From NCBI RefSeq assembly GCF_004210375.1, contig NC_134834.1, forward strand, positions 16,981,027 through 17,045,026: a DNA stretch of 64,000 bases, written 5' to 3'. This DNA is from Tachypleus tridentatus (taxonomy: Eukaryota > Arthropoda > Merostomata > Xiphosura > Limulidae). Position numbers and translations under genes: made by a program. Positions 1 to 64,000 of the stretch are shown here, piece after piece. The notes beneath the pieces were generated by a model. The model searched no databases. It had not been told where the DNA came from and was given only the letters and a program-made list of their open reading frames with translations. Numbering within the stretch: position 1 is the stretch's first letter; each line of letters begins with the position of its first letter.

Positions 1-129
1 ATAAAATAATAATAACAACAAACGTCTTCTGAACAACAGTTATAAACCTCTTCAACACCCGTACCAAATTTTGATATTTTATTCTTTACCAAACAAATCT
101 TTAAAGCATATGTCTCCTTTTTAATTCAG

Positions 130-1160
130 AAGGGACAGAAAGTGTTTGTTAGCTCTCCTGAGTCAGTCAAAAATTTACATTCTGGGGACGTCTTGGTGGA
201 AACATCCACTCCAAAACATAGTGAGGTCTTCTTGCATTCGAAGGTCACTGCGGATATACCCATTGAGGTTTCTCCTTCCGCTACTTTCAATTCATCACGA
301 GGAGTTATTGTTGAGAGGGAGTTAACGAACGTCTCCAAGTCGGAGATCCTTACTGGTTTCTCTACCAAAGGAGATTCTGCAGTGAGGTGTATCTTCTGAT
401 GTCCTAATTTTGACGTTTACATCACCACGTCCATCTACCACCATCAAGGCATGTTATCTGAATTGCAAGGTATAGGTATATACGTTAACCCTCAGATGTT
501 TCGAATGTCAGCAATTTGGTAACTCAAAGACATCATGTCATGGTTCCTTGACGCGTGCTCGTTGAGATGACAAGGACTATGATGCTCACGAGTATGAAAT
601 GGGCCCTCATTGTGCTAACTTTAGTGGCTCTCATCTATCTTAGACGTAGATAGATGGAGGGAAAAGAAAATAGTCCACAACATTTCGTACCTCGAGGCTC
701 GAAAGTTAGTGTCCACCACTCCATCTCAGACATGCGCTGCTGCACTCCATTTCATTGCTACAGTGAGAGTACAGACAGATATCTCCGTGCCTCCAATGGA
801 GTCGTTTTCAAACCACGTGAAGGGTCTTTTAGCCTCTATGGTTATGAAAGTTGACGAGTTAACACCTATCTCTGTTCCCACCATTCCTTCCAATGGCTCC
901 CTGGATCCACATCCTTTGGCTTTGACTTCTGGCACTTCCTCGGCTCCATCTTCTTCTTTGACCCCAAGATACATTCACGCTCTTAGTCACTCGAAATCTC
1001 CATCCACCAACGGAGACCTGCCCACTCGACCCAGAGAAGGATACATGAAGGCCAATAGATTTTCTGATGAAGAAAAACAATGTAATCGAAACAGAAGGGC
1101 TCTCCGCCCAATTCTCCTCCACCTAATTAAAAATGGACACTTTGATACAATGGTATAATG
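130..1160 (+). pseudogene. ORF1 (gag-like) remnant with degenerate zinc knuckles
   Basis: At 491-538 one frame reads LRCFECQQFGNSKTSC, a CCHC knuckle spacing (C-x2-C-x4-x-x4-C) in which the histidine is asparagine. A second degenerate knuckle (CANFSGSH) follows at 611-640, with its second cysteine replaced by phenylalanine. This is the place where ORF1 of a Jockey-like element carries nucleic-acid-binding knuckles. Flanking open pieces at 142-399 and 709-1158 are serine/threonine-rich and presumably ORF1 too. Frameshifts and stops separate the pieces. Confidence 0.6.
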
Positions 1161-1388
1161 ATATAATGTCGAGGTATTAGTTCCAATATCATCCTGTGTG
1201 TCTCTCCATAAAGAAAACGTTTCTGAAACCTGCCAATGCAGTCACCTTTCAGCAATTTTATTTGTACAGAGTGACAGGTTGTGTGATGGACGAATGCACG
1301 AGGGGGTGGCACTGCTGGCCGATCAGCATGTACCCGCCTTGTCTTTGCCACTTAATACATCCTTGGAAGCCATAGCCACCGTATTTCC

Positions 1389-1784
1389 TTGAGTCGTACC
1401 AAGGAGTTTGTTTTCCTGGAAAAACCTATGATCAATCAGATCTTTATGCTCTCATTGAACAGTTGCCGTTTCGCTTTTTTAATCATGGTGGATTTAAGTG
1501 GAAATAATCCCTTCTGGGGTGGTGATGATATTGTTGGGAGAGGCTATTCTGTAGAGCAGATGCTCTTGGATCACAACCTTTCTCTCCTCAATACTGGTTC
1601 TTACACTTATTTCAATGCCCCTAGTCAGCCTTTTACTGCTTCAGATCTCTTTATCTGCTTTCCTTCACTTTTCTCTTACTTTCCTCAGAGGGCTGATAAT
1701 GACCCACGAGGCAGTGATTATTTTCCTATCATTTTGAGAGACACTGGCCGTGATCGAAGCCACCCAACCCACGGGCCTCGATAG
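1389..1784 (+). pseudogene. Retrotransposon endonuclease domain remnant
   Basis: A 131-codon open stretch carries VDLSGNNPFWGG (1484-1520), matching the GDFNxHxxxWG box of APE-type endonucleases with the aspartate kept. Further on come LLNTGSYTYFNAPSQ, RGSDYFPI and other family-like phrases. The box normally read SDHxPI is SDYFPI here (1711-1731), so the catalytic histidine has become tyrosine. The element-encoded nuclease is therefore inactive even apart from the frame breaks. Confidence 0.75.
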
Positions 1785-2639
1785 AAGCTGGACCAGAGTT
1801 ACTGGCCATCTTTCACTGCTCTCTCGGAGCTTGATCCTACCGTCGTCTGTAAGCCATCAACAGACGACTGCGTGGGATACGTGACTGATTGTATTGTCCA
1901 GAAAGCTGCTCAGTGTATTCCTAAAGGCTCGACAAGGTTTCAATGGCATCCTCATCCGTCGTGGACTCCTGTCTGCCACATAGCACATAAGGCTCAAAAA
2001 AGGGGTCTGGGATACACTTTCAAATCGCATCGCGTTTCAGGAGACCCATCCACATGATCGGGAGGTAAGACGTCAAAGCCAGGAGGAACCTTGGATTAAG
2101 TTCACTACCAGCACCTCTTACACAACCAGTTCCAAAATGATATGGGACAAGATTCGGAAGATCATGGAAAGTGTACTTCTTTCGAATCTTGCTTTCTGAT
2201 GACGAGAAAGTTGCTGATGCCTTGAACATCGCCGATACTCTTAGCAAAAGCTTTTCTCGTGCCACTAACATTTCTGGTTCACCCCTCAAATTTTAACCAT
2301 CAAGACTCAGACAGAGCAATCACTCTTCCCTTTCGGGTTGATTGCCCCTTTACAATGGTGTAACTTAAGCTTCCTCTCCACCAGTCTTGCAGTACCTTGA
2401 TTAAACCTGATGATATTCATTACCAGATGGCGCGCCATCTATCTCTTGCCTGTCTTGCTGTTCTTCTAGTTGATTGTAACCGCATCTGGCAGGAGAATGT
2501 TTTCCCAATGCTTGGCGCCATGCTATTGTACTCCCTTTTCCCACACCTGGGATATATAACAAGATTTCTTTGAACTTCCGTCCATTTGCTTCGGTTAACT
2601 GTCTCTGTAAGATCCTAGACAAGACAAGTAATACTTGTC

Positions 2640-3560
2640 TTGTTTATTTCCTTGAATCAAACAAACTTCTTTCGCCCATCCAGTGTGGTTCCGATGACAG
2701 CGTTCCACCGTGGAGCATCTGATTCGACTTTAAACGTCAATCATGAAGACCTTTCTCAAGAAAACCATGTTTCTGTATTTTACCTTGAGAAGGCTGATGA
2801 TACTACGTGGAAGTATGGCATTTTGCGAGACCTCCACTCATGTGGGTTGCGTGTCCGTTTGCCCATTGTTTTCAAACACGTTTTAATGGAGTGGCGACTC
2901 AACTTTGTGTGGTTCCGAAATTTTCCTTTCTTTCCATAGGAACGTGGAGTCTTCAGAGCTGTGTCTTGAGAATCACACTTTTCAGTATAAAGATTAACGC
3001 CATCACTGGACAACTCTCTCCTACAGTTACAAACGGACTTACACATCCAGTGTCAGTCATCGAGCATGAGGTTTATTAAGTGACAGCTACAGAATGCCCT
3101 TAATCCAATACTGAAGTGGACCACAATAAATAGTTTTACCTTTTCTCTCTATAAAACTGTTTGCATGCACTTTGCCACCAACGAGATGTTTACCTTGATC
3201 ACGAGCTCCATCCTGATGAAGTTGTGTTTCCTGTGCTCCCTAAAGCAAAGTTCTTGGGGCTTATCTTTGACCGTAAGCTGACCTTTATACCACACATCAA
3301 GCAGCTATGCTTCAAGTGTACAAGGGCATTGAACATTCTCTATGTCCCCTCTTCCACCTCTTGAATAATGGATCAATGTTCTGTGCTAAAGATCTATCGT
3401 GCCATTGTTCAATCAAAACTGGACTATGGGTCTCTGGCCTATGGCTCTGCCAAGACCTCGGCCTTGAAGATGTTGGACCTCGTTCACCATCTGGGGCTTC
3501 AGCTCTGCACGGAGGCTTTTCACATTTCTTTAATCTAAAGCTTGTACACTGAGACCCATA
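2640..3560 (+). pseudogene. Reverse transcriptase domain remnant
   Basis: The segment reads VSVFYLEKADDTTWKYGILR (2769-2828), corresponding to RT motif A, where a phrase like FFDLEKAYDT is expected; the first aspartate is missing. Later come a piece resembling FSIKINAITGQLSPTVTNGL and, at 3230-3350, KFLGLIFDRKLTFIPHIKQL, the conserved block after motif E. The YxDD active-site box expected between these two pieces cannot be seen, which suggests a small deletion near 3030-3050. Stops and frameshifts are present. Confidence 0.75.
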
Positions 3561-3637
3561 AACTTCCTCTACATCTCTGCTGTTTCCGACTGTCTTTCCA
3601 AAAAAATACTTCAAAACTTTGATCCTTACCACAGCAT

Positions 3638-3803
3638 CCTTTCTGGAGTTGTGTTTTCCTTCCTCAGTGGGCCACAGCATCCTACCTGGAGTTGTGTTTT
3701 CCTTCCTCAGTGGGCCACAGCATCCTACCTGGAGTTGTGTTTTCCTTCCTCAGTGGGCCACAGCATCCCACCTGGAGTTGTGTTTTCCTTCCTCAGTGGG
3801 CCA
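3638..3803 (+). repeat. 43-bp unit repeated four times inside the retrotransposon
   Basis: Four nearly identical 43-bp units (key phrase GGAGTTGTGTTTTCCTTCCT, ending GTGGGCCACAGCA) lie head to tail at about 3638, 3681, 3724 and 3767. A normal copy of the element would be expected to hold the unit once, so this is a local expansion after or during decay. Confidence 0.85.
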
Positions 3804-4029
3804 TGCTTTTTGGGAATAGACGGTCTGCCATTGTTCCAAGTATTCTTCGTATCCAGGTATAGCTGGCTGAATTGGGTCTATCCTTGGATGACGTTGCTGT
3901 CTCCACTGGTCCGCTCATCCCACCATGGGGCATTACCACCCCCACCCCACCTGTGTTCTTTCTTTGAGTCATCTGAGGAAGGCAAATACTCCCGATTGGA
4001 AGTTCCGTCTTCTATTTGCCGAACATCTT

Positions 4030-4640
4030 TCAAACCATCCTTCATACCGATGGTTCGAAATTAGCTGACTCTGTGGCTTGTGAAATGTTTTTTTGTAGTT
4101 CGGTGGTTGCAACCCTCTCTACAATCTCTGTGTTCACTGGTGAACTGTATACCACTTCTCTCGCCCTGGATCATGTATAAGCTATGTAATACACGAATTG
4201 TACTATTCATACCGACTCGCTTAGCTCTTTACTGGCCCTGGATTCGCTTCACGTTAGTTTTCACCCTGTTCTTAATGATATTCAGGACCGCCTGACTCTT
4301 TTCTTTTTATCATCCAATTATTATGGATACCAGGCCACGTTGGTATTCGCGGGAACGAGCTCGCTGACATCGCAAGTAAGTCTGTCTGCTTTAGTGCTAT
4401 CACTGCCCTGTTTATCCCAAACATGGACTACGGGCTGCATGACTTCAAGGCTCGGCTCCACGCCAATTGGCAGCTGACTTTGACTGAGCAACATGACAAC
4501 AAGCTTTTCTATTGTTCTTTGGCCGTCTTGCTTCCGTTAGGATCGAATGAAGGAATTTGTCCTGGCTACGAATCCTGGTGGTGACGAGTACGAATTACTC
4601 ACAGATTTTCATTCGTCATCTTCTTTTATCTGGGACTGAT
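4030..4640 (+). pseudogene. Retrotransposon RNase H domain remnant
   Basis: Frames here read a decayed (Y)TDSLSSLLAL-like piece and, at 4324-4381, WIPGHVGIRGNELADIASK. The latter is the carboxy-terminal RNase H motif of Jockey/I-type elements. The sequence continues with SVCFSAITALFIPNMDYGLH before the frame breaks. It belongs to the same element as the upstream RT fragments. Confidence 0.75.
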
Positions 4641-4817
4641 GCACCAATGTGTCATTGACAATGGTGACACTGTCAACCTCAATTGTATTTTTAAATTTTT
4701 AAGGGCCACTGGCTTTTTTAAACTCTATTTAAGCTATTAATTTGAAAATTGAACTTTGTTTAGTTTTAAAATTATTCCTTTTACGTATTTTAATAATTTT
4801 ACTTTTTTATTTTAACA

Positions 4818-4868
4818 GGTCCGGCATGGCCACGTGGTTAAAACACTCGACTCGTAATCCGAGAATCG
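4818..4868 (+). mobile_element. SINE head (tRNA-Thr-derived family 1), cut by gap
   Basis: GGTCCGGCATGGCCACGTGG and CTCGTAATCC match the tRNA-like head of the abundant family 1 SINE; the rest is lost in the run of N. Confidence 0.8.
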
Positions 4869-5368
4869 NNNNNNNNNNNNNNNNNNNNNNNNNNNNNNNN
4901 NNNNNNNNNNNNNNNNNNNNNNNNNNNNNNNNNNNNNNNNNNNNNNNNNNNNNNNNNNNNNNNNNNNNNNNNNNNNNNNNNNNNNNNNNNNNNNNNNNNN
5001 NNNNNNNNNNNNNNNNNNNNNNNNNNNNNNNNNNNNNNNNNNNNNNNNNNNNNNNNNNNNNNNNNNNNNNNNNNNNNNNNNNNNNNNNNNNNNNNNNNNN
5101 NNNNNNNNNNNNNNNNNNNNNNNNNNNNNNNNNNNNNNNNNNNNNNNNNNNNNNNNNNNNNNNNNNNNNNNNNNNNNNNNNNNNNNNNNNNNNNNNNNNN
5201 NNNNNNNNNNNNNNNNNNNNNNNNNNNNNNNNNNNNNNNNNNNNNNNNNNNNNNNNNNNNNNNNNNNNNNNNNNNNNNNNNNNNNNNNNNNNNNNNNNNN
5301 NNNNNNNNNNNNNNNNNNNNNNNNNNNNNNNNNNNNNNNNNNNNNNNNNNNNNNNNNNNNNNNNNNNN
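4869..5368. other. Assembly gap, 500 N
   Basis: Exactly 500 N lie between a SINE head and the left edge of a 67-bp tandem array. The round size suggests a placeholder rather than a measured length. Reading frames that cross it have no meaning. Confidence 0.99.
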
Positions 5369-7330
5369 ACAAATGTATCTTTGGTTACATTATTGGCAGG
5401 CATGTGTTACCTAGTTACCAATCCATGATTTTACAAATGTATTTTGGTTACATTATTCAACAGGTATGTGTTACCTAGTTACCAATCCATGATTTTACCT
5501 AGTATGTCTTTGGTTTGCATTACCTTCCTTGGGTATGTGTTGCCTGGTTACAATCCATGATTTTACTGTAAATGTTGTCTTTGGTTTTTATTCCACAGAC
5601 ATGTGTTACCTGGATCCACCAATCCATGATTACACAAATGTATCTTTGGTTTACATTATTCAACAGGTATGTGTTACCTAGTTACCAATCCATGATTTAC
5701 TACAAATGTATCTTTGGTTACATTATTCAACAGGTATGTGTTACCTAGTTACCAATCCATTTTACTACAAATGTATCTTTGGTTACATTATTCAACAGGT
5801 ATGTGTTACCTAGTTACCAATCCATGATTTACTACAAATGTATCTTTGGTTACATTATTCCAGCAGGTATGTGTTACCTAGATTTACCAATCCATGATTT
5901 ACTACAAATGTATCTTTGGTTTACATTATTCAACAGGTATGTTTTAGTTACCAATCCATGATTTACTACAAATGTATCTTTGGTTACATTATTCAACAGG
6001 TATGTGTTTACCTAGTTTAATCCATGATTTACTGTAAATGTATCTTTTTACATTATTCAACAGGTATGTGTTACCTAGTTACCAATCCATGATTTACTAC
6101 AAATGTATCTTTGGTTACATTTATTCAACAGATATATGTTACCTAGTTACAATCCATGATTTACTACAAATGTATCTTTGGTTACATTATTCAACAGGTA
6201 TGTGTTACCTAGTTTACCAATCCATGATTTACTACAAATGTATCTTTGGTTACATTATTCAACAGGTATGTGTTACCTAGTTACCAATCCATGATTTACC
6301 ACAAATGTATCTTTGGTTGCATTATTCAACAGGTATGTGTTACCTAGTTACCAATCCATGGTTTTCCTGATGTATCTTTGGTTTACATTATTCAACAGGT
6401 ATGTACCGTAATGACCTAGTTACCAATCCATGATTTACTACAAATGTATCTTTGGTTACATTATTCAACAGGTATGTGTTACCTAGTTACCAATCCATGA
6501 TTTACCACAAATGTATCTTTGGTTACATTATTCAACAGGTATGTGTTACCTAGTTACCAATCCATGATTACTACAAATGTATCTTTGGTTACATTATTCA
6601 ACAGGTATGTGTTACCTAGTTACCAATCCATGATTTACTGTAAATGTATCTTTGGTTACATTATTCAACAGGTATGTGTTACCTAGTTACCAATCCATGA
6701 TTTACCACAAATGTATCTTTTGGTTACATTATTCACCACTTAGGTACATGTTACCGTTACCAATCCATGATTTACCACAAATGTATCTTTGGTTGCATTA
6801 TTCAACAGGTATGTATTACCTAGTTACCAATCCATGATTTACCACAAATGTATCTTTGGTTTGCATTATTCAACAGGTATGTATTTTGGTTACCAATCAT
6901 GAGATTTACCACAAATGTGTATCTTTGGTTACATTATTCAACTGGTATGTATTACCTATTGCCAATACATGATTTACTACAAATGTATCTTTGGTTACAT
7001 TATTCAACAGGTATGTGTTACCTAGTTACCAATCCATGATTTACTACAAATGTATCTTTGGTTACATTATTCAACAGGTATTGTTACCTAGTTACCAATC
7101 CATGTTTTACATGTATCTTTGGTTACATTATTCAGGTACATGTTGCCTAGTTACCAATCCATGATTTACCACAAATGTATCTTTGGTTGCATTATTCAAC
7201 AGGTATGTATTACCTAGTTACCAATTCATGATTTACTACAAATGTATCTTTGGTTGCATTATTCAACAGCAATGTTGCAATTCACGATTTACTGTAAATG
7301 TATCTTTGGTTACATTATTCAACAGGTACA
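5369..7330 (+). repeat. Minisatellite A, 67-bp unit, about 29 copies
   Basis: Units of about 67 bp contain ATGTATCTTTGGTTACATTA, then TTCAACAGGTATGTGTTACC, then AGTTACCAATCCATGA. Copies differ by many small insertions, deletions and local replacements (for example near 5510-5610, 6360-6420, 6720-6760 and 7260-7290), more than in the other arrays. Each unit carries CAG|GTATGT, a near-ideal 5' splice-site consensus. The left end runs into the assembly gap, so true length is unknown. Short reading frames inside it are by-products of the repeat. Confidence 0.95.
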
Positions 7331-7429
7331 TGTGTTAGCCATTCATTTTCAACATATCCATCTAACTTCTAAGCTTTTATAGATATTTATAGCCATCTGT
7401 ATGGATATATAATCCAGGAGGTTTACAGT

Positions 7430-8400
7430 ATATTAAGTGTTAAGATAACATTAGAGTAGATTCAGGCTACTTTCAAGAAGAATGGAAGAGATGGGTGGAA
7501 TCATAGATAATGTGTAGAATTTCGTTCTGCTGTATTTAATTCAACAGAAACTCAGTGAAATGTTTGAGTTCAGTTCAGTTAATATGTTGTGTGTCCTTCT
7601 TTTACTTTGTAACTGTAGATAATGTTTCAGGTATTGTTGTAACATATTTAATCAAAGTGTCCTTTGGGATTTTACTCCAAATGTCTCTGACACACTCTCA
7701 TAAAGTTTCTGTAGAAGTAACTTTTGATTTGTCAAGTTTGGTCTATCAAATCCAGGCTTACTCAACTGGGTTGAGATCAGTCTCTTGGGACCATTGTATC
7801 ATTTAAATGACCAGCTTTGTTTTCTCAGTTAAGTAATTTCTGCATGGGTTGGATGAGTTTTGGGTCATTGTCTTCTGGTAGTAGAAACTTTTGATAATAC
7901 ACAAACCCTGGGTATACCATGATGGATCAGTATCCATCGATTTATAAATATCTCCTCTCATATGCAGAATGACACCCTCAAACCCTACCACTGCCTCCCT
8001 GTATGTACTATACACTTAGGTGAGTTTCTTTTACTAGTACACAACCTAAAATTGAACAAAAGCTCAAACTTAGATTCATCTGTCCAACACTTACTTTTAA
8101 ATCATCAACAGTCCTGTTTTTAGTAAATTTTCAGTGTCTAGTAATGTTGGAGGTCAAAGTAAAGGTTTTTTTGCACTGCATCACCAAATATTCCATTCTC
8201 ATTGGGTCTTCTTAATACTAGTAGAACTGGACATAATTTGCTTTTATTTGTTTTATCTGCTTAAGATCAGTAGCTGTCTTCCTTCTAGAAGACACATAAA
8301 CAAGATATAACATCAGTATCATTGAGTTAGGTGTTCCTCTTCCTTTTTCCTATTTCAAATTCACCAGTCTCAGTCTCATGATCTAGGGGCATACTTGACG
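7430..8400 (-). mobile_element. Tc1/mariner-type transposase remnant
   Basis: The minus strand of 7690-7800 reads WSQETDLNPVE followed by stops, matching the WPPQSPDLNPIE box that holds the third catalytic residue of Tc1-like transposases. At 7803-8015 it reads GFEGVILHMRG, then QKTMTQNSSNPCRNYLTEK, in the place of the QDNDPKHxS region; the acidic residues there are lost. Downstream at 7640-7690 pieces match the IPQRTL and TTIPExLSTVTK carboxy end. Frames are broken throughout. I could not find terminal inverted repeats, so the ends are approximate. Confidence 0.7.
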
Positions 8401-9883
8401 GTAGTGTTTGGGAGGAACATTTCGGTTGCCTTTGTTGGGTGTCAACCAGCATCATAAACTCTTTTTGTACCCTCTGCCTACTTGTACAATTCTGTATTTC
8501 ATGGACTGTGGCATGACAACAAAACTTAATATATAGATAGACTGTCTTTATGAAGGTTTTGGAGTGCTATTAAATTGATATCATATACTGGTACAATATA
8601 CTAGTGCCCTTGAAGCTTTATTTACTACATAGTTAAGACACTGTATGTGGTACCATGATAGTTACTTCAGGCTTCCAGTCTCATCAGTATGATTCTTTCA
8701 AGAATCCTTACATGACATACGATACAAGTATATGGGGATTCTAAAGAATGATAAGTGTTTCACCTTGTAGTTAATTGTTAACAGGTACGTGAAGCATTAC
8801 CATAGCGTTGATTATATTCTCTAATGGCATGTAAAATTAGTCTCCATGGAAAAACAAAATATTCTCCCTATCCCAACAGTTTTGTAACTGACTGTAACAA
8901 ACATCTGGAAATATTATTCTACATCGTTACAAGTAGAGGACTCCATTTTCCCGGACAGATATCAAACAGTGTTATGTTAAGTTATAGGTGTATGAATGAT
9001 TACTGTGAATGGTATGATAGTTATTTTAACATCATTGTGTGTGTTGTAATAATTTATACATCTATGGTAGTTAGATAAATTAATTCAGCATCTACCTGTG
9101 GAGAGATAAAAATTTCCACCTGTGTAGTTAAACCGTAATTGTGTCGTTGGTTGACTCATAACAACATAACATGGGCAAATTAATTTGCAACATCACACTG
9201 GTTGGTAGATAAATTTATTCATTTATGGCATCCATATGGTGGTTAGGACTAGACTGTAACACTACCATTGGATGAACGTAATTGGCCTCAACCTCCCACA
9301 TGTTAGAGATTAATTTATTCATACCACTGTACAGGCAATTTTATCTCTCATGCAGTTAGGAAAGGCTGACACTCGATATCATGGCACAGATCTTTCCTCA
9401 ACATGGTTAGTGGGATTAATTTATAATATCTCCTGTGTAAGTTAGAAAATTAATCCGACATCACTTCTCAAAAAACTTCCAAAATAAAACAAAAACTATA
9501 ACTATTACATATTTCGACATGCTTCATGCAGATTAAGTCTTCATTTAATATTAAACTTTAGTATTGCAGATATAATCTATACATAACATTTCTGTTTTCC
9601 CAAAACGTTTTTCATTTGAATGGGACTGGAACAGGAACCATTGAGGTTCAAAACCATTGTTAAATTTTACCTGGGGTGCAAGACAAGATATATTCCTGAT
9701 CATCTCTTCTTCATGCATGGATCTGGATGTTTGTGGGATACGTGATCAAGCAATTTAGGATTAGGAACGATGGTACGTATACCAATAGCGCTTTGTCAGT
9801 CTTTACCTATCTATCCACTTTTACTGTTGTTATGCCCAAACATATGTTTGTCAAATGTGTCTTAAGTTTGTATGAATCGACAG
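8401..9883. other. No gene recognised; degenerate repeat at 9055-9460
   Basis: AT-rich sequence with no convincing exon. An 84-codon + frame at 8824-9078 and a 67-codon frame at 9727-9930 show no recognisable domain. Within 9055-9460 the phrase (G)TTAG..GATTAATTTAT recurs about five times at 70-100 bp spacing, an old degenerate tandem repeat. Missing upstream exons of the Rab-GAP gene (for example a PH domain) were looked for here and not seen. Confidence 0.5.
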
Positions 9884-9978
9884 GTCTGTATCGGAACGTC
9901 TGTGTCCAGCGATTCGGCCATGGGGCATAGTGAATGTGACCATTCAGTTCGACTTGAGGAATTAGAGGCAGATCTCAT
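9884..9978 (+). CDS. TBC1D2: Rab-GAP exon a (coiled-coil start)
   Basis: Reads VCIGTSVSSDSAMGHSECD and then SVRLEELEADLM, ending two bases into a codon at CTCAT|GTAAGT, a strong donor. The acceptor chosen is GACAG at 9879-9883; a later AG at 9908-9909 is possible. The phase fits the next exon, whose first G completes ATG. The leucine/glutamate-rich end starts the coiled coil. Confidence 0.7.
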
Positions 9979-10232
9979 GTAAGTTTTTTATTTTTTTGTT
10001 TCTTGAATTTATGTAGATATATTAGAATTGTTCAGTGGAAACGACCCACTAGACTGTAATGATTATGGTTTGTGCAATAACACTGAAAATAAAACTAGAA
10101 TATCAGCTGTGCTTTAACGGAAAGTGTAGGTTGTGACCTTGTGCGTTGTCGCTTTTATTATTATTTCTTTAAGTTGTTGCATTGCAAAACCAATAGATCC
10201 TTTTGAATTCCAACACATTGACGGGCTCTTGG

Positions 10233-10506
10233 TTTTGTTTTTTTTTAATTTCGCGCAAAGCTGTACGAGGCCTATCTCTGCTAGCCGTCCCTAATTTATC
10301 AGTGTAAGACTAGAGGGAAGGCAGCTAGTCATCACCACTCACTGCCAACTCTTGGGCTACTCTTTAACCAACGAATAGTGAGATTGACCGTCAAATTATA
10401 ACGCCCACATGGCTGAAAGGACGAGCATGTTTGGTGCGACGGGGATTGAACCCACGATCCTCAGATTACAGGTCGAACGCCTTAACTCACCTGGCCGTGT
10501 CGGCTC
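10233..10506 (-). mobile_element. SINE family 1, near full length
   Basis: Minus-strand copy from a T-rich 3' tail (10233) to a tRNA-like head ending near GGCCGTGTCGGC. It keeps an internal B box close to GGTTCAATCC and the body phrases CTAGCTGCCTTCCCTCTAGT and AGCTTTGCGCGAAATT (in reverse). Confidence 0.9.
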
Positions 10507-11033
10507 TCGGGCTCTTGGAAATAACTTTACTAATGTCTAAGTGTTGAAAAGCATTAGGTCTAGTTTTCAGGCTGCAGATTGATAGGTCCGACGTTTAAGA
10601 TGTAGTTTCGCTGAATCGTATCTGTATTTTCTGGTGTGGGCGTATTATGAAAGTGACGCTCTATCTCTTTATTCGGTTCAAAGAATCAGACAAGATCCTT
10701 GTAGCGGTAGGTGTTTCCAAATGACTATCCCACCACTGGTCAGTAGTTCCAAATAAGAGATAACCATGACTTTTGAACTGTAGGGAGTCTTTGATCTGAC
10801 CATTTAGTTCACGAGCACATAGGGTGTTGTTAAGGTCGACTTGAAGTTTCAGATTAATTTCAAAGATTCTTTACCTGTTATCGAAAATTATGTGTTTATG
10901 TACTGGATAAAAAAATCTGGCGAAAAATAATTTTTTCGTTATTAGCGATTGATTCAGCGGCTTTCGTTATTAGCGTTGAGTTAACGGCTTGGAAAATTTA
11001 ATTTCAAAAATTAGTGGAACTATATATTTTTTA

Positions 11034-11200
11034 TGAATAACGTTGGGTATTTACGCCTAATTGAAACGATTAACGTTGGGTATTTACGCCTAATTGAAAT
11101 GATTAACGTTGGGTATTTACGCCTAATTGAAATGAATAACGTTGGGTATTTAAGCCTAATTGAAATGAATAACGTTGGGTATTTATGCCTAAATGAAATG
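11034..11200 (+). repeat. 33-bp unit, five copies
   Basis: Units contain AACGTTGGGTATTTACGCCT then AATTGAAATG. Because 33 is a multiple of three the array is open in one frame, but no splice sites or similarity suggest coding use. Just upstream, 10938-10990 holds a diverged duplicate of CGTTATTAGCG. Confidence 0.9.
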
Positions 11201-11790
11201 AAATTTCCTCAAGTTTTTGTTTCCAGTTAAAACGATCGAGGATACAATGTTTGTTTTGAACGTATATATGTGAGGAAATTGTAGCTCAAACTTAAATTTA
11301 TCCAATGTTTTAACTTAAGCCAAAACAGGTGTTATTTAATTAGTTGAACGAATGGTACAACTGTCAAAAGTTAGAGAAAATAGATGTCGGATTTATTGAT
11401 AACTGATTTAAATAACATATTCAGTAAATCACGCCATGTATTTTAAAAAAAATGTTTTTTCTAATGATGCACATTGTGGCTAATGCTTTTGTGTAACTGT
11501 TTAAAACAAGTAGGCCTACTGGATTAATATTTTATTTTGTCTTACTTGTAACACACGCTTAACGTTGTAAACAAAAACACTGACCAAAAATCTCAGACAA
11601 GCGTGCATGCACACAAAAAATTGAACAATTTTAAGGGTTAATTTTAAATTTATTACGATAGCTTCAGAATATAGGTTTAGAAGTAGGTTTGTTTTGAAGC
11701 TATAACTCTCCAACTCTATTATTTGTCACAATGATCAGTTAGTTGTTAAGTGTAACTTTGGTGTTCATGGCTGATTTATTATTCTTTTAG

Positions 11791-11970
11791 GATGACGAAA
11801 TGTGAGCTGGCTAAGGCCTTAAACAGGGAAGCTGGCTGTAAAAGCACAATATCAGAAAAGGACCAACTGATTAGGGATTTACACGACCGTATTAGAGAAC
11901 TTTGAGCACAAGGAAAATGACATATGGTACGAAACTAAAGTCGTTCAATTTGAAGACAATAGAGAGTTGG
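11791..11970 (+). CDS. TBC1D2: Rab-GAP exon b (coiled coil), with frameshift and running into array F
   Basis: After the acceptor TTCTTTTAG the frame reads MTKCELAKALNREAGCKSTI, SEKDQLIRDLHDRIREL and then a stop at 11902-11906. With one T fewer in CTTTGAG it continues EHKENDIWYETKVVQFEDNRE, clearly the same coiled coil. This is either a sequencing error or a real break. The exon end is uncertain: GAGTTGG|GTAATA at 11970/11971 is the nearest donor, but its phase does not fit the next exon. That donor-like sequence is also part of the 66-bp unit of array F, whose reading is in frame with the corrected exon. Confidence 0.65.
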
Positions 11971-14255
11971 GTAATAGTTCTGTGCTTATTGTAACTCTAA
12001 GAACTCACGAGTCTACAATAGCATGTAGAGAGTTGGGTAATAGTTCTGTGCTTATTGTAACTCTAAGAACTCACGAGTCCACAATAGCATGTAGAGGTTG
12101 GGTAATAGTTCTGTGCTTATTGTAACTCTAAGAACTCACGAGTCTACAATAGCATGTAGAGAGTTGGGTAATAGTTCTGTGCTTATTGTAACTCTAAGAA
12201 CTCACGAGTCTACAATAGCATGTAGAGAGTTGGGTAATAGTTCTGTGCTTATTGTACTCTAAGAACTCACGAGTCTACAATAGCATGTAGAGAGTTGGGT
12301 AATAGTTCTGTGCTTATTGTAACTCTAAGAACTCTGAGTCTACAATAGCATGTAGAGAGTTGGGTAATAGTTCTGTGCGAATTGTAACTCTAAGAACTCA
12401 CGAGTCTACAATAGCATGTAGAGAGTTGGGTAATAGTTCTGTGCTTATTGTAACTCTAAGAACTCACGAGTCTACAATAGCATGTAGAGAGTTGGGTAAT
12501 AGTTCTTGTGCTTATTGTAACTCTAAGAACTCACGAGTCTACAATAGCATGTAGAGAGTTGGGTAATAGTTCTGTGCTCATTGTAACTCTAAGAACTCAC
12601 GAGTCTACAATAGCATGTAGTTAGAGTTGGGTAATAGTTCTGTGCTCATTGTAACACTAAGAACTCACGAGTCTACAATAGCATGGTGAGAGTTGGGTAA
12701 TAGTTCTGTGCTCATTGTAACTCTAAGAACTCACGAGTCTACAACAGCATGTAGAGAGTTGGGTAATAGTTCTGTGCTCATTGTAACTCTAAGAACTCAC
12801 GAGTCTACAATAGCATGTAGAGAGTTGGGTAATAGTTCTGTGCTCATTGTAACACTCAAGAACTCACGAGTCTGGCCAATAAAGCATGTAGAGAGTTGGG
12901 TAATAGTTCTGTGCTCATTGTAACTCTAAGAACTCACGAGTCTACAATAGCATGTAGAGAGTTGGGTAATAGTTCTGTGCTTATTGTAACTCTAAGAACT
13001 CACGAGTCTACAATAGCATGTAGAGAGTTGGGTAATAGTTCTGTGCTTATTGTAACTCTAAGAACTCACGAGTCTACAACAGCATGTAGAGAGTTGGGTA
13101 ATAGTTCTGTGCTTATTGTAACTCTAAGAACTCACGAGTCTACAATAGCATGTAGAGAGTTGGGTAATAGTTCTGTGCTTATTGTAACTCTAAGAACTCA
13201 CGAGTCTACAATAGCATGTAGAGAGTTGGGTAATAGTTCTGTGCTTATTGTAACTCTAAGAACTCACGAGTCTACAACAGCATGTGAGAGTTGGGTAATA
13301 GTTCTGTGCTTATTGTAACTCTAAGAACTCACGAGTCTACAATAGCATGTAGAGAGTTGGGTAATAGTTCTGTGCTTATTGTAACTCTAAGAACTCACGA
13401 GTCTACAACAGCATGTAGAGAGTTGGGTAATAGTTCTGTGCTCATTGTAACTCTAAGAACTCACGAGTCTACAATAGCATGTAGAGAGTTGGGTAATAGT
13501 TCTGTGCTCATTGTAACTCTAAGAACTCACGAGTCTACACATAGCATGTAGAGAGTTGGGTAATAGTTCTGTGCTCATTGTAACTCTAAGAACTCACGAG
13601 TCTACAATAGCATGTAGAGAGTTGGGTAATAGTTCTGTGCTCATTGTAACTCTAAGAACTCACGAGTCTACAATAGCATGTAGAGAGTTGGGTAATAGTT
13701 CTGTGCTCATTGTAACTCTAAGAACTCACGAGTCTACAATAGCATGTAGAGAGTTGGGTAATAGTTCTGTGCTCATTGTAACTCTAAGAACTCACGAGTC
13801 TACAATAGCATGTAGAGAGTTGGGTAATAGTTCTGTGCTCATTGTAACTCTAAGAACTCACGAGTCTACAATAGCATGTAGAGAGTTGGGTAATAGTTCT
13901 GTGCTTATTGTAACTCTAAGAACTCACGAGTCTACAATAGCATGTAGAGAGTTGGGTAATAGTTCTGTGCTTATTGTAACTCTAAGAACTCACGAGTCTA
14001 CAATAGCATGTAGAGAGTTGGGTAATAGTTCTGTGCTTATTGTAACTCTAAGAACTCACGAGTCTACAATAGCATGTAGGTAGAATTAATTGTGTGCTTA
14101 TTGTAACTCTAAGAACTCACGAGTCTACAATAGCATGTAGAGAGTTGGGTAATAGTTCTGTGCTTATTGTAACTCTAAGAACTCACGAGTCTACAATAGC
14201 ATGTAGAGAGTTGGGTAATAGTTCTGTGCTTGTAACTCTAAGAACTCACGAGTGA
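11961..14255 (+). repeat. Minisatellite F, 66-bp unit, about 35 copies, starting inside exon b
   Basis: Each unit contains AGAGAGTTGGGTAATAGTTC, TGTGCTTATTGTAACTCTAA and GAACTCACGAGTCTACAATA, then GCATGT. The first unit starts at the 3' end of exon b (GACAATAGAGAGTTGG). Since 66 is 22 codons, most units stay open and would encode RELGNSSVLIVTLRTHESTI plus AC repeatedly; several units have small indels that break the frame (for example near 12095, 12255, 12507, 12625, 12860, 13285, 13540 and 14080). Units come in blocks sharing GCTTATT or GCTCATT. Whether any of it is translated is unknown. Confidence 0.95.
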
Positions 14256-14569
14256 AAGCACAGCAGAATATGTAACAAAATGTAAACCACACTACAGTTA
14301 ACATATCCAGTGACGGTGAAGCCTTTAGTCTAACATCAGGACTACAGGCGTACGAGATGGGATGGGTCTGTGAGATATACGATAGCGACCTAGTTTGCAA
14401 TACGTACGGTCATTAGGGTAAATTTTCAGTTTTCATTCAGGAAAAATTAGAATCAGAAAATATAACTTCATAAACTCATTTAGGCGAAATTTGTGTAGCC
14501 CCGCTCCCTGAAAAATCCCCGTACGCCTATAACCAGGACTTACCAGAGGGCTAGAACTTGTTTTGTATG

Positions 14570-14631
14570 TTTTTTGTTTGGTTTGAATTTCGCGCAAAGC
14601 GACTTGAGGGCTAACTGCACTAGCCGTCCGT
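14570..14631 (-). mobile_element. SINE family 1 3' end fragment
   Basis: Only the last ~60 bp of the body (AATTTCGCGCAAAGCGACTT and CTAGCCGTCC, reverse sense) remain. Confidence 0.7.
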
Positions 14632-14782
14632 ATAATATAATTATTTCCTTCAGAGATTGTACATTAAAAAAAAAATAAACCGAAACTGGGGCCTTTTCTG
14701 AAAATCATTGAACCTTTTGCGCGTGGTCTTGTCTATTAACTCTTTTTAAGGTCTGTACAAAGGAAATGTTATTATACATGCT

Positions 14783-15009
14783 GGGCCTGGCATTGGCCAA
14801 GTGTGTTAAGGCGATGCGACTCGTAATGAGGGTCGCAGGTTCGTATCCCCGTCGCGCCAAACATGCTCGCCCTTTCAGTCATTGGGGTGTTATAAAGTGA
14901 CGGTCAATCCCACTATTGGTTGGTAAAAGAGTAGCCCAAGAGTTGATGGTGGGTGGTGATGACTAGCTGCCTTCCCTTTAGTCTTACATTGCTGAATTAG
15001 GAACACTAG
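14783..15009 (+). mobile_element. SINE family 1, 3'-truncated
   Basis: tRNA-like head GGGCCTGGCATTGGCCAAG, anticodon region CTCGTAATGAGG, B box GGTTCGTATCC, then the body to GAACACTAGCAC. It lies four bases from an inverted copy. Confidence 0.9.
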
Positions 15010-15012
15010 CAC

Positions 15013-15286
15013 TGTTGTTTTGTTTCTCTTAATTTCGCACAAAGCTACTCGAGGGGCTGTCTGCGCTAGCCGTACCCTAATTTAGCAATGTAAGTCTAGA
15101 GGGAAGGCAGCTAGTCATCACCACCCACTGCCAACTTTGGGCTACTCTTTACCAACAAATAGTGAGATTGACCGTCACATTATAACGCCCCCACGGCTGA
15201 AAGGGCATGCATGTTTGGTGCAACGGATTCGAACCCGCGACCCTCGGATTACGAGTCAGCCTAACACTCTTGGCCATGCCAGGACA
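15013..15286 (-). mobile_element. SINE family 1, inverted neighbour
   Basis: Nearly complete minus-strand copy, from TGTTTTGTTTCTCTTAATTT to GGCCATGCCAGGA. Together with the + copy just before it this forms a long imperfect inverted repeat. Confidence 0.9.
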
Positions 15287-15854
15287 GAACTAGACCACAA
15301 CAAATATAGTTGTGGTGGTACTGTTTTAAAATTATAGACGTGAACATTTCTTGATAAATGTAACACAGAAATAAAAGAAAATTAAAATTTAAATCCCAGT
15401 GTAAAGAACGCCGTCAACTGAAATCATTTCATTTGTAATTTATCCTATTGAAATGGGTAATTTTTGTACAAACGATGCTGACAGAGCATCCTATACATTT
15501 CATAAGTGAAATAATACTTTCATAAGTATTCAAAATTAAATATTTTATGTTCGTTTCTAAAATTCATGTTATGAAGTATATTTCACCCTCTGTCCATTTT
15601 GTATTTTTGTCATTTCAAAACAAATTCATCTTTTGAAACTTTGTGAAAAATGTGACTTATTTCTTGAAACAGTTTCGTTTTCTAGTGAAACGGATCAGCT
15701 CAGTGGTGACTCTAAGATTCGACATTCGATCCCTACAGTTTGCACAGAACAGATAGCACATTTTGAAGTTTTGTGCTTATCAAGAAAAAGCTATTTTCAA
15801 AACTTTACAAGTGAACAATTATTGTAAATCTAAAGTTTAAGGTAATATATCTTC

Positions 15855-16100
15855 GAAATGTCGCGCGAAGCTGCTCGAGGAGCTATTTGAATTTGTCATG
15901 GGCTCTCTGAGTTAGCTGTTCCTCATTTCGAAGTGATAAGCTTTAGGGAAGGCAGTTGTTTTACACCACCGACCCGCGACAAAAAGTGAAATTGACAGTG
16001 ACATTATAACGCTCTCAAGGCTGAAAGAACAAGCATATTCGTGATGGGATTCGAATTTGTGGCTTGCAGTTTGCGAGGCGAACACCCTAACCACCAAACC
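15855..16100 (-). mobile_element. Old diverged SINE related to family 1
   Basis: Reverse-sense phrases TCGCGCGAAGCTGCTCGAGG, GGGAAGGCAG, TGACATTATAACGCTC and a B-box-like GATTCGAAT remain, with a non-family segment near 15885-15930. Clearly older than its neighbours. Confidence 0.65.
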
Positions 16101-16194
16101 CAAAGTTTAAGGTGAAAGATAAAACTTTTATATTTACAAATATTTTAAACCTTATATTTCTCATTTGAATCAACATGAGTTCATCTGTCTTACA

Positions 16195-16275
16195 AAAGTT
16201 TGGTTTGGCCCAGCGATAGAGCTCTGAATTTGATCTGACCTGATCCTTGTTCGAATCTTTGCAATACCACAAACT
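16195..16275 (+). mobile_element. Possible tRNA-derived SINE head of another family
   Basis: TGGCCCAGCGATAGAG resembles an A box and TTGTTCGAATC a B box, 40 bp apart as in tRNA genes. No matching tail was recognised. Confidence 0.4.
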
Positions 16276-16604
16276 ATTCCGAGCTTCTTAAATTGTAGAT
16301 GCATTATTAGAGTAGCAATCGACCCTTGGCACGGAGGATGGGTGATAGGAAGCTAGTGACCGGTTATCATCTCTCTGTCCACTTGATTAAAATTACGAAC
16401 AGAGTCAAGAAGCCATAGTAGGTTGACCCTAAATAGAAAATAGAAATCGTTTTCTCCACATAACGTCAATGTTCTTGTATAATAGCTATAAATGAAATAT
16501 CAGACTATTATTTGCTTTTAATTCCAATTAAACCTTCAAAGGTCTTATTAAATATATATATATTTATGTAGGCATTCGTCTAATCAAAAACCACCAGCGC
16601 TCAG

Positions 16605-16720
16605 CGCTTCCAGGAAAAGTGTAGAATTCTTCAAAACCTGAACCGTTTTCTGAACGAAGAAGTCATGAAACTGTCTCATCTTCTGAACGAAGAACGGAAC
16701 CACAGTGAGAGACAACATCT
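16605..16720 (+). CDS. TBC1D2: Rab-GAP exon c (coiled coil)
   Basis: Reads RFQEKCRILQNLNRFLNEEV and on through MKLSHLLNEERNHSERQH, a heptad-like coiled coil as seen just before the TBC linker of TBC1D2 proteins. Donor CATCT|GTAAGT is strong and leaves two bases, completed to CTG by the next exon. The acceptor is taken as CTCAG at 16604; an alternative AG at 16597 would add seven bases and change the required incoming phase. Confidence 0.75.
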
Positions 16721-17274
16721 GTAAGTAATAATCCTACACGTGCCACAGATTAAGGTGCAGTAAGTGTATCTTTCATGCAAAGAAAATCTGTCATAATGAA
16801 TCGATAACCCATGTCCATCGAGCAACAGTGCCACAGTTAAATTACAGATAATGTATTTTTTTTGTCCAAATGTAACTTCAAAGAAGTCGTACCGCAATGT
16901 CTGGGAAATGTTATAAACAACCATATTACATTTTCTATTTACTCTTTGCTTATTTACATTGTGTCTGTGTTTCCAGGACAGCTACATTACCTTTTCTAAT
17001 ACGGAAAACCTTATATCACTGCTTTCTCAATATATTGTTAAACCTGTTATTACTTAAAGTTGTTTTAAATATTTTTATCACAGCTTTAGGTATGAAGATC
17101 ACGTGTAAACTGTACAACTTTAAACAGTAATTATAAGTTTAAAGGCTCCAACCCTGAAAACGATCTTAGGTTAGTTTAATACAACATAATACATTTTCAA
17201 CATGCTCAAGTGATGTAAAACCATTGTAATAATTATTCACTTAGTGGAGTAATGGAGTCATTAAAAACTACATA

Positions 17275-17795
17275 CAGACGTAAAGTTACTGGTAGTTATT
17301 TGTAAAAAAACAATTCACACAACTAGACGTAAAGTTAGTTAGTTATCACCATTAGATTCCATCTAGGAACATTGGGCCGCAATCGCTTGCGGATTCTTCA
17401 ACAAGTATTTAAGTGAGTAGGTTGTTGGCCCACTGCACCGAGCCGTCCCTAATTTAGCAATGTAAGACTAGAGGGAAGGCAGCTAGTCATCACCACCCAC
17501 CGCCAACTCTTGGGCTACTCTTTTACCACCGAATAGTGGGATTGACCGGCACATTATAACGCCACCACGGCTGAAAGGGCGAGCATGTTTGGCGCGACGC
17601 AGCACGAACCCGCGACCCTCGGATTACGAGTCGCACGCCTTACGCGCTAGGCCATGCCAGGCCAGACGTAAAGTTACTGGTAGTTATTTATAAACATAAC
17701 AGTTTACACAACTACACGTTAAGTCAGATATAGTTAGTTATAAGGAAAATAATTCATACAACTAGGCTTAAGAAAAAGTTGCAACAAGTGGTCAG
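17275..17795 (+). repeat. Degenerate ~48-bp tandem repeat split by a SINE
   Basis: GACGTAAAGTTACTGGTAGT with a following ACACAACTAGACGT occurs at 17277-17330 and again at 17665-17715. Weaker copies follow (AAAGTTAGTTAGTTAT; TTAAGTCAGATATAGTTAGT; ATACAACTAGGCTTAAG). The insertion at 17437-17663 separates copies two and three. Confidence 0.65.
17437..17663 (-). mobile_element. SINE family 1, 3'-truncated insertion
   Basis: Reverse-sense copy starting at GAGCCGTCCCTAATTTAGCA and ending GGCCATGCCAGGC, inserted into a degenerate tandem repeat. Confidence 0.9.
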
Positions 17796-17803
17796 ACAAA
17801 TTA

Positions 17804-20800
17804 AATCGTTGCTAGGATTGTATGTAACAGATGAATCGTTACTAGGATGGTATGTAACAGATGAATCGTTACTAGGATGGTATGTGTAACAGGTGAATCG
17901 TTGCTAGGATGGTATGTAACAGGTGAATCGTTACTAGGATGGTATGTAACAGGTGAATCGTTGTTAGGATGGTATATAACAGGTGAATCGTTGTTAGGAT
18001 GGTATATAACAGATGAATCGTTACTAGGATGGTATGTAACAGGTGAATCGTTGCTAGGATGGTATGTAACAGGTGAATCGTTACTAGGATGGTATGTAAC
18101 AGATGAATCGTTCCTAGGATGGTATGTAACAAATGAATCGTTGTTAGGATTGTATGTAACAGATGAATCGTTACTAGGATGGTATGTAACAGGTGAATCG
18201 CCGTGCTAGGATGGTATGTAACAGGTGAATCGTTACTAGGATGGTATAACAGGTGAATTGTTTGTTGAGATGGTATCTAACAGGTGAATCGTTCTTGCTA
18301 GGATGGTATGTAACAGGTGAATCGTTACTAGGATGGTATATAACAGGTGAATCGTTGTTAGGATGGTATATAACAGGTGAATCGTTGTTAGGATGGTATG
18401 TAACAAGTGAATCGTTACTAGGATGGTATCTAACAGGTGAATCGTTGTTAGGATGGTATATAACAGGTGAATTGTTGTTAGGATGGTATGTAACAGGTGA
18501 ATCGTTACCAGGATGGTATGTAACAGGTGAATCGTTATTAGGATGGTATGTAACAGGTGAATCGTTACTAGGATGGTATGTAACAGGTGAATCATTGTTA
18601 GGATGGTATGTAACAGGTGAATCGTTGTTAGGATGGTATGTAACATGTGAATCGTTGTTAGGATGGTATGTAACAGGTGAATCGTTACTAGGATGGTATG
18701 TAACAGGTGAATCGTTGTTAGGATGGTATGTAACAGGTGAATCGTTGTTGTGGATGGTATGTAACAGGTGAATCGTTACTGTAGGATGGTATGTAACAGG
18801 TGAATCGTTGCTGGATGGTATGTAACAGGTGAATCGTTGTTAGGATGGTATGTAACAGGTGAATCGTTACTAGGATGGTATGTAACAGATGAATCGTTGC
18901 TAGGATGGTATGTAACAAGTGAATCGTTGTTAGGATGGTATGTAACAGGTGAATCGTTACTAGGATGGTATGTAACAGGTGAATCGTTGCTAGGATGGTA
19001 TGTAACAGGTGAATCGTTACTAGGATGGTATGTAACAGGTGAATCGTTACTAGGATGGTATGTAACAGGTGAATCGTTGTTAGGATGGTATATAACAGGT
19101 GAATCGTTCCTAGGATGGTATATAACAGGTGAATCGTTGTTAGGATGGTATGTAACAGGTGAATCGTTACTAGGATGGTATGTAACAGGTGAATCGTTGT
19201 TAGGATGGTATATAACAGGTGAATCGTTCCTAGGATGTTATGTAACAAATGAATCGTTCCTAGGATGGTATGTAACAGGTGAATCGTTGTTAGGATGGTA
19301 CGTAACAGGTGAATCGTTACAGAATCGTTGTAGGATGGTATGTAACAGGTGAATCGTTGCTAGGATGGTATGTAACAGGTGAATCGTTACTAGGATGGTA
19401 TGTTACAGGTGAATCGTTGTTAGGATGGTATATAACAGGTGAATCGTTGTTAGGATGGTATATAACAGATGAATCGTTACTAGGATGGTATGTAACAGGT
19501 GAATCGTTGCTAGGATGGTATGTAACAGGTGAATCGTTACTAGGATGGTATGTAACAGATGAATCGTTCCTAGGATGGTATGTAACAAATGAATCGTTGT
19601 TAGGATGGTATGTAACAGGTGAATCGTTACTAGGATGGTATGTAACAGGTGAATCGTTGCTAGGATGGTATGTAACAGGTGAATCGTTACTAGGATGGTA
19701 TGTAACAGGTGAATCGTTGTTAGGATGGTATCTAACAGGTGAATCGTTGTTAGGATGGTATATAACAGATGAATCGTTACTAGGATGGTATGTAACAGGT
19801 GAATCGTTGCTAGGATGGTATGTAACAGGTGAATCGTTGTTAGGATGGTATATAACAGGTGAATCGTTGTTAGGATGGTATGTAACAGGTGAATCGTTAC
19901 TAGGATGGTATGTAACAGGTGAATCGTTGTTAGGATGGTATATAACAGGTGAATTGTTGTTAGGATGGTATGTAACAGGTGAATCGTTACTAGGATGGTA
20001 TGTAACAGGTGAATCGTTACTAGGATGGTATGTAACAGGTGAATCGTTGCTAGGATGGTATGTAACAGGTGAATCATTGTTAGGATGGTATGTAACATGT
20101 GAATCGTTGTTAGGATGGTATGTAACAGGTGAATCGTTGCTAGGATGGTATGTAACAGGTGAATCGTTGTTAGGATGGTATGTAACAGGTGAATCGTTAC
20201 TAGGATGGTATGTAACAGGTGAATCATTGTTAGGATGGTATGTAACAGATGAATTGTTGCTAGGATGGTATGTAACAAGTGAATCGTTGTTAGGATGGTA
20301 TGTAACAGGTGAATCGTTGTTAGGATGGTATGTAACAGATGAATCGTTGTTAGGATGGTATGTAACATGTGAATCGTTGTTAGGATGGTATGTAACAGGT
20401 GAATCGTTGCTAGGATGGTATGTAACAGGTGAATCGTTCCTAGGATGTTATGTAACAGGTGAATCGTTGCTAGGATGGTATGTAACAGGTGAATCGTTAC
20501 TAGGATTGTATGTAACAGGTGAATCGTTGTTAGGATGGTATATAACAGGTGAATCGTTACTAGGATGGTATGTAACAGGTGAATCGTTACTAGGATGGTA
20601 TGTAACAGGTGAATCGTTGTTAGGATGGTATATAACAGGTGAATCGTTGTTAGGATGGTATGTAACAGGTGAATCGTTACTAGGATGGTATGTAACAGGT
20701 GAATCGTTGTTAGGATGGTATATAACAGGTGAATTGTTGTTAGGATGGTATGTAACAGGTGAATCGTTACTAGGATGGTATGTAAAAGGTGAATCGTTAC

Positions 20801-21421
20801 TAGGATGGTATGTAACAGGTGAATCGTTACTAGGATGGTATGTAACAGGTGAATCGTTGTTAGGATGGTATATAACAGGTGAATCGTTCCTAGGATGTTA
20901 TATAACAGGTGAATCGTTGTTAGGATGGTATGTAACAGGTGAATCGTTACTAGGATGGTATGTAACAGGTGAATCGTTGTTAGGATGGTATATAACAGGT
21001 GAATCGTTCCTAGGATGTTATGTAACAGGTGAATCGTTCCTAGGATGGTATGTAACAGGTGAATCGTTACTAGGATGGTATGTAACATGTGAATCGTTGC
21101 TAGGATGGTATGTAACAGGTGAATCGTTCCTAGGATGTTATGTAACAGGTGAATTGTTGCTAGGATGGTATGTTACAGGTGAATCGTTACTAGGATTGTA
21201 TGTAACAGGTGAATCGTTGTTAGGATGGTATGTAACAGATGAATCGTTGCTAGGATGGTATGTAACAAGTGAATCGTTGTTAGGATGGTATGTAACAGGT
21301 GAATCGTTGTTAGGATGGTATGTAACAGATGAATTGTTGTTAGGATGGTATGTAACATGTGAATCGTTGTTAGGATGGTATGTAACAGGTGAATCGTTGC
21401 TAGGATGGTATGTAACAGGTA
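17804..21421 (+). repeat. Minisatellite B, 30-bp unit, about 120 copies
   Basis: Unit phrases are GGATGGTATGTAACAGGTGA and ATCGTTACTA, with variants TTGCTA, TTGTTA and TTCCTA, and AGAT, AAGT or ATGT in place of AGGT. Indel-bearing units cluster at 18195-18300 and 18745-18815; the rest is regular. As 30 is ten codons, both strands stay open for hundreds of codons (YVTGESLLGW on +, LLHTILVTIH on -), which explains a 751-codon and a 561-codon frame without implying a protein. It fills most of the intron between exons c and d and ends 40 bp before exon d. The last unit ends AACAGGTAAACT. Confidence 0.97.
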
Positions 21422-21460
21422 AACTATCAAATAATCGAATATTTATATTTTTCTCCTTAG

Positions 21461-21593
21461 GACATTGTTTGAGTTGCAGGAAGAGATCGAACAGTTCGAG
21501 AGAGATTACGTCTTCCTCCTCCAGTCTTCCATCAGATTCACATTTCGAGATGGTTGCGAAATGATGGAAGTTTATCAATACGGTGTAGACAGG
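21461..21593 (+). CDS. TBC1D2: Rab-GAP exon d, whose 3' end seeds the 41-bp array
   Basis: Acceptor CTCCTTAG, first base completes CTG, then TLFELQEEIEQFERDYVFLL, QSSIRFTFRDGCEMMEV, YQYGVDR and donor AGG|GTAAGT. The exon ends in phase 0 and joins directly to the next exon. It sits alone between array B (ends 21421) and array C. Its last 21 bases (YQYGVDR codons) are the exonic half of every unit in array C. A 751-codon frame that runs from array B into this exon uses a different frame and is not the protein. Confidence 0.85.
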
Positions 21594-24500
21594 GTAAGTA
21601 GACAAATACGGTGTGGACAGGGTAAGTAGACTTTACCTCATTATCAATACGGTGTAGACAGGGTAAGCAGACTTTAGCTCATTATCAATACGGTGTAGAC
21701 AGGGTAAGCAGACTTTAGCTCATTATCAATACGGTGTAGACAGGGTAAGTAGACTTTAGCTCATTATCAATACGGTGTAAACAGGGTAAGTAGACAAATA
21801 CGGTGTGGACAGGGTAAGTAGACTTTAGCTCATTATCAATACAATGTAGACAGGGTAAGTAGACTTTAGCTCATTATCAATACGGTGTGGACAGGGTAAG
21901 TAGACTTTAGCTCATTATCAATACAGTGTAGACAGGGTAAGTAGACTTTAGCTCATTATCAATACGGTGTGGTCAGGGTAAGTAGACTTTAGCTCATTAT
22001 CAATACAGTGTAGACAGGGTAAGTAGACTTTAGCTCATTATCAATACGGTGTGGTCAGGGTAAGCAGACTTTAGCTCATTATCAATACGGTGTAGACAGG
22101 ATAAGTAGACTTTAGCTCATTATCAATACGGTGTAGACAGGGTAAGCAGACTTTAGCTCATTATCAATACGGTGTACACAGGATAAGTAGACTTTAGCTC
22201 ATTATCAATACGTGGTGTACGGTGTAGACAGGGTAAGCAGACTTTAGCTCATTATCAATACGGTGTAGACAGGGTAAGCAGACTTTAGCTCATTATCAAT
22301 ACGGTGTGGACAGGGTAAGTAGACAAATACGGTGTGGACAGGGTAAGTGGACAGGGAGGCTTTAGCTCATTATCAATACGGTGTGGACAGGGTAAGTAGA
22401 CTTTAGCTCATTATCAATACGATGTGGTCAGGGTAAGTAGACTTTAGCTCATTATCAATACGATGTGGTCAGGGTAAGTAGACTTTAGCTCATTATCAAT
22501 ACGGTGTAGACAGGGTAAGCAGACTTTAGCTCATTATCAATACGGTATAGACAGGGTAAGTAGACTTTAGCTCATTATCAATACGGTGTGGACAGGGTAA
22601 GTAGACTTTAGCTCATTACCAATCACAGGTGTGGTCAGGGTAAGTAGACTTTAGCTCATTATCAATACGGTGTAGACAGGGTAAGTAGACTTTAGCTCAT
22701 TATCAATACGGGTGTAGACAGGGTAAGTAGACTTTAGCTCATTATCAATACGGTGTAGACAGGATAAGTAGACTTTAGCTTATTATCAATACAGTGTAGA
22801 CAGGGTAAGTAGACTTTAGCTCATTATCAATACGGTGTAGACAGGGTAAGTAGACTTTAGCTCATTATCAATACGGTGTAGACAGGGTAAGTAGACTTTA
22901 GCTCATTATCAATACGGTGTAGACAGGGTAAGTAGACTTTAGCTCATTATCAATACGGTGTAGACAGGGTAAGTAGACTTTAGCTCATTATCAATACGCT
23001 GTAGACAGGGTAAGTAGACTTTAGCTCATTACCAATACAGTGTAGACAGGGTAAGTAGACTTTAGCTTATTATCAATACGGTGTAGACAGGGTAAGTAGA
23101 CTTTAGCTCATTACCAATACGGTGTAGACAGGGTAAGTAGACTTTAGCTCATTATCAATACGGTATAGACAGGATAAGTAGACTTTAGCTCATTATCAAT
23201 ACGGTGTAGACAGGGGTAAGTAGACTTTAGCTCATTATCAATACGGTATAGACAGGATAAGTAGACTTTAGCTCATTATCAATACGGTGTAGACAGGGTA
23301 AGTATACTTTAGCTCATTATCAATACGGTGTAGACAGGGTAAGTATACTTTAGCTCATTACCAATACAGTGTAGACAGGGTAAGTAGACTTTAGCTTATT
23401 ATCAATACGGTATAGACAGGATAAGTAGACTTTAGCTCATTATCAATACGGTGTAGACAGGGTAAGTAGACTTTAGCTCATTATCAATACGGTATAGACA
23501 GGATAAGTAGACTTTAGCTCATTATCAATACGGTGTAGACAGGGTAAGTATACTTTAGCTCATTACCAATACAGTGTGGACACGGTAAGTAGACTTTAGC
23601 TTATTATCAATACGGTATAGACAGGGTAAGTAGACTTTAGCTCATTACCAATACGGTGTGGTCAGGGTAAGTAGACTTTAGCTCATTATCAATACGATGT
23701 AGACAGGGTAAGTATACTTTAGCTCATTACCAATACAGTGTGGACAGGGTAAGTAGACTTTAGCTCATTATCAATACGGTGTAGACAGGATAAGAAGACT
23801 TTAGCTCATTATCAATACGGTGTAGACAGGATAAGTAGACTTTAGCTCATTATCAATACGGTGTAGACAGGATAAGTAGACTTTAGCTCATTATCAATAC
23901 GGTGTAGACAGGATAAGAAGACTTTAGCTCATTATCAATACGGTGTAGACAGGATAAGTAGACTTTAGCTCATTATCAATACGGTGTAGACAGGGTAAGT
24001 ATACTTTAGCTCATTATCAATACGGTGTAGACAGGATAAGAAGACTTTAGCTCATTATCAATACGGTGTAGACAGGATAAGTAGACTTTAGCTCATTATC
24101 AATACGGTGTAGACAGGATAAGAAGACTTTAGCTCATTATCAATACGGTGTAGACAGGATAAGTAGACTTTAGCTCATTATCAATACGGTGTAGACAGGG
24201 TAAGTATACTTTAGCTCATTATCAATACGGTGTGGACAGGGTAAGTAGACTTTAGCTCATTATCAATACGGTGTGGACAGGGTAAGTATACTTTAGCTCA
24301 TTATCAATACGATGTGGTCAGGGTAAGTAGACTTTAGCTCATTATCAATACGGTGTAGACAGGGTAAGTAGACTTTAGCTCATTATCAATACGGTGTAGA
24401 CAGGGTAAGTAGACTTTAGCTTATTATCAATACGGTGTAGACAGGGTAAGTATACTTTAGCTCATTATCAATACGGTGTAGACAGGGTAAGTAGACTTTA

Positions 24501-25202
24501 GCTCATTATCAATACGGTGTAGACAGGATAAGAAGACTTTAGCTCATTATCAATACGGTGTAGACAGGATAAGTAGACTTTAGCTCATTATCAATACGGT
24601 GTAGACAGGGTAAGTATACTTTAGCTCATTATCAATACGGTGTGGACAGGGTAAGTAGACTTTAGCTCATTATCAATACGGTGTGGACAGGGTAAGTATA
24701 CTTTAGCTCATTATCAATACGGTGTGGTCAGGGTAAGTAGACTTTAGCTCATTATCAATACGGTGTAGACAGGGTAAGTATACTTTAGCTCATTATCAAT
24801 ACGGTGTGGACAGGGTAAGTAGACTTTAGCTCATTATCAATACGGTGTAGACAGGGTAAGTAGACTTTAGCTCATTATCAATACAGTGTAGACAGGGTAA
24901 GTAGACTTTAGCTCATTATCAATACAGTGTAGACAGGGTAAGTAGACTTTAGCTCATTATCAATACGGTGTAGACAGGGTAAGTAGACTTTAGCTCATTA
25001 TCAATACGGTGTAGACAGGGTAAGTAGACTTTAGCTCATTACCAATACGGTGTGGTCAGGGTAAGTAGACTTTAGCTCATTATCAATACGGTGTGGTCAG
25101 GGTAAGTAGACTTTAGCTCATTATCAATACGGTGTAGACAGGGTAAGTAGACTTTAGCTCATTATCAATACGGTGTGGTCAGGGTAAGTAGACTTTAGCT
25201 CA
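21573..25202 (+). repeat. Minisatellite C, 41-bp unit made of an exon-intron junction, about 88 copies
   Basis: The first unit is genic: the last 21 bases of exon d (TATCAATACGG...GACAGG) plus the following intron GTAAGTAGACTTTAGCTCAT. This 41-bp block is repeated to 25202. A short first unit (GTAAGTAGACAAATACGG) also occurs at 21780-21810 and near 22320. Most copies keep ACAGG|GTAAGT; others read ACAGGATAAG, which removes the GT. Variants GTGTGGTCAGG, TAAGTATAC and TAAGAAGAC recur in ordered blocks. Confidence 0.97.
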
Positions 25203-25220
25203 CCACAGTTTCAAAATCTC

Positions 25221-28200
25221 ACCAACATTTAAAACATACAACATCACACAATATTTTGACATGACCAACATTTAAAACATACAGCATCACACAATATTGT
25301 GACATGACCAACATTTAAAACATACAGCATCACACGATATTGTGACATGACCAACATTTAAAACATACAACATCACACGATATTGTGACATGACCAACAT
25401 TTGAAACATACAGCATCACACAATATTGTGACATGACCAACATTTAAAACATACAGCATCACACAATATTGTGACATGACCAACATTTAAAACATACAGC
25501 ATCACACGATATTGTGACATGACCAACATTTAAAACATACAGCATCACACAATATTGTGACATGACCAACATTTAAAAATACATACAGCATCACACGATA
25601 TTGTGACATGACCAACATTTAAAACATACAGCATCACACAATATTGTGACGCGACCAACATTTAAAAACATACAACATCACACGATATTTTGACATGACC
25701 AACATTTAAAACATACAACATCACAATAATATTGTGACATGACCAACATTTAAAACATACAACATCACACGATATTGTGACATGACCAACATTTAAAACA
25801 TACAACATCACACAATGATATTGCGGACATGACCAACATTTAAAACATACAGCATCACACAATGTTGTGACATGACCAACATTTAAAACATACAACATCA
25901 CACAATATTGTGACATGACCAACATTTAAAAACATACAGCATCACACAATATTGTGACATGACCAACATTTAAAAACATACAACATCACACAATATTGTG
26001 ACATGACCAACATTTAAAACATACAACATCACACAATATTGTGACATGACCAACATTTAAAACATACAACATCACACGATATTTTGACATGACCAACATT
26101 TAAAACATACAACATCACACAATATTGTGACATGACCAACATTTAAAACATACAACATCACACGATATTGTGACATGACCAACATTTAAAACATACAACA
26201 TCACACGATATTGTGACATGACCAACATTTAAAACATACAGCATCACACAATATTGTGACATGACCAACATTTAAAACATACAACATCACACAATATTGT
26301 GACATGACCAACATTTAAAACATACAACATCACACAATATTGTGACATGACCAACATTTAAAACATACAACATCACACGATATTGTGATCTGATCAACGT
26401 TTGAAACATACAACATCACACGATATTTTGACATGACCAACATTTAAAACATACAACATCACACGATATTTTGACATGACCTACGTTTGAAACATACAAC
26501 ATCACACGATATTTTGACATGACCAACATTTAAAACATACAACATCACACGATATTTTGACATGACCAACATTTAAAACATACAGCATCACACAATATTG
26601 TGACATGACCAACATTTAAAACATACAACATCACACGATATTTTGACATGACCAACATTTAAAACATACAACATCACACAATATTGTGACATGATCAACG
26701 TTTGAAACATACAACATCACACGATATTTTGACATGACCAACATTTAAAACATACAACATCACACGATATTTTGACATGACCAACATTTAAAACATACAG
26801 CATCACACGATATTGTGACATGACCAACATTTAAAACATACAGCATCACACAATATTGTGACATGACCAACATTTAAAAAATACATGCAACATCACACGA
26901 TATTTTGACATGACCAACATTTAAAACATACAATATCACACAATATTGTGACATGACCAACATTTAAAACATACAAACATCACACGATATTGTGACATGA
27001 CCAACATTTAAAACATACAACATCACACGATATTGTGACATGACCAACATTTAAAACACATACAAAGCATCACACGATATTGTGACATGACCAACATTTA
27101 AAACATACAGCATCACACAATATTGTGACATGACCAACATTTAAAACATACAACATCACACGATATTGTGACATGACCAACATTTAAAACATACAACATC
27201 ACACGATATTGTGACATGACCAACATTTAAAACATACAACATCACACAATATTGTGACATGACCAACATTTTAAACATACAACATCACACGATATTGTGA
27301 CATGACCAACATTTAAAACATACAACATCACACGATATTGTGACATGACTAACATTTAAAACATACATACAACATCACGATATTGTGACATGACCAACAT
27401 TTAAAACATACAGCATCACACAATATTGTGACATGACCAACATTTAAAACATACAACATCACACAATACTGTGACATGACCAACATTTAAAACATACAAC
27501 ATCACACGATATTGTGACATGACCAACATTTAAAACATACAACATCACACGATATTGTGACATGACCAACATTTAAAACATACAGCATCACACAATATTG
27601 TGACATGACCAACATTTAAAACATACAACATCACACAATATTGTGACATGACCAACATTTAAAACATACAGCATCACACAATATTGTGACATGACCAACA
27701 TTTAAAACATACAACATCACACAATATTGTGACATGACCAACATTTAAAACATACAGCATCACACGATATTGTGACATGACCAACATTTAAAACATACAA
27801 CATCACACAATATTGTGACATGACCAACATTTAAAACATACATCATCACACGATATTGTGACATGACCAACATTTAAAACTTACAACATCACACGATATT
27901 TTGACATGACCAACATTTAAAACATACAACATCACACAATATTGTGACATGACCAACATTTAAAACATACAACATCACACAATATTGTGACATGACCAAC
28001 ATTTAAAACATACAACATCACACGATATTGTTTCATGGCCAACATTTAAAACATACAACATCACACGATATTTTGACATGACCAACATTTAAAACATACA
28101 ACATCACACGATATTTTGACATGACCAACATTTAAAACATACAACATCACACGATATTTTGACATGACCAACATTTAAAACATACAGCATCACACGATAT

Positions 28201-28541
28201 TTTGACATGACCAACATTTAAAACATACATCATCACACGATATTGTGACATGACCAACATTTAAAACATACAACATCACACAATATTGTGACATGACCAA
28301 CATTTAAAACATACAACATCACACAATATTGTGACATGACCAACATTTAAAACATACAACATCACACAATATTGTGACATGACCAACATTTAAAACATAC
28401 AGCATCACACGATATTGTGACATGACCAACATTTAAAACATACAACATCACACAATATTGTGACATGACCAACATTTAAAACATACAACATCACTGAATA
28501 TTGTGATCTGATCAACGTTTGAAATATAGAATATGACACAC
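25221..28541 (+). repeat. Minisatellite D, 43-bp unit, about 77 copies
   Basis: Unit phrases are GACATGACCAACATTTAAAA, CATACAACATCACA and CGATATTGT or CAATATTGT. The CAATATTGT version contains the perfect 12-bp palindrome CACAATATTGTG. The array starts about 18 bp after array C with no shared sequence and ends in a diverged copy (GATCAACGTTTGAAATATAG). Since 43 is not a multiple of three, frames inside it are short. Confidence 0.97.
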
Positions 28542-28761
28542 ATTTTGACTTTGACCTGGCCGTTATCTACATGGTATTCCGATGGGTCAACGGGTTCTTA
28601 AGATCCATCAATTATCAAAATAGAATAATCAGAGTTTTGATATTAAACTAAAACAACGCAATAAATGTTTGTTTAGAAGAGAAACATTTATCAGTTGAAA
28701 TTTTTTTATCCGTTAGTAAAAACTCAAATTTCTATGAAAATCCTATTCACGTACTTAATTA

Positions 28762-29021
28762 GGCCCGGCATGGCCAAACGTGATAAGGCGTGCGACTCGT
28801 AATCTGAGGGTCGTGGGTTCGAATCCCCATCGCACCAAACATGCTCGTCCTTTCAGCCGTGGAGGCGTTATAATGTAATGATCAATCCCACTATTCGTTG
28901 GTAAAAGAGTAGTCCAAGAGTTGGCGGTGGTTCCCTCTAGTCTTACACTGCTAAATTAGGGACGGCTAGCACAGATAGCCCTGGAGTAGCTTTGTGCGAA
29001 ATTCCAAAACAAACAAACAAA
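28762..29021 (+). mobile_element. SINE family 1, near full length
   Basis: Head GGCCCGGCATGGCCAAACG, anticodon region CTCGTAATCTGAGGG, B box GGTTCGAATCC, body with a short internal deletion near 28930 and (AAAC)n tail. The CGT anticodon loop and head resemble tRNA-Thr(CGT). Confidence 0.92.
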
Positions 29022-29799
29022 TATTTCACGAAAAAAAATTATCTTTAAATGCTTAGTTAACTATCTTTTAAAAAACAAAATCTCTGGCATCGGACCTGTA
29101 GGTCCCAGCCTTATTCTGAAAAGGGCCGTTTACCCAGTCACAGGGTATCTAATCAATCATAGTAAATTTTAAAAATCAATTCGCCAGCCGCCAGTGTAAT
29201 CCGTCCTCGAGCCAATGTCTGGCTCATTTCACTTTCGCTGCTCTCGTCCAGTTCTCCCGTCCTTCCTCTCACTCACAAATACCCCACTCCATTTTTGAAA
29301 TATTAAAAAACAAAGTAAAAATTCCACGGATATTTAAAAATTTTCTCATGTAAGGGGACGAAGAGGAACTACAACGTTCCTGAACACCCCAGTTGGAGAG
29401 AGAATTCTTCTGATTTCTCTCTCTCTAAACTAAACCCCTGCCACGTTATTTTGCGTTTGCGTTTTTTAAAAAACATTCCTCTGTTCTATGTAATGAACTA
29501 AGCCTAATGAACTAAGTCACTTGAAATAAGGACGTTTTATAAAGTTCAGACGTCACGATTACCAAAATATCTCCGATCAGTCGGAAGCTATTATAATCCT
29601 CCTGCCTCAATCCCCCGCAAATTTCAGCATTTGATAGTGACAGGGGGGTATACAGGGGGTGAAAATGTCAAAAGGAAAAGGGATACGTGAAAAGATTCTA
29701 GGCTCGAGTTCCGAGCACAATGTCTCCTGTTTTCCAGTTTTATACGTCATAATATGTCGTTTATTAAAGATTAAAATCGAAAAACGAGTGAGATGGATT
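29022..29799. other. No gene recognised
   Basis: C/T-rich stretch (29180-29290) and AT-rich flanks. It may be 5' sequence of the Penelope-like element that follows, but no reverse transcriptase motif was seen. A GGGTATCTAATC phrase at about 29141 resembles a small-subunit rRNA motif by chance only. Confidence 0.5.
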
Positions 29800-30540
29800 G
29801 TTTTATCCCATTGTTTGTGTTTTAGATACATTGTTTAATGAAAACATTCTTCAGTTATGCCGAGAAAACCCACGTGTAGAGAAAAATATATCCCACAAAT
29901 TAAAACATCACGAAACCATATACTGCTGTATACCATATATTCCCGACATCAGCAGAAATGTAACCAACATTTGGCAAAAACTAGTAAAAAATATGACATT
30001 CCAGTTAATACCAAATTTATTCAAAAACCAGGCACAAAACTGAGGTCTATACTATGTAAAAACTACACTGGCAAACACCACACCAACGTTATTTATAAAA
30101 TACAACATGATTATTGCCACGACTTCTATATTGGAGAAACAAGTAGAAAAATGGAAACCAGATTCAAAGAACATAAAAAGTCACCTTCACACGTTTTCGA
30201 ACACTGCAAATCAAATAAACACAACATAACCATAGAAAACACTCAGATACTAAATAAAGAAACAAACATAAACAAACGCAAAATTAAAAAAGCCTTACTT
30301 ATACAACAAATCAAGCCCAAAATAAACCAATACAAAGGAACACCTTTATACCTATATTAATAAATATATCCAACAGCTAAGCACGCCCTCTACATTCCGA
30401 CACTCAGTTACGCAACCCCTTTCAAACATATGGTCAGCTATCGGTCAGTTACCTCTTCCTTTCTTTGTGAACCTGACGATGACCGAAGACGTTGTTCGCT
30501 CCTCTACGTAAAATAATAATAATTTCGAAACCATTATTCA
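29800..30540 (+). mobile_element. Penelope-like element 3' part with GIY-YIG domain
   Basis: An open frame at 29857-30357 (167 codons) ends in a GIY-YIG endonuclease: VIYKIQHDYC, DFYIGETSRKMETRFKEHKK, VFEHCKSNKHNITIENTQIL, and a lysine-rich end. GIY, YIG and the following arginine (METRF) are all kept, as is the EH before the central region. This is the carboxy-terminal endonuclease of Penelope-like retroelements, used to cut the target. The reverse transcriptase half is absent. After the stop comes a tail, TGACGATGACCGAAGACG and GTTGTTCGCTC, shared with a second copy at 48480-48625. Confidence 0.85.
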
Positions 30541-30568
30541 TTGTTGATCAGTTCTTATCATGTAATGA

Positions 30569-30660
30569 TCAGGCGTGGCCCAACGGTTAGCGTACCCAGA
30601 CTGTGAATTTTAATATTCAGGGTCCGAATATCCAGTTTCTGCTTAAAGGTGTTAAACGCA
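30569..30660 (+). mobile_element. tRNA-derived SINE head, family 5
   Basis: GGCGTGGCCCAACGGTTAGC resembles an A box and AGGGTCCGAATATCC a B box. Similar heads occur at 42001 and, reversed, at 48660. Confidence 0.5.
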
Positions 30661-30686
30661 TTAGGACTATAGATACACGACAAGAG

Positions 30687-30961
30687 GGCCCGGCATGGCC
30701 AGGTGGTTAAGTCACACGACTCGTAATCTGAGGGGTGCGAGTTCGAATCCCCGTCACACCAAATTTGCTCGCCCTTTCAGCTGTGAGGGCGTTATAACGT
30801 GACGGTCGATCCCACTGTTCGTTTGTAAAAATGTAGCCCAAGAATTGGCAGTGGGTGGTGATGACTAGCTGCCTTCCCTCTAGTCTTACACTGCTAAATT
30901 ATGGAGCTAGCGCAGATAGATCTCGTGTAGCTTTGCGCGAAATTCAAAACAAACAAACAAA
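30687..30961 (+). mobile_element. SINE family 1, full length
   Basis: GGCCCGGCATGGCCAGGTGG head, B box AGTTCGAATCC, complete body and (AAAC)n tail. Confidence 0.93.
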
Positions 30962-31330
30962 TTTGCTACTATTTTACGAAACGTCACCTAGCGTGGAAAT
31001 TGGAAAACAATATCAGTTCAAACTGTCATATTTATTTATTTGTTAGGATATCTGTATCTCAGCCACTCAATAATAAGGTTTCATTTCAAAAATATCCTTA
31101 CGAAATAAATGAGTTTCAAACAAAACATTCCAACGTTGACTGACTGTGTGATACTCTTGTTAGTTCTTCTAGAATATCACAAGAATGTGTGAAAATAATG
31201 TCACTAGTTTTTGTTTATCGAAATGTTTTCTTTAGGATATCCCACCTCAAAACATAAGTATGATTCGTAAGTATGGTGAGAAATTCCACCATGTGGAAGA
31301 CAGGGGAATTGGAAATGATAAGAATGCGAT

Positions 31331-31593
31331 TTTGTAGTAGGCTTAATGTTACGATTCATCGCATGCATTCATTTTAAAGTAGGCTTAGTGTAATTAGGAT
31401 TCAACGTACGGTGTAACGAGTGACTTTTAAATTCGAAAAATAGAATTAGAAAAACAAAACACAAAAAAACACCATTGCACTTGACGATAGAGAATCATAT
31501 TTTGTAGTAGGCTTAATGTTACGATTCATCGCATGCATTTATTTTAAAGTAGGCTTAGTGTAATTAGAATTCAACGTACGGTGTAACGAGTGA
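31331..31593 (+). repeat. 93-bp direct duplication, 170 bp apart
   Basis: 31331-31423 and 31501-31593 start TTTGTAGTAGGCTTAATGTT and end GGTGTAACGAGTGA, with about two differences. The 77 bp between them is A-rich. Confidence 0.9.
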
Positions 31594-31629
31594 GGAAGAG
31601 AAATTTATCTGAAACAGAAAAAAAAAAAT

Positions 31630-31757
31630 GCTCCCTGGTGGCAAAGCTGAATGTATGCGGAACAGCACCGCTAGAATCCGAGTTTCGATACCCGTGACGG
31701 GCAGATCACAGATAGCCCATTGTGTATCTTTGTGCTTATTTCCAAACGTACGAACAG
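31630..31757 (+). mobile_element. SINE family 2 (tRNA-derived)
   Basis: GCTCCCTGGTGGCAAAGC head, GAGTTTCGATACCC B box, then CAGATAGCCCATTGTGTA and TTTGTGCTTATTTCCAAACG tail. Similar to copies at 33611, 41117, 57888, 58108, 58698 and 63256. Confidence 0.75.
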
Positions 31758-31779
31758 AAGAAAATATATTTTAATTTTT

Positions 31780-31982
31780 CAAACATGTTCGCCCTTTCAG
31801 CCGTGGGGACGTTTTAATGTGATGGTGAATCCCACTATTCGTTGATAAAAGAGTAGTCCAAGAATTGGCGGAGGGTAGTGATGACTAGCTGCCTTCCCTC
31901 TAGTCTTACACTGCTAAATTAGGGACGGCTAAAGCAGATAGTCATCGTGTAGCTTTGCGCAAAAATCCAACACAAACAAACA
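31780..31982 (+). mobile_element. SINE family 1, headless body
   Basis: Starts at AAACATGTTCGCCCTTTCAG, just after the family 2 copy, and runs to the (AAAC)n tail. The tRNA-like head is missing, by 5' truncation or fusion. Confidence 0.85.
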
Positions 31983-32201
31983 TTTATTATTGTTTTGGTG
32001 CTGTTATCTTTTGTGCAGTTGATGAATAATGAAACATTTGTTTTCTCTATGATTAAAAATATATAATAAAACCTTATATAACAATTAAACTGAGTTTGGA
32101 TGCAGAATATTTGTGGTTATTAGCCTTCTTGTTGTCTTTTTTTAAAAAATAAAAATTATGTGAACATAAATAACTTAGTTATTGTTTTTTTTCTTTTTCA
32201 G

Positions 32202-32272
32202 CACAAAGCGAGAGTTTTATCTTTACTAGAGAAGGCTAGGAAAGTCAACCCATCCCTTCCCGCTTACGATGG
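32202..32272 (+). CDS. TBC1D2: Rab-GAP exon e
   Basis: After TTCTTTTTCAG it reads HKARVLSLLEKARKVNPSLP, then AYD and donor GATGG|GTAGGT with two bases left over. It follows exon d in phase and resembles the conserved linker phrase (LLEEARKxNPSLPxY) of TBC1D2 proteins. Nothing exonic was recognised in the 10.6 kb between exons d and e. Confidence 0.85.
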
Positions 32273-33610
32273 GTAGGTTTATTGTGTCACCTTGACGATT
32301 TCAAAATCTCTATATTATTTAATTTTTGAAGTGAGAGGTATCTGTAACTTTCCGATACAGTGTTTGACTACGTTACATTAAACTTGTTTTGGAGTTTCTT
32401 CACGTCATTACAGTCTATGTTGCTATGTTCAATCATGCTCTATTTGACAACATTGTATCTCGATGACAGTCGTGTTTTCCACTCAAATGGCTCTACCACA
32501 CACCATTCTTCCGTGTATGCTTTCCATAATCCATATAGTGTACGATAATGATGCCTTCCCAGCGAAGTTTTCAATATTTCGATCACACAGTAATTCGAAA
32601 ACTTGACTATTATGTCTCCTATGGAATAGCTTATCTTTATTTCATTCTGAAGCTACTTTAAATACGCGATAGTTAAATGAGAGCAAACCTTATCTTGGCT
32701 AGTAAATATGCTTTTGGTCATTTTCCCGTACAATACCAGTATTTCTACGTTGACAAAGGGTTCAGAACGTTGATCTGATAATGTGAAAAGTTCATTTTTA
32801 CCTTTATATTCACTTTTATAATCACTAACTTACCCTTAGCAGCGATTGTATCAACTGTTAATCACAAATCTATTCGAAAATATTTCGCAACTTGCTGTGT
32901 ACCAGTTTTTAAAATTGTTTCACCCTTTGACCAGCAGGGAATGGCAAGTGGCGTATTATACTTATGAAGGAAATATATGCTTCATCTATTGTCACCAACA
33001 CTACCATTATGCCCCGGGTCATACAGTTGATTTTTCTTTCCTGGGTATACCAAACAAACAACTTGAATACACGTAACTTCTGCGTTTTTCCAGAAGGAAA
33101 TCTTTCTCGGTTATGTTGTGAATGTTGCCTGGAAAACATGGAAGGCTTTTACCACTAACGTTTGCGTTCGTGGATCCTCGTCTGTTACGAGACACTGCGC
33201 TTTGCTTACTATGATTAGGGTATGACTTGTTACAGGTCTCTTTCCGTATGGTCGTGACACCCCAAGTTGATTCACATTTCTTTTTTTCCCATGAAGTACA
33301 ATGGATATCCTCGTCTTCTAAAACTCGAGACCTGAATATATCCTTATGATTTAAGTATATGAATATTATGTATCGAAAAGTGCTGTTACATAATTTTTCC
33401 AAAAGTAATTAGTTTTCAATGACGTGAAATTACCTACTAGTCGCTAAAATATTCTCAAAATGTAATCCTAATACATTTTTTTTCCACCGCGACTTTATAC
33501 CTGCTGTCGTTGTTAGGTGATCTAGTGATCTACACGTTCAAAGTTGTTTTAATATAACGTATACACTCTTTCACACGAAGTATGGTCACTCTAATGGATA
33601 TCTGGAAGTA

Positions 33611-33667
33611 CCTGTGATGGCCAGAGAAAAGATAGCCCATTGTGTTGTTTTGTGTTTAATTTCAAAT
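33611..33667 (+). mobile_element. SINE family 2 fragment
   Basis: Keeps only GTGATGGCCAGAGAAAAGAT and AGCCCATTGTGTTGTTTTGT. Confidence 0.55.
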
Positions 33668-34086
33668 GAGTTGCGGTTGCTTTAGAATGTTACTATCAGG
33701 TTTCATATGTAAATTATGATTACTCTAACTAATTACCGTAATATTTGTTTGATAAATTACATGTTACTCTTGTGAATATTTGTAAGAATTATTTGAGGAA
33801 TTTTTCTTACTCTAACGAGTTGCTGGAAGTCTCCAGAGATAAATTAAAGTTGCTATGGTGATTTACGTCTAAATCTCTTATAATCACGCAGATTTTTTAC
33901 CGTATTTTACTTCTTGTTCTTTGTAGTTGTCAAAGCAGTTTTTAAAGACTGTAGATATTGTTTTGAAGGTTCTAACTTGCTGTCATGGTTTATTGTTTTA
34001 CACGCACACACGTGTTGTCAGCGTTAACTAGGTTCCAACAATAACATTGTTTCGTTCTGACCTTCTCAAGTGATCATAATAGAATA

Positions 34087-34361
34087 GGCCCGGCATGGCC
34101 AAGCGCGTTAAGGCGTGCGACTCGTAATCTGAGGGTCGCAGGTTCGCATCCCCGTCGCGCCAAACATGCTCGCCCTTTCAGCCGTGGGGCGTTATAATGT
34201 AACAGTCAATCCCACTATTCGTTGGTAAAAGAGTAGCCCAAGAGTTGGCGGTGGGTGGTGATGACTAGCTGCCTTCCCTCTAGTCTGACACTGCTAAATT
34301 AGGGACGGCTAGCACAGATAGCCCTCGAGTAGCTTTACGCAAATTCCAAAACAAACAAACA
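34087..34361 (+). mobile_element. SINE family 1, full length
   Basis: Complete, well conserved copy: GGCCCGGCATGGCCAAGCGC head, B box GGTTCGCATCC, GCTACTCGAGGG-type end and (AAAC)n tail. Confidence 0.93.
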
Positions 34362-35344
34362 TAATAGAACCTTCGCTGACTTATAGATAAATATATTGGC
34401 TTATCCTAGCCTCCTTAAGTGGTCGTAATAATGGTTTTGTTTCTTGACGTAATACAGTGGTGAGTGTAAAAGGTCACCCTAAACAAAACACTCCATCCCC
34501 TCATTTGTATGACGAACTTGTTTTGTTCAGAGCAAAAATAAAAATATGAACCGAGGCTCGAATAACGATTTTGAAGTTATTTGCCAATGAGCGAAAACCG
34601 TTGTTCTGCGGAGCTAATTGAAAAACGTGATCCGGTTCGTTCAAAGAACGTTTTTTCTTGAATTAATGAAAACAGTAACTAACTTGAACATTACTTAAAG
34701 AAACAATATTTGAGTGTTCTTCTGGTTGAAGAATTCCCTTGCCTTCGCTTCTCAAAATATTATTTTTTATTAAAGACGTTTCAGCTTGAAGCTCTCTATC
34801 AGGTGAGAGCTCAAAGCTTCTTGTGAAATTTTGTGACAATTCGGTTAGTAGTAGAAACGCTAAGAAGAAAATTATATTAATCTAACGTTGCTGAACAAAG
34901 ACACCTATAGGAGCTGCTAAATACAGAATACATAGAAACCGAAATCAAAAGGAAACTGCAAATGTTCAGAGTCTCAGCTGTTACTGAACGGTTTGCTCTG
35001 AATACAAAGAGGATTATCTTTTGCCATACAAAATGAAATTTGTGTCTCTGATTATGTTTCAAGCATTTTATCCGTTGTTAAGGTCAAAGATACGCGTGCT
35101 CTGTCTTCCACAGGTCACAAACCCTACGTTTTAGCGTTTTAAAGCCACAAACCTACCGCTGAGCCACTGTTGGTCGATAAACCCGTTATTGTCGAGTTTC
35201 TTCTTGGGTTATTATTTTTTCGTTGATAACCATGATTATCGAAGATTAGTGTGATAACCGTTAACATTTTAACACGGAAAAGAAGTCAACTTTAACACGT
35301 TAAAATCTTTTTTGCCGTTATTAATTAAAGTGTGTGTGTTTTTT

Positions 35345-35457
35345 TTTCGTATATCAAAGCCATAAAAGGTTACGTGCTCAGCCCACCGAGGGGAATCGAA
35401 CCCCTGATTTTAACGTTCTAAATCCGAAGACATACCACTGTACTAGCGGGGGGCAGT
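35345..35457 (-). mobile_element. SINE family 3 (tRNA-derived)
   Basis: Reverse sense: head ending CCCGCTAGTACAGTGGTATG, B box GGGGTTCGATTCCCCTCGG, tail GGCTTTGATATACGA. Confidence 0.7.
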
Positions 35458-35643
35458 TAATTAAGGATATATAAATAGTGCTATTTTTTTAAAGATACAA
35501 TATAGAATTATTGAACGTTTATAGAACAAGTAATAGCAAAAATGGAGGAAAATGAGGGCTATGATATAAAAGTCTAATTGATAAACGAGTGTTACACTTA
35601 ACCACAGTGAATGAACGTTGTTATATGGGGTTGCTTATGGAAG

Positions 35644-35918
35644 TCGCCCAGCACAGGTGGTTGAGGCGCTCGACTCGTAACCTGAGGGTTGCGGGTTCGA
35701 ATCCCCGTCACGTCAAACATGCTCGCCCTTTCAGCCGGGGGCGTTATAATGTGACGTTCATTCCCACTATTCGTTGGTAAAGGAGTAACCCAAGAGTTGA
35801 CGATGGGTAGTGATGACTAGTTGCCTTCCCTCTAGTCTTACACTGCTAAATTAGGGGGGGGGGCTAACGCAGATAGCCCTCGAGTAGCTTTGCGCGAAAT
35901 TCAAACAAAAAACACAAT
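35644..35918 (+). mobile_element. SINE family 1, near full length
   Basis: Head altered to CGCCCAGCACAGGTGG, B box GGTTCGAATCC, body with a run of G at 35850, (AAAC) tail. Confidence 0.9.
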
Positions 35919-36193
35919 TTGTTTGTTTGTTTTTTACTAGACATGGTCCAAAATAAATACATGAACGACCTCTAGCTCTAGAATAGAGATATATTAATTA
36001 TAAAAAATATATTTTGGAAACAGAGATCGTATTCAGCTATAGATAAATGTTAACAAAATTTATTAAACGAACAGTGGGTGTGACATAGGCTATTAATGGT
36101 TACGTGTATTCTGTCATAAAGAGTATGTAAATATTTTACGTATTTTCAGTGAAAATTAGTCCAATTTTAACTGTTACACTTTGCCTTTTTTAG

Positions 36194-36383
36194 AGTGTCC
36201 AAGTTTATGACGCACGTGGATTCTTTAGGGTTTAAACACTGCATCTCAGACAAGGGTCTCATTCTACACTACATATGTCGCCAGCTTCATCAATTTTATT
36301 CAACGCACCTGATAACGTACAAACAACACGAGAACCATTGGAAGAACTATCTTCGTCGTCATGGTAACAATCTTCAGAGTACG
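36194..36383 (+). CDS. TBC1D2: Rab-GAP exon f (linker to TBC domain)
   Basis: Acceptor CTTTTTTAG; the first A completes GGA; then VSKFMTHVDSLGFKHCISDK, an HYICRQLHQFYSTHL piece, YKQHENHWKNYLRRHGNNL and QST before ACG|GTAGGC. The HENHWKNYL phrase corresponds to the tryptophan-containing block just before the TBC domain in family members. Ends in phase 0. Confidence 0.85.
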
Positions 36384-36596
36384 GTAGGCAGCTGAGAGAT
36401 ACTACAAATGTGTATATTTACATGAAATAGCTGAGAGTTCTGTTGACCTTTAAAAATAGGTCAAAGTCTTTAAGTAAAAATTTAACCAATTTCCAAGTCT
36501 CTAAAGCCTGAAATAACGTGTGTAAAAATATTATTTTATCATTAAGTAACTATTTACATCAAAGGAAAAATTGTGTTATAAACCACTACAGTAAAA

Positions 36597-37605
36597 CGTT
36601 GTATATACTGAAAAGATTACCAGAACACAGGCTATAATGTAACATATACGATGTACCCTGGGTTGTGGAGGTGGATGTGTTGTCGGACCCACATAGCGGT
36701 GGGGATACACCGTTTACCAATCTTAACCCCCGTTTGCTACTCTCGCGTGTTAAGAAAGATGACTTAACATAGGTTGAAAAAACGAGATGTGAGTAGTCAA
36801 GCCCACATTGTCCCACATCTATATCGCTCTTCGCTGCCTACAAACAATTGTTGGAAGGTGATTGCTTTCAGAAGAAATTCAGAAAAAAAGGAAGTCAATA
36901 TGGTTGTACCAGTGGAGTTAAGTAAGGCAACCTTACGTATCTTCTGACACTCCCATTCCATCCCCTATTACAGTAGCAAAAGCTGAAATTAATAATGTAA
37001 TAAAAATACAGTAGACAATTTATACTAGTATGAAAACCAACCAAATTATCTGAACTTGTATAACTTTCAGCTTCGTAGAATTTGCTATAATTACTAATTT
37101 TCAGAATTTATTTACCCTTCATAATAGCTTTTATATTTATATGTGATAATGGTGTTTGTCCCATGCTGGGACAACGGTAAGTCTTCGTATATACAACGCT
37201 AAAATCAAGGGCTCGATTTCCCTCGGTGAACATAGCAGATGGCCTGATGTGGTTTTGCTATAAGAAAAATAAACAATGGTGTTCATACACGCTAGAAATT
37301 AGTGCTATAGTGTTTGAGGAACCTGACTGAAAATTAAACAGTTTCTATCTGCAGGTAGTGAATAGTAAGAGTGGTGTGGAACGTTGTGGGTTTGAGCACC
37401 TACATTTTGCTCTCCTAACTTTTTCTTAGTTATTTTATGTTTACGCTTCTTCATTCAGCATGTGAGACTAGCAAACGGAAGTTAAGATGAGTAGACAATG
37501 TACCCTCACCGCTGGATGGGTCCTACTTGCATAGTCACCTTCATAACCCAGGGTACATTTCATGATAGCCTGTGTCCTGGTGATTTTTTAACATATGTGG
37601 CCTTT
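36597..37605. repeat. Pair of inverted ~160-bp interspersed copies
   Basis: The minus strand of 36597-36760 and the plus strand of 37450-37605 share AACCCAGGGTACAT, AGCCTGTGTYCTGGT, AGCAAACGG and CACCGCT in the same order with similar spacing. They are two diverged copies of one repeat in opposite orientation within the intron between exons f and g. Confidence 0.7.
37147..37275 (+). mobile_element. SINE family 3-like (tRNA-derived)
   Basis: GCTGGGACAACGGTAAGTCT head, GGGCTCGATTTCCCTCGGTG B-box region, GATGTGGTTTTGCTATAAG tail. Confidence 0.65.
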
Positions 37606-37766
37606 TTTTGTACTTGTTAAGGCATGTATAGATAATAAATATATATATACAATATAGAGATTGGAGGGCGAGTTTCCTTCATACAGACCTTTCCATGGTT
37701 TCTAGCCAACCCTCCATCGGTCATTTAAAGTAAGCTATTTTTTGTTTCTATTTTCCATTTTACCAG

Positions 37767-37919
37767 AAAGAATTGAAAAGTCTCGTGCGTGGAGGAATTC
37801 CTTCTCATCTTCGACATCTTGTTTGGAGCGCCCTCTGTCGACAAAAAGTGAAAGATGTAATAATTGAAAAAGGATGTCATTATTATAACAACCTCTGCAG
37901 TTTGGCCCCTGAATCAGAG
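37767..37919 (+). CDS. TBC1D2: Rab-GAP exon g (TBC domain start)
   Basis: Phase-0 exon of 51 codons reading KELKSLVRGGIPSHLRHLVW, then SALCRQKVKDVIIEKGCHYY and NNLCSLAPESE. The LVRGGIPxxLRxxVW phrase is the first TBC motif. Donor GAG|GTATTT. Confidence 0.9.
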
Positions 37920-38100
37920 GTATTTGGAAATCAAAAATGATTTTATACATTCTGAGCAACTACTTAAAAATTTACGTTTGTAGTTAAAATCATGTTTATC
38001 TTCTCGTGGTCTTTAGAAAATGACTCCTTCCTTTATTATATACCATTTTAGTATATTTTGATGTTTAATATTATTTTTTCTTCTTTTTTACAACGAAAAG

Positions 38101-38190
38101 GTGGTTTCCGAAAACAGACGACAAATAGGATTAGACTTGCTACGAACAATTCCAAATAACGTTCGTTTCAGTGACCCGAATGCTGATGGG
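38101..38190 (+). CDS. TBC1D2: Rab-GAP exon h (arginine-finger motif)
   Basis: Thirty codons reading VVSENRRQIGLDLLRTIPNN and then VRFSDPNADG. IGLDLLR is the IxxDxxR motif carrying the catalytic arginine finger of TBC domains, intact. Phase 0 on both sides; donor GGG|GTAAGC. Confidence 0.92.
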
Positions 38191-38389
38191 GTAAGCAAAT
38201 AAAACACAGTATGTAATTATTGGAATATGGATATTATTAATAACAAAAACAAATTTCGTATTAAAAGTCGTATAGATTCAATATTGTTCATATCTCGGTG
38301 TTTATTTCTGTTATTGTTTTAAATGATATGTTAAAATTTATTCAACAATATATCTAACAATGATATAACAGCAGAATATCACACATTTA

Positions 38390-38638
38390 GGCCCGGCATG
38401 GCCAGGTGGGTTATGGCGTTCGACTCCCGCTCACATCAAACATGGTCGCCCTTTAAGCCGTGGGGCGTTATAATGTAATGGTCAATCCCACTATTCTTTG
38501 GTACAAGAGTAGCCCAAGGGTTGGCGGTAGGTAGCGATGACTAGCTGCATTCCCTCTAGCCTTACACTACTAAATTAGGGACGGCTAGCACAGATAGCCC
38601 TCGTGTAGCTTTGCGCGAAATTCAAAAACAAACAAACG
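38390..38638 (+). mobile_element. SINE family 1, internal deletion in head
   Basis: Head GGCCCGGCATGGCCAGGTGG, but the anticodon-to-B-box part is shortened (GACTCCCGCTCACATC). The body and (AAAC)n tail are complete. Confidence 0.88.
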
Positions 38639-39444
38639 AACACGCCATTTATCCGATATTAATAAAGATAAAGTATCGTTGTCTTTGTAAACAATTACAT
38701 GGCACTATGTCAATAATAAAAATTACATCGGTATTATTTTGTACTGTTTCATAATATCAAAAGAAGGTAACAGGAGTAACAGTAGATGTAATTTGATGAC
38801 ACCATCATTCTAACTCCTATAAAGTGTTAAGATTTAAATAACAGCACCTGGTGTTTTGCATATAAAGATAGACGACTGGTACAATCGAACATCTGTTGCC
38901 CATATGATAAACTATTTTCGTGCTCTACCTAAATGTCTAATTTTTTTTTAATATTATTATTACGCAAATGTTTTAAAGGGTGATTCCCCTCCCTGGGGAA
39001 GGCGGTTTATTAATATCAGTTGATAGTTTAATTGTTTAGCAATATAGATACTTAACAAAACTGAATTTTTATCCAGTTTTTACTTCACAGAATTCTTGTA
39101 ATTTGAATTTTTTAGACTGTGAAATTTCAAAATAATTTTATAAAACACTCGTTTAAGAAGAAGGAAAACAATAATGATTCCTTTCGATTTAGAAGTGTTT
39201 TTTTCTGTTGTTGCTGAGACCCCTGTTTCGAGAGTATGTTATTTTTTATAGTAAATGTTGTCTGATTTGAAAGTTTCAAGGTTCACAGTCTCAACCCGAT
39301 ACGGCAGTTCGATATTTTTTAGAATCCATCTTCTTCAACAATCAAAACTACAAAACGTTTTAAATTCAGTTAAGTGGTACAAAATGCTCAGTTATTACAC
39401 GTAAGTTTAATTTTCTTGGATGTAGTTTATTTAACTGTTTGCAG
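38639..39444. other. Intron, nothing recognised
   Basis: AT-rich intronic sequence between exons h and i with no repeat or reading frame of note. Confidence 0.5.
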
Positions 39445-39569
39445 GTTCGAAAGATGCAGGAAGTTCTTCAAGCGTTTTGTCTCCACAACCCAAGTTTAGG
39501 CTACTGTCAAGGGATGAATTTTCTCGTAGGAATGTGTTTACTTTTTCTGGAACCAGAGGACGCTTTTTG
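39445..39569 (+). CDS. TBC1D2: Rab-GAP exon i (glutamine-finger motif)
   Basis: After TTTGCAG it reads VRKMQEVLQAFCLHNPSLGY, then CQGMNFLVGMCLLFLEPEDA and FW. YCQG is the YxQG motif with the catalytic glutamine, so both fingers of the dual-finger mechanism are kept. Ends with two bases of the tryptophan codon; donor TTTTG|GTGAGG. Confidence 0.92.
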
Positions 39570-39942
39570 GTGAGGAATTTTAAAAGTTTATATAAATGTC
39601 TCTTCCAATGTCAAAAATATTTATACGGCAAATAATTAGTGTTGGTTTGAAGTTACGTCTCGTAATAATTTCAATTTCGACATTTCAGGCGAACTTTTCA
39701 TTAAAAACGATTTTTATAACTTGCTTATTTCTGATTTTGAATATTTATTTTTTATTTACGAAAGACGGGAACACCATGTGTGTTTTTCGCCGTTATTTAA
39801 CATTTTCAACTGATATTTATAGTAGCAAGGTGTTATGTTACTTTGTAGTTTCAACCATAAGTGTAACCCATTAAATAAATATGATAATTACATTAGTATC
39901 ACATGAAACGAACAAATGGCAGCAACGTAGTATTTCAGAAGG

Positions 39943-40224
39943 TTTGTTTGTTTTTGTTTTTTGAATTTCGCGCAGAGCTACACGAGAGCTATCTGCGCAA
40001 GCCGCCCATAATTTAGCAGTGTAAGACTAGAGGAAAGGCACCTAGTCATCACTACCCACCGCCAATTCTTGGGCTACTCTTTTACCAACGAATAGTGGGA
40101 TTGAACGTAACATTATTATGACCCCATGGCTAAAAGGGCGAGCATGTTTGGTGTGACAAGGATTCGAACCCGTCACCCTCACATTAAAAGTCGAGTGCCT
40201 TAACCACCTGGCCATGCCGGGCCC
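39943..40224 (-). mobile_element. SINE family 1, full length
   Basis: From GTTTGTTTGTTTTTG tail to GGCCATGCCGGGCCC head, reversed. Confidence 0.92.
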
Positions 40225-40316
40225 AAGGAAACAAACATTTGTATTTTAGGATGTGAAAATGTTTCTATTTATTTTGTACTATATTTCCAGTTAATATTTT
40301 CATTTCAATTTAATTC

Positions 40317-40366
40317 AGGTGCGGCGCAGATAGCCCTCGAAATTTAAAAACCAAAAAACAAACAAT
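40317..40366 (+). mobile_element. SINE family 1 tail fragment
   Basis: Only GCGCAGATAGCCCTCGAAAT plus an A/C-rich tail. Confidence 0.55.
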
Positions 40367-41116
40367 TCACGTGCTTATTCCGACGTGTAACATCGTTTTA
40401 TAATCAATATATGATATTAACTTACTTTTAAAATTAGTTATGTATTAAAATATAATCAAAACTTCTTCGTAAAAAATACTTTCTGAATCATGAAGTGAAC
40501 AACTTATTCAAACTTCTTAATCTTTGGACACGGTATAGCGGCTTATAAGACAGCTCCGAGTTTTTACGTGTTTTCTATTTCAAGCAAAATGTTTTAGCTC
40601 ACAGCTCCGTCATTTGTTGACCCGATTTGAAATCTAATTAGAATTTTGGACTCAGTAGACTAAACTCTTTGGATTTATATGTTTTTCATTCTCAAGATCT
40701 CGTACATAATTTACTCTAACTTCTGCCTGAAATAATTTCAGTTTGAAGGTAGGCTAATGGAGATCTTGGTGAATGATAAAAATGAATCGTGTACACGCGC
40801 ACCTCACGCTTGGTATTGCTAGCGCGCGAACATACAGCCAATAAAAGAAGAAGAATAGGTGTGAAAGATTACTTTACTCTAATCACCCCTAAAAGAATTT
40901 CAAATGCTGCAGCTGTTGAGGATTCCCTTTTGTTTCCCGTTGTTTCTCACGAGACTCTTATCAACGTTGTTTCGTTTCTTACAAGTTATGGTCTTTTCTC
41001 GTACAAGGAATTCAAAACAAACGAAAAGCACTTTGACCTAATGTTGCTATTAAAGTATACGTGGTATAGACATTTCATCTTCTAAAACATTCAATAATTC
41101 TACCAGCCTGGAAATG
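40367..41116. other. Intron, nothing recognised
   Basis: AT-rich. A 98-codon + frame at 40789-41085 has no known motif and no fitting splice sites in the phase required between exons i and j. Confidence 0.45.
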
Positions 41117-41230
41117 TTTCCTAGTAGCACAGTGGTATGTCTGCAGACTGTAGAATCTGGGTTTCGATACTCATGATGGGCAGAGCACAGATAGTCCCTT
41201 GTGCAGCTTTGTACTTAATTACGAACAGCC
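41117..41230 (+). mobile_element. SINE family 2, full length
   Basis: TTCCTAGTAGCACAGTGGTA head (A box), GGGTTTCGATACTC B box, GCAGAGCACAGATAGTCCCT and TTGTACTTAATTACGAACAG end. Confidence 0.8.
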
Positions 41231-41631
41231 TGGAAATAAAACGTTTATTTAAAACATATACACAAGCAAGTCTATAATGAAAACTTTAACATATGTATGA
41301 CCTTTTGTCCACTTTTTTTTTTTTTTTTCTCTGTGCCTGAGACTAAATATATTGTATTGGTTATAAATACAAACAGCGTTAGTTGATAGATAACTTAGTA
41401 TATTGTATTGCTTATCAGAACTGACGGCGTTAGCTGATAGATAATTTAGTGTACTGCATTTGTTATATATGACTCAGTTCCAGCCAATAAAGCCGACGTT
41501 AAGACTTTTGAAATTACAGAACATATTTACAACCTATATTTACAAAACCCGAGTGACATCAGAAAGTATTTTTTACTGGAATGTTTCGTTCTTTTTTAAA
41601 ATTCTAATTTTTCTTGTTTTTCGCCAAACAG

Positions 41632-41842
41632 GTGTTTAGTGGCAGTAACTGAGAAATATTTCACACCAAACTACTTTGACCAAAATCTGATTGGTGCTCA
41701 AGCAGACCAGGAAGTTCTTAAGGATCTTTTGAAAGAAAAGTTGCCAAAGTTGCACAACCATTTGGAGTCCAATGATATCGAGATCTCCACAATTACGTTA
41801 AACTGGTTCCTAGCGGTTTTCTTTGACGCAGTTCCATTTGAG
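41632..41842 (+). CDS. TBC1D2: Rab-GAP exon j (last TBC exon seen)
   Basis: The first base completes the tryptophan codon; then CLVAVTEKYFTPNYFDQNLI, GAQADQEVLKDLLKEKLPKL, HNHLESNDIEISTITLNWFL and AVFFDAVPFE before GAG|GTATGT. This matches the middle of TBC domains. Phase 0 at the end. No following exon was found. Confidence 0.92.
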
Positions 41843-42000
41843 GTATGTTGTTCTGGGAAGCCATTTTGTGTCACCATCAAATTTCTCCCGAAATAAGTGC
41901 TATATGTATAAAGTAATTAATAATTTACTCAAGTTGTTAGATAACGATAACAGAGGTTGTGTAAAGAAATTGCCGAGTTTCTTATATTTACGTAATCGAG

Positions 42001-42383
42001 CCGGGCATGGTTCAATGGTTAGAGTTCCAGGCTGCGGATCGGAGGGTTTGAGGTGTGATGCTGTTGAACGCTCTTTGAATTTTCAGCTCTGGGCGCGTTA
42101 TAGGACCAATACGGTCAGGTGATTGTGGAGCTCGACTTGTAATCTGAGAGTCGCGGGTTCGAATCCCCGTCACACCAAACATGCTCGCCCTTTCAGCCGT
42201 GTGGCCGTTATGATGCTACGGTCAATCCCACTATTCGTTGGTAAGAGTAGCCCAAGAGTTGGCGGTGGGTGGTGATGACTAGCTGCTCTCCCTCTAGTCT
42301 TACACTACTAAATTAGGGACGGCTAGCGCAGATAGCCCTCGTGTAGCTTTGCACGAAATTAAAACAAACAAACAAACAAACAC
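42001..42383 (+). mobile_element. Composite: family 5 head fused to family 1 SINE
   Basis: 42001-42118 is GCCGGGCATGGTTCAATGGT, GCGGATCGGAGGGTTTGAGG and a GGGCGCGTTATAGGACC end, a different tRNA-derived family. From 42119 a family 1 copy follows from inside its head (GACTTGTAATCTGAGAGTCG) to the (AAAC)n tail, lacking its first ~20 bp. Confidence 0.75.
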
Positions 42384-42995
42384 CTCCCCCCTTCCGACGC
42401 TTGTTTGAAGTTGTTCCAAAGCACGGAAAGCAAGTGTGTAAGTTATTTAACACTTACTTTACTTATAAAGATTTCCAATAGGTGGCGGCATTTTCACTTC
42501 CAAGGTAAAAAATGTAATGATTCCCAAAATTGTCGCAGTATTTTAAACCAATAGGCATCCATTATTTTGTAATCACGTGTTTGAAACATCCAGTCCTATT
42601 AAAGATTTGTACAATATCTACGTATACTTTCTCCAAACCAAAATGTTATTAAAAACTTTACAGTGAATAACCATTAAATTTTAAAGTTTACATCATTTCG
42701 ATACTAGAGGGCACTATAGTGCTATTAGGTGCATTTCAAACTTTGTTTTTGTAGTCCATTTAAGTATAATTTAACTTTAATCATTCATTTGTTTATTTTG
42801 CCATAGCTTTCCATCGTTTTGCTTTTGCCCTACAGAACTGTATATGGGTTTTTCCAATCAAAAATAGAAAATACGATGTTCAGTCGCCCTGTTAAATAGA
42901 TTGCTGTATTGAATAAATTATTTTATGGTAATAAGGGACAAGTATTTTCACGTAATGGCGTCATTATTGGAAAACAGGGCCTGTGAAATCAGTGT
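42384..42995. other. No gene recognised
   Basis: Unique AT-rich sequence. The next TBC exon was searched for here (a tryptophan-aspartate block after FFDAVPFE) and not found. Confidence 0.5.
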
Positions 42996-43455
42996 GCCTG
43001 TCGTGGTCTGGTGGATAAGGTGCTCCAATTTCAATCATCGGATCGTAGGTGCGAATTCCCGTCAATAAACATGCTCATCCTTTTAGCCATGGGAGCGTTA
43101 GTAGTATGAGGGTTGCGGGTTCGAATCCCCGTCTCACCAAACATGTTCGCCCTTTCAGTCATGAGGGCGTTATAATGTGACGGTCAATCCCATTATTTGT
43201 TGGTAAAAGAGTAGCCCAAGAGTTGGCGGTGGGTGATGATGACTAGCTGCCTTCCCTCTAGTCTTACACTGCTAAATTAGGGACGGCTAGCGCAGATAGC
43301 TCTCGAGTAGCTTTGCGTGAACTTCAAAAACAAACATAGAAGCGTTGTGATCAGACGGTTAATCCTAGTATTTGTTGGTAAAACAGTAACCCCAATTAGG
43401 GACGATTTAGCGCAAATAGCACCCGAGTAGCTACACGCGAAAATAAAAACAAACC
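42996..43455 (+). mobile_element. SINE family 1 in three partial tandem pieces
   Basis: 42996-43097: a diverged head and the start of the body (GCCTGTCGTGGTCTGGTGG; ACATGCTCATCCTTTTAGCC). 43102-43336: a copy from GAGGGTTGCGGGTTCGAATC to the tail. 43345-43455: another body fragment (GGTTAATCCTAGTATTTG to AATAAAAACAAAC). Confidence 0.75.
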
Positions 43456-43869
43456 CAGTGAGTAATACGTATAACAATATTATTTTCAGCATGTATTATA
43501 ACATGATACAGAGTAGCTACCTCTAAAATAGCTATTCAAATACGTAACAATACAGAATTAAGTTTTTTGTTGTTGTTTTACTTTCTAAGTAGAACAAACA
43601 ATTATTTTGTTTTTGAAATTACAGAATTGCGTAACTTTCCTTCATTGTGGCTTCATCAGGACTAATAGTGAAGCCTCAATGATGAAATGTTGGCTGAAGT
43701 AATAGTTTTAAATCATAATCTGGAAAGTGTTCATGTCTTCCTAACTTTTATTATCAAACTGTCTAACACACTACAAGTTCTGATAAAAACAAAATATCTT
43801 AACGCAGACATTTTTATGGAATAAAGTCTGCTAAATTACACAATAAAAAGAAACTTTTGACATTTATTA

Positions 43870-43890
43870 CACATTTATTTATTAAGAAAG
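43870..43890 (-). terminator. Candidate polyadenylation signal for the Scabrous-like gene
   Basis: The minus strand reads AATAAATAAATG here, the first AATAAA-type signal seen about 1.0 kb after the stop at 44900. Use is inference. Confidence 0.35.
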
Positions 43891-43999
43891 GCGTCAGCTT
43901 ATTTGGGCTAAGGAAAACTATTTATAGCTATTAATATTTGTTTCTGATTTAAAATGTCTGTTTTTGATGTACATAATAAATCTCTATTGAGTTGAAAAT

Positions 44000-44275
44000 A
44001 TACATGCACGCACAGTACATCTATGATGCTGTAGAATATCGGACGTCCGTAACGTTAAGCCTAATTTATACAAAAGTTCAAAGTGAAAGTTTACGTACAC
44101 TCACAATACATCTATGACACCAGAAGATTGAACTTATATAATGTTAAGCCTAATTTGCAATAGGTTAAAATTGAGTTTACGTACACGCACAATACTTCTA
44201 AGACGCACAATACACGTAAGGCAATATAGATTATCTGGGATTTCATAACGTTAAGCCTAATTTATACAGGTGACA
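44000..44275 (-). repeat. Three diverged ~95-bp repeats downstream of the Scabrous-like stop
   Basis: TACGTACACTCACAATACAT followed by GTTAAGCCTAATTT about 60 bp later recurs three times (near 44000, 44095 and 44185, + orientation). They lie 0.6-0.9 kb past the stop codon, probably in the 3' untranslated region or just beyond. Confidence 0.65.
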
Positions 44276-44899
44276 TATTTACACCTTTTGTACACCATGT
44301 CAAAACAATAAAACAGCGCACGAGTCGTTTGATATGCCTTTAGGTCATACATACAGAGTTAACTTGTTTCTTACACTAAAAACCAGTATTTTTAAAATTT
44401 CCACGAACCTATTATTTCAAGAATGAAAACTAAATTTTTATCGAACAGAGATAGATGAACAAACTTGTACAAGCACTGAAAAAATTTCAGCTTTGATCAA
44501 TCGAAGCCGAAATATTGGAGTGCCTCGTGCCAGAGAGCGGGAAATCCTTCTGAATTTGGTACTATATAGTTATTTTATAGAACATAAAAGGAACTGCACC
44601 AGTATTTGTACAGATAATTATACAGTTTCTATGTACACTGATTATATCCTCACGATTTCGAAACACTAAGTTCGAAAGACTCACAGAAATAATTTTTTGC
44701 AAAGAATCGGAATCTATTAATCAGTCTAAGATAACAAGTATTGCTTAAAACAGGTATAAGAAAAGAGCACTACGTATAACGGTGTCTCTTTCAAAGTAAG
44801 TCTTAACTACGTATGGTTTTGAGCGACTGCTCAGTGCGGACCAAACATGTTCCTCTGAAACTCGAGTCTTTCGCGTGTCACTAGACGATCATTCGTTTT

Positions 44900-45534
44900 T
44901 TACAGATCACGTAGTTTCAAGGGCCTCAGTTTCATCTCAACTCTGGTCAGTTGCACCCACTCGTGTTGGTCCATGTCGTACCACGTGAGTCCGATGTTAT
45001 ACCTGCCATTAATGTTGACGTATTGGCAGTGGTTGTACCACCATCCGCTCGAATAGTACACTGCGCAGTGGGTGCTACTGGCGTCATTGTCACGGTCGCT
45101 GGTACTGAAGGCCATCCTGTTATGATTCTCCATCGCGTCGGTTGCGTTTCCATGGTAACCACCAATCGTGAGGCGATAATTGTCGGCTTCGTTTTCGACG
45201 TAGAATAGGTCATATTCGGCAAAGATATAGCGACCATACGTATCCCACATGTCCAGTCGTAAGGTATAATTGTCAGAAGAGGTGATCTGGTGAATGGCCT
45301 CATTACCCAACCAATATTCCCCTGAAGGGTCACCAAATCCTTGTTTGTAGTCTTCCCAGGGTCTGTAAAAGTCCTGGGACCCATCATTCCTCCTTTGGAT
45401 TACAGTCCAGCGACCACCAGCAGTATCCATATCGCAGTATATTGGGAAGGCGGACTCTGTTCCCTGAGGATGGATCAAATAAACACCACTCTTGTATTGG
45501 ACTGGAGGCTTGGTGTCTTGGTCCATAGAACAAT
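44900..45534 (-). CDS. sca: Scabrous-like exon 5: fibrinogen-related domain
   Basis: Acceptor GCATTAG; the first two bases complete the GAT codon (residue 667). Reads DCSMDQDTKPPVQYKSGVYL, then IYCDMDTAGGRWTVIQRRND, and ends VEMKLRPLKLRDL before the stop. Four cysteines fit the two conserved disulphides (DCS, IYCDMD, THCAVY, NHCQYV). The calcium site STSDRDND is intact, and GWWYNHCQYVNINGRY matches the signature region. All essential features of a folded, calcium-binding fibrinogen domain are present. Confidence 0.95.
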
Positions 45535-45878
45535 CTAATGCATGAAGAATAAACACGTTTGAAAATAGAGTAATATGTAATAAATAATGGAATAGTATCC
45601 ACTAGATATTTATATACAAAACAGATACAAGTTTTCAAAATATTACAATTTTAAAAACGCATCTACATAATATTTTATTAAATATAAATAACGTCGATAG
45701 TCGCCACACCTGGAGGATAGAAGGTAACGTCAGTTGAATGAACTTTAGAAAGTGACAAAGTCAAAAAACAACATTAATTTGTGGACATAGGCTAATAAAA
45801 GATAATTTGTTTCATATGTAAAGTTTTGGGTCTTTTTACTAACAGTTGAATTTAATGCATTGAACGCAATCAACATAC

Positions 45879-46769
45879 CTTGTGGTAACAAGTCAACAAA
45901 CTTAGAAATCTCGGTCTTTAGATCACTGTAGAAGGACTTTATCTGCGGTAGGTTTGTAGAGATATTCTGGATTTGTTGTTTCATTTCTTCTTGTCTTTTT
46001 GCCCACTGCGAGAGGACTGATTTGTCAATTTTTGTCTCAACTCGAGTGTCCAGCTCGGTTACTTTGAGGTGATTGTTGGTAACCTGAGTCTGAAGTCTTC
46101 CTAACTTGTGCTCAAGGTTCCCCAGCTTCAGATCTTGCAGAAGTTCTTTATTGTTGGCTTTACATTCTTGTAAAGACTGGTTAAGGACCTCGTTTTGAAC
46201 AGACAGAAGCCTGTAGTGGTTCCTTTGAACCTCAATTTTTAAGACTGAATAATCTTTTTTCAGTGTCTTGAGGACCCCATAATGGTCGCTCTGGTCTTCG
46301 CGGAGGATTTCGAAAGATGATTGCATTTGACCGATATTGAAGTCAGATTTTGAAACTTCTCTTTGCAGGTCCTGGATATTTTTATCTAATCGGTCTTCCA
46401 AGATCTCCAATGCTTCGAAAAGCTTAAGAGTTGGAGAATAAAGTTTGTCAACAACGGATACCATCTCTGTGACGTTCCGGAGTTGTTCTTTTGTGTCCCT
46501 AATATCCTGCTCAACAGTTCTAGTCCTGATTTCAGATTCTTTCATCTGTTTAATCAGATCTAATTGCTGCGTGTTCAGGGTGGTCGTTTGGTTTCCCACG
46601 AAATCGGTTCTACGTGATACAGCGTTCACGGTCAAGTTTATGGACGCGTGGTTTTGCTTTAACCAACGAACCTCACGTTCAAGCTTGACTTCCATCGCTT
46701 TCATGGCTTGTTGCATCATGGTAACTTCCATCTTCAGGTGTTTGTGGTGACGAAAATGGTGGTTGTTTT
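45879..46769 (-). CDS. sca: Scabrous-like exon 4: coiled coil
   Basis: Acceptor TTTCAATAG, phase 1 in; starts with a histidine-rich NNHHFRHHKHLK and continues MEVTMMQQAMKAMEVKLERE. About 296 codons of leucine-, glutamate- and lysine-rich heptads follow, with several N-glycosylation sites (NLT, NQT, NVT, NQS, NIS). Ends LLPQ plus one base at CAAG|GTATGT. The frame stays open into the intron, which would give a false 328-codon ending. Confidence 0.9.
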
Positions 46770-47211
46770 CTATTGAAAGAAGAAAAAAAAATCCAGTTAA
46801 ATACCTGGTGTTGTAGGCCCCATCGATCTAATAATTCATTCTATTTATTTGTGTACATTTTACATCGGTCTTTGTAACACCTTGTTGGATTGCAAGGTGT
46901 GCGTGTGTGTTATATAAAAACACTATATGACTCCCCCATTTTCTACATTTACATCAAACAAAACTGATCATGTTATTGTCATTTTAATAAACAAAATTAA
47001 AACAATGAGCCAATCACAGCCCACTGACGACCTGACACTTAGAGCACGTGATGAAAGAAGTCTACTTATATTACCGTGAACGAGCACTTCGTAAAGTTAC
47101 ACTGTGAACAAACTATCCATAGGATGCTCCGAGTACGTGATGTTAAAAATGCAAATTACGATAAAAAAAAAAAACGAGACAAATAACAGAAGTCAGTTTT
47201 CGTTTACTCAC
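46770..47211. other. sca: Intron 3 of the Scabrous-like gene
   Basis: Unique AT-rich sequence with a GT-rich patch near 46895. Nothing else seen. Confidence 0.6.
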
Positions 47212-47314
47212 CACCAGGATCGCTATAAGTAGTAAAAAATTCTTTTTCGTCACCCGAACCACTGCCGTCCAATAAACTTTCTAAAGTCAACCGTTTTACG
47301 TTCTTGTCATTTTT
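47212..47314 (-). CDS. sca: Scabrous-like exon 3: acidic linker
   Basis: Reads KNDKNVKRLTLESLLDGSGS, then GDEKEFFTTYSDPG plus one base at GGTG|GTGAGT. Enters in phase 0 and leaves in phase 1, matching both neighbours. SLLDGSGSGDE would fit a glycosaminoglycan attachment context (acidic residues around SGSG), but this is only a possibility. Confidence 0.85.
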
Positions 47315-47825
47315 CTATAAAAGAGTAAAATATGGCGTTATTAATATTAAAGAAAAATACTGCAGGTTATAGAATGTACAGGAAATATTGAAAATTACCA
47401 ATATGTGAGGAAGTACAAGAGAAACCGTAAAGTTTTGTATAAAATTGTAGTTTCAAAGCTTCGGTCACGAGCTAAGCCATCTTCAGCTATCTGCTCTGTC
47501 CACCATATTGTACCTCATATTGTTATCGCTGTCCCATTGGAAGACTTTATTCTAGAAAATGTTGAATAGATACGTTCAAAAATTACATCAAGATAAATCG
47601 GGAAAGATTCCGTTTGATCTACAACTTTAAATGATTTTAAAAGTAGGATTTTAGTGGACCAACTATTTTATAGCTGAATTATCAAATCAACCTTTCTATC
47701 ATTATAATTCAACTGGTGAAAAAACAAACAAAATTTCGTTTTCTTCGCGAATTATTGTTTGGGTGCTGTTTGTTTGTTGTTGTTTTTTTTTTAAAGAATT
47801 TTCACGCAAGACTACAAACTAGTCC

Positions 47826-48215
47826 GGGGCTCAGCATGGCCAGGTGGGTTAAGGCGCACGACTCGTAATCTGAGGGTCACGGATTTGCATATCCGTCGCA
47901 CCAAACATGCTCGCCCTTTCAGCTGTGGGGGCGTTATAAAGTTACAGTCGATCTTACTATTCATTAGTAAAAGAGTAGCTCAAGAGTTAACTGTGGCTGG
48001 TTCGAATCCCCGTCACACCAAACATGCTCGCCCTTTCAGCCGTGGGGCCGTTATGATGTTACGGTCAATCCCACTATTCGTTGGTAAGAGTAGCCCAAGA
48101 GTTGGCGGTGGGTGGTGATGACTAGCTGCTCTCCCTCTAGTCTTACACTACTAAATTAGGGACGGCTAGAGCAGATAGCCCTCATGTAGCATTGCGCTAA
48201 ATATAAAACAAACCT
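47826..48215 (+). mobile_element. SINE family 1, composite of two partial copies
   Basis: 47826-47992 is a head and half a body (GGCTCAGCATGGCCAGGTGG to GAGTAGCTCAAGAGTTAACT). From 47999 a second copy starts at GGTTCGAATCCCCGTCACAC and runs to the end of the body at 48215. Confidence 0.85.
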
Positions 48216-48231
48216 TTGTTTCCTTCCGAAA

Positions 48232-48308
48232 TGGCCCGGCATGACCGGGTGGGTTAAGGCACTCAACTCATAATCTGAATGTCGCGGGTTCAAATCCCTC
48301 GGGGAGAG
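48232..48308 (+). mobile_element. SINE family 1 head only
   Basis: GGCCCGGCATGACCGGGTGG, CTCATAATCTGAATGTCGCG and GGTTCAAATCCC; the body is absent and a different sequence follows. Confidence 0.75.
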
Positions 48309-48379
48309 GCATAGCCGACGGGCTGGGGGAGATAGCTAGTAATAGTATCCAGCACTAGCTCTTGTCTCAGGAGGGGGAA

Positions 48380-48640
48380 TATGCCCATCATTCTTATAGC
48401 ATGTCCACGATCCCAAGAAAGCGGGGCACGGATTTACTTTGGCAACGGAACGCAAACCACAAATCTTCCAATTCACAGTGATGTCGAGAAAACCCAGTTT
48501 TACAACCCCTTTCAAACATGTGGTCAGCTTCCGCTCAGTTACCTCTTTCTTTCTTGTGGACCTGACGATGACCGAAGAAGGTCGAAACGTTGTTCGCTCT
48601 TCTACGTAAAATATTTTCTTAACCCAAACGAGCCGTGTTT
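48380..48640 (+). mobile_element. Penelope-like element tail, second copy
   Basis: CCCCTTTCAAACATGTGGTC, GTTACCTCTTTCTTTC, GTGGACCTGACGATGACCGA and AGGTCGAAACGTTGTTCGCT match the tail of the element at 30410-30515. This copy keeps AAGGTCGAA, which the other lacks. No coding part remains. A family 5 SINE head lies just after, reversed (48660-48705). Confidence 0.75.
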
Positions 48641-48993
48641 AACATATATACTTCCAATTCACAGTTCGGGGAAGTGAACCACTAGGCCACGCCTAGCCCT
48701 CTATAACACCATAGTGTGTTGCAATTATTCCATTTCATAAACATTACAACATATTTTCAAGCTGTATGTTAAGTAATCCAGTCTAGTGGCAATCTGTTCA
48801 TTATACGTTGAGCGATTTAAACGACAGTATGTTCGAAATCGATCGGGGAATGTTCTGGCGTTCACGTGCTTTACGAGAAGAAAAAAAAAAATTCAGATTT
48901 GCATTCTAGGGGTCATTACAAAGGAGGGATAAAACCCCAGCTTGAAAATAAGAATAGGGGCAGACCGAGCAAGTCTCGCGGGCTAAACCTCAC

Positions 48994-49068
48994 CTGAAAA
49001 GTTGGAATCCTTGAGTCGAATTCACGGCCTGTTGCTTTAATTCCAGCTTCGTCTTGTAGCAAGGTCAC
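48994..49068 (-). CDS. sca: Scabrous-like exon 2: 25 codons
   Basis: Reads VTLLQDEAGIKATGREFDSR and IPTFQ between acceptor TGCATAG and donor TTTCAG|GTGAGG; phase 0 on both sides. It was found by phase walking; without it exons 1 and 3 would still join in frame, so it could be skipped. Confidence 0.8.
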
Positions 49069-49349
49069 CTATGCAGGGAGAAACGACAGGTGGTTAGTGG
49101 GAGCTACGAAAAGCTATGGATAAAAAAACAAACAAAAAACTCGGAAACTGTAATATGCCAAATTCCTTCAGCTCCTTTAGAAATTATGTTGTAAAGTGTC
49201 TCATGAGCTGGAATGGTTTGAGACAGGGCATGCTTAACTTATAACCCGAGGCTACGAAATATGCACAGAGAACTTTCATTAACTTAATATACAATGGTAG
49301 TGAAAAATAGGGGTCGCACGTGTAGTCAGTGTACCTCAAGCTTGCTAGC

Positions 49350-49621
49350 TTGTTTTTTTTTTTAATTTCGCGCAAAGCTACACGAGGGGTATCTGCGCTA
49401 GCCGTCTTTAATTTAGCAGTGTAAGACTATAGGGAAGGCAGCTAGTCATCACCACCCACCGCCAACTCTTGGGCTACTCTTACCAATGAATAGTGGGAGT
49501 GACCGTAACATTATAACGTCCCCTGGCTGAAAGGGCGAACATATTTGATGTGACGGAGATTCGAACCCGCGATCCTCAGATTACGAGTCGAATGCCTTAA
49601 CCCACCTGGCCATGCCGGGCC
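49350..49621 (-). mobile_element. SINE family 1, full length
   Basis: Reversed copy from a poly-T tail (TTTTTTTTTTAATTTCGCGC) to CTGGCCATGCCGGGCC. Confidence 0.92.
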
Positions 49622-50720
49622 TTGCTTGCTTGTTTATACCAACTGCTAGCAAAGGTATTTTGTAGACGAGTTAGACATAGCCTGTATGGTGAAACAAAGT
49701 TAAAACGGCCAGTGACTGCAGGATAACATATGTAGAAAAACACTTGGAGAGCTGATCGATCTACAACGGTAGCTCAGGTGGAAAGAACGACATTTCGAAA
49801 GACGTTAAGTCTTTCATCCATGTCATGATTACTATTGTTGTAGGCTAGTCCTTTCAGGTGTCGCTCCTACCTAAGCATTTGCTACTTGTTCTAACAAAAG
49901 CATCTGCGACTTTCAGTGGTTTCACATGCCATTCACCGTCAGTAATAACGAGGAAAACTGAATTGACTATTAAAACACAGTAATGGGAAGTAATGCCTTT
50001 TAGAATCTCTTTTGGACATACTCGAGGACATGCGAACGTTTTACGGCGGGGGCGTCTGGAAAATACTTTTACAGACAGACAAAAATGTTTTGCCAATGAC
50101 ACCCGTCCTTCAACACATCAACTGATTAAACCGTTCTCGAAATTAGCAATTCGAGCAGTTTACCTAATTTGGAGTGACTGAAGAATGATAGATCGATCGC
50201 GATTTTAACATCAGAAAACAACTACTGAACCTATAGATCGATGTGATAAAACTGAGCACGGATAATCCGTAAACATGTTGTGATTTTTGTTTTCTCTAAA
50301 CTTATCGGCCATTGTTGTTTTTCGAGATAGAGCGCCACTCTTTTCGCACATCGATTTATTTTTCTTTTGTAATGGGATTTCCAAGACAGTTTTATTTGCG
50401 TGACCTGAAAGTTGACCACCAGTTAGTCATTGCATCGTGGAATTAACGTCATGTCATATTGATGACAATACTGGTTGTACCCTGTTTCCATAGAAACAGT
50501 TCTGGTTCAGACATTGGCACCAATTTTAAAACCTAACTTTAAAGATGAGAAGTGCCATGAAGAATCATTTATACGATTGTAAACAAGCAGTTATTCGTTG
50601 CACGTCAATTTATATTTAAGTTATGTGGCAATTTGTTTTTGTCTTACTGTTTTCATAAACGACGGCACTTTCTGGTTTCGTAGGTATCGTAAACAACAAG
50701 TCTTTCTTATTTTGTTAGTT

Positions 50721-50998
50721 GGGCCTGGCATGGCCTAGCGCGTTAAGGCGTGCGCTTCGTAATCTGAGGGTCGCGGGTTCGCGCCCGAGTCGCGCTAAAC
50801 ATGCTCGTCCTTTCAGCCATGTGGACGTTATAATTTGACGGTCAATCCCACTATTCGTTGGTAAAAGAGTAGCCCAAGAGTTGGCGGTGGGTGGTGATGA
50901 CTAGCTGCCTTCCCTCTAGTCTTACACTGCTAAATTAGGGACGGTTAGCACAGATAGCCCTCGTGTTGCTTTGTGCGAAATTCCAAAACAAACAAACA
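50721..50998 (+). mobile_element. SINE family 1, full length
   Basis: GGGCCTGGCATGGCCTAGCG head, GGTTCGCGCCC B box, complete body and (AAAC)n tail. Confidence 0.92.
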
Positions 50999-52159
50999 AT
51001 TTTGTCAGTTTCACAATCAGACCTCACATTAAAATCTATCTTGAACGATATGCGAGAAAGAGCCAATAGAGGGAACTCAGCGTTTTTTTTTGTTTCTCAA
51101 GAATAACAAACAACGGAAGGCACACATACGTTTAGTGTTACAGAGGTATATTAACATTGGAAAACTGTTATATATGCATTTTTAAAACTACTAGTTTGAG
51201 ACTTCATGAAACCGAAAACAATAGAAGAACCAAAACTGTATTATTATGCTGTTACTATTATTGGAGAGAGAGAGACGTCCGATGTCTCATCCGCGTGGTT
51301 CAATCAACATGCATTTAACATATAACCTCAAATCATGTGGAGTTTCTCACCCTCTTCAGTTTGCCTTGCAATACCTATCCTCTCATCCTCACTTCACTTG
51401 TCCCCCCTCTGATACAACAATTAAACAGTCCGTATTTTTCATCCAAGGGTACAAAGTTTGTTTCTCGTACCATACTTTCAGACTTAAACTATAAATCACT
51501 AAAATGAAATAAAATTTTGATACGAAGAAAGAACGTGATATTTCACTAGATTACTAAAACGCTGGGGGTCACTCAGTAAAAACATTTTTTTTAATCAAAA
51601 TTTTTTTAGGCCGTTTACTTATTTACAGAACAAGTGAACTGACCCTTCTGTGTCCTTGTTGACGTCAGTTGGTCCAAGGAAAATATTTCACAGTTGTTTT
51701 CTAGACAAAAAAACCTGTTCTTTTGAGTAATTAACCACAGCGTACAACATACGTACCCTTGGATGTGCCTGTAGCCAATTAAAAAAAAACAAGACGGGCG
51801 GATGTAAGGAAAACTCGTGTAATAAGCAGCGTGCACGCGACTGTTAAAAAAAATGCCTGTCTGTTGTCGAGGGTTACATTGGAGTTTGCGATATACTAGG
51901 AATATAACTTGAAGATAAAAATAATCCCTTCATACCTGTGTCCATCTAAATTTGATTTGATGGTCGATATAGACTGGAATGTGGCAAAGTCTTCATTTAA
52001 AATGTTTAAGTGACTTAAACTAGAAAGTCACTAAGACAAAGCAACAATACATCAAATAATTCCTCACATTCAAAATTCAAAAATGCAGGCTTAGGTGTAA
52101 AAATCCTCTTTATATTTAAAATTTGTACTCGAATTTTGTTGGGTTTTTTTTGTTTGTTT

Positions 52160-52275
52160 TTTAGTGGTACTGACCGTGACATAATAAAGCTTCCACAGCT
52201 GAAGGGGCTTGGTCAGTGGTGGAATTCGAACTCATGGCCTCCAATTTCGAATCGAGTGCCCAAACCAGCAAGCCA
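52160..52275 (-). mobile_element. Diverged SINE head, reversed
   Basis: CCACAGCTGAAGGGG, GGAATTCGAACTCATGGCCT and GTGCCCAAACCAGCAAGCCA keep the layout of family 1 head plus start of body, strongly diverged. Confidence 0.5.
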
Positions 52276-53112
52276 TGTCTCTCAATAAAAAGACCAATAT
52301 AACCTTTATTTTGAAGGAGCAGTTAGTGTTAGTGTTTAATCTTAAAAAAAAAAAAAAAAAGACTGCATCGGTCTGGGAATCTTGCGATGACGTTTTGTGT
52401 CTCGATGCTGGGACCTTTATCGTCTTCAATATAACACAACATGAGACACCCTGGTGTGCATGGAATTGAGGCTGTTGTTCTACGAAATTCTCAAAGATGC
52501 TCTTTATTAGGATTTCTTTCAAGTTCAAAAAGAAAGCAGGACACAGAACTTTCGTTTTAATTGTCGTTCTATCTGTATGCAATAAATATATACGAAACGT
52601 TTCTTAAATGCGAGATTTTCCCCGAGGTGTTTAGAAGAAAGACAGGACAATGAAGATGGATGGGATGTAAACACAGGAGGATAGGGGGGTTAATCATCAG
52701 CTGCTTGAAATTAGCAAGATGAAAGTATGCACTGTTAGGCTGGTCAACAACCATCTGGTGAGTCACTGAGCTTTTGTCAGATGACCGAGAGATGCACATT
52801 GAACCACGAGTAAAGGAAGGGGAGAATGGTCTTAGACACTGCTTGTCTACATCCACCATATTTTTCAATTCTGTATGTATAAGGTAACCAACGCACTGTA
52901 ACCCCCTCCCGTTATTTTGTCTAGGGGGGGGGGAGTATTTCATAATGGACACGACGTGCAAGTCGAGGCCTTGTTTGTTTCGCATATTTGTTCCATTGCC
53001 TCAGCTGCTTTCCATGATTAAAAGTAAATCCGTCTGTTGTAACTATCGTGAGCTGGAACGAAGCTGATTAGAACCTGCCAACATTTACTTTCTTACAACA
53101 CGCTAGTATTCG

Positions 53113-53700
53113 TGCCACAGTGTGTCCAGTCTTGGGCTCTAGTAAATGTTTTCTCATTATTGCAACAGACGGCCCGTTCACACCAGAGATCATGAGAGCA
53201 GGTTGGGGGTTTGCTGCGTTTTTGAATGGCACACCCATAACTGAGAAGTCTGGAGCATGCACCCTGTACACAAGTACATCTGCTTGCATACGCAGATGCT
53301 GTTCATTGGATTAATATAGACCTTATAATGTGTACGTATTATTTCAGAATATAGCATTGCCTCAGTAGCACTGTAACAAGCAAGTTAGATGTGATAGACG
53401 TTTTACAGGACGATTGGTGCACCCATCCACCAGGATGGAACTTGAGGCTGTCAAGCAAACTTTTGGATGGCTTGTCCGAGAATTCCCTGATTTGCCACCG
53501 ACCGTGGCAGTGTTGCAGAGAATCTAGAGTGGATAGCTAGCTACCTGATGGGTGGAAAGAGGCTGCACCTTATCTCCATGATAAATCTCCCACCTTTGTG
53601 TATGTTCCAGGCCACGCTGTTGTCAAATACAATGAGGAGGCTGACTGACTTGCAGCAGCAGCAGAACCAACACACCAGATGTCACTCTTTCCTCAAGATA
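53113..53700 (+). pseudogene. Retrotransposon RNase H domain relic
   Basis: Reads CPVLGSSKCFLIIATDGPFT then PEIMRAGWGFAAFLNGTPIT (53120-53230), the TDGS...GWGF start of RNase H as found in I- and R-type non-LTR elements. After about 190 bp come MELEAVKQTFGWLVREFPDL (53431-53490), VYVPGHAVVKYNEEAD and AAAAEPTH with frameshifts. TDGS is TDGP here. It is unlike the 1-4816 element and so a different family. It is nested in a host intron, on the opposite strand to the host gene. Confidence 0.7.
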
Positions 53701-54671
53701 TAACACTTGTACCAGCAATCAGCACGCCAGAGCATCAGAGAGGCTCTCGTGCACTCGGAAGAGGGAGACAATTCTCAGCCTCAGGACCTCTTTTGGCGTC
53801 TCTCGCAACAGCCACAACAAGAGCTCAGACAAATATCACAGGAATTAGTTGATCACCAGTAACATTAGCAGAAAGTACACTCGACCTTCTGTTGACCGGA
53901 AGGGTCGAGGCGGAGAAGACTTGTTTTCCACTGGACACACCCTCCGGGATGCCCATCGGCCAACCCAAATGTTTTCGTCAATGTTAAGGTTTTTCGATCT
54001 TGAAATGATTCGTGGGCAGAGACAACGCCACAATCTTCAAATTACGTTAAAGCAGATTGTATTTGTCAATAACATATAAACTTATCACTCATCTGTTATT
54101 AGATTAAGAATTTCCTACCATAAAAAAAAAACTAAAAGAAATCAGATATTTTAAACCGATTTCTGAAAGATTCACAAACCAACGCCGAGAACTGAACCAT
54201 TTAAAGTGTAGTAGCTCAGGTGGTTAAAGTAGCAGTAACCAATTGGTCGAGTTGTTAAAAAGCACTATTGGCAGTAATTAAGGCGTTAAAGTGCTTTGGT
54301 AGTCGTGACGCTTGACGTCTATTTGTTATTGGTTTAAAACTTCATTTCTTAGCAGGAAGCGATTACAATGATGCTCACTGAAAGTTCGGCATTGTATTAA
54401 AACTAAGCTTGTTGCTTGCGGTTTTATTCGCGTACGGATCTGATATTCAAACACGTAATTTTGTTATACTAAGTTATTTTCAATGACGTGCTCCATCCGT
54501 ATCATTAAATCTTCTTGAAAGTAAGGTTCACTTCTCACCCAGGCTGTAATGTCTTTCACTCTTACTTCGATTAGTGTCCAGTATTATCGTTATAATAACA
54601 TACCGTGATCAACTCGGATATTTCTGTTGACTCACAAGTCGGATATTTCCCAGATTTTACATCAGCTACAA

Positions 54672-54936
54672 TGGCCCGGTGGTTAGGGTACTCGACTCTT
54701 AATCCGAGGATTGAGGGTTCGAATCCCCGTCACACCAAATAAGCTCGCCCTTTCAGCCATGGGGGCGTTATAATGTGACAGTCAATTTCCCTATTCGTTG
54801 GTAAAAAGAGTAGCCCAAAGGTTGGCAGTGAGTGGTGAGAACTAACTACATTCCCTCTTGTCTTACACTGCAAAATTAGGGACGGCGAGCGCAGATAGCC
54901 AGCGTGTAGTTTTACACGAAATTTAAAACAAACCAA
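54672..54936 (+). mobile_element. SINE family 1, 5'-shortened
   Basis: Starts at ATGGCCCGGTGGTTAGGGTA, B box GGTTCGAATCC, diverged body (GTGAGAACTAACTACATTCC) and AC-rich tail. Confidence 0.88.
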
Positions 54937-55344
54937 AAACTTTGTGTGTGTGTTACTGTTTTGTTTCTGATACCTTCAATCGCCGTTAGATATTTTCATT
55001 CGAATATTGTCTATCCATTTTCCTGGAGCGTTGAATAAAATTTACAAACTTTTTTTCCTAAAAGTAATAAACCAGGAAGTATGACGTCACTGAAAGTCAC
55101 GTGTACTAGGAAATATGGCGGCATTAAAACAAAGAAGATAATGATGACGTATACACAGAGCTACACAGATGGTCCCCGTATAGCTCCGTGTCCTTATCAG
55201 AACTGTTGATTTTCGATTCTAGAATGGTTTAGTCGAATTTACTGAGTTACACGAGGACTATTCGTGTTTAGCAATTCGTAATTTTGAAATAACAGATTAA
55301 CTAGCTGGTCGACCTACAGCTTTGTTTTAATAGTTTTGGCCTAT

Positions 55345-55472
55345 CCTATTGAATTGTTGAATTTTATTATCACCATCGTGTGCTACATCTTATAGATTTG
55401 GCCTATCTTACCTTATCTTATCCTATCGAATTGTTGAATTTTATTATCACCATCGTGTGCTACATCTTATAG
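55345..55472 (+). repeat. ~52-bp direct duplication
   Basis: CCTATTGAATTGTTGAATTT through ATCACCATCGTGTGCTACAT and CTTATAG occurs at 55345-55396 and, with one change, at 55421-55472, separated by a TTATCTTATC-type spacer. Confidence 0.85.
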
Positions 55473-55976
55473 CTCGCCCTCGACCATAAGTACAATGAAC
55501 CACGTAATCTCCATATTCAAAGTCTATAGTCCTTAGTCCAGGTTTTGAACGAACGGGACTTTACTTTTGTTGGTGTGAAATGATTCGTACATATTTTAGT
55601 TTTTTTTTGGAAAGTTGCGTTCGAAATTTAGGAGGTATCTTCTATAAACACTTTTAAAATGGGATCCGCGAGTCATGCCCGAAATATCATTAAAATATAA
55701 CTTACAAATTAAAAACTTTTTTGTGTAAAAACTAAATGAATACGAATTTGAAGAACCTACTTTAGGAATACGGGATGACCTATACAGTAATGTATTTATT
55801 ATTTTTGTTGTCGTTTTTTTTAAATGAAACCAAAATTAATGACAGGTTTGAGTACCGAGAGTTGTTTTTTTTTTCTCCCCCATTATAATGGGTCTTGGGG
55901 ATAGTAAAGTTTAGTTTTCAATGTGCATGACTACGTAGGTGTTTTTAACTAAAATATTAGAACTCGAAGAACTTAC

Positions 55977-56906
55977 CTTTTCGGTAAGGTGCTGATGGTT
56001 TTCCGAAAGTTTCTGGAAGTGACTTCTCAGATCTCCGATCTCCGTCCAGAGTCGCTCCACGGAGGCCGCGTTCTTTTCTTGTAGCGTCCTTAGAGCTTCC
56101 GTTTCCTTCTGTAGAGCGTCGTAATCAGATTTCAATAGCGCCACGTTTGTTTCGAACGTCTGCCACCGACTGAGCGACACTGAGACGTTAAGAGACTCGG
56201 CCAGTTCTCTCATCTCTACCCGAAGCTGTCCTACAGTCTTTTGCAGCCACTTGTTCGTTTCTTGGCTCGCTCGGAGCGGAGCTTGCTCCTGTTTTCTGTC
56301 GGCTCGTAGACTCTCCAAATCTTGCTGGAGTCGGCGGATCTCTGTCCGTAAGAGTTCTGTCTCCAGCCTCAAATCTCCGGCTTCTTCCGTGACTCCAACT
56401 TCTCTCTCTTTCATTGCGACCACGCCTGCCAGGTCCTGTTGGAGCTGCCGCAACTGACTTTCCAACTTTCGGAAAACTCGATGTTCTCTTTCGAGGTTAC
56501 GCCCAGTCTCACGTTCGCGACTGGCCTCAACACGGTGCCTGCGTTTTGCATTTGTTCGATCGTTTGATAATGTAATAGATGGTTTTGTTGGAGATTCTAG
56601 TATTTCTGGATTCGGAGACTCTAAACTAAAAACCGAAGAGGGGGTCAGAGGTGAAGTTACCGAGCTGTCCAGTTGGCCAACACGTTCCTCTAATCTTTTA
56701 ATGATAATTTGGTCTTGATGACGCGATTCGCGCAAGGTCATAACCTCCGATTGTAATTGTGTTAACAAGTCTGCGAGACTTGTCAGGTCAGTTGGCACTT
56801 GGCTATTTGAAGAACAAGACATAACTTGAAGGAACATGACAACACAAACCAGCGTTTTAACAACGTACATTGCCGGCCTGTTGAAATCGAACGATTCGAT
56901 TTTCAT
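55977..56906 (-). CDS. sca: Scabrous-like exon 1: signal peptide and coiled coil
   Basis: The start is taken as the ATG at 56904-56906 (MKIESFDFNRPAMYVVKTLV), because an acceptor (TATTTTGCAG) directly precedes AATAATG at 56910; the frame upstream of it is intronic. A hydrophobic stretch YVVKTLVCVVMFLQVMSC forms the signal peptide; initiation at the second methionine (residue 13) is possible. Then come a coiled coil, a proline/serine-rich spacer (residues 82-118), KRRHR (121-125, a possible furin-type site RxxR) and a second coiled coil. Ends HQHLTEK at AAG|GTAAGT, phase 0. Confidence 0.88.
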
Positions 56907-57887
56907 TATTCTGCAAAATAATATTAAAGAATTCATTCAAATCATTACGATTAGTATGATAATGCTTTAAGTTTCACCACTTTCTTAAAAATCTAAATAA
57001 CTTTTCCGATTTTCCTTCCGGAATCCACAAGTGCTTGCAAGCTCGTGTGCACGCACTTCTGACAACGACTTTTAGTCTAACTACCAATTTCACAAAATGG
57101 AGCGATAGGCTGGTGTTGGACAAGGCAAGACAGAGCGTAAGACCAGAAGGTTCACCTTAAGGACAGGAGAAATTCTAGGCACATCTGCCGAAGGGCAGGC
57201 AAACCCCTACTTTTGTAATAAGGGTCTCTAAGTATGATAGCAGCTGCTTTGCGGTCCCGCCGGTAATAATCGTATGCGCATGCGTTCTTTACTAAAGTTT
57301 TGATGACGTAGTTTTTATTCGTTTCATTTCGTCTCTCAAGTCGTTTCTTTGTGACGTAGAACTGAAACTATTCGTTTTAATTATGTACAACATAAGTTAT
57401 GTTTGTGTCCGTGTTCTTATCGGGGGTAGGAAAGGAGAAAATAATATTTTGCATTAATTTTAAAATATTATTTGACTCTCTTATTTCAGCTTGAAGCTGT
57501 CTGTTTACTTCAGGACCACAAAATCTGCTAACATTTGCAGTTAACACACCGGTGTGAGGGGGGGGGCTAAAATTGAAGTAATCCTATACTAATGTTCTGA
57601 GTAATTACTCCCTTTGAGGTGGAAGTAATTTCGAGACCTAGAAATAACGACTGTTTAATAGAGATGTTCACTGCTCGTGCCTTAGAATCACGCAACAAAT
57701 GACGTAAATACTTTATATTACCCAAAACTAAGCTTGTGACTGTTTGGTTACAAAGTTCTCAGGTAAAATTCTAAATTTAATAATAGACTATTTATTTTAT
57801 CATCTGTAATTGTCCGCTCGCACACCTCGAGACAATTTTATTTCATCGGTTTGAGGTTAATACCCGTAACTATTATCTTTCTGTTCG

Positions 57888-57957
57888 TAATAAAGCACGA
57901 AGTTACACAATGGGCTATCTGTGTTCTGCCCACCACGGGTATCGATTTATAATATTG
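57888..57957 (-). mobile_element. SINE family 2 fragment
   Basis: Reverse: AAGCACGAAGTTACACAATG, GGCTATCTGTGTTCTGCCCA and CCACGGGTATCGAT. Confidence 0.7.
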
Positions 57958-58107
57958 TAAGTAAAAAAAAACAATTCACGCTGTACCACTTAGGGAGGGG
58001 GGAAGCATTTTTATCTGTTTCTCGTGGGATTATGAAATGGTGTTAAATGGTGTTAGATGGTGTTAGCACTTAGTTAATTGAACAAAAAATATCATAGTTT
58101 TTTTTTG

Positions 58108-58225
58108 TGTGTAGAATTAAGCACAAAGCTGCACAATGGGCTATCTGTACTCCGCCCACCACGGAGTACTGAAACTCGGTTTTTAGTGGCGTGAGTCCGC
58201 AGACACGCCGCTGTGCCGCTTAGAG
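58108..58225 (-). mobile_element. SINE family 2, full length
   Basis: Reverse: TTAAGCACAAAGCTGCACAA, CTCCGCCCACCACGGAGTAC and CGTGAGTCCGCAGACACGCC to CTGTGCCGCTTA. Confidence 0.78.
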
Positions 58226-58393
58226 CAAATATCTTGGAGTTACTGATCGGGTCCTTATGGTCCACCTTGGATTTTTAAGCAACCTTCTTCTAAACGTTTT
58301 ACGCACCAAATTGTTTTGAATTCAGAACCTAATTAATCACTGCAGAAGAAAACGAAACTATCTTAAAACATTGTAATTAGGATGTCCTTTTTT

Positions 58394-58572
58394 CAGTCGT
58401 GAGTTCGAATTCCGTTGCTGAACATTCTTGTCCTTTCAGTCCTAGGGACGTTGTGATGTGCTGGTTAATCCTATTATTTGCTTAGGTTAACCCAACAGTT
58501 GGCGGTGGGTGCTGTTTAGTAACTCTTAAGTTAAGGTCGACTAGCGCGAGTAGCCCTCGCGAAATTTAGTAG
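58394..58572 (+). mobile_element. Diverged SINE related to family 1
   Basis: GTGAGTTCGAATTCCGTTGC, TTGTCCTTTCAGTCCTAGGG, CAGTTGGCGGTGGGTG and GCGAGTAGCCCTCGCGAAAT keep the family order with deletions. Confidence 0.65.
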
Positions 58573-58697
58573 ATAAATTAATCACTGACTGTAGCCAGGA
58601 CCTTGTATTTATTGTTACACGGAATGACTTAAGGTAATTATTCTCGGCAGTGAATATGGAATATTGAACGACTCAACTGACTGGTGCAGATTGATTG

Positions 58698-58822
58698 ATT
58701 GAAAATTAAACACAAAACATAAAACTACACATCTATCTGTGCTATGCCCACCACGGATATCAAAACCCAGTTTCTAGCAGTAAGAGTCCACAGACACACC
58801 GTTGTGCTACTTGGGGGCCTCT
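58698..58822 (-). mobile_element. SINE family 2, full length, diverged
   Basis: Reverse: AATTAAACACAAAACATAAA, GCTATGCCCACCACGGATAT and AGAGTCCACAGACACACCGT to TGTGCTACTTGG. Confidence 0.7.
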
Positions 58823-59231
58823 GGTGCAGACTGCGGACACCCAACAGTAATGAATAGGAATGATCCAATCACTAACTTTGAAACTAACAACTCGGAAATT
58901 CTTGCAACGATATATATATATATATATCCTTAATTTGGATTTAATATACTAGATACGCGGTGTCCAACACGGTCCAACAAGGGGCGAAACGCCTCTTGAC
59001 CTGTGGCTACTCGGTGCTTTACTTCTACCAGCTATTTTATACATATATAATTAATTCTATCAATAAATAACTGAAAATGTTAATTGTGTATATTTCTACC
59101 ATATATGTGAAAACACGGTTAATTTTTTGTTTGTCATGTGACGAAAATGTTAGCACATTGTCCACAATTTTAATGATTATGTAAAAACTGTTGGACACCG
59201 CTGGACTTGAGGAAAGGGAACTCGTTAACAG

Positions 59232-59300
59232 TATTCACCGCCAACTCTTGTCTGACCAAATAGTGGAATTTGACCGTTACTCTTATAACGCACCCACGCA
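59232..59300 (-). mobile_element. SINE family 1 internal fragment
   Basis: CACCGCCAACTCTTG, CCAAATAGTGGAATTTGACC and CTTATAACGCACCCACG only. Confidence 0.55.
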
Positions 59301-59766
59301 CTCGCACGACCATAGTTCTGCACACAAACGACATTTTCACTTCAGTGGGTGTTAACAAGACGAAATACTTAAAAACTTGCACATTTCGAAATATTGACGT
59401 TCACCTTTGAACTACGGTCAAACTAGTATTATCAAACCAGATTTACAGGGTCGGAGAGTATAAAATGCTTGACAAGGCTTAACCTCCACAAATGGGTGAA
59501 GAAAAATAGTCAATATCTTATCACCCGAAAGACAAAACCCACTTGAATAGCTGTTGTGGAAAAACAAAGAACCTCTAAAAAAATATAGACTTTTCTGACT
59601 ACCTTAGAAATATAATATAGAACGCGTGACAGAACAGCCTACCCAAACAAAAGACTCGCGCGCCCCCTATACAGTCCTAAGAATTTTGAAAAAAAAATTG
59701 ATTTAACAATTTCTTTACTTTTGAACATAAACAAGTTAGTCTGGGTCGATGTCAAAATTCCAAAAC

Positions 59767-62616
59767 TACTAAATATTACATTAACAGAATCACTAGTTAT
59801 GGAATACCGGATTTTAGTTATGAAACATTACACTAACAGAATCACCAGTTATGGAATACCGGATTTTAGTTATGAAACATTACATTAACAAAATCACTAG
59901 TTATGGAATACCGGATTTTAGTTATGAAACATTACATTAACAAAATCACTAGTTATGGAACACCGGATTTTAGTTATGAAACATTACATTAACAGAATCA
60001 CTAGTTATGGAATACCGGGTTTTAGTTATGAAACATTACATTAACAAAATCACTAGTTATGGAACACCGGATTTTAGTTATGAAACATTACACTAACAGA
60101 ATCACCAGTTATGGAATACCGGATTTTAGTTATGAAATATTACATTAACAGAATCACTAGTTATGGAATATCGGATTTTAGTTATGAAACATTACATTAA
60201 CAAAATCACTAGTTATGGAATACCGGATTTTAGTTATGAAACATTACATTAACAAAATCACTAGCTATGGAACACCGGATTTTAGTTATGAAACATTACA
60301 TTAACAGAATCACTAGTTATGGAATACCGGGTTTTAGTTATGAAACATTACATTAACAAAATCACTAGTTATGGAACACCGGATTTTAGTTATGAAACAT
60401 TACATTAACAGAATCACTAGTTATGGAATACCGGATTTTAGTTATGAAATATTACATTAACAGAATCACTAGTTATGGAATATCGGATTTTAGTTATGAA
60501 ACATTACATTAACAAAATCACTAGTTATGGAATACCGGATTTTAGTTATGAAACATTACATTAACAAAATCACCAGTTATGGAATACCGAATTTTAGTTA
60601 TGAAACATTACATTAACAAAATCACTAGTTATGGAATACCGGGTTTTAGTTATGAAACATTACACTAACAGAATCACTAGTTATGGAACACCGGGTTTTA
60701 GTTATGAAACATTACACTAACAGAATCACTAGTTATGGAACACCGGATTTTAGTTATGAAACATTACATTAACAGAATCACTAGTTATGGAACACCGGAT
60801 TTTAGTTATGAAACATTACATTAACAGAATCACTAGTTATGGAATACCGGGTTTTAGTTATGAAACATTACATTAACAAAATCACTAGTTATGGAACACC
60901 GGATTTTAGTTATGAAACATTACATTAACAGAATCACTAGTTATGGAATACCGGGTTTTAGTTATGAAACATTACATTAACAGAATCACTAGTTATGGAA
61001 TACCGGATTTTAGTTATGAAACATTACATTAACAGAATCACTAGTTATGGAACACCGGATTTTAGTTATGAAACATTACATTAACAGAATCACTAGTTAT
61101 GGAACACCGGATTTTAGTTATGAAACATTACACTAACAGAATCACTAGTTATGGAACACCGGATTTTAGTTATGAAACATTACATTAACAGAATCACTAG
61201 TTATGGAACACCGGATTTTAGTTATGAAACATTACACTAACAGAATCACCAGTTATGGAATACCGGATTTTAGTTATGAAATATTACGTTAACAGAATCA
61301 CTAGTTATGGAATACCGGATTTTAGTTATGAAACATTACACTAACAGAATCACCAGTTATAGAATACCGGATTTTAGTTATGAAACATTACGTTAACAGA
61401 ATCACTAGTTATAGAATACCGGATTTTAGTTATGAAACATTACATTAACAAAATCACCAGTTATGGAATACCGGATTTTAGTTATGAAACATTACATTAA
61501 CAAAATCACTAGTTATGGAATACCGGATTTTAGTTATGAAACATTACATTAACAAAATCACTAGTTATGGAATACCGGATTTTAGTTATGAAACATTACG
61601 TTAACAGAATCACTAGTTATAGAATACCGGATTTTAGTTATGAAACATTACATTAACAAAATCACTAGTTATGGAATACCGGATTTTAGTTATGAAACAT
61701 TACATTAACAGAATCACTAGTTATAGAATACCGGATTTTAGTTATGAAACATTACATTAACAAAATCACCAGTTATGGAATACCGGATTTTAGTTATGAA
61801 ACATTACATTAACAAAATCACTAGTTATGGAATACCGGATTTTAGTTATGAAACATTACATTAACAAAATCACTAGTTATGGAATGCCGGATTTTAGTTA
61901 TGAAAAATTATACTAACAGGATTACTAGTTATGGAACATCGGATTTTAGTTATGAAACATTACATTAACAAAATCACCAGTTATGGAATACCGGATTTTA
62001 GTTATGAAACATTACATTAACAAAATCACTAGTTATGGAATACCGGATTTTAGTTATGAAACATTACATTAACAAAATCACTAGTTATGGAATACCGGAT
62101 TTTAGTTATGAAACATTACGTTAACAGAATCACTAGTTATAGAATACCGGATTTTAGTTATGAAACATTACATTAACAAAATCACTAGTTATGGAATACC
62201 GGATTTTAGTTATGAAACATTACATTAACAGAATCACTAGTTATAGAATACCGGATTTTAGTTATGAAACATTACATTAACAAAATCACCAGTTATGGAA
62301 TACCGGATTTTAGTTATGAAACATTACATTAACAAAATCACTAGTTATGGAATACCGGATTTTAGTTATGAAACATTACATTAACAAAATCACTAGTTAT
62401 GGAATGCCGGATTTTAGTTATGAAAAATTATACTAACAGGATTACTAGTTATGGAACATCGGATTTTAGTTATGAAACATTACATTAACAAAATCACTAG
62501 TTATGGAATACCGGATTTTAGTTATGAAAAATTATACTAACAGGATTACTAGTTATGGAACATCGGATTTTAGTTATGAAACATTACATTAACAAAATCA
62601 CTAGTTATGGAATACC
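59767..62616 (+). repeat. Minisatellite E, 52-bp unit, about 55 copies
   Basis: Unit phrases are ACATTACATTAACAGAATCA, CTAGTTATGGAATACCGGAT and TTTAGTTATGAA, with a regular 52-bp period and almost no indels. Variants (GGAACACCGG, GGGTTTTAG, TATAGAATACC, CACCAGTTAT, AAAAATTATACTAACAGG) recur in order, revealing higher-order blocks. It lies about 2.9 kb beyond exon 1 of the Scabrous-like gene, on its 5' side. Confidence 0.97.
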
Positions 62617-62925
62617 GGGAAATTAACAAGCAAAATATCTTAAACACGCAAAGATTTTGCAGTAATAAAAATCACTTCAAATAACATCAACAAAACTGGT
62701 ATGCCAGCTGGTAAGGTCAGATTATAACCGGTTTCCTATAAAAGCGAACCCGGATTTAGACAAAATTGACACCGATTTGAACACTGGCGCAAATACTCGC
62801 CCTAAACTTTTGTAACATACTTGAGATATAACGCATAAGCGGTTGACGAGCTATCTTCTTTCCAGCCTGCACTTCAAAATTATGGATGGCTATGCAATAA
62901 TTGCCCTTTAGAACTTTACAAAAAA
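62617..62925. other. Unique sequence, nothing recognised
   Basis: About 300 bp after the array, with no gene or repeat seen. Confidence 0.5.
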
Positions 62926-63180
62926 GGCCTGGCACGGCCAGGTGGATAAGGCACTCGAGTCGTAATCCGAGGTCCTCGGGTTCGAATCCCTGTCACACCA
63001 AACATGCTCGCCCTTTTAGCCGTGGGGGCGTTATAATGTGACGGTCAATCCACCTATTCGTTAGTTGGCGGTGTGTGGTGATGACTAGCTGCCTTCTCTC
63101 TAGTCTTATACTGCTAAATTAGGGACGGCTAGCGCAGATAGCCTTCGTATAGCTTTGCGCGAAATTCAAAACAAGCCAAA
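62926..63180 (+). mobile_element. SINE family 1, near full length
   Basis: GGCCTGGCACGGCCAGGTGG head, GGTTCGAATCC B box, body lacking a ~20-bp piece near 63062, end AGCTTTGCGCGAAATTCAAA. Confidence 0.92.
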
Positions 63181-63255
63181 CGAATTTACAAGAAAATTCT
63201 AATGAAAGAAACACAGATGCATGCGATAAACTAAAGTACGTGGAGTTGTTTGATT

Positions 63256-63343
63256 CTACTTAAGCACAAAGCTGCACGATGAAGTATCTCGGTTCTGGCC
63301 ACCAGGGGTACGCAAATATACTGCTGTACCACTGGAGGGCTAG
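63256..63343 (-). mobile_element. SINE family 2, 3' part
   Basis: Reverse: TAAGCACAAAGCTGCACGAT, GGCCACCAGGGGTACGCAAA and CTGCTGTACCACTGGAGGG. Confidence 0.65.
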
Positions 63344-63836
63344 TCCGTGAAACTAGAGGTGATGGAAAAATTGTTATCTGGTTGTCATAAAATATAAACT
63401 CATGAAAACTAAAGACAATTTAATCTTCTTTGAATTTTGCATGAAATATTCGAAACTAAAGCAAATTTATGAAGTGTGTCGACCTGTCACAGATGTTGAC
63501 AAACACATCTGAAACTGAAAGCTTTAATGTCGTAGGAAGTTCAGTGAGTATAGAATTAATTAACGGTTCTTTGCTCTTAACGTTAATTAAGAGCAATGTT
63601 TTTCACCAGGGGGTGCAGTAATCGTGTTTACAAAGATAAATCATCCGCGCGTGAATTCATTTTCCTCAACAATCTATTCCTTCCGAAACGCCAGCTTGTG
63701 TTATAAGTGATATTTGTTATGCACCGTTGCACGTACCTGTCAGCAACGTATAGGAGTGAAGCTGTTTGATATGATTCACTACAGCCAATAGATACACGTC
63801 GGAAGATGGATATTCGCTACGTAGTAAATTGTATCG
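63344..63836. other. Unique sequence, nothing recognised
   Basis: AT-rich with a short inverted repeat around TTAACGTTAATTAAGAGCAA (63575-63600). No coding sense. Confidence 0.5.
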
Positions 63837-64000
63837 TTTGTTTGTTTGTTTGTTTTTAGAATTTCGCACAAAGCTACTCGAGGGCTATTTGTGCTAGCCG
63901 TCCCTAATTCAGCAGTGCAAGACTAGAGGAAAGGCAGCTAGTCATCACCACCCACCGCCAACCCTTGGGCTACTCTTTTACCAACGAATAGTGAGATTGA
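63837..64000 (-). mobile_element. SINE family 1, cut by window end
   Basis: Reverse: (GTTT)n, AGAATTTCGCACAAAGCTAC and CTACTCTTTTACCAACGAAT; the head lies beyond the window. Confidence 0.92.

Follow-up and report, generated by a model that had tools for sequence, protein, structure and literature searches.

How can a gene tolerate dozens of tandem copies of the end of one of its coding exons, when most of those copies offer a further donor site, and which of the donors would then close the exon? The question is raised by a 64,000-nucleotide stretch of the genome of the horseshoe crab Tachypleus tridentatus (C10:16981027-17045026, forward strand; the whole of this stretch is called the window below), in which a coding exon runs directly into a 41-bp minisatellite that spans its junction with the following intron (21572-25202, forward strand). 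We favour, with a probability of about two in three, a reading in which the minisatellite grew in place over the junction and does no harm to the gene since the exon is defined by its first donor.

The Rab-GAP gene and its repeated exon end

The predicted gene on the forward strand of the window is, by homology, a TBC1D2/TBC1D2B-type Rab-GAP. Its TBC domain was recognised by Pfam (PF00566, E 2.2e-34), and the closest of the 40 relatives listed, which comprised only proteins of about 240 to 770 aa and of which nine were aligned, is a TBC1D2B-like protein of Limulus polyphemus (P0062; E 4.3e-221, 88% identity in the alignment) for which an N-terminal PH domain is also listed. The preliminary description of this DNA had likewise attributed the repeated exon end to a Rab-GAP coding exon. 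Three exons precede the repeated one on the forward strand: 9884-9978, 11791-11926 and exon c at 16572-16720 (HSSNQ...NHSERQHL), the second of which ends in ATG/gtacga at 11926 (a slash marks a boundary here and below), an end that fits the Limulus sequence ...ELWHSSNQ.... Exon c joins exon d in phase in the homolog alignment. Exon d itself, placed by tblastn and the homologs at 21461-21593 (133 nt, entered in phase 2 and left in phase 0), ends in ...YQYGVDR and is followed by an intron of 10,608 bp (21594-32201), since the next exon starts at 32202. Homology places exon e (HKARVLSLLEKARKVNPSLPAYDG) at 32202-32272, f at 36194-36383, g (KELKSLVRGGIP...) at 37767-37919 and h at 38101-38190, and homology together with Pfam places two exons of the TBC domain, i (GYCQGMN) and j, at 39445-39569 and 41632-41842, all on the forward strand. 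A direct join of exon d to the exon at 37.7 kb was considered and rejected, as exons e and f lie in between. Spliced at the first donor, exons d to j of the window give 325 open codons. No exons beyond j were seen within the window using the relatives compared, so that the gene could not be followed to its 3' end; Pfam searches of 37918-39443 and 41842-44400 in three frames found no domain. Past exon j, the reverse strand carries a gene with a fibrinogen C-terminal domain (44900-46827; PF00147, E 4.3e-67) that has a coiled-coil-like helical frame upstream as judged by eye, and a reading frame at 55911-56936, also on the reverse strand, resembles this coil frame by eye.

The end of exon d was set by comparison with relatives. 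Eight of the nine aligned homologs, Limulus included, run uninterrupted over the junction of exons d and e (YQYGEDR/HKAKV in Limulus P0062, GNR/HKERV in the spider Oedothorax), and because the homologs place the boundary there we put the exon end at AGG/GTAAGT, in agreement with the ACAGG/GTAAGT first proposed. The ninth, Parasteatoda P0072, carries an insertion starting VSN at the exact position of the junction, which looks like a retained intron beginning GTAAGT.

The tandem array starts within exon d, at 21572, and continues over this boundary. TRF reports a period of 41 bp with 93% matches over 21797-25202, with additional pieces from 21577, and splitting 21577-25202 on an AATAC anchor gives 89 units, the exon's own end included, close to the roughly 88 of the preliminary description, whose account of an exon-intron junction amplified as a 41-bp minisatellite is upheld. 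By this split, units are 41 bp long in 80 of 89 cases and 28 bp in three, with the other six at 36-50 bp; the first step after exon d in the window copy is a 28-bp unit. The end of exon d and the consensus unit have 22 bases in common (TTATCAATACGGTGTAGACAGG), and a unit is accordingly composed of about 22 exon and 19 intron bases, a division that replaces the earlier one of 21 and 20. Chance cannot account for the array itself. Genome-wide, a 27-base piece of the unit has 68 exact matches, every one of them next to exon d at three of its four copies described below, and the 22 exon bases of the unit encode a stretch common to Limulus (YQYGEDR) and partly to spiders and ticks. Because this exon part codes for protein sequence that Limulus also has, the gene gave rise to the array and not the reverse.

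Four copies of exon d in an array-rich assembly

Exon d is present four times in the 2.17-Gb genome: in the window (copy A), at C10:16748380 (copy B), at C10:16873069 on the minus strand (copy C) and at C19:66697034 on the minus strand (copy D). The exons up to and including d are present at copies B, C and D, none of exons e to j was found at these copies within 200 kb of C10 or 30 kb of C19, and a 500-N gap lies in or after the arrays at each of the three. Copies A and B both have arrays of 89 units (3626 bp), that of copy D comprises at least 178 units (7.9 kb) and stops close to the gap, and in copy C the gap falls inside the first unit. Outside the arrays, three compared segments totalling about 5.6 kb show 26 mismatches and 51 gaps between copies A and B; exon d and the array show 31 mismatches and 24 internal gaps between them, 20 of these gaps being single-base. 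Over the same three segments, C and D differ from A by 0.5-1.4% substitutions, and between the two there are 173 mismatches and 160 gaps over 11.4 kb when the arrays are counted, so that C and D are not simply one sequence.

Length differences that break the reading frame are found in the three exons before d in copy A, in exon d in copies B and C, and in exon c in copy D. The length changes of the coding exons at 9884-9978, 11791-11926, 16572-16720 and 21461-21593, and of their copies, sit differently in each copy. Such damage in some exon of every copy, together with the fourfold presence of exon d and the termination of B, C and D at gaps without exons e to j, is what would be expected if the assembled locus were broken or redundant, in which case the array length or the activity of the gene would be misread through assembly errors or pseudogene copies. 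We consider this improbable, as the differences are mostly single bases in runs, located elsewhere in each copy as read errors would be, a pattern that points to redundant contigs with long-read errors left uncorrected; moreover, A and B agree in both unit number and length while D has at least twice as many units, and exons d to j of the window do join in an open frame. The simplest reading of the four copies is that they are unmerged contigs of a few haplotypes with uncorrected read errors, and they may alternatively be true duplicates or pseudogenes; the unit numbers of A, B and D do not tell alleles, paralogs and assembly redundancy apart. Because three assembled stretches have the array at the same exon end, we take it as real, its exact length being uncertain.

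Arrays are common in this part of the genome. Long arrays, defined by a period of 20-100 and a length of at least 250 bp, make up 27% of the window, 25% of the 200 kb of C10 and 57% of the 30 kb of C19. On the forward strand of the window, a 30-bp minisatellite of 120 copies (17804-21420) occupies the preceding intron and ends 40 bp before exon d, a 43-bp minisatellite of about 77 copies (25221-28539) directly follows the 41-bp array within the same intron, and a 66-bp minisatellite of about 35 copies (11960-14253) starts 34 bp after 11926. Of the five 500-N gaps seen, four fall inside or no more than about 100 bases away from such arrays or the beginning of the 41-bp array (at window 4869-5368; C10:16754758-16755257; C10:16872424-16872923; C19:66688412-66688911), and the fifth is at C10:16813504-16814003. 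The 66-bp array has about 35 units in A and B and 13 in C and D, and it is in frame with the preceding exon, remaining open for 820 codons in B (about 35 near-identical 22-aa repeats) and for 337 in C and D (13 repeats); the open stretches are at window 11791-14253, C10:16738732-16741192 and C19:66704949-66705960. That this array might be another junction array, or repeated coding sequence, was considered and rejected, as Limulus fits the exon end at 11926 joined to exon c, and from this alignment the 66-bp array is probably intron. Gene finders may call it a coding repeat. A 67-bp array with the unit ACAG/GTATGT was also rejected as an exon end, no recognisable exon being visible by eye at its left edge in copy B.

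With 25-27% of the DNA being long array, it is less surprising that some array overlaps some junction. By rough arithmetic, in which the number of junctions follows from an assumed gene number, an array about every 9 kb and a few hundred thousand junctions would yield hundreds or more junctions overlapped by an array edge by chance if nothing removed them. Donor-bearing arrays are present at many places in this genome. Tandem triples of CAGGTAAGT occur 393 times genome-wide (168 + 225), against 399 (136 + 263) for the reversed motif, and a genome-wide excess of donor-bearing arrays was rejected on this basis; the counts are of matches rather than arrays and need the perfect motif, which the 41-bp unit does not contain. 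A local test on about 294 kb round the gene and its copies (the window and the C10 and C19 stretches), scored with approximate donor weights, gave a different result: at a score of at least 8, a strong donor-like motif is present on one strand or the other in seven of 27 array families, against a background mean of 1.7, and none of 200 draws reached seven families. At scores of 6, 7, 9 and 10 the observed number was reached in 3%, 0.5%, 2% and 5.5% of draws. Three of the seven families are the Rab-GAP gene's own arrays, and there may be a local link between donor motifs and arrays. The two tests thus disagree, their known differences being the motif used and the small local sample. Three of 14 other donor arrays were examined by eye for stops in the three forward frames, and L038 and L039, which do not start in an obvious exon, were rejected as further arrays on exon ends; for the third, L040, the start was probably not reached. 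Since there is no genome-wide excess and L038 and L039 do not start in an obvious exon, no special mechanism is needed.

Choice among the donors

The 5' splice site of exon d (AGG/GTAAGT, with GTAAGT at 21594-21599 on the forward strand) has the top score among the ten donors of the gene, using a simple consensus score with approximate weights. The donor GT is retained in 71 of the 89 units, GTAAGT in 64 and the donor 10-mer CAGGGTAAGT in 62, and the other 18 units have AT in place of GT. The array donors are therefore not all equal, and the original proposal that every unit carries an equal copy of the authentic donor stands for the majority of units and fails for these 18. Among the 71 live donors, the first included, scores range from 8.8 to 10.5, one being slightly above the first, and 62 have the first donor's 9-mer, so that by consensus the later donors are equally strong.

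Joined to exons e to j, all 70 later donors of the window copy give a premature stop, at codon 57 of the joined reading for 69 of them and, for the second donor (+28), at codon 67 in exon e after a frame shift. The same holds for the C19 array of copy D, in which 175 of 175 later donors give a stop at codon 50 when joined to the exons of the window, used here because exons e to j of copy D are not assembled. The preliminary description had predicted both that later donors would lose the reading frame, as is borne out, and that the stop would be immediate, which it is not: reading on past exon d gives GTA AGT AGA CAA..., and 12 codons are read past the exon before the last of them is the TAG of GGT AAG TAG; the donor at +28 acts instead through its frame shift.

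According to our preferred reading, a 41-bp stretch over the boundary of exon d and its intron would have been tandemly duplicated in place, and slippage or unequal exchange would then have lengthened the array. The 133-nt exon would be defined by its acceptor, at 21460, and by the GTAAGT closest to it, with the first donor used almost always and the remaining array spliced out at the start of the intron. Transcripts from later donors would be rare and would be directed to nonsense-mediated decay. Because the rest of the array would leave with the intron and rare later use would be decayed, the array would be nearly neutral and free to vary in length. Use of the first donor is suggested by homology and by the reading frame.

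Alternatively, later donors may be used enough to matter, in which case a sizeable share of transcripts would bear a stop and be degraded, and the length of the array would tune the amount of protein made. The window offers 71 intact strong donors and the C19 copy about 175, each alternative donor leads to a stop upstream of later junctions, and the equal strength of the later donors itself runs counter to a preference for the first. In experiments with duplicated strong 5' splice sites, the copy closest to the 3' splice site is often preferred, and by that precedent the choice would fall the other way from ours. A precedent also exists in human IFI6, in which downstream units are described as acting as donors (PMC4526556). 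However, amphioxus mirages, a class of junction-spanning repeats, are described as splicing normally, in keeping with first-donor use (PMC3087553, PMC3902484), and we regard appreciable use of later donors at the Rab-GAP junction as unlikely. It is more doubtful still that the number of intact donors, 71 against about 175, acts as a copy-number dial on Rab-GAP output; if it did, U1 would be spread over near-identical sites, the share of decayed transcripts would rise with array length, and the output of the gene would show heritable variation.

The common unit variants differ between copies, which is what separate turnover of the A and D arrays would produce. In a comparison restricted to units with the full 41 bp, which by the split used for it make up 79 of 88 units in A and 119 of 178 in D, units identical to the consensus number 13 of 79 in A and 31 of 119 in D, and a change of the donor G to A is present in 18 of 79 against 1 of 119. 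Variants per column are 0.56 in the donor and 3.75 elsewhere in copy D (119 units), and 3.3 and 2.4, respectively, in copy A (79 units). The array might be kept because it is useful, whether as many U1-binding sites that block premature polyadenylation in a 10.6-kb intron or as a supply of spare donors; in favour of this, the donor columns of copy D vary less than the others, and the 71 sites of the window match the donor consensus well. In copy A, though, the donor columns vary more than the others, including the 18 changes of the donor G, and no spare donor can give an open frame. A useful array therefore strikes us as very improbable.

At this locus a real exon end is followed by a natural series of near-identical 5' splice sites, about 70 to 175 in a row, and the frame is destroyed unless the first is chosen. 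In an animal with long introns, its transcripts would reveal whether splicing settles on the first donor, on the last or on one at random.

Junction-spanning minisatellites in other genomes

Among the papers found, minisatellites that span a junction are already known from lancelets and from one human gene; none of the papers searched joined horseshoe crab, minisatellite and intron. The human case, a splice-donor minisatellite in IFI6 (6-16, G1P3), was reportedly described by Turri et al. in 1995. Its units supply several splice donors, and two downstream repeat units are used as donors to give three mRNAs, according to a later report (PMC4526556). Like the Rab-GAP array, the IFI6 minisatellite offers many donors, but its downstream donors are used, whereas every downstream donor of the Rab-GAP array would give a premature stop. 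The VNTR in intron 6 of TERT, with 38-bp units, is an intronic minisatellite described as affecting splicing (PMC3948165); it does not copy a splice site, whereas the units of the Rab-GAP array carry one.

A close parallel is provided by the mirages of amphioxus, reported from Adh/Adh3, the globins BflGb6 and BflGb9 and troponin C, with similar repeats in PGBD5 (PMC3087553, PMC3902484). As described there, mirages do not disturb splicing, the units of the Adh3 mirage are 10-72 bp long, and the length of the BflGb6 mirage varies by haplotype, with six and three units (PMC3087553, PMC3902484). The Rab-GAP array shares the anatomical features of these mirages, in that exon and intron sequence of one boundary lie within a tandem unit and the units bear the splice signals (GT in 71 and GTAAGT in 64 of 89). 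Junction-spanning minisatellites thus also occur in a minisatellite-rich chelicerate genome, and compared with the three to six units of BflGb6 the array is far larger, its unit number ranging from 89 to at least 178 and its length from 3.6 to 7.9 kb. What distinguishes the Rab-GAP array from the known cases is this number of units, together with the loss of the reading frame with any donor later than the first.
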